Source of the DNA: an uncultured Eubacteriales bacterium
GTDB lineage: Bacteria > Bacillota > Clostridia > Oscillospirales > Oscillospiraceae
Length of the DNA stretch: 64,000 nucleotides
NCBI GenBank assembly: GCA_900317905.1
Contig: ONIN01000002.1
Span: 175,815 to 239,814, forward strand
Direction: 5' to 3'
Shown: positions 1-64,000 of the stretch, piece after piece
Position numbering within the stretch: position 1 is the first letter of the stretch
Layout: each line of letters opens with the position of its first letter
Made by a program: the position numbers and the translations under genes
Notes under the pieces: generated by a model
The model's database searches: none
Told to the model about the DNA's origin: nothing
Seen by the model: only the letters and a program-made list of their open reading frames with translations

Positions 1-261
1 GATGCCCACGGTGTCGTGCTTGTTCATTTTAAAAGCCAGCTTGAGCTTGGTGCCCACGCCGTCGGTGCCGGAGACCAGCACCGGCTTTTGGATGCCGGTG
101 AGATCCAGCTCGAAGAGGCCGCCGAAGCCGCCCACGCCGCCGAGGACGCCCTCGGTGACGGTGCGGGCCACGTGCTGCTTCATCAGCTCCACGGCCTTGT
201 AGCCTGCGGTGATGTCCACGCCGGCGGCGGCGTAATGATCGCTGTAGCTGTTGGTATTCAT
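1..261 (-). CDS. purM: PurM, phosphoribosylformylglycinamidine cyclo-ligase (N-terminal part only)
   Basis: The gene runs off the left edge; only the first 87 codons are visible. They begin [16 protein letters not shown] and continue through GGFGGLFEL and [15 protein letters not shown], the nucleotide-binding start of AIR synthetase. PurM makes aminoimidazole ribonucleotide from FGAM with ATP in purine synthesis. The ATG at 261 overlaps the purF stop (258-260) as ATGA, so the two are translationally coupled. It is the fourth visible gene of the purE-purC-purF-purM operon. Confidence 0.93.
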
Positions 262-1697
262 ACGTTCTTACCCTCGCTGATCTTGTAATCAAAGCGGTTG
301 CGGTCGTTGCCCTCCGGTACGCGGGTGGGATATTCCCCGTCGAAGCAGGCGTGGCAGTAGCCCTCGCCGCACTTGACCTGCATCAGCTCGCCGGCGTCCT
401 CCACCGGCAGATAGCCCAGGGAGTCGGCGCCGATGATCTCCGCAATCTCCGGGATGGAGTGGTGGCAGGCGATGAGCCGCTCGCGGCTGTCGATGTCCAC
501 GCCGTAGTAGCAGGGGTTCATGAAGGGGGGCGCGCTGGAGCGGACATGGACCTCGGTGGCACCGGCCTCTCTCAGGAGTTTCACGATCCTGGCGCTGGTG
601 GTGCCGCGGACGATGGAGTCGTCGATCATCACCACGCGCTTGCCGCGGACCACGGCGGAGACAGGATTCAATTTGATGCGCACCAGATTCTCGCGGGCGC
701 TCTGGCCCGGGGCAATGAAGGTGCGGCCAATGTACTTATTTTTAATGAAGCCGACCTCGTAGGGGATGCCGCTCTCCTGGGCGTAACCCAGGGCCGCGTC
801 CAGACCGGAGTCCGGCACGCCGATGACCACATCGGCCTCTACGGGGTGACGCATTGCGAGACACCGGCCGGCGCGGACGCGGGCTTCGTGTACGCTGACG
901 CCGTCCACGATGGAGTCGGGGCGGGCAAAATAGATGTGCTCAAACACGCACAGGCGCTTTTCCCTGGTCTCACAGTGCTCCCGCATGGAGCGGATGCCGT
1001 CGCGGCTGAAGACCAGGATCTCACCCGGATCGATGTCCCGCACGAAATGGGCATGGACGGAATCCAGGGCGCAGGTCTCGCTGGCGATGACGTAGACGCC
1101 GTCGTCGGTCTGGCCGTAGCAGAGGGGGTGGAAGCCGTGGGGGTCTCTGGCGGCGATGAGCTTCGTGGGGCTCATGAGCACCAGGGAGTAGGCGCCCTCC
1201 AGCTTGTACATAGCGCAGCTGACAGCGGACTCAATGCTGGGGGTGGTCAGCCGCTCCTTGGTGATGGTGTAGCTGATGACCTCGGTGTCGGTGGTGGTGT
1301 GGAAGATGCTGCCCTGAAGCTCCAGGGTTTTGCGCAGCTCGGCGGCGTTGACGATGTTGCCGTTGTGGGCCAGCGCCATGCGGCCCTTGATGTGGTTCAC
1401 CACCATGGGCTGGCAGTTGGAGCGGGTCTTGGTGCCGAAGGTGCCGTAGCGGGTGTGGCCCACGGCGATGCTGCCCTGGCCCAGAGACTGGAGCACCTGG
1501 GGGGTGAACACATCGGCCACCAGACCGACGTCTTTGTGATAGGTGATGAGACCGTCGTCGTTCACGGCGATGCCGCAGCCCTCCTGCCCGCGATGCTGCA
1601 GGGCGTAGAGGCCGTAGTAGGTCAGAGCGGCCACGTCGGTGCTCTCCGGCGCGAAAACGCCAAAGACGCCGCATTCCTCATGAATATGTTCGTTCAT
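258..1697 (-). CDS. purF: PurF, amidophosphoribosyltransferase
   Basis: PurF transfers glutamine nitrogen to PRPP to make phosphoribosylamine, the first committed purine step. The N-terminal class II glutamine amidotransferase nucleophile is seen as Cys in EECGVFGVF, after a short propeptide. The phosphoribosyltransferase PRPP loop is [13 protein letters not shown] near the C-terminal third. Cysteines in the C-terminal part ([15 protein letters not shown]) fit the Fe-S-containing Bacillus-type enzyme. I start it at 1697 because an ATG at 1715 lies inside the AAAGGA ribosome site. It is 22 nt downstream of purC and overlaps purM. Confidence 0.95.
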
Positions 1698-1719
1698 GGG
1701 TGTGGTTCCTTTCATGATA

Positions 1720-2427
1720 TCAACCGAGGATGCGGCGCATCATCTCGGAGTAGGCGTCCTCCACGTTGCCGAGATCTCTGCGGAAGCGGTCCTTGTCCAG
1801 CTTCTCGTGGGTGGTGCTGTCCCAGAAGCGGCAGGTGTCGGGGCTGATCTCGTCGGCCAGAACAATGGTGCCGTCGGTGAGCCGACCGAACTCCAATTTA
1901 AAATCCACCAGATCCACGTTCACGGCCTTGAAGAAGGCTTTCAGAACCTCGTTGACCTTGAAGGCCATGGCCTTGATGGTCTCGATCTCCTCGTCGGTGG
2001 CCAGCTTCAGGGCTCTGGCGTGATAGGCGTTCATCAGGGGGTCGCCCAGATCGTCGTTTTTGTAGCTGAACTCGATGGTGGGCTCGTCGAACACGATGCC
2101 CTCCTCCACGCCGAAGCGCTTGGCAAAGCTGCCGGCGGAGATGTTGCGGATGATGACCTCCAGCGGCACGATGGAGACGTGCTTCACGACGGTGTCGCGG
2201 TCATTGAGCTCCTCGACGAAGTGGGTGGGGACGCCCTCCTTCTCCAGCAGCTGCATGAGGTAGTTGGTGACCTTGTTGTTCACCACGCCCTTGCCCACGA
2301 TGGTGCCCTTTTTCTGACCGTTGAAGGCGGTGGCGTCATCCTTGTAGGAGACGATGACGAGATCGGGATCCTCGGTGGCGAAGACCTTCTTGGCCTTTCC
2401 TTCGTAAAGCTGTTGTCCTTTGTTCAT
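1720..2427 (-). CDS. purC: PurC, phosphoribosylaminoimidazole-succinocarboxamide synthase
   Basis: SAICAR synthetase joins CAIR and aspartate using ATP. Visible family features are GKAKKVF in the N-terminal ATP-binding strand-loop, the EVIIRN segment, and SPDTCRFWD towards the C-terminus. The length (~235 residues) is normal. The ATG at 2427 is preceded by AAAGGAG; an upstream in-frame ATG at 2445 overlaps that ribosome site and is not used here. It sits between purE and purF in a compact operon. Confidence 0.95.
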
Positions 2428-2454
2428 GATAAGCGCTCCTTTCAAGCGGAAGAT

Positions 2455-2949
2455 TCAGTGGTTGTATTTCGCCTCGATGGCGGCGTTTTTCTCAAGGGTC
2501 TTTTCGGTGTCGGCCCTGCGGCGGTTGTCCAGACGCTTTGCCAGCTCCTCGTCGGAGACGGCAAGGATCTCGGCGGCAAGCAAAGCGGCATTGACAGCCC
2601 CATCGATGGCCACGGTCGCAACCGGGATGCCGCTGGGCATCTGGACCGTGGACAGAAGAGCGTCAATGCCGTCTAAGGTTGAAGATTTGATCGGAATGCC
2701 GATGACCGGCAGCGTGGTGTTGGCCGCAATGGCGCCTGCCAGGTGGGCGGCTTTGCCGGCGGCGCACAGAATGGCTCCAAAGCCCGCCTTGCGCGCACCG
2801 AGAGCGAAGGCGCGGGACTCCTCCGGCGTTCTGTGCGCGGAGAAAACGTGAACCTCCGTGGGAATGCCCAGCTCCTGCAGGGTGTGGATGGCTTTTTCGA
2901 CGACGGGCAGATCACTGTCGCTGCCCATGATTACGCCGACCTTGTGCAT
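2455..2949 (-). CDS. purE: PurE, N5-carboxyaminoimidazole ribonucleotide mutase
   Basis: Class I PurE interconverts N5-CAIR and CAIR. The protein is 164 residues with the GSDSD substrate loop ([12 protein letters not shown]), the SAHRTPE motif and a glycine-rich AGKAAHLAG segment. The start at 2949 has a GGGAGGTAAT ribosome site. It is the first gene of the purine operon and the reading frame further upstream is leader sequence. No purK is seen in this window. Confidence 0.94.
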
Positions 2950-3037
2950 GGCGATTACCTCCCGGAAAAATTGCGGCAGCGCCAAAATTGAAATTTGGAA
3001 CACTGCCATAAAAACTACAATATCGAATATATCATAC

Positions 3038-3078
3038 ATTATCACGAAAAATGGCCGGAATGTCAAGGGTTTCCGGCC
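3038..3078 (-). promoter_or_regulatory. purE operon promoter with overlapping inverted repeat
   Basis: On the minus strand TTGACA (3061-3066) and GATAAT (3038-3043) are separated by 17 nt, a near-consensus sigma-A promoter about 90 nt upstream of purE. The -35 hexamer lies between the arms of an 8-bp inverted repeat, GGCCGGAA (3053-3060) and TTCCGGCC (3071-3078), which could be an operator. The rest of the 332-nt gap to the ECF gene holds only that gene's promoter and leader. Confidence 0.65.
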
Positions 3079-3182
3079 TTCGAAAACGGAGAAAAAATTC
3101 CCGGAAAACGGAAATCGTTCGTCATTTCGACAAATGCTGAACAACCGGTGGTCGATGTGTAAACCCACCGTCAAAAATCTGC

Positions 3183-3210
3183 TTGCAATTTTTGCGATTC
3201 TATGTATAAT
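3183..3210 (+). promoter_or_regulatory. Promoter of the ECF S-component gene
   Basis: TTGCAA (3183-3188) and TATAAT (3205-3210) are separated by 16 nt, about 70 nt upstream of the ATG at 3282. The leader is too short to show a convincing riboswitch fold by eye. Confidence 0.55.
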
Positions 3211-3281
3211 GTGTCTTGCGCTATATCCCGGGGAGCGGTTTTCCGAACCCAAACGGGAACGGCAGCAAGGAGGAATTACAT

Positions 3282-3863
3282 ATGCAAAACCACAACAAGA
3301 CCCGCACCATCGCGGGCGCGGCCATTCTGACCGCCATCGTCATCGTTCTGCAGCTCATCGGCGGAGCGATCCACTTCGGAGTCTTTTCGATCTCGCTGGT
3401 GCTGGTTCCCATCGTCATCGGCGCTGCGCTCTACGGCGCGTGGATCGGAGCCTGGCTCGGTCTGGTGTTCGGTGTCATGGTACTTCTGACCGGAGACGCC
3501 GCCCCCTTCCTGGCCATCAATCCCCTGGGCACCGTTCTGACCGTTCTGATCAAGGGCACCTGCGCCGGTCTCTGCGCCGGTCTGGTCTATCGGGCGCTGG
3601 AGAAGAAAAACCAGTTCGCCGCCGTCGTCTGCGCCGCCATCACCGCGCCTGTGGTGAACACCGGCCTGTTTCTCGTGGGCTGCGTGCTGTTCTTCCTGGA
3701 CGCCGTCACCGAGTGGGGCAAGGCTGCGGGCTTTGAGAACGTGGGCACCTATATGATCACCGGCTTCGTGGGCCTGAACTTCCTGTTCGAGCTGCTGGTG
3801 AACGTGATCCTGGCGCCGGTCATCGTGCGCCTGGTGAATCTCGGCCGCAAGACCCAGAAGTAA
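3282..3863 (+). CDS. ECF transporter S component, probably pantothenate/coenzyme A precursor
   Basis: This is a 193-residue integral membrane protein with about five or six hydrophobic helices, an N-terminal [19 protein letters not shown] helix and small-residue-rich segments typical of energy-coupling factor substrate-binding subunits. I start it at the ATG at 3282 after AAGGAGG (3268-3274). The next gene is pantothenate kinase, so pantothenate or a related precursor is the likely substrate by context only. The shared EcfA/EcfT module must be elsewhere. Confidence 0.75.
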
Positions 3864-3871
3864 GTCAATCC

Positions 3872-3910
3872 GAAAACGCTGAAGCCTCGAAGGAAGTTTC
3901 AGCGTTTTTT
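3872..3910 (+). terminator. Intrinsic terminator after ECF S component
   Basis: An inverted repeat AACGCTGAA / TTTCAGCGTT is followed by TTTTTT, just before the coaX ribosome site. It separates coaX from the upstream gene at least partly. Confidence 0.8.
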
Positions 3911-3930
3911 CTGAGAAAGGATGGATCCCC

Positions 3931-4713
3931 ATGATCCTCGCAATCGATGTTGGAAATACGAATATCGTCCTGGGCTGCATGGAGGACGGCAAGATCGTCG
4001 GCGTCACCCGCATGGAGACCGACCGGCGCAAGACCGCCCATGAGTATGCCATCTCCCTCCGCTCGGCGCTGAATTTCGGGGACATCGACCCCGGCAACAT
4101 GGAGGGGTGCATCCTCTCCAGCGTGGTGCCGCCGCTGAACGCTGCTCTGAGCGCGGCGGTGCGGATGGTCACCGGTTGCGACGTGCTGCTGGTGGGCCCC
4201 GGAATCAAGACCGGGCTGAATCTCGGTGTGGACGATCCCGCCCAGATCGGCGCCGATCTGGTGGTGGGCGCCGTGGCCGCCATGTCCATGGCGGAGCCGC
4301 CGCTGATCATCGTGGACATGGGCACCGCTACCACCATGACCGTCGTAGATGAAAACGGTCGCTTTCGCGGCGGCTGCATCGCTCCCGGCGTGGGCATCAG
4401 CGTGGCGGCGCTGGCAAACGGCACCTCTCAGCTGCCCCACATCTCTCTGGAACCGCCGAAGCAGGTCATCTGCGGTGACACCGTGGAGGCTATGCGCTCC
4501 GGCGCCGTGGTGGGAGCCGCCTGCATGATGGACGGCATGATCGAGCGGATGGAAGAAGAGCTGGGCAGACCCGCCACGGTCATCGCCACCGGCGGCCTCG
4601 GCGGAAAGATCGTTCCCCTCTGCAAGCGGGAGATCCGCTACGAGAAAAACCTGCTGCTCAACGGCCTCTGGATCCTCTGGGAGAAAAACCAGAAACGGTA
4701 TCGCAGGGCCTGA
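3931..4713 (+). CDS. coaX: CoaX, type III pantothenate kinase
   Basis: CoaX phosphorylates pantothenate in the first step of coenzyme A synthesis. The ASKHA-fold motifs are clear: the N-terminal phosphate loop DVGNTNIVLG, GIKTG and GADLV in the substrate region, and DMGTATTMTVVD in the second phosphate loop. The length of 260 residues is typical. The ATG follows a GAAAGGATGG ribosome site. It lies next to a presumed vitamin S component, which fits a pantothenate uptake and activation pair. Confidence 0.94.
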   Translation: MILAIDVGNTNIVLGCMEDGKIVGVTRMETDRRKTAHEYAISLRSALNFGDIDPGNMEGCILSSVVPPLNAALSAAVRMVTGCDVLLVGPGIKTGLNLGVDDPAQIGADLVVGAVAAMSMAEPPLIIVDMGTATTMTVVDENGRFRGGCIAPGVGISVAALANGTSQLPHISLEPPKQVICGDTVEAMRSGAVVGAACMMDGMIERMEEELGRPATVIATGGLGGKIVPLCKREIRYEKNLLLNGLWILWEKNQKRYRRA

Positions 4714-4733
4714 AACCCCTGCATTTGTACAAT

Positions 4734-4778
4734 ATCACCGTGAACCGCCGGGTGCTCTTCGGCGTTCACGGTGATTTT
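4734..4778 (+). terminator. Intrinsic terminator after coaX
   Basis: A long stem ATCACCGTGAAC...GTTCACGGTGAT is followed by TTTTT. Confidence 0.85.
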
Positions 4779-4852
4779 TCACAGAAAAGTCTTTTCTTTT
4801 TCGGAGCAATGCGCTATAATGGAATTAGATCCTAAGAAAGGAGCTGAACCAC

Positions 4853-5392
4853 ATGAAGTTCACATTCACGGAGAAGAAGATGGAGGCCTCCGAAAACCTC
4901 CGCGCCCATACCGAGAAAAAGGCCGGCAAGCTTGACCGGTTCTTCAAGGAGGAGAGCGAGGCATTCGTCACCTTCAGCACCGAGCGCGGCCGCTATCTGG
5001 TCGAGCTGACCCTCAAGAACCACGGCACGTTCTTCCGCGCCAGCGAGATCACCAGCGACATGTACGCGTCCGTGGACTCCGCCGTTGCCACCATCGAGCG
5101 GCAGATCCGCAAGAACAAGACCCGCCTGGCCAAGCGGCTCCGGGAGGGTGCTGTGGAGCGCGAGATCGCTGCGGCTCCGGTGGTCGAGCCGGAGGAGCCC
5201 GAGGAGTTCGAGATCGTCCGCCGCAAGCACTTCAGCATCAAGCCCATGAGCGTGGAGGAGGCTGTCCTCCAGATGAATCTGCTGGAGCATGAGTTCTTCG
5301 TCTTCCGGGATGAGGAGTCCGACGGCGCCATCTCGGTGGTCTATCGCCGCAAAAAGGGCGGCTACGGTGTGATCTCCGACGATACTGAATGA
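4853..5392 (+). CDS. hpf: HPF, long-form ribosome hibernation promoting factor
   Basis: The 179-residue protein has the N-terminal HPF/YfiA fold (MKFTFTEKKMEASENL..., then basic IRKNKTRLAKR), a Glu/Pro linker (EPEEPEEF) and the C-terminal dimerisation domain (HFSIKPMSVEEAVLQMNLL, GAISVVYRRKKGGYG). Long HPF dimerises 70S ribosomes into 100S particles in stationary phase in Firmicutes. A TATAAT box at 4815-4820 and the AAGGAG site at 4838-4843 place the start. It is monocistronic, with a terminator at 5404-5436. Confidence 0.93.
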   Translation: MKFTFTEKKMEASENLRAHTEKKAGKLDRFFKEESEAFVTFSTERGRYLVELTLKNHGTFFRASEITSDMYASVDSAVATIERQIRKNKTRLAKRLREGAVEREIAAAPVVEPEEPEEFEIVRRKHFSIKPMSVEEAVLQMNLLEHEFFVFRDEESDGAISVVYRRKKGGYGVISDDTE

Positions 5393-5403
5393 TACAAAAT
5401 CTT

Positions 5404-5436
5404 AAAATCCCGCCTCAACTGAGGCGGGATTTTTTA
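5404..5436. terminator. Bidirectional intrinsic terminator
   Basis: AAAATCCCGCCTCA and TGAGGCGGGATTTT form a stem with A-runs and T-runs on both sides, serving hpf and the convergent gene at 5443. Confidence 0.88.
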
Positions 5437-5442
5437 ATGGGA

Positions 5443-6084
5443 TTATTGGCTGGGCAGACAGCTGAAGATCAGATCGCAGAGGGATTCGACACTCTCTTTG
5501 CAGCCGGTGTAGAGCCAGCGATTGGCCACATTGACCACGCCGCTGAGATAAAAGATGGCCGTATAGCGGGTTTGCTCCGGATCCTTCGTGATGGGCTTCA
5601 TGCATTCCATGACCCAATTTAAGATCGGCTCCCAGAAAACCGTGGGCGGCTCCGTGAAAAGGACGCGAACCTGCTCCTGATGCTCCTGCACATAGGAGAA
5701 GAAAACTTTCACATTCTCCTTGTTGATCTTCGGCTCGTGATTCTGAGGGACGTGGGCTTCCCAATAGGCCCAGAAGCTTTTCAGCGCCTGATTTGCCATG
5801 TCCTGCAGCAGCTCTTCGGTGCGGGTGCCCACGTGGGCCATGGGGATCAGCTCAGCGCCCACCGCGTCTGCCACGAGGCTGTGATAGGCCGCCGGTACCC
5901 GCTCAAAGCAGTAGGTCGTGGGTGCGTAGTCGCCAAATCCTGCGGCGATGCTGTCGCCCAGGCAGACATAGGTGCTGTACTGCTTCACGTTGTCCGCAGT
6001 GGCGGCAAAGGCGGTGACGCCCAGCGTGAAGACCATGACCGCCGCCAGAACCAGGCTCAGCAGCTTCTTTCCGGTTTGTTTCAT
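5443..6084 (-). CDS. Chimeric ORF: secreted SGNH hydrolase N-terminus joined to a TetR C-terminal domain
   Basis: Residues 1-27 form a signal peptide (KKLLSLVLAAVMVFTLGVTAFA). Residues ~38-90 are the start of a GDSL/SGNH esterase, with the nucleophile block VCLGDSIAAGFGDY and AELIPMAHVGTRTEEL. From about residue 92 the sequence changes to what looks like the ligand-binding half of a TetR regulator: FFSYVQEHQEQVRVLF, then VVNVANRWLYTGCKESVESL to the C-terminus. The remaining SGNH catalytic blocks and any helix-turn-helix are missing. An in-frame deletion fusing two genes is the simplest reading, so the product is probably not a working enzyme or regulator. Confidence 0.7.
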   Translation of the reverse strand: MKQTGKKLLSLVLAAVMVFTLGVTAFAATADNVKQYSTYVCLGDSIAAGFGDYAPTTYCFERVPAAYHSLVADAVGAELIPMAHVGTRTEELLQDMANQALKSFWAYWEAHVPQNHEPKINKENVKVFFSYVQEHQEQVRVLFTEPPTVFWEPILNWVMECMKPITKDPEQTRYTAIFYLSGVVNVANRWLYTGCKESVESLCDLIFSCLPSQ

Positions 6085-6361
6085 CTGGATTCTCCTTTTC
6101 TTGACTTCCGCTCCGTATCCCCCAATACGGAATCACTTATAGACTGTATGAAACCCACATTCAGACGAATGTGGGTTTCATGTCCCCCCAAACCAATCCG
6201 CTTGAAGCGGATGCAATATGGAATGGTCCATATTCATTTTAATAATATTGCAAAAGTGAAAACCGGTAAAATACAATTTTGCAGGATTTGTAGGGCAAGG
6301 AGGGCTTTTTTCGGAGAATCCAATTAAAAAACGCGCTGCAGAAACCTGCAGCGCGGAATGT
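6085..6361. other. Non-coding gap with a cluster of inverted repeats
   Basis: No gene is seen. It holds a perfect 15-bp inverted repeat (6148-6162 / 6167-6181), the palindrome ATCCGCTT-g-AAGCGGAT (about 6195-6215), a hairpin AATATGGA / TCCATATT (about 6213-6236), and the terminator of the VanW gene. Confidence 0.6.
6325..6355 (-). terminator. Intrinsic terminator after the VanW gene
   Basis: On the minus strand CGCGCTGCAG and CTGCAGCGCG form a 10-bp stem followed by a T-run, 7 nt beyond the stop codon at 6362. Confidence 0.88.
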
Positions 6362-7843
6362 TTAATCGTGGGTATGGTAGAGGCTGGTGGCCTCCTGGTT
6401 TTTGGAGATCAGGTTGCCGTCCCGGTCGTAGACGCCGCGGTAGGTGACCACGGACATGCCGTTCTGGGCATAGCTCATGCTGACGGTGGAGCCGTCTACA
6501 TTGGTGCCCCAGATCTCCACGGTGACGGCGCCGTTTTCCACTCTGGCGCGGATCACGATGGGGAAGGTGCGGTTGTTGGTGAACACGAACTCCGGGCCGC
6601 CCCAGCTGACGGTGGCGTCCATGCCGGGCTCGATATAGCCAACGGAGAAATAGTGGTTGGTGCGCTGGTCGATCTGGAGGTTCGCGGTCAGGGCGCAGTA
6701 GTAGAGGGTGGAGCTCACCTGGCAGATGCCGCCGCCCACCTCCTGGACCACCCGGCCGTCGGCGTAGGCGCCCGCCTCCCGGAAGCCGGCCTCGATGGTG
6801 CGCTGGCCAACCACGTCGTTATAGCTGAAGCTCTGGCCGGGCATCAGCACCACGTTGTCGATCCGTGAAGCCGCCAGCGAAACGTTCCCCACGCGGTTGG
6901 CGCTGCTGCCGCCGAGGGAGGTACTCTTCTGGCTCAGCAGGTCGGCGTAGAGCACGGTCTCGTCCGCGTTCAAAAGGGCCGGCTCCGTGATGGTGGCGGG
7001 GATGCGGATCAGATCGCCGATCTTCGCCGCGTCCCAGAGCCGCTCCGCCTCGTCCACGTCGAAGGCCACCCCGGGCTTGCCATTGATGACGGTCTGCGAG
7101 GCGGTGTCATAGTAGGCGTTCTGGGGCTCGTCGCAGAGATAGTAGTGCAGCTCCGCCATGTCCCGTTTCTCCGCCTCGGCGTCCTCGGCCAGTGCGGGGG
7201 TGAGATCCAGCTGGGATACGTGCTCCTTCAGTGCGAACATCAGGTTGTCGTAAACGGCGTCCGCCTTCAGAGTCAGCAGCTCGCCGCCCTTGTAGAGACA
7301 GACGGCCTGGGCGCCGGGGGTGTCATCCACCGTGGTGCCGAGGAGAGATTTGTTCACCTGCTCCACGGCGGTGTCCGCAGCCTGTCGGATGGCGTCGGCG
7401 TCCGGTGCGTCAGCGATGTGGCTGCCGATGTCCAGCCCTGTGACGGCCGAGGCCACATAGGCGATGAAGTTGGAGAAGGGGTGATCCGGCGTCCGGCCGT
7501 ACTGCCAGGCCTTCTTCGCGGCCTCATCGGCAGAGATGACCCAGCCGGCGGTGCCGGAGGTAACGGAGATCTGCTTTTCGGCCGGCAGCTGCGCGGTGAG
7601 GACCGTGTGATCCGGGCCGTCCCAGCCGGCCTCTCTCAGTGCGGCTGCGGCTTCCGTCACGTTCATGCCGCCGAGGTTGATCCCTTCGGCGGTGACTCTG
7701 GGGAAGATCGTCTGCCGCTGCCCCACCAGAGCGATGGCCAGCAGCAGCGCCAGAACCAGCACCAGCGCGATCCCGCAGATCCAGGCGATCCTGCGGCGGG
7801 CGCTGCCCTTCGGCTGTTCGATGGTTTTATTCTCGTTGTCCAA
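6362..7843 (-). CDS. VanW family protein with peptidoglycan-binding-like domain
   Basis: I propose a TTG start at 7843 (MDNENKTIEQ), giving 493 residues; the in-frame extension to 7957 crosses AT-rich, promoter-like sequence. A single membrane helix (IAWICGIALVLVLALLLAIALVG) is followed by an extracellular part with a repeat of the PG_binding_4 type (VTAEGINLGGMNVTEAAAAL). The VanW domain lies at the C-terminal third (SFSYNDVVGQRT, EVGGGICQVSSTLYYCAL, TNHYFSVGYIEPGMDATV). VanW proteins are cell-envelope proteins of unknown biochemical role. It is divergent from the metallo-hydrolase gene. Confidence 0.85.
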   Translation of the reverse strand: MDNENKTIEQPKGSARRRIAWICGIALVLVLALLLAIALVGQRQTIFPRVTAEGINLGGMNVTEAAAALREAGWDGPDHTVLTAQLPAEKQISVTSGTAGWVISADEAAKKAWQYGRTPDHPFSNFIAYVASAVTGLDIGSHIADAPDADAIRQAADTAVEQVNKSLLGTTVDDTPGAQAVCLYKGGELLTLKADAVYDNLMFALKEHVSQLDLTPALAEDAEAEKRDMAELHYYLCDEPQNAYYDTASQTVINGKPGVAFDVDEAERLWDAAKIGDLIRIPATITEPALLNADETVLYADLLSQKSTSLGGSSANRVGNVSLAASRIDNVVLMPGQSFSYNDVVGQRTIEAGFREAGAYADGRVVQEVGGGICQVSSTLYYCALTANLQIDQRTNHYFSVGYIEPGMDATVSWGGPEFVFTNNRTFPIVIRARVENGAVTVEIWGTNVDGSTVSMSYAQNGMSVVTYRGVYDRDGNLISKNQEATSLYHTHD

Positions 7844-7980
7844 TGGGAGTTCCCATTCCCTTCCAATCAAATTCCTACTTATTCTACTCGTTTTGTGCCG
7901 GAAAATCAACCGCGTTTCCCTTGCATTTTCTACAGAAATATGCGAAAATATTTTCATCTATTTTTCAGAGGCGACAATCC

Positions 7981-8904
7981 ATGTACGAAAATCAGAACCA
8001 GAGCAACCACCGGGGCCACATTGCCGCCATCATCATGGCGCTGATCATCGGCATCCTGGGCACCCTGTGGAATCTGAATAACCAGAAGCTCCGGGACAGC
8101 GAGACCGTCACCCCCTCGCCGTCCATCGGCAGCGGGCTCACGGTGCACTTCATCGACGTGGGGCAGGGGGACAGCATCCTGCTCACCTGCGGCAAGCAGA
8201 CCATGCTGGTGGACGCCGGCAGCGAGACCGCGGGCGACGATGTGGTGGATTATCTCCGCGCCCAGGGCGTTGCCAAAATCGACTATCTGGTTTCCACCCA
8301 CCCCCACCGGGATCACTGCGGCGGGCTGGCCGAGGTGGTGCAGAACTACCCCGTCAAAGCCGCGCTCAGCCCCGTGATCGAAAGTGAGAACGAATACTTC
8401 AGCAGCTTCACCGCCGCCGCCGCAAAATCGAAGCTGGACATCACCGTCCCTGCGGCGGACGACACCTTCACCATCGGCGATGCCACGGTCACGGTACTGG
8501 GGCCGAGAGGGGATTATGAGAGCCTCGACAACGTGAACAACATGAGCCTCGTCCTCCGGGTGGACTACGGCGCCACGGCATTTCTGCTCACCGGCGATAT
8601 GGAATACGAGGAGGAGAAGTCCCTTCTGGACGCGGGCTGTGATCTGGACTGCACCGTGCTCAAGGCCGGTCACCACGGCAGCGAGGATTCCACCGGCTTC
8701 CAGCTGCTCTATGCCGCCAGTCCCGAGACCTGCGTCATCAGCTGCGGCGTGAACAACGACTACGGTCACCCCCACGAGAAGCTGCTCAGCCGTCTGGAGG
8801 ATGCGGGGGTGCAGGCCTATCGCACAGACGAAAGCGGAACGGTGGTATGCATATCCGACGGCAGCACTGTCACCACCGTCTGCGAGCGGCCGACAGAGGG
8901 TTGA
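7981..8904 (+). CDS. ComEC/Rec2-like metallo-beta-lactamase-fold hydrolase
   Basis: The 307-residue protein has one N-terminal membrane helix (AAIIMALIIGILGTLW) and an extracytoplasmic MBL domain like the C-terminal domain of ComEC. Metal ligands are visible in VHFIDVGQGDS, STHPHRDHCGG (HxHxDH), FLLTGDMEYEEE, KAGHHGSEDST and DYGHPHEK. Stand-alone proteins of this kind are often annotated as competence-related or as hydrolases of unknown substrate. The ATG at 7981 has a weak AGAGGCG ribosome site. It is divergent from the VanW gene. Confidence 0.85.
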   Translation: MYENQNQSNHRGHIAAIIMALIIGILGTLWNLNNQKLRDSETVTPSPSIGSGLTVHFIDVGQGDSILLTCGKQTMLVDAGSETAGDDVVDYLRAQGVAKIDYLVSTHPHRDHCGGLAEVVQNYPVKAALSPVIESENEYFSSFTAAAAKSKLDITVPAADDTFTIGDATVTVLGPRGDYESLDNVNNMSLVLRVDYGATAFLLTGDMEYEEEKSLLDAGCDLDCTVLKAGHHGSEDSTGFQLLYAASPETCVISCGVNNDYGHPHEKLLSRLEDAGVQAYRTDESGTVVCISDGSTVTTVCERPTEG

Positions 8905-8952
8905 ACGACAATAGATTTCACAAATATTTAATATTTTTGTAATAATTCCGCC

Positions 8953-8998
8953 TTGCACATCCGTCCCGGTCTGTGATATACTATGCGCAGACCGGGAC
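8953..8998 (+). promoter_or_regulatory. BMP lipoprotein promoter flanked by an 11-bp inverted repeat
   Basis: TTGCAC (8953-8958) and TATACT (8977-8982) are 18 nt apart. The -10 box sits between perfect 11-bp arms at 8963-8973 and 8988-8998 (GTCCCGGTCTG / CAGACCGGGAC), a good candidate operator. Confidence 0.6.
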
Positions 8999-9047
8999 TT
9001 AGAATATTTTCCGGCTCAACCAAAATTTTTATATGGAGGAAACACGC

Positions 9048-10268
9048 ATGAAAAAGTACATCGCACTGCTTCTCGCGCTGGTGATGGTCTTCGCGCTGGC
9101 CGCCTGCGGCAACAGCAGCACTCCGGCCCCCGCCGGCTCCGCCGACGCAGAACCCGCCGATGCTGCTGCCACTGGTGATTACCATGTTGCTATGATCACC
9201 GACTACGGCGACATCACAGACCAGAGCTTCAACCAGACCACCTATGAGGCCTGCAAGGCTTTCTGCGAGACCAACGAGGTTGACTTCAAGTACTACAAGC
9301 CCACCGATGACAGCACCGCTGCCCGTGTGGAGATGGTCGACCAGGCCGTCGCCGAGGGCTACAACGTCATCGTGATGCCCGGCTATGCGTTCGCCGGCAC
9401 CATCGTTGAGGCTGCTCCCAACTATCCCGACGTGAAGTTCGTCGCCCTGGACGTGGCTCTGGGCGATCTGCTCGAGGCTGGCGTGACTGCTGCCGGCGGC
9501 GAGTATGACTACGATCCCACCAACTGGAACCTGGACGAGTATGTGGACATGAGCAATGTCTACTGCGCGGTCTACCAGGAAGAGCTGTGCGGCTACATGG
9601 CCGGCTATGCTGCTGCCAAGATGGGCTACACCAAGCTGGGCTTCCTGGGCGGCATGGCGGTTCCCGCTGTTATCCGCTACGGCTACGGCTTCGTGCAGGG
9701 CGTTAACGCTGCTGCCGAGGAGCTGGGCACCGATGTGGAAGTGAAGTACGTTTACGGCGGCCAGTTCTTTGGCGACGGCGACATCACCGCTGCCATGGAT
9801 ACCTGGTACAAGGCCGGCACTGAGGTCGTCTTCGCCTGCGGCGGCGGCATCTATCAGTCCGCTGCTGAGGCTGCTGCCAAGGTTGACGGCAAGGTCATCG
9901 GCGTTGACGTCGACCAGGCCGGCACCATCGACGGCGATTACGGCGAGGGCATGACCGTTACCTCCGCTATGAAGGGTCTGGCTGCCACCGTCAACACCCT
10001 GCTGAGCGAGATCCTCGCCGGCAACTGGGACAACTACGCCGGCCAGATCGAGACTCTGGGTCTCGTCTCCGGTGAGGACGCCAACCTGAACTACGTTGGT
10101 CTGCCCGCCAGCACCCAGTGGAGCGATGGCTTCTCCGAGGCTGACTACGCTGCGCTCGTCGCCGCTATGTTCTCCGGTGAGGTTTCCGTCTCCAACGACA
10201 TCACCAAGACTGCTGCTGACTTCGCCGGCGACCACGTCACCCTCGATGATCAGGGCCAGATCAAGTAA
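9048..10268 (+). CDS. BMP-family substrate-binding lipoprotein (nucleoside-type)
   Basis: A lipoprotein signal with lipobox ALAACG is followed by a Ser/Pro/Ala linker. The rest is a basic membrane protein (PnrA/TmpC-like) periplasmic binding fold: MITDYGDITDQSFNQTTYE at the N-terminus, VIVMPGYAFAGTI, LGFLGGMAVPAVIRYGYGF and VIGVDVDQAGTIDGDYG. Family members bind nucleosides for ABC import. No permease or ATPase genes follow; the gene ends at a terminator, so it is an orphan binding protein here. Alanine and glycine codons GCT/GGC suggest high expression. The start at 9048 follows TGGAGGAAACACGC. Confidence 0.9.
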   Translation: MKKYIALLLALVMVFALAACGNSSTPAPAGSADAEPADAAATGDYHVAMITDYGDITDQSFNQTTYEACKAFCETNEVDFKYYKPTDDSTAARVEMVDQAVAEGYNVIVMPGYAFAGTIVEAAPNYPDVKFVALDVALGDLLEAGVTAAGGEYDYDPTNWNLDEYVDMSNVYCAVYQEELCGYMAGYAAAKMGYTKLGFLGGMAVPAVIRYGYGFVQGVNAAAEELGTDVEVKYVYGGQFFGDGDITAAMDTWYKAGTEVVFACGGGIYQSAAEAAAKVDGKVIGVDVDQAGTIDGDYGEGMTVTSAMKGLAATVNTLLSEILAGNWDNYAGQIETLGLVSGEDANLNYVGLPASTQWSDGFSEADYAALVAAMFSGEVSVSNDITKTAADFAGDHVTLDDQGQIK

Positions 10269-10283
10269 TTAATTAAACCCCAA

Positions 10284-10320
10284 CAAAAAAAGACACGCTG
10301 CACTGCAGCGTGTCTTTTTT
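10284..10320. terminator. Bidirectional intrinsic terminator
   Basis: GACACGCTGCA / TGCAGCGTGTC with A7 and T6 flanks, between the BMP gene and the convergent permease gene. Confidence 0.9.
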
Positions 10321-10333
10321 ATTGCATCAGAGA

Positions 10334-10987
10334 TCAGAGATCAATTTTCTCGAATCTTTGTTCCGCTTTCCGGCAGGCCAGGAGCGTGACGACTGCGTAG
10401 ATCAGCATAGCGGCCAGCAGGATGCCGAACTGCAAGCCCAGGCGCGCTCCCGCGGGATCGTGGAGAAAGGTCAGCTTTGGCAGATGAGGCAGAACCTCCG
10501 CAACGGTGACCAGCAGAGCGGCGACGATGCTGTAGAGCAGGAACGGGATGCCGATTTTGTAGCCGGTCTTGAAAAATCCGCCCACGAATAGCACATTGAA
10601 GGACGTAAAAATCAGCAGCACAAAGGCGAGATAAACGGGATTTGCGTTCATCAGCGCGTTGCCTGTATAGGGGACCGCCCCGGACAGCGCGGTCATCCGC
10701 ACCGCCGTCAGAATGGCACAGAGCAGGAAGCCGATCATCTGGATCAGACAGGTGAAGCGGAACTTCGCCCTTACAATGTCGCGCTTCTGCAACGGCAGCA
10801 GCACGGAATACAAAATGTCGTTGGCCTCTCTGGCGTTCTGGAAGGAGTGGAACACTCCGAAGCAGATGAAAAACGCGCTCATCAGAATCGGGTACCCCGG
10901 CAGCAGCGTCATCAGCGCCGCCAGCAGAAACCAGTAGGCCAGGGGCGAGGCCGCCAGCCGGAACTCTTTACTCAGCAAGTTTTTCAT
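10334..10987 (-). CDS. ABC-2 type permease subunit
   Basis: The 217-residue protein has about six hydrophobic helices, starting with ASPLAYWFLLAALMTLLPGYPILM. It matches the short ABC2 membrane proteins (ABC2_membrane_5-like) paired with GntR/AbrB-controlled ABC ATPases. The start at 10987 (MKNLLSKEFRL) overlaps the end of the ATPase gene (10968), so they are coupled. Substrate unknown; such exporters often deal with bacteriocins or lipids. Confidence 0.8.
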   Translation of the reverse strand: MKNLLSKEFRLAASPLAYWFLLAALMTLLPGYPILMSAFFICFGVFHSFQNAREANDILYSVLLPLQKRDIVRAKFRFTCLIQMIGFLLCAILTAVRMTALSGAVPYTGNALMNANPVYLAFVLLIFTSFNVLFVGGFFKTGYKIGIPFLLYSIVAALLVTVAEVLPHLPKLTFLHDPAGARLGLQFGILLAAMLIYAVVTLLACRKAEQRFEKIDL

Positions 10988-11702
10988 GCAGCGACTCCTT
11001 TTCGTATTGCACCATAATGTCCTCCAGCGACTGGCCGCCGTGCGCCGACAAAAAGGCATCCAGGGGCTGGGAGGCGATCTGTTTGCCCCGGGCGAGATAG
11101 GTGATGTCGTCCGCGCACTTTTCCAGATCCGTGGTGATGTGGGTAGAAAACAGGATGCTCACGCCCTGCTCCTTCAGAAAGAGGAAGGCGTCCAGAAGCT
11201 CCGCTCTGGAGACGGGGTCGAGCCCGCTGGTGGGCTCGTCCAGGATCAGCAGCTCCGCCCGGTGGGACATGGCCAGTGTCAGACTGAACTTCACTCGCAT
11301 GCCCTCAGACAGCTGCATGGGTGTCTTTTCTTCATCCAGCGAGAAAGTGTCGGCGTATTTCCGGTAGGCCGCGTCGTCCCAGTTTTCATAGAACGTGCGG
11401 GTCACGGCCACGATGTCCCGCAGTTTTTTCCGCTTGTAATAATCCACCGCGCCGCCGGCGTAGCCGATCCGCTGTTTGATCTCCCGCTCCTCGGCGGGCA
11501 TGGGCAGGTCGAAGATCCGGATCTCACCGGCGTCCGGGTGCACCAGATTGAAAATGGACTTCAGCGTGGTGGTCTTGCCGGCGCCGTTGCGGCCGATGAG
11601 CCCCATGATGCGGCCCCGCTCCAGGGTGAAGCTGACGTCCTCCAGCAGAAAGGCCGGGTACTGCTTCCGCAGCCCGGATACCTCCAGGATGGCCATGGTC
11701 AT
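10968..11702 (-). CDS. ABC transporter ATP-binding protein
   Basis: Walker A is GRNGAGKTT, the signature is LSEGM, Walker B is LLILDEPTSGLD, and the switch histidine is in FSTHIT. The length (~244 residues) is typical for an ATPase paired with a short ABC-2 permease. The start ATG at 11702 overlaps the AbrB stop (ATGA); an ATG at 11696 is an alternative with better ribosome-site spacing. It is the middle gene of an AbrB-ATPase-permease operon. Confidence 0.9.
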   Translation of the reverse strand: MTMAILEVSGLRKQYPAFLLEDVSFTLERGRIMGLIGRNGAGKTTTLKSIFNLVHPDAGEIRIFDLPMPAEEREIKQRIGYAGGAVDYYKRKKLRDIVAVTRTFYENWDDAAYRKYADTFSLDEEKTPMQLSEGMRVKFSLTLAMSHRAELLILDEPTSGLDPVSRAELLDAFLFLKEQGVSILFSTHITTDLEKCADDITYLARGKQIASQPLDAFLSAHGGQSLEDIMVQYEKESLHEKLAE

Positions 11703-11917
11703 TCCTCCTCCACTTCCCCCTTGGGGAAGATGTGGCCCATCAAATCCGAGAACATGGACTTCGGCGGGATGGCGATGCCCCGCTCCTCGTCGCCCAACAG
11801 CAGCAGCGTGTCGCCGGGCTGGATGTGGAAAATCTCCCGGGCCTCCTTCGGGATCACGATCTGCCCTTTGGTGCCCACCGTGACGCTCCAGGCGCACTTT
11901 CCCTTCGGTTTTTTCAT
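11699..11917 (-). CDS. AbrB/MazE-type (SpoVT-AbrB) transcriptional regulator
   Basis: A 72-residue protein with the swapped-hairpin DNA-binding motif VTVGTKGQIVIPKEAREIF...IQPGDTLLLLG. I use the ATG at 11917, nine nt from GGAG; in-frame ATGs at 11923 and 11926 are too close to it. It precedes and probably controls its ABC exporter. The palindrome GTTAT-GT-ATAAC just downstream of the -10 box is a possible autoregulatory site. Confidence 0.82.
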   Translation of the reverse strand: MKKPKGKCAWSVTVGTKGQIVIPKEAREIFHIQPGDTLLLLGDEERGIAIPPKSMFSDLMGHIFPKGEVEEE

Positions 11918-11947
11918 CTGCATCATCTCCAAAAAAGTATGATTTGT

Positions 11948-11983
11948 TATACATAACATACCACAGAAGAAAGCGGTTGTCAA
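11948..11983 (-). promoter_or_regulatory. Promoter of AbrB-ABC operon
   Basis: On the minus strand TTGACA (11978-11983), a 17-nt spacer and TATGTT (11955-11960). The palindrome GTTATGTATAAC overlaps the -10 end. Confidence 0.6.
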
Positions 11984-11987
11984 TAGA

Positions 11988-12015
11988 AAAAGCCGCCTCG
12001 AAACGAGACGGCTTT
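11988..12015 (-). terminator. Intrinsic terminator after EFR1 gene
   Basis: AAAGCCG...CGGCTTT stem with a minus-strand T-run, just past the stop at 12033. Confidence 0.75.
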
Positions 12016-12032
12016 GTATGTTGATGGGAAAT

Positions 12033-12818
12033 TCAGCGGATTTCCAGCTTGGAGGAGGTGAGCTCCTGGACGCTGACGTTCTTGTTGTAATAGTGCTCGC
12101 GCTTGTCGGTGACTTTGCCGAGGGAGATGGCCTCGGTGGGGCAGTACTGCAGGCAGCCGAGGCAGTTGATGCAGTTGGTGCCGATGTGAGCCTTGCCGCC
12201 GCGGATCTCGATGTTGCCGCGGGGGCAGATCTTGGCGCACTGGCCGCAGCCGATGCACTTGTCGCTGACCTTGAAGCCCTTGGCCTTGATTTTCAGAACA
12301 GAGGACCAGGCTTTGTTCTCGGCGGCGTTCAGGAAGAAGCGGGAGGGCTCGGTCTTCTCGGTCTTCTTTCCGGCGAGGACGTCGGCGGCAATCTTTTTGG
12401 AGAGCTTTTCGGAACGCTTCTGGGCCATCTTCGGGGTGACCATGGGAACCATCATCTGGTGCGGGAACAGCCAGATGCAGGTGCACTGGTGGGTCACGGC
12501 CTTCCAGTAGTCCAAGGGGACGATGCGGTTCAGGTCATTGAGGCCGATGCCGGGATAGCTGGCGCTCTGGCTGATGCCGAAGACGTAGCTCTCGGGGCTC
12601 ACCTGCAGCAGCTTCACGTTCTCCAGGAAGTCGATGGGGGCGCCGCCGCCGTGACATGGGAACACGAAGCCAACGCGCTTGGCGCTGCGGACATCGGTGA
12701 CCTCAGGCTTTTTGCGCAGGGAGATGAGATCCGCGCCGCCCATGGCCTTGGCGATGTTCTTGGCCATATCTAGGCAGTTGCCGGTGCCAGACCAGAAGAA
12801 GATTACATTTTCATACAT
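12033..12818 (-). CDS. EFR1-family flavodoxin-ferredoxin fusion protein
   Basis: Residues 1-~170 are flavodoxin-like, with the FMN phosphate loop FFWSGTGNCLDMA. The C-terminal ~70 residues carry two 4Fe-4S clusters, CIGCGQCAKICP and CINCLGCLQYCP. EFR1 proteins are electron carriers of unknown partners, common in anaerobic Firmicutes. The gene is divergent from a TetR regulator (12912) and a shared 93-nt region holds an inverted repeat, so TetR control is likely. Confidence 0.9.
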   Translation of the reverse strand: MYENVIFFWSGTGNCLDMAKNIAKAMGGADLISLRKKPEVTDVRSAKRVGFVFPCHGGGAPIDFLENVKLLQVSPESYVFGISQSASYPGIGLNDLNRIVPLDYWKAVTHQCTCIWLFPHQMMVPMVTPKMAQKRSEKLSKKIAADVLAGKKTEKTEPSRFFLNAAENKAWSSVLKIKAKGFKVSDKCIGCGQCAKICPRGNIEIRGGKAHIGTNCINCLGCLQYCPTEAISLGKVTDKREHYYNKNVSVQELTSSKLEIR

Positions 12819-12865
12819 GGGGATCGCTCCTTTGTCTTTGATGCTTGCATTTTATCACAAAGAAT

Positions 12866-12884
12866 GATACAATACAAGTGTATC
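12866..12884. promoter_or_regulatory. Candidate TetR operator
   Basis: The inverted repeat GATACA-n7-TGTATC lies between the divergent EFR1 and TetR genes, in AT-rich promoter-like sequence. Confidence 0.45.
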
Positions 12885-12911
12885 GAAACAAGTGCAACAA
12901 AGGAGCGGGAA

Positions 12912-13445
12912 ATGTATCATATCAAAGCCGATAAGCGCACGGAAACCTCCGCGAAGCTGATCACCCAGGCGGTTCTGGCGCTGATGGAGGAGAAATCCTT
13001 CGACGAGATCACCATCACCGAAGTGCAGCGGCACTCCGGCGTCAGCCGCAGCACCTTCTACCGGAGCTTTGACAGATTGGAGGACGTGCTGGAGCTGCTG
13101 TGCGATCAGGGGTTCCGGGCGGCCTTTGACCGGGGCGGCAATGTGCCGGTGGCGGTGTTCCGCTACTGGTCGGAGAACAGCGGCATCCTGGAGGCGCTGG
13201 TGCGGATCCACCGGACGGACATCCTCTATTCCAGCTTCCGGAGAACGGCGTCGGATCATGTGCGGATGCAGGCGCTGAAGGAGGACGAGGCCCAATATGA
13301 CTACTTCGTCTCCATCGTCACCTCCGGCATGGTGGGCATCCTGACCACCTGGGTGGAGCACGGGAAGACTGAAACCGGCGACGAGGTGCTCCAGCGCGCC
13401 GTCGGCGCTATCGCCTCCATGGCGGAAATGCTGTTTGGAGAATAA
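12912..13445 (+). CDS. TetR/AcrR family transcriptional regulator
   Basis: The 177-residue protein has an N-terminal helix-turn-helix (ITEVQRHSGVSRSTFYRSFD) and a variable all-helical ligand domain ending with SGMVGILTTWVEHGKTETGDE. The ATG at 12912 follows AAAGGAGCGGG. It is divergent from EFR1 and probably represses it and itself through the repeat at 12866-12884. Ligand unknown. Confidence 0.88.
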   Translation: MYHIKADKRTETSAKLITQAVLALMEEKSFDEITITEVQRHSGVSRSTFYRSFDRLEDVLELLCDQGFRAAFDRGGNVPVAVFRYWSENSGILEALVRIHRTDILYSSFRRTASDHVRMQALKEDEAQYDYFVSIVTSGMVGILTTWVEHGKTETGDEVLQRAVGAIASMAEMLFGE

Positions 13446-13447
13446 AA

Positions 13448-13486
13448 AACTCGCCCCCCGATTCGGGAGGCGAGCTTCTTTTTTGT
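13448..13486. terminator. Bidirectional intrinsic terminator
   Basis: CTCGCC...GGCGAG stem with CCCG/CGGG extension and flanking A-run and T-run, between convergent TetR and Mrp genes. Confidence 0.85.
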
Positions 13487-14347
13487 TTACTTGTTCTCGA
13501 TCTTGTCAGCCAGCTCGGAGAGCCAGGGGGCGTCGACGGTCTCGATGCGGCCGTGGTCCACGCTCTCGGCGATGACGGGGTCAATGGGGAGTCTCGCCAC
13601 AGTCTGGATGTTGTTCTCCAGGGCGATCTTCTCGATGTGGCTGTCACCGAAGATGGCGTGCTTCTTGCCGCAGTCGGGGCACTCGTAGTAGCTCATGTTC
13701 TCCACGATGCCGAGGACCGGGATGTTCATCATGTTGGCCATGTTCACGGCCTTGCTGACGATCATGCTCACCAGCTCCTGGGGAGAGGTGACCACCACGA
13801 TGCCGTCCACAGGCAGGGACTGGAACACCGTCAGCGGCACGTCGCCGGTTCCGGGAGGCATGTCCACGAACATGTATTCCACGTCCTCCCACAGCACGTC
13901 GGTCCAGAACTGGGTCACGGTGCCGGCGATGACCGGGCCGCGCCAGACCACGGGATCGGTCTCGTTGGGCAGGAGCAGGTTGATGCTCATCATCTCGATG
14001 CCGGTGCGGCTGCGGTTGGCATAGAGGAAGTCCTCGCCGCCCATGGCGCCGCCGTGGATGCCGAAGGCCTGGGGGATAGAGGGGCCGGTGATGTCCGCGT
14101 CCAGAATGGCGGCCTGATGTCCGCGGCGCTGCATTTCGCAGGCCAGCAGACTGGTCACCAGGCTCTTGCCCACGCCGCCCTTGCCGGAGACTACGGCGAT
14201 GACCTTGTCCACCCGGGCGCCGGGACGCAGGCTCTGGAGGAAGGACTCCGGGGCGTTGCGGCTGGCGCAGTCAGAACCGCAGGTGCTGCAGTCGTGGGTG
14301 CAGTCTTCCGGTACTTCATTTTGTACTTCGTTGAATTCGTCGCTCAT
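13487..14347 (-). CDS. Mrp/NBP35-family Fe-S carrier P-loop ATPase
   Basis: The N-terminus carries a four-cysteine cluster-binding stretch (CTHDCSTCGSDC), as in Nbp35. The deviant Walker A is VSGKGGVGKS. MNLS-like and Fe-S-binding blocks are GDVPLTV and SYYECPDCGKKH, with the CPxC pair used for bridging clusters. Mrp proteins assemble or carry Fe-S clusters in the cytosol. A good promoter lies upstream (TTGACA 14408-14413, 16 nt, TATAAT 14386-14391 on the minus strand). Confidence 0.92.
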   Translation of the reverse strand: MSDEFNEVQNEVPEDCTHDCSTCGSDCASRNAPESFLQSLRPGARVDKVIAVVSGKGGVGKSLVTSLLACEMQRRGHQAAILDADITGPSIPQAFGIHGGAMGGEDFLYANRSRTGIEMMSINLLLPNETDPVVWRGPVIAGTVTQFWTDVLWEDVEYMFVDMPPGTGDVPLTVFQSLPVDGIVVVTSPQELVSMIVSKAVNMANMMNIPVLGIVENMSYYECPDCGKKHAIFGDSHIEKIALENNIQTVARLPIDPVIAESVDHGRIETVDAPWLSELADKIENK

Positions 14348-14385
14348 TGGAAAAACCTCCGAATCAAATTTTTCGATTGCACATT

Positions 14386-14413
14386 ATTATATCCCAAATT
14401 AGACAGTTGTCAA
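14386..14413 (-). promoter_or_regulatory. Promoter of the Mrp gene
   Basis: TTGACA and TATAAT on the minus strand separated by 16 nt. Confidence 0.7.
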
Positions 14414-14538
14414 CCAACAGAATCTGTGTGGATTGGATCGTTGGAATTTTTCGGTTTTTCTGCCGCTGCGGGCTTTTCCGGAGGACGGGAATCTGCTATA
14501 ATGCAGCCATACCGAATGATGGAAAAGGAGGAATCCCC

Positions 14539-14829
14539 ATGAACGCAAGTGTAGCCATTCAGGTTCTGCCGAAGGTGGACGGCAACGCCGAGACCTGCCG
14601 CGTGGTGGACGCGGTGATCGACTATATCAAATCTTTCCACCTGCCCATGACCGTGACGCCCTTTGAGACCGTCATCGAGGGCGATTACGATGTGCTGATG
14701 GAGATTGTCAAGGGCTGCCCGAAGGTCTGCGTGGAGGCCGGCGCTCCCGGGATGCTGGGCTATGTGAAGATCAACTACGCCCCCGAAGGCGTCATGACCA
14801 TCGACGAGAAGATCGGGAAATACCAATGA
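14539..14829 (+). CDS. MTH1187/YkoF-like thiamine-binding protein
   Basis: A 96-residue protein of the DUF77 (thiamine_BP) family: ASVAIQVLPKVDG at the start, VVDAVIDYIKSF, and VTPFETVIEGDYDVLMEIV. Family members form ferredoxin-like oligomers that bind thiamine or related ligands. The ATG follows AAGGAGG, and TATAAT (14497-14502) with an upstream TG gives an extended -10 promoter. It overlaps the next gene by ATGA, linking it to a phosphatase. Confidence 0.85.
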   Translation: MNASVAIQVLPKVDGNAETCRVVDAVIDYIKSFHLPMTVTPFETVIEGDYDVLMEIVKGCPKVCVEAGAPGMLGYVKINYAPEGVMTIDEKIGKYQ

Positions 14830-15488
14830 ACAGGAAATTTGCGATTTTTGACATGGACGGTACCCTGGTGGACTCCATGCCTTACTGGCAGCGTCTGGGG
14901 AGGGAATACCTCATACGGGCAGGGGTCACCGAGGTGTCTCAGGAGCTGCTGGAGCGGATCAAGCCCATGACCATGGCGGAGTCTACGGAGATGTTCTACC
15001 GGGAGCTGGGGCTCTCTGGCTCGCCGCAGCAGATCGCGGACGAGCTGAACGGGATCATGAGCGGCTACTACCGCAACGACATCCAGCTCAAGCCCGGTGC
15101 GGCGGAGTACCTCCGGGCGCTGAAAAATCGGGGCGTGCGCATGTGCGTGGCCTCAGCCACGGTGGAGCGGCTGGTGGAGGCCTGTCTGGGCCGTCTCGGT
15201 GTGGCGGACTGCTTTGAGTTCCTGCTCTCCTGCGACACTGTGGGAGCCGGGAAGGATCGGCCGGATGTGTTTCTGGCAGCGGCGGAGCGGTTCGGGGCAA
15301 AGCCGGAGGAGATCGCCTCCTACGAGGACTCGATCTTCGCCGTGGAGACTGCCGCCAAAGCCGGGTTCTACACCGTCGGCGTCTATGACTTAAACGGCGC
15401 CCACAGCTGGGAGGCGCTGCAGGCCCTCGCCGACGAGACCATCACCGACTGGTTTCATGCCGCAGCGGAACTGTCCGCTGAAAAGTAA
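14826..15488 (+). CDS. HAD-family phosphatase (beta-phosphoglucomutase/Gph-like)
   Basis: Motif I is DMDGTLVDS, motif II is ASAT, motif III lysine is in AGKDRPDVF, and motif IV is YEDSIFAVETA. The cap domain is the helical type between motifs I and II. The substrate cannot be read from sequence. Coupling to the thiamine-binding gene may point to a thiamine phosphate or a related metabolite, but this is context only. Confidence 0.87.
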   Translation: MNRKFAIFDMDGTLVDSMPYWQRLGREYLIRAGVTEVSQELLERIKPMTMAESTEMFYRELGLSGSPQQIADELNGIMSGYYRNDIQLKPGAAEYLRALKNRGVRMCVASATVERLVEACLGRLGVADCFEFLLSCDTVGAGKDRPDVFLAAAERFGAKPEEIASYEDSIFAVETAAKAGFYTVGVYDLNGAHSWEALQALADETITDWFHAAAELSAEK

Positions 15489-15491
15489 ACA

Positions 15492-15530
15492 AAAAATGGC
15501 GCACTGTACAGGTTCGGTGCGCCATTTTTA
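15492..15530 (+). terminator. Intrinsic terminator after HAD gene
   Basis: AATGGCGCAC...GTGCGCCATT stem followed by TTTTT. Confidence 0.85.
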
Positions 15531-15591
15531 TTCACCAGCAGAAAATTGAAAGAAACCTGTTATTATTTCTATTAATTCTGTTTCAAAAGAC

Positions 15592-15620
15592 TTGATTCTG
15601 CCGACGGTTTCGGGTACAAT
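15592..15620 (+). promoter_or_regulatory. Promoter of the alpha/beta hydrolase gene
   Basis: TTGATT (15592-15597), 17 nt, TACAAT (15615-15620). Confidence 0.6.
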
Positions 15621-15684
15621 GAAAAAGATTTTAAGATTTGCCACGTTTTTTTAAGATTTAGAGAAGAGATGGGAGGTGCGGCAA

Positions 15685-16650
15685 ATGTTTCTGCTCTGGC
15701 TGGTTCTGTTTTTGACTCCAGTGTTCTTTGCCTTCACCTTCGCGCTCTATCTGGTGTTCTTTTATTCTCCCAACAAAAATCAAAACGATGACCGGAGACT
15801 TGCGCGGGTCTCCCAGATCCCGAACCGCCGTGCGCAGATCCTGAAGATGATCGACGAGGTGCGGGAGATCCCCTACGAAACCGTGGAGATCCTCTCCAGA
15901 GACGACTTCGTGCTCCGGGGCCGCTACATGGAGCAGACGCCCGGCGCGCCCATCTGCATCTGCTTCCACGGCTATCGCGGCACCCCCAACCGGGATCTGT
16001 ACGGTCCCATCCGCCTCCTCAGAGAAATGGGCTTCAACCTCCTGCTGGTGGAGCACCGGGCCCACTGCAGCAGCGAGAGCAACACCATCACCATGGGCGT
16101 CAAGGAGCGGTTCGACTGTCTGGACTGGACGGAGTATGTCCAGTATCGCTTTGGCCGGGAGGTGCCGGTGCTGCTGGTGGGCGTCTCCATGGGCGCCACC
16201 TCGGTGATGATGGCCTCGGAGTTCGCCTTCCCGGACAGTGTCAAGGGCATCATCGCAGACTGCCCCTTCACCAGCGCCAAGGACATCGTGTTCTACCGCG
16301 CACAGCAGCTGCACCTGATGCCGCGCTCCGCCACTCTGTTTACTGAGGCGGCTGCCAGGATCTACGGCGGCTTTTCCCTCTATGGCCCCAATGCCATCGA
16401 GTCCGTGAAGCGTACCCGCCTGCCGATCCTGCTGATCCATGGCGAGTCGGATTACGCAGTGCCCAGCTATATGAGCGAGCAGATCCGCAATGCCAACCGG
16501 GAAAAGATCGAGCTGCATCTCTTCCCCAGGGCCGGCCACGCCCTCAGTTATCTGCTGTATCCTGACCGTTACGAGGCCTGCTACCGGAGCTTCATCCGCC
16601 GGGTTTTGAAGGACCAGGTGCCGAAGCCCATGCGGATCCGAATCCAATAA
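15685..16650 (+). CDS. Membrane-anchored alpha/beta hydrolase
   Basis: A 321-residue protein with an N-terminal hydrophobic anchor (FLLWLVLFLTPVFFAFTFAL). The oxyanion region is FHGYRG, the nucleophile elbow is VGVSMGA, the acid is in GESDYAVP and the base is His in AGHALSY. It resembles the YqkD/FrsA-like serine hydrolases of Firmicutes with unknown substrates. I start at the ATG at 15685; a GTG at 15676 touches the GGGAGG ribosome site. Confidence 0.85.
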   Translation: MFLLWLVLFLTPVFFAFTFALYLVFFYSPNKNQNDDRRLARVSQIPNRRAQILKMIDEVREIPYETVEILSRDDFVLRGRYMEQTPGAPICICFHGYRGTPNRDLYGPIRLLREMGFNLLLVEHRAHCSSESNTITMGVKERFDCLDWTEYVQYRFGREVPVLLVGVSMGATSVMMASEFAFPDSVKGIIADCPFTSAKDIVFYRAQQLHLMPRSATLFTEAAARIYGGFSLYGPNAIESVKRTRLPILLIHGESDYAVPSYMSEQIRNANREKIELHLFPRAGHALSYLLYPDRYEACYRSFIRRVLKDQVPKPMRIRIQ

Positions 16651-16651
16651 A

Positions 16652-16682
16652 AAACCGCCCTCATGCGAGGGCGGTTCTGATT
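16652..16682. terminator. Bidirectional intrinsic terminator
   Basis: ACCGCCCTC-atgc-GAGGGCGGT with A-run upstream and T-run downstream, between convergent hydrolase and folA genes. Confidence 0.85.
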
Positions 16683-16683
16683 T

Positions 16684-17163
16684 TTAAATTCTCTCGTAGG
16701 TGCAGAACTGATACTGCACCCCGTCATGCTCCTGGATGGGTTCGGCCTTGGTGCACTGCCAGTCGGGATCCGCGTCCAGATCCGGGAAAAACACGTCGGA
16801 GTGGGGCGCGGCATAGATTTTTGTCACATAAACCCGCTTCATGTGGGGGAAGAACTGCCGAAATACACTGTCTCCGCCGATGACGAGGCAGCGCTCGGAT
16901 TCCGCAGCGGCGGCCACGGCCTCCTCGGTGGAGTGGAAGACCTCGGCGCCCTCGATGGTGATATCCTGCCGGGTGATCACCAGATTGCGGCGATTTTTCA
17001 GCGGCTTGCCGCCGGGGAAATCCTCCAGCGTCTTTCTGCCCACGATGACGGCGGCCCCGTCGGTGAGGGTGCGGAAGCGCTTCCGGTCGGCGGGGATCAC
17101 CAGCGGCTGGGTGCCCTTGGCGCCGATGCCCCAGTCGGAATATACGGCTACGATCGCGTCCAT
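16684..17163 (-). CDS. folA: FolA, dihydrofolate reductase
   Basis: DHFR reduces dihydrofolate with NADPH. Visible are AIVAVYSDWGIGAKG, the active-site acid in VIPADRKRF, the NADPH-binding VIVGRKTLEDFPGG and the glycine pair in LVIGGDSVFRQF. The length of 159 residues is normal. It begins 9 nt after thyA, which oxidises the folate cofactor that FolA recycles, so the two form a dTMP synthesis operon. Confidence 0.92.
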   Translation of the reverse strand: MDAIVAVYSDWGIGAKGTQPLVIPADRKRFRTLTDGAAVIVGRKTLEDFPGGKPLKNRRNLVITRQDITIEGAEVFHSTEEAVAAAAESERCLVIGGDSVFRQFFPHMKRVYVTKIYAAPHSDVFFPDLDADPDWQCTKAEPIQEHDGVQYQFCTYERI

Positions 17164-17172
17164 GGCCGTACC

Positions 17173-18006
17173 TCAGACCGCGATGGGGATCTTGCCCGTG
17201 AACTCGCTGAACTCGTAGCCCTCGACCTGGAAGCTGTCGCGGGTGAACTTGTAGAAGTCATCCACGCTCTCGTCGATGAGGAACTTCGGCGCGGCCTTGG
17301 GCTCGTTCTGGATGATCTGCTCGATCACCGGCACGTGGCGGTCGTAGATGTGGGCGTCGGCGATGACGTGCACCAGCTCGCCCACCTGCAGACCGGAGAC
17401 CTGGGCCATCATGTGCACCAGCACGCTGTACTGCACCACGTTCCAGTTGTTGGCTGCCAGCATGTCCTGGCTCCGCTGGTTCAAAATAGCGTTCAGAGTG
17501 TTGCCGGAGACGTTGAAGGTCATGGAGTAGGCGCAGGGGTAGAGGGCCATCTCGTGGAGATCCTGGAAGTTATAGATGTTGGTCATGATCCGGCGGGAGG
17601 CGGGGTTGTGCTTCAGGTCATAGAGCACCCGATCCACCTGGTCAAACTCACCCTCGGCGTACTGGTGCTTCACGCCCAGCTGGTAGCCGTAGGCCTTGCC
17701 GATGGAGCCGTTCTCATCCGCCCACTGATCCCAGATGTGACCCCGGAGATCGTGGATGTTGTTGGACTTCTGCTGCCAGATCCACAGCAGCTCGTCCACG
17801 GCGGTCTTCCAATAGGTGCGCCGCAGGGTCAGCAGCGGGAATTCCTCCGCCAGATTGTAGCGGTTCACGATGCCGAATTTCTTCACGGTGTGGGCCGGGG
17901 CGCCGTCATCCTCCCAGCGGGGACGCACCTCGCGGTCCGTGTCCCAGACGCCGTTGGCGAGAATATCTTTGCAGTTTTGAATGAAAACCTGATCTGCGTA
18001 ACTCAT
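17173..18006 (-). CDS. thyA: ThyA, thymidylate synthase
   Basis: ThyA methylates dUMP with methylene-THF. The catalytic Cys is in LYPCAYSMTF (the usual PCH..QF is varied here), the dUMP-phosphate arginine block is LNQRSQDM, and the C-terminal half has HVIADAHIYDRH. The 277-residue length fits the family. I start at the ATG at 18006 after AGGAGG. folA follows in the same operon. Confidence 0.92.
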   Translation of the reverse strand: MSYADQVFIQNCKDILANGVWDTDREVRPRWEDDGAPAHTVKKFGIVNRYNLAEEFPLLTLRRTYWKTAVDELLWIWQQKSNNIHDLRGHIWDQWADENGSIGKAYGYQLGVKHQYAEGEFDQVDRVLYDLKHNPASRRIMTNIYNFQDLHEMALYPCAYSMTFNVSGNTLNAILNQRSQDMLAANNWNVVQYSVLVHMMAQVSGLQVGELVHVIADAHIYDRHVPVIEQIIQNEPKAAPKFLIDESVDDFYKFTRDSFQVEGYEFSEFTGKIPIAV

Positions 18007-18207
18007 GTCGCATACCTCCTGTCGATGTTCGACATAAACCAGTATAACCGAAGGATTACGATGCCGCAACTAGCCAATTTCACAAAATCGAGCGGGAAAA
18101 TTCTACACGACCTGCCGAACATTACCGTCTCCGGTGTGTCAGTTCTGTGTTATAATGAACGGGAAGCGGAGACTCTGTCTTCAAAATCTGAAACATGGAG
18201 GGACATT

Positions 18208-20709
18208 ATGAAACAGTCGAGAAAGCTGCTATCCCTGCTGCTGGTGCTGTGCCTGATCTTCAGTCTGACCTGCACTGTCTTCGCAGTAGAGGGTGCGCCT
18301 GCCGAGCTGGCAGGCAAGACCGTGATCCTGCATACCAACGATGTGCACGGCGCAGTCCTTGGCTACGCCAAGGCGGCACAATTGAAGGCCGACTACGCGG
18401 CCAAGGGCGCCGACGTCATTCTGGTGGACTGCGGCGACTACAGCCAGGGTGCTCCCGAGGTAAGCATCAGCAAGGGCGGCAATGCCATCGCTATGATGAA
18501 CACCGCCGGCTATGACTATGTCACCCTGGGCAACCACGAGTTCGACTACGGCTATGACAATCTGGTCAGCATTTTGAAGGATGCCAAGTTCCAGCTGCTC
18601 TGCGCCGACGTGACCAAGGACGGCAAGGCGGCCTTCACCGGCCACGCCGTGGTTGAGAAGGGCGGCGTGAAGATCGGCCTGTTCGGTCTCGACACCCCCG
18701 AATCGCTCACCAAGGTCAACCCCGCTCTGATCCAGGGCGTCAATTTCCCCCAGGAAAAGGAGCTCTATGCCTGCGCCCAGGCTGAGATCGACGCGCTGAA
18801 GGCCGACGGCGCCGACCTGATCGTCTGCCTGAGCCATCTGGGCATCGACGCCGAGAGCGCGCCCAACCGCTCCATCGACGTTTACAACAACACCAAGGGC
18901 ATCGACGTGATGCTGGACGGTCACTCCCACACCGTCATGACCCCCGGTGTGGAGAAGATCCAGACCGGCGTCAACGTGGATAAGGAGACCGGCGCGGAGA
19001 CTCCCGTTTTTGTGGAGAACCCCTGCAAGGATCTGCCCATCCAGTCCACCGGCACCAAGTTTGCCTATGTGGGCGTGGTCGTGATCGACAATGCCAAAAA
19101 GGCCATTGAGAAGTACGAGCTGGTTCCCGCCGCCGACATTCAGGACGACGCTGCGGTCCTGGCGGCCGGCCAGAAGATCGTCGACGATGTGAACGCCACT
19201 TACGGCGCCAAGTTCGCCGAGAGCAGGGTGGCCCTCAACGGCGACAAGGCCCCCGGCAACCGCACCGAGGAGACCAACCTGGGCGATCTGATCACCGACG
19301 CCATGCTCTGGAGCGTCCTGAAGGACCCCGATGCGCTGCTGGTGAACGAGGAAAACGTGATCTGTATCACCAACGGCGGCGGCATCCGTGCCCCCATCGC
19401 CGTGGGCGACATCACCATGAAGGACATCAACACCGTCCTGCCCTTCGGCAACACCGTGGCTGTGGTCTATGTCACCGGCGCGGAGCTGCTGGAGGCGCTG
19501 GAGGCTTCCACCTACTGCACGCCCACTGCCATCGGCGGCTTCCCGCAGGTCTCCGGCATCCGCTTCACTGTCGCCACCGATGTGGAGTTTGACCAGGGCG
19601 AGCAGTACCCCGATTCCACCTACTACGCGCCCAAGAGCATCAACCGCGTCACCATCCTCGATGTAAACGATCAGGAATTTGATCCCGAGGCCGTCTACGC
19701 CGTGGTCACCAACAACTTCTGCGCGGCCGGCGGCGACACCTATTACGCCTTTAAGAACGCCTCCAGCCAGTTCGACACCAGCATCCCCATGGATGAGGCA
19801 GTCATGGCTTACATCGACGAGGTGCTGGAGGGCGTCGTGGGCGAGATGTATTCCGAGCCCATGGGTCGCATCCTGGTGGGAACTCAGGACGAGCTTGCCC
19901 TGGCGAAGCTGAAGCAGGACGCCTATCGCCTGCTGGAGGGCCTGCTGCCGAAGGAGGCCTATGTCCTGAATACCGCCAAGGCGGTGGACAAGGCCGGCCA
20001 TGACGTCGCCGCAGCCGACACCCTCAAGGACGCCGAGGCAGCCTTCAAGGCCCTCGAGACCGCCATCGCCGCTCTGAAGGTCAAGGACAACACCTTCAAG
20101 GATGTGGCGGCAAACGCCTGGTATGATCCGGCTGTGGACTTTGTCGCCGCTGTGGATCTGATGAACGGCACCGGCGATAACCTCTTCCAGCCCGAATCCA
20201 CCATGACCCGCGCCATGGTCGTCACGGTGCTCTATCGTCTGGCCGGATCTCCCGATGTGAAGGATCTCAAGTGCGACTTCAAAGACCTGACCCAGGATTG
20301 GTACAAGAACGCTGTTATCTGGGCTGCCAATCATCGGATCACCAACGGCACCTCCGCCACCACCTTCGAGCCCAATACGATCATCACCCGTGAGCAGATG
20401 GCCGCCATGCTGGCCCGCTTCCTGCTGGGCGAGGTGGGCGCTCCCCCCGAGGGTGCGGAGCTGACCGCGCTGAAGGAAGAGCTGGCGCTGCTGTATGCCG
20501 ACGGCGCTTCTGTCTCTGCCTTTGCCGCGCTGCCGGTGCTCCGGATGAGCGAAATGGAGATCATGCAGGGCGGCGGCGCCGAGGGCGACAACCTGCCCGC
20601 CTTCCGTCCCCAGGGTCAGATGATGCGCTCCGAGTGCGCTCAGGTGCTCCTGAACGTCTATCGGGCGCTTCCCGGCTGGTGGTTCGATTCGGAGCTTCCC
20701 GCCGCCTGA
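18208..20709 (+). CDS. Surface 5'-nucleotidase/metallophosphatase with SLH domains
   Basis: An 833-residue exported protein with an N-terminal signal peptide ending near TVFA. The calcineurin-like domain has HTNDVHG, DCGDYSQG, GNHEFDYG and DGHSH metal-binding motifs, followed by the 5'-nucleotidase C-terminal domain (TNLGDLITDAMLW, ITNGGGIRAPIAVGDI). The last ~200 residues carry two clear SLH repeats (FKDVAANAWYDPAVDFV; FEPNTIITREQMAAMLAR) and a third weaker one. SLH domains bind pyruvylated wall polymer, and a CsaB-type gene lies at 27814-30042. Probably scavenges nucleotides at the cell surface. Confidence 0.92.
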   Translation: MKQSRKLLSLLLVLCLIFSLTCTVFAVEGAPAELAGKTVILHTNDVHGAVLGYAKAAQLKADYAAKGADVILVDCGDYSQGAPEVSISKGGNAIAMMNTAGYDYVTLGNHEFDYGYDNLVSILKDAKFQLLCADVTKDGKAAFTGHAVVEKGGVKIGLFGLDTPESLTKVNPALIQGVNFPQEKELYACAQAEIDALKADGADLIVCLSHLGIDAESAPNRSIDVYNNTKGIDVMLDGHSHTVMTPGVEKIQTGVNVDKETGAETPVFVENPCKDLPIQSTGTKFAYVGVVVIDNAKKAIEKYELVPAADIQDDAAVLAAGQKIVDDVNATYGAKFAESRVALNGDKAPGNRTEETNLGDLITDAMLWSVLKDPDALLVNEENVICITNGGGIRAPIAVGDITMKDINTVLPFGNTVAVVYVTGAELLEALEASTYCTPTAIGGFPQVSGIRFTVATDVEFDQGEQYPDSTYYAPKSINRVTILDVNDQEFDPEAVYAVVTNNFCAAGGDTYYAFKNASSQFDTSIPMDEAVMAYIDEVLEGVVGEMYSEPMGRILVGTQDELALAKLKQDAYRLLEGLLPKEAYVLNTAKAVDKAGHDVAAADTLKDAEAAFKALETAIAALKVKDNTFKDVAANAWYDPAVDFVAAVDLMNGTGDNLFQPESTMTRAMVVTVLYRLAGSPDVKDLKCDFKDLTQDWYKNAVIWAANHRITNGTSATTFEPNTIITREQMAAMLARFLLGEVGAPPEGAELTALKEELALLYADGASVSAFAALPVLRMSEMEIMQGGGAEGDNLPAFRPQGQMMRSECAQVLLNVYRALPGWWFDSELPAA

Positions 20710-20731
20710 CCAAAACCTCATAAACCAATTT

Positions 20732-20793
20732 GGAGCGCCGGTTTCCGGCGCTCCTCTTATATAAAAAAACAGCCCGCCGATCGGCGGGCTGTT
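20732..20793. terminator. Two tandem intrinsic terminators
   Basis: GGAGCGCCGG-tttc-CGGCGCTCC is followed by CTCTTAT; then AACAGCCCGCCG / CGGCGGGCTGTT has flanks of A and T and works both ways, towards the convergent nadE. Confidence 0.85.
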
Positions 20794-20806
20794 TTGTGTT
20801 TTGGAA

Positions 20807-22702
20807 TTACTCCAGCTCGTCCACCATCTGGAGATAGAGGGCGTTGGAGCCGTCGCTGGGCATGAGGAAGCCGGTGCGGGGGCTGAGACTGAAGCCGACC
20901 AGCGTGGGGCCGTCCTGGAGGCAGGAGCGCTTGAACTGCTGGCTGAACAGGCGGCGGCAGTAGCTGCGCAGCCACTTTTTCAGCGTGTCGTGGTCGAACT
21001 CGTCGCCGTAGGCGATGTCGGCCAGACGCAGCACTTTGCCGGGGGTGAAGCCGTTCTCCACCAGATAGTACAGGAAGAAGTCCTGGAGGTTGTAGGGGCC
21101 CACGGACTCCTCGCTCTTCTGGGCGATCTCGCCATTGCGGGTGGGGGGCAGCAGCTCCGGGGAAACCGGGGTGTCCAGCACGTCGAACAGTGCGTCAGCC
21201 AGCACCTTGTCCTCGGTGGTCTCGGCCACGTAGCGAACCACCATCTGCACCATGGTCTTGGTGCTGCCGGCGTTCACGTCGTACATGGAGATGTGGTCGC
21301 CGTTGTAGGTGCACCAGCCGTCGGCAAACTCGGACATGTCCTCGGTGCCCACGTGGATGCCGCCGTCGGCGAAGCCGTTGGCCACGTCCATGAGGATCTG
21401 GGTGCGCTCGCGGGCCTGGGCATTCTCATAGACCACGTTGCGGTTCTCGGGGTCGTGGTCGATGTCCTTGAAGTGCTGCATGACGCTGTCGCCGATGTCG
21501 ATGACGCGCACCGTGGCACCCAGCTGCTCAGAGACGATGATGGCGTTGGACTTGGTGCGGTCGGTGGTGCCGAAGCAGGGCATGGTCACCGCAGTGACAT
21601 AGTCTGCCGGCAGGCCCATCATCTTCACGGCCTCGGCGCAGATGATGACCGCCAGAGTGGAGTCCACACCGCCGGAGATGCCGACGACCGGGTGCTTCAG
21701 ACCGGCGTACTCCATGCGGCGCACCAGAGAGCTGGCCTGCATCCGCAGCAGGCGCTTGGCAGCCTCGTGGTAATCCGCCTCGTCCGCGGGACGGTAGGGG
21801 TACTTGCCGAAGGGACGGGTCAGCTCGGTGTCCACCAGCTCTTCGCCCCAGCCCACCATGGTGTACTCGCAGCAGCAGCCGTCGAAGCCCTGGGCGCGGC
21901 GGCGGGCGGAGACCAGCAGCTCCACGTCGATCTCGGTGGAGACGAAGGTGCAGCCGTCCTCAGCCTTGGCCAGGATCTGGCCGTTCTCCGCCACAACGCA
22001 CAGACCGGAGTAGGTGGCGTCGGTGCTGCTCTCGCCGAAGCCGGGGGCAGCCAGGATGGAAGCGGTCTTCAGCTTGCGGCTCTGGACCTTCTGGCCGCAG
22101 GTGTTCACCATGGCGGAATCCATGCTCATGGGGAAGCCCGCCATCTGGGCGATGACGGTGGCGCCGGCAAGGGCGTGCTCGGAGGCGGGAACCGTGGGGG
22201 CGCTCAGATCGCCGCCCACCTGCACGGCCACCTTCAGGTCGGGCATGACGGCGTTTTCAAACAGCAGCTTGGAGCCGAAGAACACCGGCTCGTCCGCGAA
22301 GTACAACTCGTCCACACAGCCGCAGGCGGGGGTGAAATGCTTGTCGCCGGGGTTGGTCATGGGCACCAGACCCAGCAGCTCGCCGTTGCAGACCGCGGCG
22401 GCGCAGTCATAGACCTTGCTGCCTTTCTCCACCGGCAGACCCACGAACACCAGCATGTCCATGCCGGCGGAGGCGTCCACCACCTTGTCCAGAGCGGCGG
22501 CAGAACCCCGCAGCAGGGTGTTCTGGTAGAACAGATCGCCGCAGGTCACGCCCGTGAGGCTCAGCTCCGGGAACACCAGCAGCTTCACGCCCTTGTCATT
22601 GGCCTGCTGCATGGTCTCGATGATTTTTTCCGCGTTGAACATCGGGTCGGCCACGCGCAGCTCCGGCGCGGCGGCGGCCACCTTTAGAAAGCCATGTTTC
22701 AT
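20807..22702 (-). CDS. nadE: NadE, NAD+ synthase with a degenerate glutaminase domain
   Basis: The 631-residue protein has an N-terminal nitrilase-like domain and a C-terminal amide-ligase domain with the PP-loop GISGGVDSTLA. It has the architecture of glutamine-dependent NAD synthase. Of the nitrilase Glu-Lys-Cys triad only the Glu is clear (VFPELSLTG). The Lys position (usually GxxPK) reads GLVPMTN, and the Cys position (usually ICED) reads VGGDLSAP. The enzyme probably cannot hydrolyse glutamine and may use ammonia. The start at 22702 follows AAGGGGATAAC. Confidence 0.88.
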   Translation of the reverse strand: MKHGFLKVAAAAPELRVADPMFNAEKIIETMQQANDKGVKLLVFPELSLTGVTCGDLFYQNTLLRGSAAALDKVVDASAGMDMLVFVGLPVEKGSKVYDCAAAVCNGELLGLVPMTNPGDKHFTPACGCVDELYFADEPVFFGSKLLFENAVMPDLKVAVQVGGDLSAPTVPASEHALAGATVIAQMAGFPMSMDSAMVNTCGQKVQSRKLKTASILAAPGFGESSTDATYSGLCVVAENGQILAKAEDGCTFVSTEIDVELLVSARRRAQGFDGCCCEYTMVGWGEELVDTELTRPFGKYPYRPADEADYHEAAKRLLRMQASSLVRRMEYAGLKHPVVGISGGVDSTLAVIICAEAVKMMGLPADYVTAVTMPCFGTTDRTKSNAIIVSEQLGATVRVIDIGDSVMQHFKDIDHDPENRNVVYENAQARERTQILMDVANGFADGGIHVGTEDMSEFADGWCTYNGDHISMYDVNAGSTKTMVQMVVRYVAETTEDKVLADALFDVLDTPVSPELLPPTRNGEIAQKSEESVGPYNLQDFFLYYLVENGFTPGKVLRLADIAYGDEFDHDTLKKWLRSYCRRLFSQQFKRSCLQDGPTLVGFSLSPRTGFLMPSDGSNALYLQMVDELE

Positions 22703-22736
22703 GTTGTTATCCCCTTTTTCAAATAATAATTGTTTC

Positions 22737-23117
22737 TCAGGGCGTCTCCGCAAACTCCACCAGCGTGCGGTCGAAGTATTTCAAAACCGCTGCGCGGGTG
22801 GTGACGTAGGCGTCGTGGGTGGTTGAAACGGTCACGGTGTCTCCGGTCACTTCGGCGGAGGCGTTTTCGTCGATCTGCGGCAGTACCACGTCGTTGAGCT
22901 CCGCTGCCAGCGCGTCCAGATGCTCTGCGTAGTATTCCGCATCCTCCGGCGGTTCATAGCCCTTGATGGGGGCTCTGCCGCTGGTAAAACAGAAGACCAG
23001 AAACAGAATGAAGATGATCAGCACGATGGCCGCGCCGCCGGGGCGGAGCCAGCGCACGATCTGAAACCCCGGATGCTCCTTGGGCTCCTGCTCAGGAGGC
23101 GTTACGATCTGGGGCAT
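22737..23117 (-). CDS. Small single-pass membrane protein, function unknown
   Basis: I do not recognise this gene. The 126-residue product has a Pro/Glu-rich cytoplasmic start, one membrane helix (AAIVLIIFILFLVFCFTSG) and a ~75-residue outer domain rich in Asp/Glu. The ATG at 23117 follows the glyS stop directly (TGAGATG), so the two are coupled. nadE begins 34 nt further downstream, so glyS, this gene and nadE may be one transcript. Confidence 0.65.
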   Translation of the reverse strand: MPQIVTPPEQEPKEHPGFQIVRWLRPGGAAIVLIIFILFLVFCFTSGRAPIKGYEPPEDAEYYAEHLDALAAELNDVVLPQIDENASAEVTGDTVTVSTTHDAYVTTRAAVLKYFDRTLVEFAETP

Positions 23118-23118
23118 C

Positions 23119-24516
23119 TCAGTAGGCGATGCGCTGGGCGATATAGGCCTCCAGCTCCTCCACGGGGATGCGCACCTGCTCCATGCTGTCGCGGTCGCGG
23201 ACGGTGACGCAGCCGTCCTCGGCGCTGTCAAAGTCGTAGGTCACGCAGAAGGGAGTGCCGATCTCGTCCTGGCGGCGATAGCGCTTGCCGATGGAGCCGG
23301 CCTCGTCATAGTCGCACATAAACTTCTTCTGCAGCTTGTGGTAGAGCTCGGTGGCGGGGCCGGAGAGCTTCTTCGAAAGCGGCAGCACCGCGCACTTGAA
23401 GGGGGCCAGCGCCGGGTGGAAGCGCATGACCACGCGGGTGTCGTTCTTGACCTCGTCCACGACCTCCTCGTCGTAGGCCTCCACCAGGAAAGCCAGGGTC
23501 ACGCGGTCGGCGCCCAGAGAGGGCTCGATGACGAAGGGCACATAGTGTTCGTTCTTCTCCTGATCGAAGTAGTCCAGATCCTGGCCGGAGTGCTGGATAT
23601 GCTGGGTCAGGTCGTAGTTGGTGCGGTCGGCCACGCCCCACAGCTCGCCCCAGCCGAAGGGGAAGAGGTACTCGAAGTCGGTGGTGGCCTTGGAGTAGAA
23701 GCTCAGCTCCTCCTTCTCGTGGTCGCGGAGACGGAGATTCTCGTCCTTCATGCTGAGATTCTGCAGCCATTCATGGCAGAAGTTGCGCCAGTACTCGAAC
23801 CACTCCAGGTCGGTGTCCGGCTCGCAGAAGAACTCCAGCTCCATCTGCTCAAACTCGCGGATGCGGAAGATGAAGTTGCCCGGGGTGATCTCGTTGCGGA
23901 AGCTCTTGCCGATCTGGCAGACGCCGAAGGGGATCTTCCGGCGGGTGGTGCGCTGGATGTTCTTGAAGTTGACGAAGATGCCCTGGGCGGTCTCGGGACG
24001 GAGATAGACCTCGGAGGCGGTGTCCTCAGTGACGCCCTGGTGGGTTTTGAACATCAGGTTGAATTTACGAATATCGGTGAAATCGCTCTTGCCGCAGCCG
24101 GGGCAGGGGATGGCCTTCTCGCGGATGAAGGAAACCATATCCTCGTTGGTCATGGCCTCCACGTTCACGTCCACGTCGTTTTCCTTGACCCAGTCCTCGA
24201 TGAGCTTGTCCGCGCGGTGGCGCATATGGCAGCCCTTGCAGTCAATGAGCGGATCGTTGAAGGTCGTCACATGGCCCGACGCAACCCAGACCTGGGGGTT
24301 CATGAGGATGGCGGAGTCCAGACCCACGTTGTAGGGGTTCTCCTGGACGAACTTCTGCCACCAGGCGCGCTTGACATTGTTCTTCAGCTCCACGCCCAGG
24401 GGGCCGTAGTCCCAGGAGTTGGCGAGACCGCCGTAGATCTCACTGCCGGGGTAGACGAAACCTCTGCCCTTGCACAGGGCGACGATCTTGTCCATGGTTT
24501 TTTCGGTGTTTTTCAT
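23119..24516 (-). CDS. glyS: GlyQS/GlyS, glycyl-tRNA synthetase (homodimeric type)
   Basis: A class II synthetase of 465 residues, the archaeal/eukaryotic-like alpha2 form. Class II motif 2 is near [19 protein letters not shown], and motif 3 has [15 protein letters not shown]. The N-terminus has [19 protein letters not shown]. The anticodon-binding domain is at the C-terminus ([15 protein letters not shown]). I start at the ATG at 24516 after AAGGAGGAACGAT. The leader has a strong promoter and a terminator-like hairpin. Confidence 0.94.
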
Positions 24517-24557
24517 ATCGTTCCTCCTTGCCCCGTCAATGGATATGACGGAAGCCC

Positions 24558-24625
24558 AAAAAATCTTCGCCGCCGGCTGCGGCAAAGTCAACCTTTATTA
24601 TATCACCGGAAAAACGCCCATGCAA
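24558..24625 (-). promoter_or_regulatory. glyS promoter and terminator-like leader hairpin
   Basis: On the minus strand TTGCAT (24620-24625), 17 nt, TATAAT (24597-24602). About 10 nt past the -10 box a 9-bp stem (24565-24573 with 24579-24587, one G-T wobble) is followed by a run of six T (24558-24563). It is too short for a T-box riboswitch; it may attenuate or protect the mRNA 5' end. Confidence 0.5.
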
Positions 24626-24650
24626 GCTATGACAGAATGTTATCATATAG

Positions 24651-24680
24651 AAAACCCACCGGGTTTCCGGTGGGTTTTTA
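24651..24680 (-). terminator. Intrinsic terminator after thioesterase gene
   Basis: AAAACCCACCGG / CCGGTGGGTTTT stem with T-run on the minus strand, just past the stop at 24685. Confidence 0.85.
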
Positions 24681-24684
24681 GAGG

Positions 24685-25074
24685 TTATTTCCCTTTGCTC
24701 TCGGCTTTGGCGACGAACTTTTCCATATCGATGAGGAACCGCTCGTGGGTGCCTTTGCCGATGGGGCCCATGTCGTCATAGGCGGTGACGGAGAAAACCA
24801 GCCGTCTGCGGTCGATCTCGATGAGCTCCGCCTCGGCTCTGGCCGTCATGCCGACGGGGGTGGCGGCGTCGTGGGAGATGGAGAGCTTCGTGCCCACGCT
24901 GCCCTGGCCGGGCTCCAAATAGGGCGCCAGTGCGTTGCAGGCGGCCAGCTCCATGATGGCACACATCCACGGGGTGGCGAACACCCGCACCGCACCGCTG
25001 CCCACGGCGGCTGCGGTCTTGTCCTCGGTGACGACCATCTCGGCCGCTCCCTTGATGCCAATTTGCAATTCCAT
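24685..25074 (-). CDS. Hotdog-fold thioesterase (FlK-like)
   Basis: A 129-residue hotdog protein like the fluoroacetyl-CoA thioesterase family: FATPWMCAIMELAACNAL, GQGSVGTKLSISHDAATPVG and RRRLVFSVTAYDDMGPIGKGTHERF. The conserved Thr/Glu/His positions appear as T in FATP, E in MELA and H in SHDA. The true acyl-CoA substrate is unknown. Last gene of a minus-strand operon ending at a terminator. Confidence 0.82.
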   Translation of the reverse strand: MELQIGIKGAAEMVVTEDKTAAAVGSGAVRVFATPWMCAIMELAACNALAPYLEPGQGSVGTKLSISHDAATPVGMTARAEAELIEIDRRRLVFSVTAYDDMGPIGKGTHERFLIDMEKFVAKAESKGK

Positions 25075-25098
25075 ATTCGTATTCCTCCTCAAAAGAGT

Positions 25099-25737
25099 TC
25101 AGCGTTCGAAGATCACGCCGCCCGCCTCGGTGGGGTGGTCGTAATAGAGAATGTCGGCTGCGTCGGTTTTATAGCGCAGCAGCTTCAGGACGATCATCAC
25201 GTCGCCGCCGGCGCTGAGGATCATCACCAGTCCGAACAGCACCAGGAAAAAGGATCCGGTGAACATCGAAATGATGGTGGGGATCAGCCCCAGGACGATC
25301 AGCGGCATCAGGGCGCCCAGGATGTAGGGCCCCTTTTTCATGGGCGCCGCGCAGGTGCAGTAGGGGGTGAGATACTTCATCATGATGCCGAACTCGACGT
25401 CCTTCCAGCCGTTTTCGGCGAAGCAGGCCCAGGTGATGCCGTGGATCAGCTCGTGGGCCACCACGGCGATCAGGAAGACCCCCAGAAATGCGAGCGTACC
25501 GCCGAAGCCGAAGGTGATGCTCAGATCCCGGTGCCGGTTGCAGAGGAAAAACAGCAGGAAGATCCCGATGGTCAGCGGGATGGCCGCCAGCATGGTGTAG
25601 GCGTTGGCCTTCACGATGCCGATGGTGAAGAAGGTTTCTTTATAGCCCTTCGCGGCGAGCGTTTCGCGGACCTGATTGAAGTGATTGAGCCGCCGCTGCT
25701 CCGCTTCGGTCAGCGGGCGTTCTGATTCATTGTTCAT
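25099..25737 (-). CDS. DUF3267 membrane protein, putative zinc metalloprotease
   Basis: A 212-residue protein with about four membrane helices and the zinc motif VVAHELIHGITW, as in site-2-protease-like DUF3267 proteins. A cysteine pair (PYCTCAAP) follows. Function unknown; HExxH inside a helix suggests intramembrane proteolysis. The ATG at 25737 follows GAGGTGC and lies 9 nt after the trkH stop. Confidence 0.78.
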   Translation of the reverse strand: MNNESERPLTEAEQRRLNHFNQVRETLAAKGYKETFFTIGIVKANAYTMLAAIPLTIGIFLLFFLCNRHRDLSITFGFGGTLAFLGVFLIAVVAHELIHGITWACFAENGWKDVEFGIMMKYLTPYCTCAAPMKKGPYILGALMPLIVLGLIPTIISMFTGSFFLVLFGLVMILSAGGDVMIVLKLLRYKTDAADILYYDHPTEAGGVIFER

Positions 25738-25746
25738 GGTTGCACC

Positions 25747-27186
25747 TCATTTCGCTTTCCAGGTGGCGGGGAAGAACAGCAGCAGGATCGGGTAGATCTC
25801 CAGTCTGCCCAGGAGCATTTCGAAGATCAATACGATCTTGCTCAGAGGGGAGAACACCGAGAAACTGCCCATGGGCCCCACCAGCGCCAGACCCGGGCCA
25901 ACGTTGGAGATGCAGGCCAGGGAGGCGGTAAAGTTCGTGGTGAAATCCATCCCATCCAGGGAGACGATCAGCGTCCCCACCAGAAGCAGCAGCAGATAGA
26001 CGAAGAAATACCCCTGCACGGCGCGAAGGGTGCCGGTCTCCACGGCCTTTCCGTCCATGCGGATGTGCTCCACGCTCCGCGGCCTGAGCATCCGGCGCAG
26101 CTCGGTCAGGGTGTCTTTGCACAGCAGCATCACGCGGGAGACCTTCAAACCGCCGCCGGTGCTGCCGGCGCAGCCGCCGATGAACATCAGGAGCACCAGC
26201 AGGGTCTGGGCAAAGCCTGGCCACTGGGTGAAGTCCGCTGTGGAGAAGCCTGTGGTGGTGATGATGGAGGCCACCTGGAAAAAGCTGTACCGCAGGGCGT
26301 GGCCGAAGCCGCCGTACTGCCCCGCGATGCTCAGGGCGATGGCGGCCATGGCGAAGACCACGATGCCCAGATAGCAGCGCAGCTCCTCGTTTTTCAGCGC
26401 CTGCCGCCAGCTGCCGAGCAGCAGCAGGTAGTAGAGGCTGAAGTTGATGCCGAACAGCAGCATGAACGTGCCGACGACGACGTCGATGTAGGCGCTGTTG
26501 AAGTAGCCCACGCTCAGTGCACGGGTGGAAAAGCCGCCGGTGCCCGCCGTGGCGAAGGCATGGAGAATCGCCTCATAAAAGGACATGCCGCCCAGCTTCA
26601 GCAGCGCGGCTTCCAGCACCGTGAGGATCAGATAGAGCAGGTAGAGAATGCGGGCGGTCTGCCGGGCTCTCGGCACCAGCTTGCCCACGGTGGGGCCGGG
26701 CACCTCGGCGCGCATGATGTGCATGCTGCGGTTGCCCGCCATTGGCAGCACCGCCATGATGAACACCAGAATGCCCATGCCGCCGATCCAATGGCAGAAC
26801 AGCCGCCAGAACTGTACGCCCCGGCTGAGCCCTTCCACGTCGTTCAGGATGGTGGAGCCCGTGGTGGTGAGACCGGAGACGGTCTCAAACACGGCGTCCA
26901 GATAGTTCGGGATGTCGCCGCTGAGGGTAAAGGGCAGCGCCGCGATCAGCGACAGGATGATCCACCCCGCGCCCACGATCACGAAGCCCTCTCTCGCGGT
27001 ATAGAGGTTCCGCTTCGGCTTCAAAAGCGCCAGCGGCAGCCCCAGCACCACCGCGGCGGCCATGGCGATCAGAAACGGCACCGGGCTCTCGTGATAGTAA
27101 AGCGCCGTGATCAGCGGCAGCAGCAGCAGCGCCGCAGCGGCCAGCAGGACGATGCCCACCGTCCGCCATACGATTCGATGATTCAT
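25747..27186 (-). CDS. TrkH/KtrB family potassium uptake channel subunit
   Basis: A 479-residue membrane protein with repeated M1-P-M2 units and selectivity-filter glycines: TVSGLTTTGSTIL, ATAGTGGFSTRAL, TTTGFSTADF and CISNVGPGLALVG. TrkH/KtrB proteins move K+ together with a cytosolic TrkA/KtrA subunit, which is not in this window. It starts 2 nt after the purN-like gene and is in a five-gene operon. Confidence 0.9.
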   Translation of the reverse strand: MNHRIVWRTVGIVLLAAAALLLLPLITALYYHESPVPFLIAMAAAVVLGLPLALLKPKRNLYTAREGFVIVGAGWIILSLIAALPFTLSGDIPNYLDAVFETVSGLTTTGSTILNDVEGLSRGVQFWRLFCHWIGGMGILVFIMAVLPMAGNRSMHIMRAEVPGPTVGKLVPRARQTARILYLLYLILTVLEAALLKLGGMSFYEAILHAFATAGTGGFSTRALSVGYFNSAYIDVVVGTFMLLFGINFSLYYLLLLGSWRQALKNEELRCYLGIVVFAMAAIALSIAGQYGGFGHALRYSFFQVASIITTTGFSTADFTQWPGFAQTLLVLLMFIGGCAGSTGGGLKVSRVMLLCKDTLTELRRMLRPRSVEHIRMDGKAVETGTLRAVQGYFFVYLLLLLVGTLIVSLDGMDFTTNFTASLACISNVGPGLALVGPMGSFSVFSPLSKIVLIFEMLLGRLEIYPILLLFFPATWKAK

Positions 27187-27188
27187 GG

Positions 27189-27809
27189 TTACTTGATCCT
27201 TTTTGCCCGGCCGCTGCGCACCTCAAAGGCGCCCGCGCACCAGAGCCTGACGGCCTCCGGCAGCAGGATCCACTCGCACTGGCGCAGGACCCTCCTCTGG
27301 AGGGAGACGGCGGAGTCGTCCTCCTGTACTTCCACGGCCTTCTGCAGCAGTACCGGCCCCACGCCGCCCTGCTCGTCGGCCAGATAGGCGGTGGCGCCCG
27401 TGAGCTTCAGGCCCCGCTGGAGCACCGCCTCGTGTACGGCCAGACCCCGCAGATCCTGAAAGGCAGGCACCAGGGACGGCTGGATGGCGATGACCTTGTT
27501 TTTGTAGCTTTTGGCGGTCTCCGGGCCCACGCCGGGGTGGAAGCCCGCGTCGATCACCAGCTCTGCGTCCAGATCCCGGATGGCGTTCCGGATGGCCAGA
27601 TCGTAGGTCTGTTCGTTGGGGAACACGCCGGGATCGATGAAGCTGGTCTCCAGTCCGGCGTTCCGGGCCCGCACCAGGGCGTTGGCCTCCGCGTCGGAGG
27701 AGATCACGCAGACGATCTTCAGCTCCGGAATCTCCCCGAAGAAGATGGAATCCAGCAGACTCTGCAGCTTGGTGCCGCTGCCGGACGCCAGTATCACACT
27801 CCGAACCAT
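27189..27809 (-). CDS. PurN-like formyltransferase lacking the catalytic residues
   Basis: The 206-residue product aligns along its whole length with glycinamide ribonucleotide formyltransferase: VILASGSGTKLQSLLDSI, CVISSDAEANALVRA and PSLVPAF. The catalytic Asn-x-His-Pro-Ser motif reads AIQPSL, so the Asn and His are replaced by Ala and Gln. The aspartate of the DGGP block is also lost (GGVGPVLLQ). It probably does not make FGAR; a standard purN is expected in the purine operon beyond the left edge. It starts 4 nt from the CsaB fusion gene. Confidence 0.82.
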   Translation of the reverse strand: MVRSVILASGSGTKLQSLLDSIFFGEIPELKIVCVISSDAEANALVRARNAGLETSFIDPGVFPNEQTYDLAIRNAIRDLDAELVIDAGFHPGVGPETAKSYKNKVIAIQPSLVPAFQDLRGLAVHEAVLQRGLKLTGATAYLADEQGGVGPVLLQKAVEVQEDDSAVSLQRRVLRQCEWILLPEAVRLWCAGAFEVRSGRAKRIK

Positions 27810-27813
27810 GGCG

Positions 27814-30042
27814 TTATGCCTCCCTTTTCAGCAGCTGCGCGGCTGCCCGTCGGTTGTTTTCTTCTTTTTCATTCAGGAGCTCTGTTCTTCTGCGCAGCTC
27901 CTGGCGCTGATCCGAAAGCTGGATCGCGCTGTCGATGAGCCCGGTCATGCGGGTGACGCTCAGCTCGTCAAAGTCGATGTAGTTGTCCTGCTCGATGTAA
28001 TCGAGGAAGGCGGTGACCTTCGGGTCGTAGCTGACGCCCGCCAGCGGGACGCCCTGTCCGGCGGCGAAGACCAGACCGTGCAGACGCATGCTCACCACGG
28101 CCTTCATTTTTGCAAGCAATCCGATGATCATGGCGGAGCTCATGGGCTCGGAGATCACGTGGTAGGGGATGCTCAGATGTTTTGCCACCATGGCGGCTGC
28201 CTCGTGGTCGGTGCGGTGGTTGATGCACAGGAACACCGGCGTCAGCTCATAGTTGAGATAGGCGTAGACCGCCGCCGCGGCGAAGATGGTGCTCTTTTCC
28301 TCGAAGCCGCGCCACTTGCGCAGCACGAAGGCCAGATACTTCCCGTCGGGGTCGACGTTGTGGCTCTCCAGCAGGCGGGTGACCTGCTTTTCCGGGGCCC
28401 CGGGCAGGGTCAGTGCCGGGTCGGAGGCCAGCAGGATCTGCGGCTTCGTCACGCCAATGGCCTCCAGCACCTTCAGGCTGTCCGGCTCGCGGAGGGTAAT
28501 CACGTCCACATTCTCGTTGATGACGCTGCCGGTGAGATTCCGGTCCCCCTGATACAGCAGCGGGCCGATGCCGCAGCCGTACATCTGCACGGCGCAGTTT
28601 CTCCGATGGGCGGCCCGGAGGGTGTAGAGGTAATACCAGAGACTGTAACGGCTGGTGACGTCCTGCATCAGGTTGCCGCCGCCGTTGATGTAGAGCTTGG
28701 CGGACTTCAAAGCCCGGTGGAGGCTGGGGATGTGGAAGGTGTGATAGGTGTTCACGCCGCAGCGGGAACGGGTCTCCTTGGGTCTTCTGGAGAACACCGT
28801 GATGGGCAGCGCCAGATCCAGGGTGCGCATCTCGTGGATGATGGCGTCGAGGATCGCCTCGTCGCCGGCGTTGCCGAAGCCGTAGGCGCCGCAGATGACC
28901 ACGCCGTCCTTCTTGCCCTTCCGGTGCTCTTCGGCACGGAAGACCTGGTCGTAGATCTCCATCTGCCGGTCGCCGGTGGCTTCCTCGGAAAAGTCATCCC
29001 GGCCCTTGCGGTAGAGGGCGTCGCCCATGGCCTTCCGATAGTCGGGATCCGAGGCATAGCGAACCATGGCGGCGGCCAGACCCTCGGTGTCTCCGGGCTC
29101 GATCAGGATGCCGGTGACGTTGTTTTCGATGATGGCGGGTACGCCGCCCACGTTGGTGGCCACGGTGGCCAGATGGGCTCTCGCGCCCTCGGGCAGGGCG
29201 TAGGGGAATCCCTCGGAGAGGGAGGAAAGGGCGTTGATGTCCAGCGCGCCGTAGAAGGCGTCCAGCTCCGACACCCAGCCCAGGAAGCAGACGTACTCCC
29301 GCAGCCCCAGCTCGTCGGTGAGACTCTCCAGCTCCTTTCGCTGCTGTCCCTCACCGGCGATGACCAGCCGCAGCTGGGGGCAGGTCTCCCTGGCCAGCTT
29401 CAGCGCTCTGAGCAGGGTGGGGATGTCCTTTACCGGATCCAGACGGGCCGCGATGCCCACGATCACGTCCTCGTCGGTGACATGGAAGTTGTACTGGCTG
29501 AAATAGGCCGCCCGGTCGGTCTTTGCCACCGTGTGGCTGAAATCCAGACCGTTGTAGATGGTATAGAGGTCGTTGGGCTTGAAGCCCCGGTTGATGAGCC
29601 GAGCGCGCAGCGTCTCCGACACGCAGACTCTGTAATCAAGCCTTCTGAGTGCCAGCCGGTTCGCCATGCCGAAGGTGGCGGCGGCAAAGGGCCTGTGGAG
29701 ATAGTCCAGCCGGTAGTCGCTGTGGACGGTGGTGATCACCGGGATGCGCAGCCGCGGTTTTAGGAGCATGCCCATGAGGTTGGCTTTCGCGCCGTGGCAG
29801 TGGACCACTTCATATTCGCCGGAGCGGATCATGCGCAGCAGCGGCCGGATGCTGCCGAAAAATCCCTTTTTCAGCACCGTGGTGGGGATGCCCAGGGCCT
29901 CGGCGCCCTCGGCAAAGGGGCCGCCGACGAAGCAGACCAGCTGCACATCGACGCCTCTGCGGCACAGACAGCTCAGAAGGGAATAGATATGGGTGCGCGC
30001 GCCGCCGGTGTCGCCGCCGCTGATGAGATGGATGACTTTCAT
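27814..30042 (-). CDS. GT4 glycosyltransferase fused to CsaB-type polysaccharide pyruvyl transferase
   Basis: A 742-residue two-domain protein. Residues 1-~370 are a GT-B glycosyltransferase of group 1 (HLISGGDTGGARTHIYSL, VHCHGAKANLMGM, SSLSEGFPYALPEGARA). Residues ~385-700 are a CsaB-like pyruvyl transferase (VICGAYGFGNAGDEAILDAI, INGGGNLMQDVTS, SMRLHGLVFAAGQGVP). CsaB pyruvylates secondary cell-wall polymer, the ligand of SLH domains. The fusion fits the SLH nucleotidase at 18208. The ATG at 30042 follows GGAGGC. It is the first gene of a five-gene operon. Confidence 0.88.
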   Translation of the reverse strand: MKVIHLISGGDTGGARTHIYSLLSCLCRRGVDVQLVCFVGGPFAEGAEALGIPTTVLKKGFFGSIRPLLRMIRSGEYEVVHCHGAKANLMGMLLKPRLRIPVITTVHSDYRLDYLHRPFAAATFGMANRLALRRLDYRVCVSETLRARLINRGFKPNDLYTIYNGLDFSHTVAKTDRAAYFSQYNFHVTDEDVIVGIAARLDPVKDIPTLLRALKLARETCPQLRLVIAGEGQQRKELESLTDELGLREYVCFLGWVSELDAFYGALDINALSSLSEGFPYALPEGARAHLATVATNVGGVPAIIENNVTGILIEPGDTEGLAAAMVRYASDPDYRKAMGDALYRKGRDDFSEEATGDRQMEIYDQVFRAEEHRKGKKDGVVICGAYGFGNAGDEAILDAIIHEMRTLDLALPITVFSRRPKETRSRCGVNTYHTFHIPSLHRALKSAKLYINGGGNLMQDVTSRYSLWYYLYTLRAAHRRNCAVQMYGCGIGPLLYQGDRNLTGSVINENVDVITLREPDSLKVLEAIGVTKPQILLASDPALTLPGAPEKQVTRLLESHNVDPDGKYLAFVLRKWRGFEEKSTIFAAAAVYAYLNYELTPVFLCINHRTDHEAAAMVAKHLSIPYHVISEPMSSAMIIGLLAKMKAVVSMRLHGLVFAAGQGVPLAGVSYDPKVTAFLDYIEQDNYIDFDELSVTRMTGLIDSAIQLSDQRQELRRRTELLNEKEENNRRAAAQLLKREA

Positions 30043-30165
30043 GGATGCCTCCGGAACAAACATTGCGTTTGCGTTTAGATTGTGTTATTTTACTATTGTA
30101 CTATTTTCGACGAACAGGGTCAAGCGTTTGGCGGGAAAGCCGGCGCAGAATTTTCGGAGGCACAC

Positions 30166-31323
30166 ATGGCAACTACGATCTATCTGATCCGCCACGCGGA
30201 GGCGGAGGGGAACCTGTACCGCCGCATCCAGGGCCACTGGGACGGGCGCATCACCCCGCGCGGCCGCGCCCAGATCGACGCGCTGGCGGAGCGATTCAAG
30301 GACATACCGCTGACGGCGCTCTACTCCAGCGATCTCCAGCGCACCAAAGACACCGCCGGCGCGATCTTGAAATATCACGACCTGGAGCTCAGAACTACTC
30401 CGCAGCTGCGGGAGGTGAAGCTGGGCGTCTGGGAAGGCCGCCCCTGGGGGGATGTGGAATATGAGATGCCGGAGCAGATGTACTGCTTCAATCACGACCC
30501 CGACCGCTGGAACATCCCGGAGTGCGAGCCCTATCCCGAGGCCCAGAAGCGGATGAAGATCGCTCTTGCGCAGCTGTCCCGCCGTCACGACGGGGAGACC
30601 ATCGCCGTGGTGAGTCACGGCATGGCGATCCGGGGTTATCTGGCGGCGCTGCTGGGGGTCCAGAGTGCCAACATCGACGGCCTGCCCCACGGGGACAATA
30701 CCGCCGTCTCCTGCATCCGGTATGAATACGGCGAGCCCCAGGTGCTGTTTTATAACGACGCCAGCCACCTGCCGCCGGAGCTGAGTACATTCGGACGCCA
30801 GACCTGGTGGAAAAATCAGGGGGTGGATATGGGAAACCTCCGGTTTGAGCCGATCAGATTTCCCGAGGATTCGGCCCTCTATGACCGCTGCTACGCCGAC
30901 GCCTGGGCCACCGCCCACGGCTCCACCAGAGGCTACACCGCAAGATACTATCTCCGCAGTGCCAGAACCCACGCGAGGACCCCCAATGCGGTGATGAAGC
31001 TCCTCAGCGGCGACCGGGTGGTGGGGCTCATCGACATCGACCCCAACCGGGCCGTGGAAGAGGGCTGCGGCTGGATCAGCTTTTTCTATCTCATGCCCAC
31101 CTGCAGAGGGCAGGGCTGGGGCGCCCAGCTGCTGGGCCACGCCCTCTGGTTCTGCGAGACCCACGGCCGCACGGCTCTCCGGCTCCATGTGGCGGAGGAA
31201 AACGACCACGCCAGAGGTTTTTATGAGCACTTCGGCTTTCACGAGATCGGTCGCACCCAGGGGGTACGCGGCACGTTGCTTTTGATGGAAAAACCCGTGG
31301 AGAGCCGGGGGAGACTGGCATGA
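30166..31323 (+). CDS. Histidine phosphatase (PGM-like) fused to a GNAT acetyltransferase
   Basis: A 385-residue fusion. Residues 1-~205 are a phosphoglycerate-mutase-like phosphatase with the RHG-type motif YLIRHAEAEGN, LYSSDLQRTKDTA and the second histidine in VVSHGMAIRG. Residues ~225-385 are a GNAT domain with the acetyl-CoA loop CRGQGWGAQLLGHAL and FYEHFGFHEIG. Substrates are not predictable. The start ATG follows GGAGGCAC. It overlaps the DUF1294 gene by ATGA. Confidence 0.85.
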   Translation: MATTIYLIRHAEAEGNLYRRIQGHWDGRITPRGRAQIDALAERFKDIPLTALYSSDLQRTKDTAGAILKYHDLELRTTPQLREVKLGVWEGRPWGDVEYEMPEQMYCFNHDPDRWNIPECEPYPEAQKRMKIALAQLSRRHDGETIAVVSHGMAIRGYLAALLGVQSANIDGLPHGDNTAVSCIRYEYGEPQVLFYNDASHLPPELSTFGRQTWWKNQGVDMGNLRFEPIRFPEDSALYDRCYADAWATAHGSTRGYTARYYLRSARTHARTPNAVMKLLSGDRVVGLIDIDPNRAVEEGCGWISFFYLMPTCRGQGWGAQLLGHALWFCETHGRTALRLHVAEENDHARGFYEHFGFHEIGRTQGVRGTLLLMEKPVESRGRLA

Positions 31324-31583
31324 ATGTCCTCCTTTATTATCTGATCGGAGTGAATCTGTTGCTGTTCATCCTCATGGGCGTGGATAAGCACAAGGCCAAA
31401 ACCGGACAAATGCGCATTCCGGAGGCCACGCTGTTTTTCTTCGCCGTGCTGGGCGGCGGCGTCGGCGGCATTCTGGGGATGCTGGCCTTTCATCACAAGA
31501 CCCGCCACAAGCTGTTTTCCGTCGGTTTCCCGCTGATCCTTTTTCTGGAGGCAGCCGGGGCCGCCTATCTGATTTTGAGGTGA
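31320..31583 (+). CDS. DUF1294 small membrane protein
   Basis: An 87-residue protein with two or three membrane helices and the DUF1294 signatures MGVDKHKA, RIPEATLFFFAVLGGGVGG and HHKTRHKLF. Function unknown. It overlaps the upstream phosphatase-GNAT stop by ATGA and precedes a DUF3783 gene by 4 nt. Confidence 0.85.
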   Translation: MNVLLYYLIGVNLLLFILMGVDKHKAKTGQMRIPEATLFFFAVLGGGVGGILGMLAFHHKTRHKLFSVGFPLILFLEAAGAAYLILR

Positions 31584-31587
31584 TACC

Positions 31588-31968
31588 ATGAATCCGATGA
31601 TCCTTTGTTATAACATCCAGCCGGAAAAGCTGGGACGCATGCGGGTGCTGTGCCTGCGGCTGGGCATCCGCGTCCGGGTGGCGCAGCCGGAGGAGTTTGC
31701 GCTCCCCATCGGGGTGCTGGCCGGGGTGATGGATCCGCCGCAGAATTTGGAGTCGGCGGAGCCCTTCGACGACGAGATGCTGGTCATGGCCCACTTTAAG
31801 CCCGGGATGCTGGACGCCTTCCTCGAGGGCTTCCGCCAGAACCGGATCCCCTCGGTGGCGCTCAAGGCCATGGTGACCCAGACCAACGCAACCTGGCCCG
31901 CCCATCTGCTCCACCAGGCCATCGCCGAGGAACACGCTCAGATGAAGGCCCTTCGAAAAAAGAAATAA
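31588..31968 (+). CDS. DUF3783 protein
   Basis: A 126-residue soluble protein of the DUF3783 type (MILCYNIQPEKLGRMRVLC, PFDDEMLVMAHF, VALKAMVTQTNATW). Function unknown. Third gene of the 30166-31968 operon; a weak GC-rich hairpin (CACGCCG...CGGCGTG) at 31974-32000 may end transcription. Confidence 0.72.
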   Translation: MNPMILCYNIQPEKLGRMRVLCLRLGIRVRVAQPEEFALPIGVLAGVMDPPQNLESAEPFDDEMLVMAHFKPGMLDAFLEGFRQNRIPSVALKAMVTQTNATWPAHLLHQAIAEEHAQMKALRKKK

Positions 31969-32008
31969 AAAACCACGCCGTGGGGGTTCCTGCGGCGTGA
32001 TTTTGTCT

Positions 32009-32036
32009 TTGCACAGGCGTTTCCCTGTGCTATAAT
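32009..32036 (+). promoter_or_regulatory. Promoter of the MMPL gene with spacer inverted repeat
   Basis: TTGCAC (32009-32014), 16 nt, TATAAT (32031-32036). The spacer is bounded by GCACAG (32011-32016) and CTGTGC (32025-32030), a possible operator. Confidence 0.55.
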
Positions 32037-32068
32037 GGCAGAAAACGTTAATTTTGGAGGGGCGGCCC

Positions 32069-34237
32069 GTGAAGAAACTGGCTGATTTTCTGGTGGACAA
32101 GCGACTGATCGTGCTGGCGGTGATGCTGCTGGTGACGGTCGTCTGCGGCATCCTGTGGCCCATGGTGGAAACCAACACCGACATGTCCCGCTATCTCTCG
32201 AAGCGCTCTCCCATGCGGGAGGGCATCGCGGTGCAGGAGCAGGCCTTCCCGGACTCCGAGGAGGTGGCGGCCTACCGCTTCGCCTTTGAGAATCTGGCGG
32301 ACTACGATGTGCCGTCGGTGATCCAGGCCATCCAGAGCCATGTCTATGTGGCCAACGTGGAGTATGAGGCCGACGATCCCCACTACAACAAAGACGGCAT
32401 GAAGCTCATGGTGGTCACCACCAAGTACGGCTACGACGACGAGCGCTCCCAGGTGGTGAAAAACGTTTTTCAGCGGGATTTGAGCGGCTACGACCTCACC
32501 ATCCGCTCCAACGAGACCCAGAAAACCGACGTTCCCTTCGGCCTGCTGTGCATCGGCGTGGCCATGGTGGTGGCGGTTCTGGTGATCATGAGCCAGTCCT
32601 GGTTCGAGCCGGTGCTGTTTCTCGTCACCGTGGGCATGGCGGTGCTCATCAATCTCGGCACCAACCTGATCCTGGGCTACATCTCCGACATCACCGTCTC
32701 CATCGGCCCGGTGCTGCAGCTGGTGCTGAGTATGGACTATTCCATCATCCTCATGAACCGCTACCGGGAGGAAAAGCAGCATCATACTGACAAAAAGGAC
32801 GCCATGAAGGCGGCGCTGGCGGGCTCCTTCTCCTCCATCGCCTCCAGCTCCCTGACCACCGTGGTGGGTCTGCTGGCGCTGGTGTTCATGACCTATAAGA
32901 TCGGCATGGAGCTGGGCATCGTCCTGGCAAAGGGCGTGTTCATCAGCATGATCTGCGTCTTTACGATTCTGCCCTCACTGATCCTCTGGGGTGATAAACT
33001 CGTAGAAAAGACCCCGAAAAAGACCATCCCGCTGCCCACCGACGGTCTCGCCAGAATGAGCGACCGGGGCCGGAAGGTGATCCCCATCGTGTTCGTGGTG
33101 CTCTTCGTGGGCTTCGCCATCTGGCGCACCTTTACGCCCATCATCTTTACCGAGTGCCTCACCGATGATCTCAGTGCCACCTTCCCCGCGGACAATACCG
33201 TGGTGCTGTTGTATGAGAATACCGACGAGGCCGCCATCGGCCCGCTGGTACAGGAACTGGAGGCGGATGAAAACGTCCGCGCGGTCTCCTGCTATCAGAC
33301 CAGCTTCGGCAAGCAGCTGAACATGGCGCAGATGGCTGAGGCCGTCTCCCGCATGGGCGGCGGTATGAGCCTGCCGGACAACGCTCTCCAGACTCTTTTC
33401 GACGCGGCGGGGACAGAGACCGTCTCCTTCGAGCAGGCGATCAATTTGCTGACCACCGATCCGAGACTCTCCAGCGTTCTCGGCTCCCAGACCATGGCGC
33501 AGCACGTGCAGGAGATGTTCAACGAGGCGGCGGGCCAGATGCGGGGCGAGCAGTATTCCCGCCTGGTGATCTACACCCTCTATCCCGAGGACTCGGCGGA
33601 GACCACCGCCTTCATGGACAGACTCTACGCCCACGCGGAGAGCGACTTCGCTGGGAAGACCTGGCTCATCGGCACCTCCGCCATGGTGCACGAGATGGCC
33701 TCAACCTTCCAGCGGGAGTTCCTCACCGTCTCCATCATCACGGCGCTGGCGATCTTCATCGTGGTGCTGCTGACCTTCCGGAACGTGGTCATCCCGCTGA
33801 TCCTGGTGCTCCTGGTGCAGTGCGGCGTCTACATGGCCATCACCGCCATGGGCTGGCAGGGCTACGACGTCTACTATCTGGCGCTGCTGGTGGTGCAGGG
33901 CATCCTGATGGGCGCCACCATCGACTATGCCATCGTCTTTTCCAATACCTATCGAACCCTCCGCGAGACCCACGGTCGGGCGGAATCCCTGCGGCTGGCC
34001 TATCGCGGCTCGATCCATACCATCATGACCTCCAGCCTGATCCTCATCGTGGTCACGGCGATCCTCGGCGCCTTCTGCCCCACCCAGAGCATCGCCCAGG
34101 TCTGCACCTCCATCGCCCTGGGCACCACCAGCGCCGTGGTGCTGATCCTTCTGATCCTCCCCGGATTGCTGGCGTTTTGTGATCGCTTCGTGGTGAAAAA
34201 GGGAAGTGCCCCGGCGGAAGAAGGGAGCAGCTTATGA
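32069..34237 (+). CDS. MMPL/RND-superfamily transporter
   Basis: A 722-residue RND-type protein with two halves of about six helices each and large outer loops (ETNTDMSRYLSKRSPMREGI in the first). The second-half helix 4 proton-relay zone is GILMGATIDYAIVFSNTYR, and its first-half partner is VLSMDYSIILMNRYREE. Such proteins export lipids or hydrophobic compounds in Firmicutes; the substrate is unknown. The GTG at 32069 follows GGAGGGG. It overlaps the deformylase gene by ATGA. Confidence 0.87.
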   Translation: MKKLADFLVDKRLIVLAVMLLVTVVCGILWPMVETNTDMSRYLSKRSPMREGIAVQEQAFPDSEEVAAYRFAFENLADYDVPSVIQAIQSHVYVANVEYEADDPHYNKDGMKLMVVTTKYGYDDERSQVVKNVFQRDLSGYDLTIRSNETQKTDVPFGLLCIGVAMVVAVLVIMSQSWFEPVLFLVTVGMAVLINLGTNLILGYISDITVSIGPVLQLVLSMDYSIILMNRYREEKQHHTDKKDAMKAALAGSFSSIASSSLTTVVGLLALVFMTYKIGMELGIVLAKGVFISMICVFTILPSLILWGDKLVEKTPKKTIPLPTDGLARMSDRGRKVIPIVFVVLFVGFAIWRTFTPIIFTECLTDDLSATFPADNTVVLLYENTDEAAIGPLVQELEADENVRAVSCYQTSFGKQLNMAQMAEAVSRMGGGMSLPDNALQTLFDAAGTETVSFEQAINLLTTDPRLSSVLGSQTMAQHVQEMFNEAAGQMRGEQYSRLVIYTLYPEDSAETTAFMDRLYAHAESDFAGKTWLIGTSAMVHEMASTFQREFLTVSIITALAIFIVVLLTFRNVVIPLILVLLVQCGVYMAITAMGWQGYDVYYLALLVVQGILMGATIDYAIVFSNTYRTLRETHGRAESLRLAYRGSIHTIMTSSLILIVVTAILGAFCPTQSIAQVCTSIALGTTSAVVLILLILPGLLAFCDRFVVKKGSAPAEEGSSL

Positions 34238-34644
34238 TTCGACCCATCAACAAAGACCGGTTTTTCCTCGCGCAGAAGTCCGCCCCGGCCACGGCTGCGG
34301 ATCTGGGTATCGCGCAGGATCTCATGGACACCCTGAAAGCCCACCGGGAGACCTGTGTGGGCATGGCGGCCAACATGATCGGGGTGCCGAAGCGGATCAT
34401 CGCCTTCGTGGACGGCGACGCATACCAAGTCATGCTGAACCCGGAGCTGGTGCAGCAGTCCGGCCCCTTCGAGGCGGAGGAGGGCTGCCTCTCCCTCACG
34501 GGCACCCGGAAAACCACCCGCTATCAGCGCATCCGCGTCCGTTACCAGAACGAGCAGATGCAGTTTCGACAGAAGAATTTCTCCGGCTGGACGGCCCAGA
34601 TCATCCAGCACGAGATCGACCATTGCAATGGCATTGTGATATGA
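34234..34644 (+). CDS. def: Peptide deformylase, short variant
   Basis: A 136-residue deformylase. Metal ligands are present: Cys in EEGCLSL and the histidines in QHEIDHCNG. Motif 1 is GMAANMIG instead of GxAAxQxG, so the usual Gln is Met. It may be a secondary deformylase. It is coupled to the transporter upstream and to the AlkZ-like gene downstream by ATGA overlaps. Confidence 0.8.
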   Translation: MIRPINKDRFFLAQKSAPATAADLGIAQDLMDTLKAHRETCVGMAANMIGVPKRIIAFVDGDAYQVMLNPELVQQSGPFEAEEGCLSLTGTRKTTRYQRIRVRYQNEQMQFRQKNFSGWTAQIIQHEIDHCNGIVI

Positions 34645-35321
34645 TACCGGAATTCAAATTTACCATTCGAAAAAAGCAGGACCTTGTGGACGCCGTGGAG
34701 CGCTTCGGCATCGTGCCGCTGTTCCAGAACCACGTCCAGGGCTTCTCCGTGGCGGAGCATGTGGATCCGCGGGTCTGGTTCACCGAAGCTGAGGGCGTCT
34801 GGGAGTGGAAGGGCCCCGTCATCCGGGAGACCGGCTGCGCCTATGGAAAGTTTTTCGAGAAAAAGGCCTGTTTCGTCAGCAGGGACGTGTTTCTCGACCT
34901 GGCAAATTACCGGCGGAATGGCTATGATTTCGATTCGCGCTTCGACGAGGGTCTTGCCAGAAGGGCGGATCGGGAGCTCTATGACTTGGTGGAGCAGAAC
35001 GGCCCTGTCCTCTCCAAAAAGCTCAAGGGACTCGGCTATTACGGCAAAGACGGGCGCAAGGATTTTGACCCCTGTATGCTGCGCTTGCAGGAGCAGTGCT
35101 ATGTTGTGATCAGCGATTTTGTCTATGAGCTGGACAAGCACGGCAAGCCCTATGGCTGGGGCGTCGCGGAGTACGCCACCGCCGAGCAGCACCTGGGACC
35201 GGCGTTTCGAGAGCAGGTCTACCGCTGCGACCCCGAGGAATCCTATGTGCGCCTTCTGGAGCGGCTGAAGCTGTTGAACCCCAACACGGAGGAAAAGACG
35301 CTGAAACGGTTTTTGAAGTGA
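34641..35321 (+). CDS. AlkZ/YcaQ-related protein
   Basis: A 226-residue protein similar to AlkZ-related winged-helix proteins: VERFGIVPLFQNHVQGFSV, VWEWKGPVIRETGCAYGKFF and GPVLSKKLKGLGYYG. YcaQ/AlkZ glycosylases repair interstrand cross-links, but this short relative lacks an obvious QxQ catalytic motif, so activity is uncertain. The ATG at 34641 overlaps the deformylase stop. Confidence 0.6.
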   Translation: MIPEFKFTIRKKQDLVDAVERFGIVPLFQNHVQGFSVAEHVDPRVWFTEAEGVWEWKGPVIRETGCAYGKFFEKKACFVSRDVFLDLANYRRNGYDFDSRFDEGLARRADRELYDLVEQNGPVLSKKLKGLGYYGKDGRKDFDPCMLRLQEQCYVVISDFVYELDKHGKPYGWGVAEYATAEQHLGPAFREQVYRCDPEESYVRLLERLKLLNPNTEEKTLKRFLK

Positions 35322-35342
35322 GAACGCCGTGAGGAGCAACAC

Positions 35343-35942
35343 ATGGAAATCATAACAAGAATTGAGCGATTACTGGAAGCGAGCAGGACGGACTCTGTTG
35401 TTCAGGAGAATGGAACCATCCTGTTGAACCCGGGAAAGATTCCAAAGTGCAGACACATGATTTTCAAAGGCCTGACAAACGACGTCCTCCACGAATACCT
35501 GATTGCAGACTACAAAGAGCCGTTCCCGAATGAACTGGCAGCATTTTTAAAGCACTATAATGGCTGCAGTTTGTACTGGGTGAGGCTTTTTACAGTCGAC
35601 GGAATGTCTTTTTCGGCGTCTCTGCTAAGTGTCTACGGATTGCCCATGACGCCGCCCTTCAACCGGCCAAAAAATCAGGATGAGCCGTTTGACATTCGCA
35701 TAGAGGATTTGGGCAGGCACAAAAACATCCCGAAGCATTGGTTGAAATTCGGATCCTATATTCGGGATTATCAATTTGAGTACATGGCGGAGCTTTTCTA
35801 TGATACTTTAGGTAAAAAAGTATATGCCTGTTATAAAAATGAAGATCAAATCCTGGATTGTTGGGACAGCATGGACGAGTGCTTGTGCAGCTTAATGGAC
35901 GAATTCTCAGGTTCCGCATTAGCGTATGAGGTCAGTTTTTGA
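35343..35942 (+). CDS. SMI1/KNR4 (SUKH) family protein
   Basis: A 199-residue protein with the SUKH pattern of a proline-led helix and an asparagine-glycine turn (YKEPFPNELAAFLKHYNGCSLYWVRLF) and a C-terminal DSMDECLCSLMDEF helix. SUKH proteins are often immunity proteins in polymorphic toxin loci, but no toxin gene is adjacent. GC content is clearly lower than in the preceding genes, so recent transfer is likely. It lies 21 nt after the AlkZ-like gene and outside the spoVT-inserted element. Confidence 0.65.
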   Translation: MEIITRIERLLEASRTDSVVQENGTILLNPGKIPKCRHMIFKGLTNDVLHEYLIADYKEPFPNELAAFLKHYNGCSLYWVRLFTVDGMSFSASLLSVYGLPMTPPFNRPKNQDEPFDIRIEDLGRHKNIPKHWLKFGSYIRDYQFEYMAELFYDTLGKKVYACYKNEDQILDCWDSMDECLCSLMDEFSGSALAYEVSF

Positions 35943-36023
35943 CGCAGACATGCACACTCTGTTGCCCGGTTTATCAATTGGAGTTTCTCGGGCAGTTAGG
36001 TTTTGCAGAAAACGAAAACAGAA

Positions 36024-36194
36024 TGTCATTGCGAACCGTCGCGCACGACGGTGTGGCAATCCGCCCCCCCAGCGGCGGAGTAGAATCTAGAAGAACGCTG
36101 AGATCAAACGGATTCGCCCAACATCGCAATGAATTGGTCTATACTGCAAGAGAACGGATTGCCACACCAGTGTGCGCACTGGTTCGCAATGACA
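36024..36194. repeat. MITE-like palindromic repeat element
   Basis: A 171-bp element has perfect 14-bp terminal inverted repeats, TGTCATTGCGAACC (36024-36037) and its complement (36181-36194). Inner matching blocks are GTGTGGCAATCCG / CGGATTGCCACAC and two small hairpins (CGTCG/CGACG; ACCAGTG/CACTGGT). No transposase. Similar palindromic repeats occur between genes in related Firmicutes, from memory. The rest of 35943-36313 has a GGGCGG/CCGCCC hairpin near 36233-36254 and the spoVT terminator. Confidence 0.7.
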
Positions 36195-36270
36195 CGCTTT
36201 TACTCTGTTCAAAAAACTAGAGTTTCCCCGTAGGGCGGGTCGCTTGCGCCCGCCACAATGAATAAACCAT

Positions 36271-36305
36271 CACCCGGCGGCTGCATCTCCCGCAGCTGCC
36301 GGGTG
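36271..36305 (-). terminator. Intrinsic terminator after spoVT 3' end
   Basis: CACCCGGC(G)GCTGC and GCAGCTGCCGGGTG form a strong stem past the stop at 36314 on the minus strand. Confidence 0.75.
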
Positions 36306-36313
36306 TTTCCTGT

Positions 36314-36766
36314 TCAGCTCTCCATCTGTCGGCCGAGAAATCCGGCCACGGCGGAGGCCAGCTTTTCCTCGGTCTCTCCGGCGCTCTTGCTGCCCTTGGG
36401 ATTCACGAAGGCCACACAGCCCAACAGATCCCCGGCGGACAAAATCGGCGCCGCCACCGCCAGACACCAGCGGTCGTCCCCCTCCGCGATTGGCGCCAGA
36501 CAATACCCGCCCTCGGCGCTGTAGGTGCCGCGCGTGTCCATCAACCGCTCCAGATCGGCGCTGACCCGCTTTTCCAGCAGCTCCCGCTTCGGTACCCCCG
36601 CCACCGCGATCACCGCGTCCCGGTCGCAGACCACCGCCGCCGTTCCCGCGGTCTTGTACAGCGATTCGCAGATCTGCCCCGCAAAATCCGCCAGCTCCCC
36701 CATGGGCGAGTATTTCTTGAAGATCACCCCGCCGTCTCGATCCGTGTAAATCTCCAGCGGGTCACC
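36314..36766 (-). pseudogene. spoVT: spoVT 3' fragment (GAF domain), split by element insertion
   Basis: About 150 codons matching the C-terminal part of stage V sporulation protein T, from GDPLEIY to the stop. SpoVT is a sigma-G-dependent regulator of forespore genes. The N-terminal AbrB-like domain has been separated by the element and should lie at its other end, beyond position 64000. In the integrated state this fragment has no start of its own that I can see; it is read as the tail of the recombinase. Confidence 0.85.
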
Positions 36767-38470
36767 GTTGCTGACAACATTGGCATGAAGAACCTTGTCT
36801 GAGTGATTGAAACTAGACTGAATTATGGTGAATGGTTCGATATTCTCCATGCCGTCGTTAAAATTTACGGCGTCCTCCGGAAGCGTCCCGCAGCGCAGGA
36901 GCGTGTCGATGTCGGGCTTGAGCTCGATGTCCACATGATCCTCGAAGACGCGGATTTTTCGGATGAGAAAGTGAAGATCGTTCCGGTCGAGCTTGTCCTT
37001 TTCGATGATGTCATCGAAGATATCCAGCACCGTTTTCGCGGCGCGGTTCACGCGGATGATCGTGTTGCGCTTATCCCGCGCAAGGTCGATCTGGTTCTGC
37101 AGGCCCTGAATCTGCCACAGGAGCTCCTCCTCCGCGACGTCGTAAACGTCGTCGAGAATCTGCTCCTGCTCCGGGTGCTTGAGGAGATCCCGGGCGCGCT
37201 GCCGCTTGAGGATCTTGAGCTCCTCCTGCAGGCTCGCGAGCACGGCCTCCAGATTCTCGGCGCTGCGCTCCGTCTCGGCGATGTCCTCGTCCTCCCTGCC
37301 GATCTCGGCATTCAGGCGGTCGAGCATCTCGGCGGAGTTGTCCCGCGCGAGGCGGACGTAGTTCTTCACGAGGGCGTCCAGCGTCTCCACGCGGATATGG
37401 TGGCTGGTGCAGGCCTTGAGCCCCCGGCGGTGATACTCGCCGCAGCGGTAGGCGTCCTTCAGGTCGGCGCGGCTCATGGCGAACATAGGGCTGCCGCAGT
37501 CGCCGCACTCGAGGAAGCTCGTGTAGACATTGTCGTTCTTTTTCGTGCCGCGGTAGTTCATCGTGCTGCGGCTGGCGCGCAGCTCGCGCACGGTGGCGAA
37601 GGTGCGGTAGTCGATGATCGGCTGGTGGTGGTTTTCGATCACGATGTGCTCGCTCGCGTCGCGCGGCACGTCCTTGCCGTTGATCTTCTTGCGGGTGTAC
37701 TTGCTCTGACGCAGCGTGCCGATATAGAAGTCGTTGTCCAGAATGCCCTGAATCGTCTGGATCGACCACGCGGGCTTGACCCTGCGCTTCGATTCCTTGC
37801 CCTCGGCCTCGCGGCGGAGCAGCTCGGACATGCGCGGCGTCGGGATGCCCTCATCCGTGAGGTAGTTCGCGATCTTCTTGTAGCCCCAGCCGTCGAGGTA
37901 GCGCGCGAAGATCTGCCGGACAATGTCCGCCTCCGTTGGCACAATCTCGAACTGCTTCTGCGGCGTCACGATATATCCGTAGGGCGCGGCGCAGATCCAC
38001 TCGCCGTCCTCCTGCTTGCGGTGCACGACGGCGCGGATCTTCTTCGAGGCGTCCGTCACCGGCATCTCGTTCAATAGAAACTGGAACTGGATCTTCAGCC
38101 AGTCGTCGTCGTTCGGGAAGTCGATCCCGTCGCCGATCGAGATGATGCGCACGCCGTAGTCGCGCAGATCCTCGAGCTCCACGAGCCCGCGGCTGTTGCG
38201 GCGGGAGAAACGGGAGAAGTCCTTGACCACGAGGATATCGTACTTATGGGAGATCAGCCCCTTGCGCATCTCCTGATACCCCTCGCGCTGCTCGAAGGTG
38301 TACCCGCTCCGGTCGCGGTCCTCAAACATCGTGAGCGTGCTCCCCGGAAACCGCTCCGAGACAAACTTCTGAATGATCGCCTTCTGGTTCTCAATCGACG
38401 TGTTGTCCCGATCCTGCTCCTCGTCAACAGAGATGCGGCAGTACCCGGCAATGTCGAAGCGTTCTATCAA
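36314..38470 (-). CDS. Large serine recombinase reading in frame into the spoVT 3' part
   Basis: Residues 1-~560 are a large serine integrase. The catalytic Ser is in GYCRISVDEEQ (Ser14), followed by DRDRSGYTF, VVKDFSRFSRRN, a recombinase domain (APYGYIV, WSIQTIQGILDNDFYIG), a zinc ribbon (CGDCGSPMF...YRCGEYH) and a coiled coil. From residue ~569 to 718 the sequence is the SpoVT linker and GAF domain (GDPLEIYTDRDGGVIFKKYS, LYKTAGTAAVVCDRDAVIAV). SpoVT residues 1-~31, the AbrB DNA-binding half, are missing. TTG start at 38470 after AAGGTG. Confidence 0.88.
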   Translation of the reverse strand: MIERFDIAGYCRISVDEEQDRDNTSIENQKAIIQKFVSERFPGSTLTMFEDRDRSGYTFEQREGYQEMRKGLISHKYDILVVKDFSRFSRRNSRGLVELEDLRDYGVRIISIGDGIDFPNDDDWLKIQFQFLLNEMPVTDASKKIRAVVHRKQEDGEWICAAPYGYIVTPQKQFEIVPTEADIVRQIFARYLDGWGYKKIANYLTDEGIPTPRMSELLRREAEGKESKRRVKPAWSIQTIQGILDNDFYIGTLRQSKYTRKKINGKDVPRDASEHIVIENHHQPIIDYRTFATVRELRASRSTMNYRGTKKNDNVYTSFLECGDCGSPMFAMSRADLKDAYRCGEYHRRGLKACTSHHIRVETLDALVKNYVRLARDNSAEMLDRLNAEIGREDEDIAETERSAENLEAVLASLQEELKILKRQRARDLLKHPEQEQILDDVYDVAEEELLWQIQGLQNQIDLARDKRNTIIRVNRAAKTVLDIFDDIIEKDKLDRNDLHFLIRKIRVFEDHVDIELKPDIDTLLRCGTLPEDAVNFNDGMENIEPFTIIQSSFNHSDKVLHANVVSNGDPLEIYTDRDGGVIFKKYSPMGELADFAGQICESLYKTAGTAAVVCDRDAVIAVAGVPKRELLEKRVSADLERLMDTRGTYSAEGGYCLAPIAEGDDRWCLAVAAPILSAGDLLGCVAFVNPKGSKSAGETEEKLASAVAGFLGRQMES
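36745..36770. mobile_element. Left attachment junction of the spoVT-inserted element
   Basis: The change from recombinase-like to SpoVT-like sequence falls at the codons for GDPLEI. The exact crossover dinucleotide cannot be fixed without the other junction or an empty site. The element extends rightwards from here to beyond the end of the window (at least ~27.2 kb). Confidence 0.75.
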
Positions 38471-38506
38471 TGTATATCACCTTCTTCTCTAATCATCTTG
38501 CTTGTT

Positions 38507-38535
38507 ATTGTAACACGGATATAAAGGGATTTCAA
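38507..38535 (-). promoter_or_regulatory. Recombinase promoter
   Basis: On the minus strand TTGAAA (38530-38535), 17 nt, TACAAT (38507-38512), about 37 nt upstream of the TTG start. Confidence 0.65.
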
Positions 38536-38579
38536 TGGGGTTTCGTATATTCTTGAAGACAATGAGAAAGGGTGATAAA

Positions 38580-38702
38580 ATGTACCTAGTTAATCGGCAA
38601 GAAAACCATTTCGGTGATAAGAGTCACTCCCAGAAATGTTGGGTGCATATATTCTTTGGCATTAAAGAAGTGGTTGAGCGTCTGCAAGATAAAGAGGTGT
38701 AA
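38580..38702 (+). CDS. Small 40-residue ORF coupled to the GTPase gene
   Basis: The ATG at 38580 follows GAAAGGGTGATAAA. The product starts MYLVNRQENHFGDK and ends IKEVVERLQDKEV, a likely amphipathic helix. The TAA at 38700-38702 is 2 nt before the GTPase ATG, and the small gene's last codons (GAGGTGTAAC) supply the GTPase ribosome site. It may be a leader peptide or a small partner; I do not recognise it. Confidence 0.5.
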   Translation: MYLVNRQENHFGDKSHSQKCWVHIFFGIKEVVERLQDKEV

Positions 38703-38704
38703 CA

Positions 38705-39862
38705 ATGACAAAGAAAAATACCTTACAAGAAACACTCGATAAAGCATGGCAAGACTATTTGAGGGAAGAACGAAAGAAAAAATATCCTAATATCATGCTC
38801 CTTGGAATCAGTGGTGCGGGAAAGTCCAGCCTCGTAAATTGTATTTTTGGTGCCAATGAGGCAGAAATCTCAAATGTTGCACCAGAGACCGTAGGATATT
38901 GTAATTTCCACGATGGTCACCTGTTTGGAAGAAAAATCAATCTGATTGATACCGCAGGTTATGAGCTGTCTCAGTCAGATAGTTACTTTGACAATGTATC
39001 TGAGGCAATCAAATTAAAATATGATGGTGAGCCGATACACATTCTCTGGTATTGCCTCTCTGTTGGAAATGAGCGTATTGAGGAAATTGATCTTCGTGTT
39101 CTGCGGTCATTAATGAGTATAGACCAAGTAAAGGATAGAGTGTGCGTTGTGTTTACTCATTGCGACCTCGATGATGACGAGGGCACAAATGCAAAAGAGT
39201 TTAAGGCAGTGCTACGGAGGAACGGTCTTGATGAGCTTCCAACATTCGAAGTATCAATTGATCCCAAGCTGAAGCTGCAGCTTCCTAATCTAATTCAATG
39301 GTCATCTGAGCAATTGAGAGACGAAGACTTTCGGCAATCGTTTATCGGAAGTCAGATGGTTAATCTTGATCTGAAGAAAAAAGAAGCTAGGAGAATTATT
39401 AACAACGCTAGTATATCCGTTGGTGCCTTGAAGATATCAGAAATATTGACCCAGGACGACAAGAAAAAAGCGTTGGCCGAACATCAGATGAAAATGGTTG
39501 CCAGAATCTTTTCTGTTTATGGTGTTGATTGTTTAGCCGGATTGACTAAGAAATTCGAAAAAACAACAACTATGGTTAATTTTGGAAACTCTCTTGTTTC
39601 CTTAGTTGTAAAAGCAATTCCAACAGCTGAAAAATTCCAGGAATACATTAAGACAGCTACTGCAACCGGATTAACAAACATCCTCGGATCGGCAGCATCG
39701 AGAATGAGTTATTCCTATGTTGAGAAGCATATTAAAGGAATTCCTGTGAAACTAGAAGAATTTTATACAGATCCAGATTCAGCAGGGATAATCGCCACAA
39801 TGCTTGACGATATATTTTCAGTTACAGGAAGCAAACTGCAACAGGACGAAGATCCGAAATAA
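38705..39862 (+). CDS. GTPase of the TRAFAC/HSR1-like group with helical C-terminal domain
   Basis: A 385-residue protein. G1 is GISGAGKSS (residues 34-42), G3 is DTAGYE (~82), and G4 is FTHCD (~150), a THxD variant seen in AIG1/Toc-like and YeeP/YfjP-like GTPases. Residues ~200-385 are helical with Ala/Gly-rich stretches (TATATGLTNILGSAASRMSY) that may touch membranes, like DUF697. Codon use is AT-rich, unlike the core genome. It is followed by a second GTPase, and both sit at the recombinase end of the element. Confidence 0.75.
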   Translation: MTKKNTLQETLDKAWQDYLREERKKKYPNIMLLGISGAGKSSLVNCIFGANEAEISNVAPETVGYCNFHDGHLFGRKINLIDTAGYELSQSDSYFDNVSEAIKLKYDGEPIHILWYCLSVGNERIEEIDLRVLRSLMSIDQVKDRVCVVFTHCDLDDDEGTNAKEFKAVLRRNGLDELPTFEVSIDPKLKLQLPNLIQWSSEQLRDEDFRQSFIGSQMVNLDLKKKEARRIINNASISVGALKISEILTQDDKKKALAEHQMKMVARIFSVYGVDCLAGLTKKFEKTTTMVNFGNSLVSLVVKAIPTAEKFQEYIKTATATGLTNILGSAASRMSYSYVEKHIKGIPVKLEEFYTDPDSAGIIATMLDDIFSVTGSKLQQDEDPK

Positions 39863-39959
39863 GATGCAAATACTAAAAGATAAACCAGCAAAAGCATAAT
39901 AATCTAGCCGATAGTATTCCTCCCATTTTTTCTCTTTTTTGAAAGTATGAGGGTAACGT

Positions 39960-41090
39960 ATGCAAAACAACAGCAAATCCAATATTGTCTTGTTTGGCCG
40001 AACTGGCGCTGGAAAGTCCTCGTTTATAAACTATCTCCTCGGAAGCAAGGTTGCTCCTACAGGGTGCGGTGAGCCGGTTACTACGGCCTTTGATGAATAT
40101 GAGTATGCGTTGGAAAATGGGATTTCAATACGAATCTTTGATTCAAAAGGGTTGGAAGTTGACGGCTATCAAGATGCTGTCGATGAAATAATCGATTTTG
40201 TCGCAAGAAGAAATAACAGCAATAACGTTTTGGATTGGATGCACTCCGTTTTTTACTGCATCAATATCAATCGAGCCAGACTGGAGACCGAAGAGATAAG
40301 TTTTATAAACAAAGTTGTTGATGTTATCGGTTTTCCGGTTCACATTATCATAACCCATTGTAGAAGTGCAGAAAGCACTGACAAAGAGCGAGAAATGCAA
40401 GCTAAAATCCGTGCAGAGCTTGGTGAAAGCGCGAAGGTTTACTGCGTTAACTCTGTGGAAAAACGGATGAGAACCGGGGACATAGCTCATCAATTTGGAC
40501 GGGAATCAATCATCTCGGATTTGGTCGATTTGCTTTGGGAAAACACAGCAAGAAGAATTGCCTCAAACTATGCAACACAAATGAGAGCTGGTTTATTCAA
40601 AATTATTGAAGGCCTCATGACCGAGTACTTCATGAAAATAAACTTAGCAAAAAAATCAAATTTGAAGGCAGGAAAAATACCCGAGTTTGGCCTTGACAAT
40701 TCGGCTGAGGCAACAGCTCTTTTTATTCAGGAGATGAATGCTTCCTATAGTTATAGCATCAACACATTTCTGGATATGTATTGCTTGTTTGCAAACGCTT
40801 TAGATTCAGGGCCAGCGAAACGGCTTTCTCCATACTCATTATCATATGAGGTGCTTCTTGATGATTCGTTGGAAGATGAATTGAAAAATTGGCTCAACAA
40901 GCGATTGAGTGAAGTATCAAAGAAAAAAGGGCTTGAAGCACTACTTGACTATATTGACTGTCAACTTCATTTTCGAGACACGTTCAAAGAACCGATGATT
41001 TTCTTATGTCAAATAATGAGAGCAAGAGTTCCAAGTCATGAGGAAATCGAGGAAGACATTTATAAAATGCTATTAGAAATAAAAGAATAA
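39960..41090 (+). CDS. Second TRAFAC-type GTPase with altered G4 motif
   Basis: A 376-residue protein. G1 is FGRTGAGKSS (residues 13-21), and G3 is DSKGLE (~61). The G4 region reads IITHCRSAES, where the base-specifying Asp is replaced by Arg. The C-terminal ~200 residues are helical. It starts 97 nt after the first GTPase and has its own ribosome site (GAGGGTAACGT). It ends at a strong terminator. Possibly the two GTPases form a hetero-oligomer, but that is inference. Confidence 0.72.
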   Translation: MQNNSKSNIVLFGRTGAGKSSFINYLLGSKVAPTGCGEPVTTAFDEYEYALENGISIRIFDSKGLEVDGYQDAVDEIIDFVARRNNSNNVLDWMHSVFYCININRARLETEEISFINKVVDVIGFPVHIIITHCRSAESTDKEREMQAKIRAELGESAKVYCVNSVEKRMRTGDIAHQFGRESIISDLVDLLWENTARRIASNYATQMRAGLFKIIEGLMTEYFMKINLAKKSNLKAGKIPEFGLDNSAEATALFIQEMNASYSYSINTFLDMYCLFANALDSGPAKRLSPYSLSYEVLLDDSLEDELKNWLNKRLSEVSKKKGLEALLDYIDCQLHFRDTFKEPMIFLCQIMRARVPSHEEIEEDIYKMLLEIKE

Positions 41091-41122
41091 TCTCGAATAC
41101 TTCGTATTCTTATAGCTAAAAT

Positions 41123-41155
41123 AGCCGCCTCACGGTGATCCCGTGAGGCGGCTTT
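41123..41155. terminator. Bidirectional intrinsic terminator
   Basis: GCCGCCTCACGG-tgatc-CCGTGAGGCGGC followed by TTTCT, between convergent gene groups. Confidence 0.85.
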
Positions 41156-41171
41156 CTGCTTGGACAAGCGG

Positions 41172-41453
41172 TTATGCACCGGTGCGTTTGGCGTTCTGAA
41201 CCTCTATCTGCGCGCTCAGCTTTCGGTTATACTTCAGCAGGTCGAGCGTGCAGTCAAACAGCGATTCCGTGCCGGAGCGATATACGACGGGAAGGATTCC
41301 CTGCTGCTTCCATTCCGCGTACTTCGGCTTCAGGCACTCCAGCAGCGCCGTGTCCTCCTGGTCGGCTCGCGTGAGCCAGATTTCCATGATCTTCAGTCGG
41401 TCGTTTTGCTTTACGATCAAACAGCGACCCCCTTTGGGAAGATCATGCTCCAT
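41172..41453 (-). CDS. Small protein of unknown function, mobile-element associated
   Basis: The ATG at 41453 overlaps the stop of the upstream gene (41443-41445), so the pair is coupled. The 93-residue product (MEHDLPKGGRCLIVKQND, then IMEIWLTRADQEDTALLEC) has no domain I can name. Its GC content (~55%) is higher than that of neighbouring cargo, so it has a different history from the GTPases and the defence-like operons. Similar small genes are common in Firmicute integrative elements. Confidence 0.6.
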   Translation of the reverse strand: MEHDLPKGGRCLIVKQNDRLKIMEIWLTRADQEDTALLECLKPKYAEWKQQGILPVVYRSGTESLFDCTLDLLKYNRKLSAQIEVQNAKRTGA

Positions 41454-41835
41454 CCGGCCCGATTTTATTCGGGGGATGGCAGGATTCCTGCGACACTTCC
41501 GAAAGAACGCCGTCTTCATCCAGCGCCTCTGCTTTCGTCAGATAGACATCACCCACCGAGCTGTGCTCATAGGTGAGGCGATACTCCACTCCAACGTCCA
41601 GATCCCACAGGCCATCCTCCTGCTGAAAGAAAAATACGGGGGTGAGCACCTTGGCTCCGTCTCGCATGGTGAAGAACAAACGCAGCTTGGTGTTCCTCGC
41701 CTCGGCTTTCATATACAGCGTGCCGTAATAAATGCCGGGCTCCGAGAGCCTCCTGTATGCGTTCGTGGTGTAAGGGATTTTGCGGACGTCCTCCAATGTG
41801 TAGATACGGTTCTCCATGATCGGCAAAGATTCCAT
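41443..41835 (-). CDS. Hypothetical mobile-element protein
   Basis: The ATG at 41835 follows GGAGGAAAGCGA; longer in-frame starts lack a ribosome site. The 130-residue product (MESLPIMENRIYTLEDV, YGTLYMKAEARNTKLRLFF, FFFQQEDGLWDLDVG) looks like a compact beta-rich protein. I do not recognise a family with confidence. It is translationally coupled to the 41172-41453 gene. Confidence 0.6.
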   Translation of the reverse strand: MESLPIMENRIYTLEDVRKIPYTTNAYRRLSEPGIYYGTLYMKAEARNTKLRLFFTMRDGAKVLTPVFFFQQEDGLWDLDVGVEYRLTYEHSSVGDVYLTKAEALDEDGVLSEVSQESCHPPNKIGPDGA

Positions 41836-42093
41836 TCGCTTTCCTCCTTTGGATGTAAATGTAAGGACTTGCCATTGGCTCCCGGAGCAGGGACGAAGCT
41901 CAATTTGCGGCAAGCTATGTATGCGAGAAGAAAGCAGGGCGAACCGTCTGATCTACACAATATTTCTCTTTTTCAGCTGGTAGTTACTATCTATATATCT
42001 ATATATAAATTAAAGACCTATCGGTTTTTCTGTCCAAGTCAGTATGCAATTGAGAAGGTTCACAGAGGCTAGGCGCTTACAAAACCACACTCT

Positions 42094-42144
42094 ATTCCGT
42101 GACATTTGTCAGCTATATAATACGTTATTCCGTGACGAATGTCA
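42094..42144. repeat. Two 18-bp direct repeats with dyad symmetry
   Basis: ATTCCGTGACATTTGTCA (42094-42111) and ATTCCGTGACGAATGTCA (42127-42144) match at 15 of 18 positions, starting 33 bp (about three helix turns) apart. Each contains a TGAC...GTCA palindrome. They look like paired binding sites for a repressor, an excision/replication protein or a relaxosome component. Confidence 0.6.
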
Positions 42145-42162
42145 AGAAATAATTGATAGAAA

Positions 42163-42260
42163 AACCAAGGCCGTCACCGAAGAACCGGCGGCGGTCTTGG
42201 TTGATATCAAGCAACGTCTCTGTACGGAAGAGACCGCTTGTCAGGGGCTTCTCGCCCCTG
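42163..42260. other. Three successive strong stem-loops in a non-coding stretch
   Basis: The first stem pairs 42163-42179 with 42186-42202 (about 16 of 17 positions, counting G-T). A second pairs GTCTC with GAGAC (about 42215-42233). The third is CAGGGGC-ttctc-GCCCCTG (42242-42260). The stretch 41836-42365 otherwise holds no convincing gene. Candidates are an oriT/replication region or a structured RNA of the element. Confidence 0.55.
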
Positions 42261-42365
42261 ATACCCCTGTAACACACGATAATTCATCCAGCAAATGAAA
42301 GTCTTACACCTTGACAGTAAGGTCTTATCTTTATTACCTGACTTCCCAAAGAGCTGGAGCAGATA

Positions 42366-43508
42366 TTATTTCTCCGACAAGAGATGAACAACTTGAGAAA
42401 TCTCGCAGGAATTTCCGTGTGCAAGATTGTTGCGAAGATCACGCATCTTCTGAATCATTGCTCGATCCGCTCTAGTGAGTGTTTTGAGATAGTACTCGTA
42501 ATCCGAATCTTGACGCCACGCTAGATGAGAAAGTAGTCCCCATTCAACATCGTAAGCAGATGCAATCGGCTCTCCAAATTGTTCAAGTCCTTGCGTCTCA
42601 ATATAGTGAGTGAGATCATCTTTGATTCGATCGATCAGCGTAACACGTATAGATTCTACAATTGGGAAAAGCGTCTGAAGCTGCGCTTCCCATATCCGCT
42701 TTTGAAGCTTTGGCGTTTCTCTGGAGCGTACCAGAGACAGAACGTGACGAGACGAGGCGCTTGCACCTCTGCGGGAATACTCCGCATCCTGAGCAATATC
42801 AGATAAGATCTCCTGTGGCTCCATCTGATTATGCTCAAAGCTCCTGATGTAGTACTCCGCTATCTCTGCATCCGTCTCACAGAGATGCGCTGCAAGTGTG
42901 GAAACATACCTTTTCCAGTCTTCTGAATAGTCTTCCATACGGTCCATCAGAATACTGCAAAATAGCTGAAGATGATACTCACTAACCAGTGAAGAGTACT
43001 TGATTTCTTCAACGGCGTCAGGACGTCGATAAGGAATGTCATCTCTAACTTCCAAAACAACTCTCCCATTTTGAGGGGTACAGGCGTGGTATGCACACAC
43101 AAATTCAAGCCATTTAGGAACAGCCTCCCTGCCGATGCCCTTGATCCACAGGATATTCTTTTTCAGGACTTGCTTCTCGACAATGTATTGCGTTATGCTT
43201 TTCCCGGATTTTTTTCGATACTGTCGTGCTACATCACCCAAGGCAAATCGGTTGAGGATGTAAGAGGCTACATCCTCACCTGCGTCTACCTCCTCTTCTG
43301 CATCAATCGCAATCACGGAGATATCGGCGTAGTCGTACTGCTCACGAAGCTCGCTTTCTATCTCCCGACGCATCTCATGACGCCAAGGCAGATCGTCTGG
43401 GACTCGAACAATTAGAGAAGCCTCTTGAAGACGCTCTGCCACAGAGAGAATGAAGCTCCTCGGCCCTGTGATCTCTCTCCACCAGATTTGAGATGTATCC
43501 TGCATCAC
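42366..43508 (-). CDS. Putative HEPN (Swt1-like) protein, last gene of helicase operon
   Basis: A 380-residue protein without a recognisable catalytic domain in its first 250 residues, though its start (GPRSFILSVAERLQEASLIVR) resembles proteins that work with BREX/Lon-like loci. The C-terminal helical part ends in RDLRNNLAHG, an R-x4-H motif (Arg359-His364) of HEPN domains, close to the Swt1 type. HEPN domains often are RNases. The ATG overlaps the stop of the 1928-residue gene as ATGA. An effector role is inferred. Confidence 0.55.
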   Translation of the reverse strand: MMQDTSQIWWREITGPRSFILSVAERLQEASLIVRVPDDLPWRHEMRREIESELREQYDYADISVIAIDAEEEVDAGEDVASYILNRFALGDVARQYRKKSGKSITQYIVEKQVLKKNILWIKGIGREAVPKWLEFVCAYHACTPQNGRVVLEVRDDIPYRRPDAVEEIKYSSLVSEYHLQLFCSILMDRMEDYSEDWKRYVSTLAAHLCETDAEIAEYYIRSFEHNQMEPQEILSDIAQDAEYSRRGASASSRHVLSLVRSRETPKLQKRIWEAQLQTLFPIVESIRVTLIDRIKDDLTHYIETQGLEQFGEPIASAYDVEWGLLSHLAWRQDSDYEYYLKTLTRADRAMIQKMRDLRNNLAHGNSCEISQVVHLLSEK

Positions 43509-46500
43509 ACATCCTCCTCGTTCTCGGCACTGATTTCATCCAGAAGTGAATCCGAGTCCAAGCCGATGATGTTCAGGAACGAGCGACGTCTAAGGCAATA
43601 ACCTCCTGTATCCTCTATTCGCGTAAGGATACCCATCTCTACCATTTCATCAAGCAGATTGCCGATGGATGTGACATCATTGTCCTCCAAGCAGTGGATT
43701 CCAAAATCTATTGCATTCTCCAGAATCAATTCTTTGCTGAAGCCGTCACGGCTCGTCTCAGGCACATCATGCTCATAATACAGAATCGCAATGACTCGTG
43801 CCAGCATGAAGTAGCGCTTATCCAGCTTCAGAGACAGACGGAACTTCTCCTTAATGCTGTTGTTGAGATCGTTCGAGGTCATGATAGCGCTCAACTGCTT
43901 TTCCTCCAGAGCAAACGGCGGATCACCGTTGGTAGCGCTGAAGTATTCGCCGTACTGCGAGGGCACGGACTGAACCAGCATATATCCGAAAAACTGAAGA
44001 ATACCGGGATAATAATTTGTGTTGGTTAGGATCGTCTCCAAATGCGGGTATCGGTCGACCTGAAACCCGAGGTACATCAGCGGTCTAGAAATGAGCTGCA
44101 GAGCATCCGAGCCCGAAAGGGGCTTAATGCACAGCGGCATTCCGAGCTGCCCAAATACGCCGTTTCTGTCCGTGGCGTTTCTCGTGCGGCAAACATTGTG
44201 AAGACCCGCAAGAACAAATTTGAAGTCGTTCTGTGTTTCACGCTTGAGATCAACCAACGGCTGGAGCTGATGATATCCGGTATTGCTGATGCTATCAAGA
44301 AAGCTATCTGCCTCGTCGATCAGCAGCAATAGAGATCGGATGGATCCATCCTTAAATCGCATGCTGATTTGAGATGCCAGATCCTTAAGCGAATCTGTTT
44401 CCGCCAGCCTTAGATTGGTTTTCATATTGATGTCTTCGACAATCTTGCTCGCAGTGGCAGCTTCAGAGACTAAATTATAAATTACGGTATATACCGCATA
44501 GTGCCGATCCTCCGGCTTGGAGCGAAGGCTCTCCGCACGCTGAAGCAGTGCAGTTTTGCCAAGCTGACGTCCTCCGTAAACCACACATGCACCCTGCGGA
44601 TCCAGTATTGTCTGGAGTTCAGATACACGACCGCAGAACATATCGTCTGAGGTTGCTCCACCGTCTCGCACAAATGGCTGGTATCTTGTAAATGGGAGTG
44701 TGCACTTGAGCATCGCAGGAAGTCTTTCGTTGCTTGTTTTAAGTGCAAGGAAGATAGCAAGAACTTGATCAATCAGTAAAAAGGTATTCTGCCCAGAGGT
44801 CGATCTATGGAAATATTCCGCGACGAGTCTTCTATCATTCAGAGAAAGCGGATAGTCAATAAATACGATTGTATTACTTCCAAGATTCAAATTGTTGACC
44901 TTGGAGACGATTTCTCCGGGATCATTTTTACCAAAAAGAACAAGAACGTTTACTGGATTCTTGATTTTGGTTCCGAAGGCAGAAATCGGATGCTGATAGT
45001 CTGCCTTATTTCGCGGGCTACTCCTTACAGTCGCCTTGTAATGCTCAACCTTTCCAGAATTCTTGACCTTATCCACATTCTGTACATCAAGCCCGAGCAA
45101 GCGGAGAAGGATTTCAATATTTTCTTTTGTGGTGCTTTGCTTTGCAATCGGCCAGTTTCCAATCAGGTCTCTTGCATCCTCCTTATATCGGCTTGTCCAG
45201 TCTGAAGGGAAGTTCGCTGCAATGTAGTTCTTTGCAAATGTTCTGAAATTTCCACCCTTATTCGTCTTTTTGCTGCACTCTGAATAAATTGGGTTATATA
45301 TCTCCGGGCTGATGAACTCTTCGAAGGTTTTCTCCTCATTTCGAAGCAAGTTTGTCTCAGGTGACAGCTCCCTTTCTCCTGCGTCAAACCGATTCAGATA
45401 TTCTTCGGCCAGAGAATAGTATTTTTTCTCCAGCTGTTCTCCTGCCGCTCTTAGAAGCTGATCCGAGTCTCCTTCAGCCAGGCTCTCCTTCGCCCGCTCC
45501 AGCCGATTCTGTAAGCTTGTACGCCGTGTCTCGGCAATTTCTGAAAGCTGAAGTCCAAGCGCATATAGGAAGGCACGCCAGCAGCCAAAGTCTTCCCTAG
45601 CGTAAAAGAACTCCTTATAGTCAAGCAAAGCCAGAATGCGCTCCTTATCTGCCTCACCAATTCGGTCATAGGTGTATGCATTTTCCAGCTCCTGTCGGAA
45701 TTCTTTTTCAGAAGCATCCGCTGCAACCTTCGCACGCTGAATGTCCTCCATATCGACAAGATACTCATCACTGTCGGACTTATAATAAACTCCAAGCATA
45801 CGAAGCTGGCGATAGTTATCATGAAGCGGGGAATCTGGATTCAGACTAATTGCTTCTGCTACAGCCGCGCTGTCAGCCTGCGGTGTCAAGGTATGGCGAA
45901 TCACATTTCTCCAAGGCTCATAATACTTTACTGCATCCATTTCCCTGTCAAGAATGGGCAGGCCGTTGTCATCCATAGAAATAATGCCCGTGAACAGTAT
46001 GCCGGAGAAAAAGCGGTGTAGGCGCAGAGGCTCCTTGAGCTCTAGCTTCGCCTTAATGCTCTGGAGCATCCAGTACAGCACCGCTGGCATGCTTTCCTGC
46101 GGGACCTTCCTAAGTGTTGGCAGCACCTTATCAATTTCCGCAACTAGTCGAGAGCGCAAATTTTTCACAGCTGCTGCATCAAGCTGAGAGGAATCGTAAT
46201 CAGCATCAAGCCATTCCTTGAGAACTGTAAGTCTATCCCAGAATGCGTTGTCGACCTGCGTTCTGGCTTTTGAAATCAATCCAGTCCGATGTTTACGGTT
46301 CTTCCTCCAGACCTCCTCGATAGCTTCATCTATCTTGCTCTGGCTGATTTTTCCGTTTTCCTTACAGTATTCTTGGTAGACCTCCTCAATAAAAGCTCTG
46401 TCCGAAAGCCTTCCCTCAGCTACACTTCTAATTGCTGCTCCCAATACAGAATCCGGTCCGAAGCATTCGTTCAACGTTTCTCGATGTCCGGGTAGTCCGG

Positions 46501-49291
46501 TTGTGTTTGGAGAAGGAGCCTCAATCAAATCCCTTGCCTTTGCAGCAGCCCTGTTAATGCGAGACTGCCGCTCAGCTTGATCGCCAAGAAGACCTATCAC
46601 TCTGTTGCTAAAGCCCTCGGGAACGACTTTTCGGATCTCGTTGAGTATTCTGAAAAGCCCTTTATACTTAGGATATGATGGGAAAAAGTGATCATAATCC
46701 TCAACAAGAGGTCCAGAAACCCCGTCAAGTGTATAGTCATATGCCTTTTGCGGTGCAAACATGGCAAGGCTGAACGCTGCAAGCCTCAACGGCTCATCAA
46801 ACTTGTCGTCGCTGTCAAACAGCGCAGACAGTTCCTCGCCCGTATAGTCGAAATCCTCCAACGGAATACCTGTGGCAGCCAGCAGCTTTCCAAAAAGGCT
46901 TATAGACAGAGGTCTGTCCTTGTTAAAGCTTGCAGCTCGAGCCAGCATTAAGGCATTCGCAAGCGCTCCATAGCGCTTGTCCTCCGCGTCCTCAACAGTT
47001 TGCTTGCTGAGCAAGAAGCGAACAGCACAGACAAGCTGTTCATCCGATGGCTTATCTTCATGAAGCAATCGGTCAAAAAGCGCCTCAGTCTGATCTGTCG
47101 GCGCAGTAGGCTCAGCGGGATCTCCTCCAATCGCAGCTTGATCCGGTGAGCCAGAATCCGACTCCTCGGCCTCCGGCGCCGGAGCAGCCTTTGCACTGCT
47201 CTCATCCTGTAGCTCCGTATTCCTTCCGCTCTGAGTTCCATCTGGGTCCGACTCTTCACCATAAAGTAGTCTCCACTTTTCACCGGTTCGACAGTAAACA
47301 CTGGAGCTGCGGAACAGGAGGACGCCTTCTGCGGCGTTTTCCGGCTCCCAGTTGAGATCAGCCGTCTTGTCACCAGCGAGGATTAGCTGATCACAATCCT
47401 CGGTATACTCGTCCGGAAGCACAACACGTAGACGCCGCCACTCACCCTCACAGGGCAGTTCAATACGGCAGGCACAGCTCTCATCTGTCTCCAGAGAAGA
47501 AATAATGTTTGAGAACTCCTTCACATCAATCCATCCGCTCAACGCAGAGAGAAATTGATATATGGAAACTGTGCGAAGACACATGCGCTGCAGATCATCG
47601 CGATCCATTTCCTGCAGGCCGACATATTTACAGCTGCCAATTCGCTGCTTGGAGCGGCGCTTTATCGCTTGGACGACACTGGCCTTATGAATACACGAAT
47701 AGCCATATTGCGTAAAGCAATACAGTACATCCTCTGCTCCGTTACAGCTTGTCACATATGCAGCGATAACACCCCTGCTCTCAAGGCTCTTCAGCACGCT
47801 GCTCTGCGCTACAGCTCTCTTTTCCTCCTCCTCATCCTTGATACCAAAAGCCAGCTTAGAGAGTGGAAGCAAAATAGACTCCGGGATAACGCCAAAATAG
47901 GAGAGCATCGTCACAAGCTCTGTTGCATCGCGCGGTGATCCCGATTTATCAAGATCAGAGAGAAAGCTATTAGCACCAGGCTTAGCGTTTTTGATTTTAT
48001 TCCGTGCACTGAGTGTGATTGCTGGGACGGCGGCCGGCTCCGCCTGCTCCTTGTTCTTAGGTGCAATTTCCTCGACCTCTATTTTTGCCAGCGCATTGGC
48101 GGACAGTACAGCGAAGCGAACGGAAGCAGACAGGTCTGCTAGGTCAAGTGCGTTAGCTAGCTGCTCCCGATCCGATTCGGACAAAGCTACAATTGTAACG
48201 GCGACATGCTCATTGGAAGCAATCATTCTTCTGAGGCGATAAACTTCTTCTCGCTCAGCACCCTGAGTAAAAAGACCGGCAGCAACATAGTGCGGAATCA
48301 ACTCGTCTGAGTCTTTGCTCCCTCGTTCTGCCCAACAAGCATACGGATAATCCTCAGCATCCTCCATGCAGATGAGATTGAGACCTTCCTTACGCTCGCA
48401 ATGCAGATGTATATAGCACTTGATCAGCCTAACACGGAGCAAAAACGCTTCTGACGGATGATCGGCGATCTGAGCAAAGGCATCCGGCAAAATGTCGACA
48501 TCAGAAAAAGGCTCCGCATTGAATTGGATTTCAGAAATATCCGGAATGCTTGGAGCTGCATTAATGAATCCGTCAAATGCATCCCAAAGCGGAAGCGACT
48601 CAGGCTTTGCTGGAGAAGGCTGCGGCGGAAGATCTCCCTCTGTGCCTGACGGGGAAGCTGCTGCGTTTGGAGAAAGCAGCTCACAGGAGCCATCGAGATA
48701 TTCAGACAGCTCCATGGACTCGTCGATGCTTAAATCACCTCGGTCGGTCGCGCGCGCAATCGACCGGCCAATCTGGCTCTCAATGGCATCATATATTTTA
48801 TCGGGAAGGCCTACAACCCCGGCTTTTACGTTTTCAACCACAAGACCAAACGGCTGGAGCTCATCACGAGGTCGCTCGCCCCGGCATACCTTCATAAGCA
48901 ACTGCTTGGATTCCTCAAGCTGTGCAATAACGCTTTCAACCTTAGTAGACAGCTTGAGATAGTCCAGCACGAGCTGCCGCTCTGCAATCATTTTTTGTCT
49001 GCTCTCATATTCAAGGATTGCATGCCTTACCGGCTCAATCCCAGCTTCAGTGTCGATTGCAAGAGCGTTTCCCGCCTCGCGAAAGGCTTGCAGCTTTTTC
49101 TTGTAGCCTTCAAGAGCGACAGAGAGAGCTTCTGCGACCTCAGAGGGAATGAATTTTCCCTTTTGAATCTCGCCTACAAGTTGCTCGGCATGTTCAAGAA
49201 CACCTGCTGTATCTGCTTGAAGCGCATCAAATGCTTCCTTGAAGCTGAGAAATAAACCGTTCTTCACAGGATTCCACACCTCATCGTTCAT
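43505..49291 (-). CDS. Giant 1928-residue protein with C-terminal AAA/STAND-like ATPase
   Basis: Residues ~1-240 are helical. A disordered acidic/Pro/Ala linker lies at ~683-745, dividing the protein into two halves. Residues ~1400-1560 are mixed alpha/beta. A P-loop ATPase follows: Walker A GGRQLGKTALL (~1571), Walker B LLLLIDEADSF (~1650), then a winged-helix-like C-terminus ending LRRRSFLNIIGLDSD. The nearest familiar ATPases are AAA_22/ExeA-like or STAND types. It overlaps the helicase gene by 11 nt and the HEPN gene by 4 nt. Confidence 0.7.
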   Translation of the reverse strand: MNDEVWNPVKNGLFLSFKEAFDALQADTAGVLEHAEQLVGEIQKGKFIPSEVAEALSVALEGYKKKLQAFREAGNALAIDTEAGIEPVRHAILEYESRQKMIAERQLVLDYLKLSTKVESVIAQLEESKQLLMKVCRGERPRDELQPFGLVVENVKAGVVGLPDKIYDAIESQIGRSIARATDRGDLSIDESMELSEYLDGSCELLSPNAAASPSGTEGDLPPQPSPAKPESLPLWDAFDGFINAAPSIPDISEIQFNAEPFSDVDILPDAFAQIADHPSEAFLLRVRLIKCYIHLHCERKEGLNLICMEDAEDYPYACWAERGSKDSDELIPHYVAAGLFTQGAEREEVYRLRRMIASNEHVAVTIVALSESDREQLANALDLADLSASVRFAVLSANALAKIEVEEIAPKNKEQAEPAAVPAITLSARNKIKNAKPGANSFLSDLDKSGSPRDATELVTMLSYFGVIPESILLPLSKLAFGIKDEEEEKRAVAQSSVLKSLESRGVIAAYVTSCNGAEDVLYCFTQYGYSCIHKASVVQAIKRRSKQRIGSCKYVGLQEMDRDDLQRMCLRTVSIYQFLSALSGWIDVKEFSNIISSLETDESCACRIELPCEGEWRRLRVVLPDEYTEDCDQLILAGDKTADLNWEPENAAEGVLLFRSSSVYCRTGEKWRLLYGEESDPDGTQSGRNTELQDESSAKAAPAPEAEESDSGSPDQAAIGGDPAEPTAPTDQTEALFDRLLHEDKPSDEQLVCAVRFLLSKQTVEDAEDKRYGALANALMLARAASFNKDRPLSISLFGKLLAATGIPLEDFDYTGEELSALFDSDDKFDEPLRLAAFSLAMFAPQKAYDYTLDGVSGPLVEDYDHFFPSYPKYKGLFRILNEIRKVVPEGFSNRVIGLLGDQAERQSRINRAAAKARDLIEAPSPNTTGLPGHRETLNECFGPDSVLGAAIRSVAEGRLSDRAFIEEVYQEYCKENGKISQSKIDEAIEEVWRKNRKHRTGLISKARTQVDNAFWDRLTVLKEWLDADYDSSQLDAAAVKNLRSRLVAEIDKVLPTLRKVPQESMPAVLYWMLQSIKAKLELKEPLRLHRFFSGILFTGIISMDDNGLPILDREMDAVKYYEPWRNVIRHTLTPQADSAAVAEAISLNPDSPLHDNYRQLRMLGVYYKSDSDEYLVDMEDIQRAKVAADASEKEFRQELENAYTYDRIGEADKERILALLDYKEFFYAREDFGCWRAFLYALGLQLSEIAETRRTSLQNRLERAKESLAEGDSDQLLRAAGEQLEKKYYSLAEEYLNRFDAGERELSPETNLLRNEEKTFEEFISPEIYNPIYSECSKKTNKGGNFRTFAKNYIAANFPSDWTSRYKEDARDLIGNWPIAKQSTTKENIEILLRLLGLDVQNVDKVKNSGKVEHYKATVRSSPRNKADYQHPISAFGTKIKNPVNVLVLFGKNDPGEIVSKVNNLNLGSNTIVFIDYPLSLNDRRLVAEYFHRSTSGQNTFLLIDQVLAIFLALKTSNERLPAMLKCTLPFTRYQPFVRDGGATSDDMFCGRVSELQTILDPQGACVVYGGRQLGKTALLQRAESLRSKPEDRHYAVYTVIYNLVSEAATASKIVEDINMKTNLRLAETDSLKDLASQISMRFKDGSIRSLLLLIDEADSFLDSISNTGYHQLQPLVDLKRETQNDFKFVLAGLHNVCRTRNATDRNGVFGQLGMPLCIKPLSGSDALQLISRPLMYLGFQVDRYPHLETILTNTNYYPGILQFFGYMLVQSVPSQYGEYFSATNGDPPFALEEKQLSAIMTSNDLNNSIKEKFRLSLKLDKRYFMLARVIAILYYEHDVPETSRDGFSKELILENAIDFGIHCLEDNDVTSIGNLLDEMVEMGILTRIEDTGGYCLRRRSFLNIIGLDSDSLLDEISAENEEDV

Positions 49292-51914
49292 AATAGTACA
49301 GATGCCTTAAGGCTCTGGTGCAGGCTACTACCTGCTGATTGGCCGTCATTCCGTCGGGCCAGACAAGCGCCTTCGAGAATTCAAGGCCCTTTGCTGCATA
49401 TACAGAGAAGCAAGAAGTAGTGCCATCCTTCTCCTCTGTCGAGCTTGTATCCAAATAATGCAACTGCGAGGCAGCGTCTCCAGCCTGATCGCAAAGCGTT
49501 TGAAAGGCTTGATAATCCTTCACAATAATTGTTAACTCAGAGGAAGCCTCCAGAAGCTGCTTCAGCTCGCCGGCAGATCGGATGACCGTCGGCCTTTGAT
49601 CTTCCTTGACGCGACCACACGCCTCCATCCTTGCACCGAACCGCTCCTTGATAAATTCAACAGTGGCCGGAGTGTTCCTATAGTTCTTATTGAGCTCGAA
49701 CACCTTCGGGATTCCGGTTTCCTTTTCCCATTGGCTAATGCCGCAGTCAACGTGAAGTGCCTGATCAATATCGCCGAACACATTAAACACTGCGTTGGGA
49801 AACAGCTCTCTAAGCGTTTCGTAGTCTGCCTCGTGAAGATCCTGACCCTCATCAATGCAAATATACTCGTAAGGAGGAAGCTCGTTTGCCTCGCTTAAAT
49901 ACATATATATGCGGAGGTAAAATAAGAGGTCTGATTTATAAAGGATTCTTGTTTCTCTGCGTCTTCCGCTGCCAAGCTCTTCAATATCAAGCGTTTTGAT
50001 TCCACACTGCTCCTTCAGAGGAGCAAGCGCATTCCAGATCTCACGTTCGAATACTGAGCTTTCAACACGACTCAAAAAATACCGAGACGCTTCCATAGCC
50101 TCAATTCGGGCTCGCGTCTGACTTCTTACGCTTTCGTCCTTCGTGTAATCCTGAAGCTGACGAATAATTTGCTCAATTCTCAGCTCCAAATCAGCAATAT
50201 GATTGTCAATGAGTTGAATCCGCTTTTCATTTTCGCTAATATCCTTTTGAATTGTCCTCTCAGTTGCATTTACACTTTTTCCTTTAGAAAAGGCAAGTAG
50301 CTCCTGCTGGCAAAGCTCAATATATCCACGCAAGAATTCAGTGTGCTCTGCATCTGCTCTGTTTTTCTCTCCCCATTCACAGGTTGCGCCCAAAAAGCGT
50401 GTTACCTTGACAAGATAATCGTTTACAAGTCCAATCGAGGAATAGTTGAGTCCTTGACTATTTAGCTGAGAGACCGCAGAATCAACCTCTTTCTTCAGAT
50501 CTTCGTTCTGAGCCTTCAGACCATCCGTCCAGTCGGATAGCTCCGCTTCTGCAAGGTCCAGATCATCGCGTAGCTTATCAAGCAAACGACTCCGAGAATC
50601 AAGCTCATCACGGCGTTGAAGTAAGCGCGCTTGCATTTTCTTTTGTACGATTATTTCTTTTTCGAGTTTATCTGCTTCCGCTCTCATCGCCGAATAGCGT
50701 TCATCCTTCGACCGCTCCTGCTCGCGAAGGCTAACGGCTGCAATTTCGCGCTCCAGCTTCTCTGTCAGCGACTGGATCACCGAAATCGTTATTGGAGCTT
50801 CAGGGACCGGAATATTAAGATATCCACACGCCTCATTCACGTAATTCGCAATAGAGCGAATGATTTCGGATCGGATTTTCTGTATGGTATCGCGGCTATA
50901 TACCTTCCTCAGATAGACATCGGGTAGATACTCCTCTGACAATTCAAATCGATACTGTCTGTTTTTAAATCGACTGTCAATTCTAAAAAGCAGCTCCCGA
51001 TACAGCTCGGCAATAGAAATGTTTGATACAGAGCTAAGTCGGAATCTGGTCATTAGCTCGGAGGAATAGCTCCGAAACAGCTGAGAGGGGGTGATTAGCA
51101 AAACCTTGTCCCAGCCATTATTGGAGAGCGCCGAGCGGAGGAAAAATAAACGATGAATCAAGCACTGACTTTTTCCTGAGCCGGCACAGCCCTGAACGAC
51201 GAAGGAGACTTTCTGCGGTGTCTGCACAATGCTGTACTGCTCCCTCTGGAGTGTTGCGATGATATTCCGAAGAACTGCACTTTCGCGGTTTTCATCGAGC
51301 CGCATAGCAAGGACGTCATCGAAGTCAATGACCTCCTCATCAAAGGTCAGCTCAGGGAAAAACTGCCTAACATCATGAAGCACCCGAGAGGAAATAGAAA
51401 CGTCCCTGATGATTTCTGGTACGTATGCTGTTTCGCTTCCGTCGCGATTTGTAATTGAAAACCTCGCTCCGTTTTTAGCTTGGTATGCGCCAAAAAGGGC
51501 AGTAAACAGTGCTCTCTGCGCGTCCTGCTTGAAGGGTATAATTAGCGCCTCGCCTGCTTCGCCATGCTCAATGGTTTTGATTTCATCCAAATCGGGACAA
51601 TCTGATAAGAGGCAATGGATAACATCCTTATCATCCGGAACAAACAGGCGAATATGTGAGAAATACGGCTTATTATAAAGGCTTTTAATTTCTCTTGTAA
51701 TTTGAAGCTGGTGTCGTCTCTGCTTGCTCAGATCACTGGCAAAAACGGAAACAAACTGAGACTCGTAGCCTCCGGAATCCAAGCTGGTTTTTGCCTGCAA
51801 AACCGCGCGATTGGATTTTTCCATCTCCTTTTGAAAGCTAGTGTAGACGCTCTCCTTAAGGGCTTCCTCTTCCGCTAAAAGCTGTTCCTTTGTTAGTCCA
51901 TTTGAAGAGGCCAT
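49281..51914 (-). CDS. HelD/UvrD-like superfamily 1 helicase with long coiled coil
   Basis: An 877-residue protein. Q-motif region and Walker A are IIATLQREQYSIVQ and VQGCAGSGKSQCLIHR (~240), like HelD. A ~230-residue coiled coil (~390-620, e.g. EADKLEKEIIVQKKMQARLL) splits the helicase core. Walker B is YICIDEGQDLHEAD (~684), with motif III GDIDQALH, motif IV LNKNYRN and motif V/VI VYAAKGLEF...VACTRALRHLYY. The N-terminus has a coiled coil of its own. First gene of the minus-strand operon; a TATAAT (51951-51956) lies upstream. Confidence 0.82.
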   Translation of the reverse strand: MASSNGLTKEQLLAEEEALKESVYTSFQKEMEKSNRAVLQAKTSLDSGGYESQFVSVFASDLSKQRRHQLQITREIKSLYNKPYFSHIRLFVPDDKDVIHCLLSDCPDLDEIKTIEHGEAGEALIIPFKQDAQRALFTALFGAYQAKNGARFSITNRDGSETAYVPEIIRDVSISSRVLHDVRQFFPELTFDEEVIDFDDVLAMRLDENRESAVLRNIIATLQREQYSIVQTPQKVSFVVQGCAGSGKSQCLIHRLFFLRSALSNNGWDKVLLITPSQLFRSYSSELMTRFRLSSVSNISIAELYRELLFRIDSRFKNRQYRFELSEEYLPDVYLRKVYSRDTIQKIRSEIIRSIANYVNEACGYLNIPVPEAPITISVIQSLTEKLEREIAAVSLREQERSKDERYSAMRAEADKLEKEIIVQKKMQARLLQRRDELDSRSRLLDKLRDDLDLAEAELSDWTDGLKAQNEDLKKEVDSAVSQLNSQGLNYSSIGLVNDYLVKVTRFLGATCEWGEKNRADAEHTEFLRGYIELCQQELLAFSKGKSVNATERTIQKDISENEKRIQLIDNHIADLELRIEQIIRQLQDYTKDESVRSQTRARIEAMEASRYFLSRVESSVFEREIWNALAPLKEQCGIKTLDIEELGSGRRRETRILYKSDLLFYLRIYMYLSEANELPPYEYICIDEGQDLHEADYETLRELFPNAVFNVFGDIDQALHVDCGISQWEKETGIPKVFELNKNYRNTPATVEFIKERFGARMEACGRVKEDQRPTVIRSAGELKQLLEASSELTIIVKDYQAFQTLCDQAGDAASQLHYLDTSSTEEKDGTTSCFSVYAAKGLEFSKALVWPDGMTANQQVVACTRALRHLYYYER

Positions 51915-52217
51915 AGGGGGTGTTCACCTACCCTTCATCATTTTTATTCAATTATACTACCGGAGTGACAATTATTCCAGTATCAACATAGACAAATAGC
52001 CGAAACACGTCGTAATAATCATAGATCTGCACCCCTGCAGTAATCACATAGCCATAGATATATTAACTAAAAAAGTTTTGAGCCCAAGGGCAGGATAGCT
52101 CTTGGGTGTTTTATTATGCTACACCCATTCACTATTACTATTTTTGCGGTTATAACCCAAAAAACTTATTGAATAATTGATGCTTTTGCGGTAATATATA
52201 GTAGCGAGGTGATTGAA
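51915..52217. other. Divergent promoter region with terminator-like hairpin
   Basis: No gene is seen. On the minus strand a TATAAT (51951-51956) precedes the helicase. On the plus strand TTGAAT (52169-52174), 17 nt, TAATAT (52192-52197) precedes the DUF4143 gene. Between them CCCAAG...CTTGGG (52083-52106) followed by TGTTTTATT looks like a plus-strand intrinsic terminator with no plus-strand gene before it. Confidence 0.6.
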
Positions 52218-53420
52218 ATGATAGACAGACCCTTGTATGTTAAGCAAATCATGGCGTATACGGATACGCCATTTATTAAGGTGCTTACCGGAGTGCGCCG
52301 GTGCGGGAAGTCAACAATCCTGGACATGATCATAGAAGCGCTTAAAAACGATCGGAATATTCCGGAGGAGCGTATCATCAGCTTCCGCTTTGACCTGCTC
52401 GAATACGAAGGCGCAACGGCGAAGGAGATCCTCTCAAAGATCAAGGCACGTCTTTCTCCAAACGGAAGAACATACGTGTTTTTGGATGAGGTTCAGGAAA
52501 TACAAGGCTGGGAGCGCATGGTGAATACGCTTGCCGTGGAATATAATGTAGATCTTTATGTGACCGGCTCAAACTCCCGTATGATGTCCTCGGAAATTTC
52601 AACCTATTTGACCGGGCGATATGTAGCATTTCGAATCTTTACGCTGTCCTTCTCGGAATATCTGCAGTTTAAGGCCAGCTACACAGAGCCAGGCTCGCCC
52701 CGGCAGGAGCTCGCGGAATATATTAGACTCGGCGGCTTCCCCGCTACGCATTTACACAGCTTTAGCCAGGATGAGGTTTATACTGCGGTTCGGGATATCT
52801 ATAGCTCTACGATTTTTTCTGATATTGTCCGGCGCAGTCAAATCCGTAAGGTTGATCAGCTGGAGCGCGTTGTAAAATATGTGTTCAGTCAGGTCGGAAA
52901 TACCTTTTCTGCCAAATCTATTGCAGATTATATGAAAGCTGAGCATCGGAAAATGGATAATGAGACAGTATACAGCTATTTGGAAAAGCTGGAGAGCGCA
53001 TATCTGCTGCATCGCTGCTCACGCTATGACCTGCAGGGAAAGAGCATTCTGAAAACACAGGAAAAGTTCTATCTGGCAGATACCGCGCTTCGCTACAGCG
53101 TGCTTGGCTACAATGCTGATACGCTTGCCTCCAGCCTTGAAAATGTGGTTTATTTAGAGCTGCTGCGTAGAGGCTATACTGTATATGTCGGAAAGGATGG
53201 CAATGCAGAAATTGACTTTGTTGCAGTGCGTCAGAACGAGAAGCTATACGTGCAGGTAACGCAGGAGATACGCTCCAAAGAAACCGAAAAGCGCGAGTAT
53301 GATCGTTTGCTTGCAATCCATGATAATTACCCGAAGTATGTTCTGCGCACGGATGATTTCGCAGGAGGAAACTACGAGGGCATACACACCATGCACGTTG
53401 CAGACTTCCTATTGGGATAG
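52218..53420 (+). CDS. AAA ATPase with DUF4143 domain
   Basis: A 400-residue protein of the AAA_14-DUF4143 family. Walker A is GVRRCGKST (residues 25-33), Walker B is YVFLDEVQEI (~92), and sensor-like VTGSNSRMM follows. The C-terminal DUF4143 part holds ADTALRYSVLGYN and a nuclease-like strand-turn EIDFVAVRQNEKLYVQVT (restriction-endonuclease-like fold). The family is widespread, and its function is poorly known. The ATG at 52218 follows GAGGTG. An 84-nt gap separates it from the DUF4338 gene, so it may be an independent cargo gene. Confidence 0.88.
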   Translation: MIDRPLYVKQIMAYTDTPFIKVLTGVRRCGKSTILDMIIEALKNDRNIPEERIISFRFDLLEYEGATAKEILSKIKARLSPNGRTYVFLDEVQEIQGWERMVNTLAVEYNVDLYVTGSNSRMMSSEISTYLTGRYVAFRIFTLSFSEYLQFKASYTEPGSPRQELAEYIRLGGFPATHLHSFSQDEVYTAVRDIYSSTIFSDIVRRSQIRKVDQLERVVKYVFSQVGNTFSAKSIADYMKAEHRKMDNETVYSYLEKLESAYLLHRCSRYDLQGKSILKTQEKFYLADTALRYSVLGYNADTLASSLENVVYLELLRRGYTVYVGKDGNAEIDFVAVRQNEKLYVQVTQEIRSKETEKREYDRLLAIHDNYPKYVLRTDDFAGGNYEGIHTMHVADFLLG

Positions 53421-53504
53421 AGAGACATTTTTTGGACCGCATTTTTCTTACAATACTTTACGAGGGGCTTTTCTCTTCCTGAGCTCCTTAGCAAGAGGGA
53501 TAAT

Positions 53505-55496
53505 ATGGATAGCAAAACAGCGGAGATCTTGGAGCCCTTTGAGCCGGACCTGGACATAGAGCACAGGGTTCTCTTTAAAGAACTCATAAGCAAGGTCGAA
53601 TCTGCTTACCCGCATTACAGGGGCCAGGTCATTCAAAAGGGACTAGAAGCATATTTGAGCTCAAGCCCTACAGAATCAATAGAAAGCATCAAATATATTG
53701 TTTCCTTAAGCGTTCTTATCGATTTAGCTCAGCAGGGATGGGGCTTTGAGGTCCATAACGAGTGCTTGATGCTGCGCCTCCAGGCAAACGAAGCATCTGA
53801 TAAGGATCAGGTGCGAAGCAGGCTTAGCTCCGAGCGGAAGGCACAGTTTTTGGATGCTTCTGTTGTGCGCTTCATCGAAAAAATGGAATCGGAGAAGCAG
53901 TATCAAGGGCGTACCATATCGATCAGAAGCCTTATTGGAGATTCAAGGGTTCTCATCAACAGAATAAATGGCGATCGGAATGGAATTGTAAAACCATACA
54001 TTCAGCTAGCAAGCCGTGCAAGGGATGAGCACACGGGCTACAGGCTTTCTGATATCTGGAGATATTTCAGATACACTTGGGCGATTCCCTATAAGACAAT
54101 GCCCGGGCGAAATTTATTTTATCTGGTTCGAGATGCATCGCAGCCATATCATCCTGTGATCGGTATTTTTGCACTGGGAAATGCGGTTCTCAATCTAACC
54201 GTTCGAGACGACGAGATCGGCTGGACAACAGATGCCATCGCGAGCAATCTGCGCCGTCGCGAGCAGGTTAATCATATGTCTCAGCCGCTTCGTAATACAG
54301 ACGGGCAAAAGACTGTCGGCGCTGTGGTCAAAAGATATCTGGAAACTGAGCAGGAGTACGCTGAACGCGTGAGCTCATACTCCGAGCGTACAATGAAAAC
54401 GCTCCAAGGCAATATTAAGTCTGCTATAGAGGATTTATATATCAAGGATCTTGGATACCACAGACAAACAAAAAATCCCCGCATAGAAAAGGTTTCCGAG
54501 CTGCGAACTCTCGCCGCTCAGCTTCGCACACAGGCAATTAACAACAAGAAAACAGCGCATATAGATGACTTTGAAAGCGAGGCCAAGGAAACTCTTTTTA
54601 AGAAAAAAAGAGCCGAAGAGCTTGCTCGTCTACTGGAGGCAACAATCATCTTCAACAAGCACAAGCAGGAGGATGCACTTCAATGGCTGAAGGAACTGAT
54701 GAGCTCAGAGGAGGGCAGAAAGGCAATTAACACCGCTCTGGTTGCAAACCGTAAAACAAAAATCGGATCTAATATGATGGAGATCATTGTATGCGGTGCA
54801 ATTCCTCCGTACAACGAGCTCCTTGGCGGGAAGCTTGTTTCTATTTTAGCCTGCAGCCCTCAGGTAATACGTGATTACACTGAGAAATATGAGCAGCAGA
54901 TAAGCGAGATCGCCTCCCGCATGAAGGGGAAAAAAGTAATCCGCGACAGCCGGCTTGCATTCCTTGGAACCACCAGCCTTTATGCCGTTGGGAGCAGCCA
55001 GTACAACCGGATAAACGTTCCGATGGCGGATGGCTTTCATCTGAAATATAAAAAAATGGGAATTACCGAGGGCTACGGGACGGTATATTTTTCAAAAAGA
55101 ACAACAGCCGCAATGATGAGGCTTCTAGAGCTGCAGGATGGCGGCAGAAGAATCAATAATATCTTTGGAGAAGGAACAAGCCCTAGATTCCGGCTAATTA
55201 GCAAGGGATTAAGTAGTCTTGGAATTAAATCGGACGCCTTCCTACAGCACTATTCTCCCAGAATTGTGTTCTCTATAGAGCTGGCAAAGAACACAAATGA
55301 GTTTCTGCGAGGAGAGACGACAACGCTTGATTTTCCATTTAATATTCATGATGAGCAGAGCGTTTTCGACAAGACACAGGAGCTAATTGACTTTTGGTAT
55401 CATCGCTGGCTCTTGAAAAGACTGGAGTCTGTAGATATTATTGGTCGTCTGGAAGGATTTGATCCTAATTCAATTCTAGTGAGCACAACGAGGTAG
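53505..55496 (+). CDS. DruA-like DUF4338 protein (long form)
   Basis: A 663-residue protein. Residues ~190-240 match the DUF4338/DruA pattern: NLFYLVRDASQPYHPVIGIF, then VRDDEIGWT. The C-terminal half continues with GAIPPYNELLGGKLVSILAC, TTSLYAVGSSQYNRI and YGTVYFSKRT, conserved blocks I associate with long DUF4338 proteins. DruA is a component of Druantia anti-phage systems, but DruB-E genes are absent. The ATG at 53505 follows AAGAGGGATAAT. The next gene starts 4 nt after its stop. Confidence 0.65.
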   Translation: MDSKTAEILEPFEPDLDIEHRVLFKELISKVESAYPHYRGQVIQKGLEAYLSSSPTESIESIKYIVSLSVLIDLAQQGWGFEVHNECLMLRLQANEASDKDQVRSRLSSERKAQFLDASVVRFIEKMESEKQYQGRTISIRSLIGDSRVLINRINGDRNGIVKPYIQLASRARDEHTGYRLSDIWRYFRYTWAIPYKTMPGRNLFYLVRDASQPYHPVIGIFALGNAVLNLTVRDDEIGWTTDAIASNLRRREQVNHMSQPLRNTDGQKTVGAVVKRYLETEQEYAERVSSYSERTMKTLQGNIKSAIEDLYIKDLGYHRQTKNPRIEKVSELRTLAAQLRTQAINNKKTAHIDDFESEAKETLFKKKRAEELARLLEATIIFNKHKQEDALQWLKELMSSEEGRKAINTALVANRKTKIGSNMMEIIVCGAIPPYNELLGGKLVSILACSPQVIRDYTEKYEQQISEIASRMKGKKVIRDSRLAFLGTTSLYAVGSSQYNRINVPMADGFHLKYKKMGITEGYGTVYFSKRTTAAMMRLLELQDGGRRINNIFGEGTSPRFRLISKGLSSLGIKSDAFLQHYSPRIVFSIELAKNTNEFLRGETTTLDFPFNIHDEQSVFDKTQELIDFWYHRWLLKRLESVDIIGRLEGFDPNSILVSTTR

Positions 55497-55500
55497 AGAG

Positions 55501-57057
55501 ATGGATAATCTTCAGTTTGTTCAAAGATTGTTTAATGGGAAAAACTGCTATTCGGATTCGATGACAGAGGAACAGCTTTCTCTGCTGCATATTGAATCCG
55601 GTGTCGAAGCAATCATTCGGAAAATGGTTTCTGAGGGGCGTATTGTCTTTCTGACGGGGAACCCTGGCGATGGAAAAACGTTCATCATAAAGGCTCTAAG
55701 GGAGGTGCTTTCGGATGTATATGTTGAAACAGATCTGAACAGCATTGCAGATAACGAGCTGGATATGGTTATGGAGCGGATTTATGATTGCTATAAGAAT
55801 AAGCGCCCCTGTGTTATTGCAGCGAATGAGTTTCCGTTTCACAAGCTGATGCTTCTATTTAAGAAGAATTATCCCGCTCTATATGAGGAGCTTAAGGGAC
55901 TCAAAAAGAACATTCTGGTTTTTGGGTATCCGACAGTGGAGCTAAAAAGAATCTGTATTGTAGACCTAAATGAGAGAAATTTGCTGGATAAGGATCGGTG
56001 TATCGTAAAAAAGGTGCTTGACTGCTTCACGCCCCTTCTGGAGCCATATTGTGGGAGCAACGCAATTCTTGCGCACAATGTGAATGCATTAAAAAATGTT
56101 TTGGTTCAGCAGCAGCTTTTGCATGTTTTCACCTTAATATCGCTGAGCGGTCAGCATTTTGTAATACGCGATATTTTAGGAGCGCTTGCCTATTCTCTTA
56201 TTTCCTGCACTGATCAAGATATTGACGACGCAGGCTATTACTATGACGCCTTTTTTACTGGGGAAAATGAGCTTATGCGCTTTGCGCGCCAGTTTGATCC
56301 TGTACTACTGACAAGCCCAGAGCTGGATGAAAGGCTATGGAACGGGGAGATTCTGGATGGCTGGCAGCTTGATTGCCCTTCCAGCTGGCCAGCAAATATA
56401 ACTAGCGGCGCTGGCTCCGTGGAGGATGCGCTGGCACTGTTTAGGTCAATAAAAAGAAAGTTCTATTTTGAAAATATATACGCAAGTGCTCTTAACGAGC
56501 TTCAGCCCAGAGACCTTCAAGAATGTATCCGCATTCTTCAAACCATTCAGCAGGACGCACTCAGAAACAAGCGTATGCTGATCTTTTCAATGAACAAGCT
56601 GTTTCTCTCTACTGATGAGGAGCGCGATAAATTAAGAGTATGGACCTCTCACAGCTATGACCTTAGCAGAACCCCCGGCGCAGCCGTATCGACCAGATAC
56701 ATTGATTCCGATGATCTGGAGCTTGTTTATCCGGCCCCGGTATCATGGCTGAGTGAAATGGAATACTCTCCTGCGTATATTGTTTTAAGGAGCAAGAACC
56801 ATCAAGAGGCAAGCCTCGACATTGATATTGATATGCTTCGAGGACTGATCATGATTAATAACGGATACCCTGCAGCCCTCCTGTCGTCACAATATGAGCA
56901 GGTAATATCGCAGTTTGTTAGGGCTCTCTGCTCGGTTCACATAGATAGAAGCTATCAGGACGGAACTATTATGATTTCGGACCGAAGAGAGGGCACAGTA
57001 AAGAAAATTCGTATAGAGGCTGATAAATACTATCTTGGGAGTGAGGTGAGCTACTGA
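55501..57057 (+). CDS. P-loop ATPase resembling DndF/DptF
   Basis: A 518-residue protein with Walker A LTGNPGDGKT (residues 53-60). A likely Walker B is the CVIAANEFPF strand (~107), and ICIVDLNERNLL follows. The size, position and the next two genes match the first protein of the DndF-DndG-DndH restriction module, but I cannot score similarity without a profile search. Its stop overlaps the next start (TGATG). Confidence 0.6.
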   Translation: MDNLQFVQRLFNGKNCYSDSMTEEQLSLLHIESGVEAIIRKMVSEGRIVFLTGNPGDGKTFIIKALREVLSDVYVETDLNSIADNELDMVMERIYDCYKNKRPCVIAANEFPFHKLMLLFKKNYPALYEELKGLKKNILVFGYPTVELKRICIVDLNERNLLDKDRCIVKKVLDCFTPLLEPYCGSNAILAHNVNALKNVLVQQQLLHVFTLISLSGQHFVIRDILGALAYSLISCTDQDIDDAGYYYDAFFTGENELMRFARQFDPVLLTSPELDERLWNGEILDGWQLDCPSSWPANITSGAGSVEDALALFRSIKRKFYFENIYASALNELQPRDLQECIRILQTIQQDALRNKRMLIFSMNKLFLSTDEERDKLRVWTSHSYDLSRTPGAAVSTRYIDSDDLELVYPAPVSWLSEMEYSPAYIVLRSKNHQEASLDIDIDMLRGLIMINNGYPAALLSSQYEQVISQFVRALCSVHIDRSYQDGTIMISDRREGTVKKIRIEADKYYLGSEVSY

Positions 57058-58544
57058 TGCCTAGAAGCGATACGCTTGAAGAGATTGGAAAGGCTCTTTG
57101 TGCCAGCCTTCATTTTAATCCTACATCAAATTCTACCAAGCCGCTTTATGTAGCAAACTCTCTGTTTAGAGCATGCACTGGAATAGAATGTGATCTCAGG
57201 GATATTCATGAATGGATTGTCAGTGAGAGAAGAGCAAAAGCGGCCTCCTCAGAAAGCATTGTTCAGAAATACAGCGATGCACTGATTCCGTCGGGTGATG
57301 AGCTTGCCGAGGATGTAAAGGAGCTACGCTTCTACCTTGAAAAGCTGTTTAATCCTGATTCAACCGTTTACCCAAGCTATCAATTCTCCGTATTAAATAT
57401 TCCGTCGAAGTGGCTTGTCCGATCCTATGTTAAGGAGGAGGCAGGGATCGGAGATTTCCTTTACAACATTCTGAACACTCCCATAGACAATCGGATTTCC
57501 CCCGCAATCGAGGTAATTAAGGCAGCTCTGGCGGATGACGATGATGATCTGAGCCGAACAATAAAGCCCTTAATTGCATACAAGCCGGAGGCAGAGAGGA
57601 TAGTGTACAATGAGACCTGTGAGGAGCTGCGTCCACTCAGTGATTCCGAGCTTTTAATTCGAGCCGGCTTTGACAGGCTGGCCAATAGCTGCAATGCTTA
57701 TAAGGAGAAGAAAGGAGAAAGCTCGCTCATTACACTTAGACGCATGGTATGCTTTTCTATGTTTGCAGCCTTTTTCTTCCTTGAGGATGTCAACCGCTCT
57801 ATGTACAGCGAAAAAAGAATACCTCTGCTTTTAGATGCCAGTGAAAAACGCGGAGCTGTTTCTCGTGCAAGCGAGCTGTGCTTTATTGCCTGCAAAAAAT
57901 CCGTCGAGAGCTATACGATTTCTTTTATTGCTGACTGGCTTACTAGGGAGCAGGTAATCACTGATCTAGACTCCGAGGAGGCATGCCTAAGATATATCGC
58001 AAGCGGCTTTAGCTTGAATGACAAGAATGAAGAAAGGCATGCCAGAGAGGTCATCACACAGCACATCACAGCAAACTGCAGGGCCGGCGACTCTCCCCTT
58101 ACCGCGACCGCTAAGGCGCTTCAATTCGCAATTTATACCTATACCTTCCCGAATACGACCCCTTCTGATTTCTGCAATGTTCTTGGAGGAAAGACCGGAC
58201 TGGTTGGTCCAAGCGGAAACGCAGCTAAATATAAGCGCTTTTTGATAAATCGATTTCTTCTGGAGACACTGGTGCTGAGCTGCGTCGATGTTCAGACGCT
58301 TGAGGACGGTATGGAGCTCCGCGAGCTCGGAGAAGCGCTGCGTAACAGCTACAATATTCTAATTGGGACAAATACAGATATAGATTACGCGGAGCTGGAC
58401 AGCTATGGAATAGCCGCCTCAACTCCGGAAAACCTTCGTGGAGAGCTCTCAGATAACGCAAGAAGAATTGCTGATATGCTGATATCCATGGGACTTGCGA
58501 AGCGATACGCGGATGGCGTTACGCTCGTCGGCTGGGAGGCGTAA
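57057..58544 (+). CDS. Unrecognised helical protein between two ATPase genes (DndG position)
   Basis: A 495-residue, mostly helical protein with no motif I recognise; it begins MPRSDTLEEIGKALCASL and ends ISMGLAKRYADGVTLVGWEA. In order and size it occupies the place of DndG/DptG. Two hydrophobic patches (MFAAFFFLED; LLETLVLSC) are too short to be clear membrane spans. The start overlaps the upstream stop and the next gene begins 4 nt after its stop. Confidence 0.6.
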   Translation: MPRSDTLEEIGKALCASLHFNPTSNSTKPLYVANSLFRACTGIECDLRDIHEWIVSERRAKAASSESIVQKYSDALIPSGDELAEDVKELRFYLEKLFNPDSTVYPSYQFSVLNIPSKWLVRSYVKEEAGIGDFLYNILNTPIDNRISPAIEVIKAALADDDDDLSRTIKPLIAYKPEAERIVYNETCEELRPLSDSELLIRAGFDRLANSCNAYKEKKGESSLITLRRMVCFSMFAAFFFLEDVNRSMYSEKRIPLLLDASEKRGAVSRASELCFIACKKSVESYTISFIADWLTREQVITDLDSEEACLRYIASGFSLNDKNEERHAREVITQHITANCRAGDSPLTATAKALQFAIYTYTFPNTTPSDFCNVLGGKTGLVGPSGNAAKYKRFLINRFLLETLVLSCVDVQTLEDGMELRELGEALRNSYNILIGTNTDIDYAELDSYGIAASTPENLRGELSDNARRIADMLISMGLAKRYADGVTLVGWEA

Positions 58545-58548
58545 AAAA

Positions 58549-61500
58549 ATGAAATCTCTTCTAACAGAGGCAATCCTTCAGATTGTCGCAGAGAAACAGA
58601 ATAATGGCTTTGGAATATCAATTGTTAATCTTCCAGATATTGATTTCGACCTTTTTTTGAGCAAGCTGAGGTCTACGGAGAAAACGGAAATTTTTTATCT
58701 GGGCTATGATGAGGAGCAAAATGAAAGCCTTCGTACACAGGCTGCACCCTATGTAAATGTTTCTGTATTCTTTTCCGTTGAGGAGGCAGAAAGGTCTCGG
58801 AACCTTGGCCAGGAGGATGTTTTTCGAATCCACTTTATCAAGAATACAGAGATGGAGAAAATATCTTCCTTAAGATGGTATAACGAGATTGACATGGCAG
58901 CTGTTTATAAAAAAAGCTGTAGGCTTGCCCAGGAACGCCTTACGCGCAGCAATGCGACCATTAACGAGCTTCTTGCCGCGTTGGCACGTAAGGACATCCG
59001 TACAATCCTCAACTTTGATAGAGTGCTGGATTATTTAGAGGCGCTTCTCGCAGCGCCGGATGCAGAGCTTCCACATGCGGTATCTAACGAGCTATATAGG
59101 CTCGGCCTGCTTTCGGATGCCAGCTTTGGAGTTGGAAGCTCGACGAGAGATCAGCTGAGAGATCGAATAAAAAGAAACCATGCGCTTGTTCTCCGCATTT
59201 CCAGTCTCGAGCAAAAGGAACGCCAAAATATTGCTAATTATTCCTCCAGAAACCCTGACAACACTGTAGTCAGGCTGATATTGGACTATTATCGTCGCCC
59301 ATCTCTTGAGCTCCTGAAGCAGATGGAGCTCTCCGAGGTTGAGTCGTGTATGAAGGCGGCAGCAGCCACGGGAAGACCTTCGCGGCCTGCTCGACGTGCC
59401 GGCAGCAATCCTACTGTTTCAACGGCTCAAATGATATTTGATGGAAACGAGAAGCAGGTTGATCAGTTTTTATCAAAAGCAACGGAGATTATCGATAACC
59501 GACCGGATTCCAATAAAAGCGAGATCAAAACCATTGAGATTGATGATGTCAGAATTGACATTCCAGTGCAGGTGACCACAGAGCGGCTAGCTGAGATGCT
59601 CAAGGATGACACACAATGGGGCGGTGTGATTTATGCTGATGTTGCAAGCCCAAAGGAAGCAATTGATAATGCCGAAAAATACGATTTTGAGCAGTTCGAC
59701 GGAAGCTTTATTGAGCAAGCTAAAGAGTATTTAAGGCGTGCGGCAAGCTTTCCGGAGGCCGCAGTCGCTGCAAATGCAGTCCTGAACGCAATAAGCGCCC
59801 TTGAGGAGACGCGGAAACTGCTGTATCCTTTTAGAAAGCGCCTGCAGGATATGCCAATGCTGCAGGTTGTATCTCAAAGCAGCACCTTTTCTGCATATTT
59901 ACACGCATATGAGCAGCTGCTGTCTGTGCTTAAGGAGCATTTTAAGGACCTGTATGATCTAGACAGCGTAGGCGCTAAGGATGTTGTCAGCACACTTCTG
60001 TCGCTCGACATGGTATATGTGGTTGGAAAAACTAATTCTCACGCCATTCCAACTCCACTCAATCCTTTATACTTGTGGAAATACACAAAGCTTGCGGAAG
60101 AGATGCTCAGCTCTCGCGGTGTTCCCGAGGGCGGAGACTGCTATCTTTCGGAAAAGGACAAGGAGTTTATTATTCGCAAGGCAGAGGATATCCCGGATCC
60201 TCTAGCTCTGGTAATGCTCCCCAAAAACGAGGTTTCAAGAACAGAGTGTCTTCCCTATGCTGGGCGTATCGGAGCCATCCCGGTATATTCCACAAAGCCG
60301 CAGATTAGTGATAGTGGACTGGGACTCGATGCGGTCAGGCAAAGCATTACGCGCTATATGTGTCTATATCCACACTCGAGCATGATGCTTCGCGTCAGCT
60401 TTGTTAATCCGCCCTCTGTGGAGGACGTGGTACGAATGCTGAAAAGGCTTGACAGCGATAGAGAGTTTGCTTCATTTGGCGATGTTGGAATTGACCTGAC
60501 AATTTACCGGACAAAGGAAACCTCGCCGGATTGGATAGAGCTTGAGGATAAGTCGCTGAATGAAGGGATGCTCGGTAAAATCAGAGGTAAAACGCAAAGA
60601 ACGTTTTCTCTGGCAATAAAGAACAAGTGCCTATCCTATCCGGAGATTCTGAAGGCCATTAAGCAGGATCAGCATATTGTTGTCATCTTTGACCCGAACG
60701 AAAGAGAAATCGACCTCGCCAGAAATGACCGCAGCGTTCACCTTCATCCGCTGTGTGTTCCGAAGGTTTATGAGTACAACAAGATGCGTGGAGATGTTAA
60801 AATCCGCGCTGCAAACGAGGGCGGTATTTTTGCAGATTACGCCAGCATTATTGAAAAGCTATATGAGCAACCGTCGACCTTCGGTCATCGAAATGTGTTC
60901 ATGAATTCTCCCTTGAAGAAGGAGACCTATGAAGCACTGCTCAAAAAAACAGATTGGCTTGTGATACTGGATCAAAATCTGAAAAGCTGGGATGTATCTC
61001 TTCAATCAACGGGAGAGAGGCTGTTTTATAAGAGCTCAGACTTCCGCTCAATTGGGATTTATTCTAAAAATACCAGAAAATTTGCGATTGGCTATCAGGA
61101 AATCATTGCAGAGGCTGGGAATTATATTCCAACAGACTCTGGCGTAGAAGGGCTCATTTCAGCAACCCGTGCAATCAATGATGATGGACTGCTGAGTATT
61201 GTTTCACACTCAACGAATCAGATTTTCGATCAGAAGCATGGAAAAGGGAGTCTTGGGCTTGCAATTACTGCCATTCAATACTCCCAAGAGCATCCCGACG
61301 CTATTCTTGTTGGCCTCGATACACAGCTTGCACGTGAGTGGCTTGCTGACAGAGATGACGGAAGGCTTCCGGATCTGATTGGAATCAGGCTTCCAGAGTC
61401 AGATGACTATCCCCCAATCATTGATTTGATTGAGGTAAAGACCTATCAGGCGTATAGTATTACGGATGAAGGCGTTATCTCGGGAGACGCTGTGGAGCAG

Positions 61501-63123
61501 GCGTCTGTGCTGGAATCGCTTATCCTTGAGATGTTCGGGAAGAGTGAAAAGATCACCACTGTCTCTCGAAGAGAAATCCTACGCGAGCAGGTATTTGAAT
61601 GCCTGTTTAGCAATGTCTCCTATGGTCCGAGCAAAACAGAGCACCTAACGAAGCAAATGAACGGCTTATTTGCAGGAGAGTATTCCGTCTCAATCAATAG
61701 AATTATCTCTCATGTTGATTTTACCAGCTCAGACAGCGCCAAGCACGATTGCAGGGATGAAACAGGAAAAGCATACCAGCTGTCCATCATCGGGTCTCAA
61801 GATATTCAGAGAATCATCTCAGGGCAGCAAGCAGAAGCGTTTCCTGCTGAGAGAGAAGCAGCGGCAGCACCTGCTCAGCGCGAGGCAGAAGGCCAGCCGC
61901 AAGAGCATACAGCGGCAGACACCGATAGCCGTCCTGCAGCACATCCTGCCTCTGGTATGGTAGACAGACAGATAACCAATGTGCCAGCTGCAGCTCCGCA
62001 GGCTCCAGATATTGAAGCTCAGGAGCAGGAGGCAGATGAGGAGCTGCATGAGAAATGTGTCCGTCTAAATGTCGTGCTAAAGAGCTATGGCATTCAGGCG
62101 TTCCCCGTCGATCAATCGCTTGTGCAGCAGGCTGCGCGCTTCACGCGTTTCAAGCTGGAGCTAAAGCCAGGCGAGACGGAGGCGAATCTGAAAAAGAGAA
62201 GTGAGGATATTGCGCGAGAGCTAGAGGCTGCAGGAGAGGTGTTCATTGGAAGAATTAACGGCACCCGGTATATCGGGCTTGATGTACCGTTCTCTGGAAA
62301 CAATAAGCCGCTTCTGCTTTTAGAGCATCTAAACGCGCTTGACGATGCGGATGGAGCGCTAAGCATTCTGGCCGGTCAAACTCCCGATGGAGAATTCAAG
62401 ATTATTGATCTCGCTAAGGCTCCTCATATGCTGATCGCCGGTACAACGGGTTCGGGAAAAACAATTTTCCTGTACTCTATCATCGTGAGCCTCCTGCATC
62501 AGTATTCTGCTGACGATTTGGAACTGCTGATAGTTGATCCCAAGCAAACAGACTTTCATTTCTTTGAGGGGCTTCCTCATCTGAGGGGTGGGCGCGTGCT
62601 GACGGATGCCGAAGAGGCTGTTGCAGCGCTGGAGGCCATAAATGAGGTTGACAAGGTTGAAAGAACTAATCTCATTAAGTCCTTAAACAGTCGGGACATT
62701 GAGTCCTATAACGCCAAGTGCCCGGAAAAAAGGATGAAACGCCTTGTCGTTGTGATTGATGAATATGCGGACCTTGTTCAAGCTGCAGAACTGCAGGGCA
62801 AGGAGGTTCGAAAGACCTTCGAGTCTAATCTTTGCATGCTTGCTCAGAGAGTCCGCAATTTGGGAATTCATCTGGTCATTGCGACACAGCAGCCTCGAGC
62901 GACCATTGTGACCTCATCGCTAAAGGCTGTACTCCCGTTTAGAACTTCCTTTAGGCTTCCATCTCATACGGATTCTCAAACTATTCTTGATCGATCCGGT
63001 GCAGAGGATCTGCTTGGCAAGGGCGATATGCTGATGCTTACAGATAGCGACCTAATCAGAATGCAGGGCTTCTTCATCCCTGAGGACGAGCTCATCAGCT
63101 TTATTGACACTAGGAAGGAATAA
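58549..63123 (+). CDS. Giant FtsK/HerA-type translocase with internal PD-(D/E)XK-like nuclease motif
   Basis: A 1524-residue protein starting at the ATG at 58549 after GGGAGGCGTAAAA. Residues ~920-1010 hold a nuclease-like block: LPDLIGI (~942) and IDLIEVKTYQ (Glu962-Val-Lys964). An Ala/Glu/Pro-rich linker spans ~1091-1164. The C-terminal motor has Walker A IAGTTGSGKT (1298-1305), KQTDFHFF, Walker B VVVIDEYADL (~1403), and FtsK-like IATQQPRA and RSGAEDLLGKGDML blocks. Size and architecture resemble DndH/DptH. It probably moves along DNA as a hexamer. Confidence 0.75.
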   Translation: MKSLLTEAILQIVAEKQNNGFGISIVNLPDIDFDLFLSKLRSTEKTEIFYLGYDEEQNESLRTQAAPYVNVSVFFSVEEAERSRNLGQEDVFRIHFIKNTEMEKISSLRWYNEIDMAAVYKKSCRLAQERLTRSNATINELLAALARKDIRTILNFDRVLDYLEALLAAPDAELPHAVSNELYRLGLLSDASFGVGSSTRDQLRDRIKRNHALVLRISSLEQKERQNIANYSSRNPDNTVVRLILDYYRRPSLELLKQMELSEVESCMKAAAATGRPSRPARRAGSNPTVSTAQMIFDGNEKQVDQFLSKATEIIDNRPDSNKSEIKTIEIDDVRIDIPVQVTTERLAEMLKDDTQWGGVIYADVASPKEAIDNAEKYDFEQFDGSFIEQAKEYLRRAASFPEAAVAANAVLNAISALEETRKLLYPFRKRLQDMPMLQVVSQSSTFSAYLHAYEQLLSVLKEHFKDLYDLDSVGAKDVVSTLLSLDMVYVVGKTNSHAIPTPLNPLYLWKYTKLAEEMLSSRGVPEGGDCYLSEKDKEFIIRKAEDIPDPLALVMLPKNEVSRTECLPYAGRIGAIPVYSTKPQISDSGLGLDAVRQSITRYMCLYPHSSMMLRVSFVNPPSVEDVVRMLKRLDSDREFASFGDVGIDLTIYRTKETSPDWIELEDKSLNEGMLGKIRGKTQRTFSLAIKNKCLSYPEILKAIKQDQHIVVIFDPNEREIDLARNDRSVHLHPLCVPKVYEYNKMRGDVKIRAANEGGIFADYASIIEKLYEQPSTFGHRNVFMNSPLKKETYEALLKKTDWLVILDQNLKSWDVSLQSTGERLFYKSSDFRSIGIYSKNTRKFAIGYQEIIAEAGNYIPTDSGVEGLISATRAINDDGLLSIVSHSTNQIFDQKHGKGSLGLAITAIQYSQEHPDAILVGLDTQLAREWLADRDDGRLPDLIGIRLPESDDYPPIIDLIEVKTYQAYSITDEGVISGDAVEQASVLESLILEMFGKSEKITTVSRREILREQVFECLFSNVSYGPSKTEHLTKQMNGLFAGEYSVSINRIISHVDFTSSDSAKHDCRDETGKAYQLSIIGSQDIQRIISGQQAEAFPAEREAAAAPAQREAEGQPQEHTAADTDSRPAAHPASGMVDRQITNVPAAAPQAPDIEAQEQEADEELHEKCVRLNVVLKSYGIQAFPVDQSLVQQAARFTRFKLELKPGETEANLKKRSEDIARELEAAGEVFIGRINGTRYIGLDVPFSGNNKPLLLLEHLNALDDADGALSILAGQTPDGEFKIIDLAKAPHMLIAGTTGSGKTIFLYSIIVSLLHQYSADDLELLIVDPKQTDFHFFEGLPHLRGGRVLTDAEEAVAALEAINEVDKVERTNLIKSLNSRDIESYNAKCPEKRMKRLVVVIDEYADLVQAAELQGKEVRKTFESNLCMLAQRVRNLGIHLVIATQQPRATIVTSSLKAVLPFRTSFRLPSHTDSQTILDRSGAEDLLGKGDMLMLTDSDLIRMQGFFIPEDELISFIDTRKE

Positions 63124-63127
63124 AGAA

Positions 63128-63823
63128 ATGCAGACGGTTGATATGTCAAGGTGCATAGAAGGAATCTTTGTTCAGGAGCTAAAAAATCGGTTCCTTTGTG
63201 AGGTGCTTATTAATGGCATATCAACTGTTTGCTATGTACCGTCCTCCTGTCATCTAGGCAATTTCTTAGTGCTTAAAGGAAAAAAAGTGCTGCTTTTGCC
63301 TACTGTCACACCTAACGCGAGAACTCGATACTCATTATTCGCAATTCCATTCAAGCGAAGCTATATTCTGCTCAATACATCAATAGCAAATTATGCTGTT
63401 TTGGAAGGTATGGGCAGCAGAAGACTTTCATTTCTGGGAGCAAGGAAAAATGTGCTGCCCGAACACGCTATAGATGGGTATAAGGCAGACGCTTTTATTG
63501 AGGATACCAAAACAGTGGTTGAGATCAAAAGTGTTCTCTCCGTTGAAGAAACCGCCTTCTTTCCGACGGTATATTCAGAAAGAGCCATTCATCAATTAGA
63601 AAAGCTTCAGGAGCTTATGGAAGCCGGCTATAATGCCCACTTTATTATTGTTGCATTAAATCCTTACATTAAGCGAGTCAGAATTGTTAGAGCCAATGGG
63701 CTGTGGGATGTTTTGAAGCCCTGTATCGACTCCGGCATGAAGGTGTCAGCATTTGTGTGCAGGTTAAGTGCTGAAGGGGTAAAGCTTGGTCATAATATTC
63801 CAATAGAGTATCAAGACAATTAG
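63128..63823 (+). CDS. SfsA-family nuclease, last gene of the operon
   Basis: A 231-residue protein matching SfsA over its length: an N-terminal OB-like part (NRFLCEVLINGISTVCYVPS), NARTRYSLFAI, NTSIANYAVLEG, then the PD-(D/E)XK core KADAFIEDTKTVVEIKSV (Asp and Glu-x-Lys) and FFPTVYSERAIHQLEKLQEL. SfsA proteins are annotated as DNA/RNA nucleases with poorly known roles. The ATG at 63128, 4 nt after the FtsK-like stop, follows AGGAAGGAAT. The location makes it a likely nuclease effector of the system. Confidence 0.8.
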   Translation: MQTVDMSRCIEGIFVQELKNRFLCEVLINGISTVCYVPSSCHLGNFLVLKGKKVLLLPTVTPNARTRYSLFAIPFKRSYILLNTSIANYAVLEGMGSRRLSFLGARKNVLPEHAIDGYKADAFIEDTKTVVEIKSVLSVEETAFFPTVYSERAIHQLEKLQELMEAGYNAHFIIVALNPYIKRVRIVRANGLWDVLKPCIDSGMKVSAFVCRLSAEGVKLGHNIPIEYQDN

Positions 63824-64000
63824 TAGAGCAATGAAGTAGCATCAGTTCAATAACGGGGGTTGGGGAGCTATGCCACCAAAAGCAGTCGAGTGATATCACG
63901 AGGCGTTGCTTGCGATAAAATGACCATGTACATGGACCTCCTTTGTCTGTGTCACAGCACATGCCTAAGGTATAATGAGAGTGCCGGTCTGACGAGGCGT
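63824..64000. other. Non-coding end of window with a promoter
   Basis: No gene is seen. A TATAAT box at 63971-63976 suggests a plus-strand promoter for a gene beyond the edge. A 12-bp palindrome CCATGTACATGG lies near 63925-63937. No spoVT 5' fragment and no attachment-site copy are seen, so the element continues. Confidence 0.5.

Follow-up and report, generated by a model that had tools for sequence, protein, structure and literature searches.

Two restriction trios have been described as partners of phosphorothioate (PT) modification genes, DndFGH in the DndBCDE-DndFGH system and SspFGH in SspABCD-SspFGH. According to PMC8092258, SspFGH damages DNA that lacks PT, and in a host without the mark this extends to its own DNA; DndFGH reportedly also harms a host without the PT mark. 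A standalone DndFGH counter-invader system was reported by Rakesh, Aravind and Krishnan in 2024 (PMC10853773); that paper gives DndF an intact Walker A and a Walker B whose Asp is replaced by Asn, names DUF4338 a GNAT, and lists it among the N-terminal fusions of DndF. DUF4338 is also the domain of DruA, which in its long type belongs to Druantia type I together with the DruE helicase. The known SfsA protein is a DNA/RNA nuclease with OB and nuclease domains.

We analyzed a stretch of 64,000 nucleotides (the window), in which positions 53505-63823 of the + strand hold five adjacent, closely spaced open reading frames, here called A, F, G, H and S in their order. The features are as follows.

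53505..55496, + strand: druA, a 663-aa DruA/DUF4338 protein and first gene of the operon (Pfam, PADLOC, alignment, AlphaFold)
54744..55313, + strand: DUF4338 domain of DruA, residues 414-603, the best Pfam stretch
55501..57057, + strand: F, DndF-like P-loop NTPase of 518 aa (hhalign to canonical DndF 99.7%, E 8.6e-26)
55654..55680, + strand: Walker A of F, TGNPGDGKT, residues 52-60, conserved in homologues
57057..58544, + strand: G, DndG-like protein of 495 aa (hhalign to canonical DndG 78%, E 1.7e-5; fold of the model)
58549..63123, + strand: H, DndH-like nuclease/FtsK translocase of 1524 aa from ATG (a TTG at 58495 is also open)
61318..61440, + strand: D924, D942 and E962-x-K964 of H, a PD-(D/E)xK nuclease site by motif, kept in 52-53 of 53 homologues
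62440..62463, + strand: FtsK Walker A of H, GTTGSGKT, conserved in homologues
63128..63823, + strand: S, system-type SfsA nuclease from ATG (a TTG at 63104 is also open), by Pfam and by its location next to H or A at related loci
63488..63529, + strand: D129 and E140-x-K142 of SfsA (numbered from TTG 63104), kept in 33/33, 33/33 and 32/33 homologues

The initial annotation had described five tightly packed, lower-GC genes joined by stop/start overlaps or 4-nt gaps, and this description held. F and G overlap by 1 nt, and 4-nt gaps separate A from F, G from H (given an H start at ATG 58549) and H from S (given an S start at ATG 63128). A purine-rich stretch resembling a ribosome-binding site lies just 5' of the ATG start in all five genes, and the TTG starts of H and S are probably not the true ones. 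The G+C content of the operon is 0.415-0.476 as compared with 0.607 for positions 1-34000 of the window, and the drop starts near a large serine recombinase at 36314-38470. Because the contig ends at the right edge of the window, the view of the locus stops 3' of S. Promoter-like and terminator-like sites occurred at chance frequency, and a search for Rfam families in 34000-64000 gave none at gathering thresholds.

To compare the middle three genes with DndFGH, profiles of the related loci were aligned by hhalign to those of the dptF/G/H loci L106 and L110-L116 (8, 7 and 8 sequences). F matched canonical DndF over 449 columns, G matched canonical DndG, and H matched canonical DndH at 99.7% (E 1.7e-25, 903 columns, spanning columns 463-1463), while the six off-diagonal controls gave no more than 1.8%; the proposed match to DndF-DndG-DndH in order was thus borne out. 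With the single canonical locus L106 as target the values were 96% for F, 0.5% for G and 3.3% for H, those of G and H being not significant. PADLOC gave weak matches of F to SspF/DndF (1.8e-11, 2.5e-8) and of G to SspG (5.2e-8), and a match of the FtsK part of H to SspH at 1.5e-64.

The Walker A of F, already noted as GNPGDGKT, is present, with eight of its nine positions kept in 62-63 of 63 homologues and P55 in 57 of 63. A second motif, A107-x-N109, is kept in 63/63, and N109 is, by our placement, the putative Walker B residue. G had been called an unrecognised helical protein, yet it can be recognised. Although Pfam gave no match to G up to E 1, its AlphaFold model (pLDDT 92) found DndG, 7exx, as its top PDB match with probability 1.00 and E 3.1e-3, the next match having a probability of 0.07; G thus has the DndG fold. 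An alignment of 39 G sequences has 7 invariant columns, and G used as query found relatives in 0 of 148 other genomes searched.

H was correctly read as a 1524-residue FtsK translocase with an internal E-x-K: FtsK_SpoIIIE matched at E 9e-34, FtsK_alpha scored above its cut-off, and the E-x-K is present. The nuclease residues, which are 942, 960, 980 and 982 in the numbering of the ORF from TTG, are identical in the window's H and in three H proteins of haloarchaea, and G1316, G1321 and K1322 of the FtsK Walker A (ORF numbering) are kept in 46/46. In the described DndFGH systems H consists of TRD, inactive methylase and REase parts plus HerA/FtsK; here the DndH profile match, the E-x-K and the FtsK domains, taken together, agree with this make-up. 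Those systems carry an inactive SWI2/SNF2 at the N-terminus of H; the first ~460 columns of H here are unaligned to the DndH profile. By sequence and model, F, G and H make up a DndFGH trio, with a conserved nucleotide-binding loop, a DndG fold, a conserved PD-(D/E)xK-type motif and an FtsK motor.

The operon differs from DndBCDE-DndFGH, and probably from SspABCD-SspFGH, in what accompanies this trio. The suggestion that no Dnd modification gene is present agrees with the window's genome (79.6% complete), in which DndC has 0 matches. Among 31 carrier genomes tested, DndC was over the cut-off in one, and there were 4 weak matches of 26-38 bits. With near-copy and plasmid loci set aside, there are 189 neighbouring proteins of at least 230 aa, of which we scanned 88 of the longer, with lengths up to 771 aa, with PADLOC (E 1e-10). 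Among the matches listed, 25 of 53 families, none was a DndA-E or SspA-D family; mad2 appeared three times, and PbeA once, on an L032 helicase for which a type IV restriction model is a much closer fit. In those proteins of the operon and its island that were scanned, no Ssp modification gene was matched; a genome-wide search for SspE gave 0/33, a result obtained without a positive control and given no weight. Conversely, neither A nor S occurs in the 205 kb (11 sequences) examined around 10 places that are canonical or carry DndF. In a sample of 398 genomes from the phylum, the window's included, DptF matched in 3, over the cut-off in 2.

Among the closest described relatives is the standalone DndFGH of PMC10853773. 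The two have in common the F-G-H order, the Walker A of F, the DndG fold, the nuclease motif and HerA/FtsK motor of H (with an FtsK-alpha as in their clade 2), the decoupling from PT genes and, in some members, a DUF4338-DndF fusion. They differ in that DruA is here a separate full-length gene and that a dedicated SfsA is added; SfsA has 0 occurrences in the main text of PMC10853773, whose supplementary gene lists may hold such loci. The claim that no described system has this set stands in part, and that the operon is of an undescribed kind was not supported: standalone DndFGH and the fusion of DUF4338 to DndF had been reported in 2024, and a search of the open-access literature, article texts as distinct from supplements, returned no report of the five-gene set or of an SfsA subunit.

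We next give the distribution of the operon. With an alignment of DruA as query, genome contigs yielded 257 relatives; only the 80 best, from 79 loci, were used, so the set leans to close relatives of the window; seven loci from viral contigs and eleven from plasmid records, two of them on one plasmid, were added. With iterated profiles, A, F, G and H occurred together in 59 of 98 sequences, the window included. As FGH lies on the opposite strand in L091, 58 of these are colinear A-F-G-H loci, an order that recurs from Bacillota to haloarchaea. That every counted locus has DruA is a consequence of using DruA as the query and carries no weight as evidence; that a query with DruA alone gave the same order in dozens of loci indicates that the order is not due to chance. 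The neighbourhoods of homologues, which the initial annotation had named as the place to look, proved conserved, the five-gene set being kept in other species; the refuting case it had set, homologues lacking such a neighbourhood, did not arise.

Four of the 58 colinear loci end too near H for S to be judged. Among the remaining 54, S is present in 31: in 27 of 28 Bacillota copies (window included; the exception is L034), in the single Spirochaetota copy, in both viral contigs, and in one of the 23 copies that come from other named phyla. This last one, L052, was assigned to a Muribaculaceae bin; its aligned DruA and SfsA are identical to those of the Lachnospiraceae locus L051, and it may be misbinned. 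Near copies (L047/L048/L094, L051/L052, L011/L045) lower the number of independent cases. S is absent from the evaluable haloarchaeal (0/11), chloroflexal (0/3), actinobacterial (0/1) and proteobacterial (0/3) copies, and so is not essential to the core. Its position varies, from 3' of H to 5' of a fused A-F (L064, L066, L067, L071) or convergent to H (L021), yet it stays adjacent to A or H.

The assignment of S as an SfsA-type nuclease was upheld by two Pfam domains over their cut-offs, SfsA (E 2.4e-13) and SfsA_N (E 2.2e-7), and S shares with the known nuclease the OB and nuclease domains with their D and E-x-K residues, a second conserved PD-(D/E)xK-type motif in the operon; the one exception at K142 is L020, whose S is short. 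It might nevertheless be a passenger, a housekeeping gene outside the system, as its rarity outside Bacillota and Spirochaetota (one of 23 copies) and the Bacillota copy that lacks it would allow. The operon copy scores 56.1 bits against the NCBIfam equivalog TIGR00230, below its cut-off of 126.45. Against a passenger speaks that the genome has a second, separate sfsA of 175 bits compared with 52 for the operon copy, the two proteins being 23% identical. By sequence, the operon SfsAs form a subfamily of their own, distinct from housekeeping SfsA. In the 398-genome sample this operon type (at least 289 bits) occurred in 3 genomes, the next score being 103 bits, and was confined to DruA carriers. 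Full-length DruA (over 600 bits) occurred in 4 genomes, including all 3 with the operon-type SfsA, and two further genomes had a partial DruA only (143-145 bits). We take the other two SfsA-positive genomes to be those of L021 and L033; the sample and the set of loci are therefore not independent. In the fourth DruA genome, G359, a fused A-F is followed by G and H, and the contig stops 317 bases after H, too early for S to be judged.

In a quick tree of SfsA (231 columns, SH-aLRT support alone) split and fused core types are intermingled, the starred branches forcing at least three changes for the fused group, and L038, which has DruE1, DruA and SfsA but no FGH, stands next to L073 (support 96). 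This mixing indicates that the gene moved among core lineages yet kept its place, and SfsA was probably exchanged between them. Together these data make the passenger explanation quite unlikely, and SfsA is likely to be a working subunit. On plasmids, the operon-type SfsA had one weak match, to an annotated sfsA.

The first gene was called a DruA-like DUF4338 protein, with which Pfam PF14236 (E 4.3e-37) and PADLOC DruA1 (PDLC00001, E 1.4e-133, residues 57-657) agree; this is the long type of DruA, common to the operon and Druantia type I. Since A matches the type I model, the locus could be read as a fragment of Druantia type I with DndFGH and SfsA as mere defence-island neighbours, and eight haloarchaeal loci have a DruE1-cluster gene near A-F-G-H (divergent from druA in 6, beyond H in 2), seven of them with a DruD-like cluster as well. 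Against this, DruE1 was found neither in the window's genome (79.6% complete) nor in any of 19 Bacillota/Treponema carriers at E 1e-80, the DruB, DruC and DruD models gave no PADLOC match to F, G, H or S up to E 1, and A and F overlap, abut or form one ORF, of ~1200 aa, in many related loci. We consider the fragment reading highly improbable.

DruA does have other partners. In 30 DruA loci without FGH, which were listed by hand and some of which are ended by contig limits, an HATPase-cluster protein occurs in 22, in 21 of them immediately 5' of DruA in the same orientation, and a DruE1-cluster helicase in 13, L038 being one locus with DruE1; the cluster names rest on example proteins. A DruA tree of 83 rows (without L012, L013, L014, L046, L057, L100, the second A of L033 and short rows) requires 4 switches between loci with and loci lacking FGH under our labelling, some of them due to cut contigs.

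An alignment of 53 DruA sequences has 44 invariant columns, and the AlphaFold model has a mean pLDDT of 90. Compared with PDB the model matched nothing with E under 1, for which reason the role of DruA is a matter of inference; among the 50 of 92 weak matches listed, all with E above 1, nine are acetyltransferase entries, labelled mainly by entry title. Compared with BFVD it matched two uncharacterised giant-virus proteins (E 6.6e-10 and 4.7e-7), and a phage collection gave no match to DruA. A single sequence match in PDB (E 0.31) was not credible, and an internal duplication was rejected at 0.4% probability.

The acetyltransferase matches bear on a reading of DruA as a back-up effector, in which a GNAT would acetylate proteins or other molecules of the cell, killing or stalling it whenever restriction by FGH fails. 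PMC10853773 treats the fused DUF4338 as a GNAT and co-effector, as it does N-terminal domains on DndF. In comparisons of the window with haloarchaea, however, DruA is conserved more strongly (34-38% identity) than H (28%) or G (21-23%), and its differing partners, DruE1 and HATPase, are a better fit to a sensor or specificity role; we regard the back-up effector as the less probable role, if one to be kept in mind. More doubtful still is that DruA is a GNAT-fold DNA-modifying enzyme that marks host DNA, in which case DruA, FGH and SfsA would form a full restriction-modification system with a mark other than methylation or phosphorothioation, and the DruA module would be shared with Druantia type I. 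Phage Mom is a precedent for a GNAT-fold DNA-modifying enzyme. A profile comparison of DruA with Mom gave 14% (E 0.0019, 33 columns) in the best of four ranges and at most 2% in the other three, and a Mom-like DruA was not established.

We favor, with some reserve, the explanation that A-F-G-H-S is a PT-independent restriction complex directed against foreign DNA. A restriction role of the complex is very probable. G and the central part of H would bind the target DNA, the FtsK motor would move the complex along it, and H would nick it; SfsA would then cut or degrade the nicked product, making the second cut, with F gating the reaction through nucleotide binding. Since PT-linked FGH reportedly harms a host without the mark (PMC8092258), a PT-free FGH needs another restraint or trigger, and the leading candidate for it within the operon is DruA, whose gene comes first and which in many relatives is fused to F. 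DruA would replace DndABCDE/SspABCD, either keeping the complex off host DNA or switching it on during infection; we hold such a licensing or sensing role to be evenly balanced between true and false.

The five genes probably encode a conserved antiviral DNA-cutting machine. Given the harm done by PT-linked FGH without its mark, they pose the question of what protects the hosts of a PT-free FGH. DruA gains a second and simpler setting, of four or five genes without a DruE helicase, and SfsA, whose Pfam name is still sugar fermentation stimulation, gains a testable role in defence.

The low-GC island, in which the fall in G+C sets in near the serine recombinase gene listed first below and which includes the druA-dndFGH-like-sfsA operon, carries several other genes to the left of druA:

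36314-38470, minus strand: large serine recombinase whose C-terminus carries a SpoVT_C domain (E 2.8e-38)
38705-41090, plus strand: two adjacent AIG1/dynamin-like GTPases
42366-51914, minus strand: three-gene operon
52209-53420, plus strand: AAA_14/DUF4143 protein matching PADLOC candidate PDC-S01 (E 7.5e-152)

The recombinase gene sits at the edge of the island, and the second GTPase has a weak LeoBC match. The three-gene operon encodes a 380-aa protein with a weak HEPN match, a 1928-aa protein that has an AAA domain at its C-terminus, and an 877-aa UvrD-like helicase with weak GajB matches. The 380-aa and 1928-aa proteins matched no model in the PADLOC scan. This operon is possibly a further defense system. 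The AAA_14/DUF4143 gene lies directly upstream of druA, and at a threshold of E 1e-3 its product matched no protein encoded near the operon in any other locus.

The following arrangements were seen among the loci collected from DruA relatives and from dptF/G/H loci (L numbers):

L057, 9983-15114: single ORF in which DruA is joined to a 44-residue piece of F and to the C-terminal half of H, which holds the nuclease and motor
L109, 9790-18774: FGH-like locus whose H has 1042 aa
L047, L048, L055, L061, L068 and L094: two-gene ABC-3C-type unit (CTD11 + DUF2326) directly upstream of a fused A-F

The fused ORF of L057 is followed by sfsA; it may be a minimal fusion that arose naturally, the result of a deletion, or an assembly error. 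The H protein of L109 is too short to include the nuclease and motor part; it is followed by a protein that we judged by eye to be ParA-like and by one other protein.

The complete five-gene operon was found on two IMG/VR contigs classed as viral, L094 and L095. Over their aligned parts, the DruA and SfsA of L094 are identical to their counterparts in Muricomes (L048). When the DruA model was compared with BFVD, its fold was matched by two uncharacterized giant-virus proteins, A0A3G4ZXG3 and A0A5K0UAJ3.

In a hand-made list of 30 DruA loci without FGH (for example L007-L009, L058, L062 and L065), some truncated at contig ends, 22 encoded a HATPase protein (PF13589), which a single example indicates is MzaB-like. 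The gene was immediately 5′ of druA in 21 of the 30. These HATPase-DruA loci are another DruA system type.

Eight haloarchaeal A-F-G-H loci (L004, L005, L010, L011, L037, L040, L042 and L045) have a gene of the DruE1 cluster nearby, and seven of them also have the DruD-like cluster c3. The haloarchaeal plasmids L005, L010 and L011 additionally carry, with the DruE1 gene nearby, a Mom-like gene:

L005, 4450-4950: gene for a Mom-like DNA-modifying protein; this copy matches phrog_1384 at E 4.2e-13

The haloarchaeal A-F-G-H loci near a DruE1-cluster gene may be a Druantia/DndFGH hybrid.
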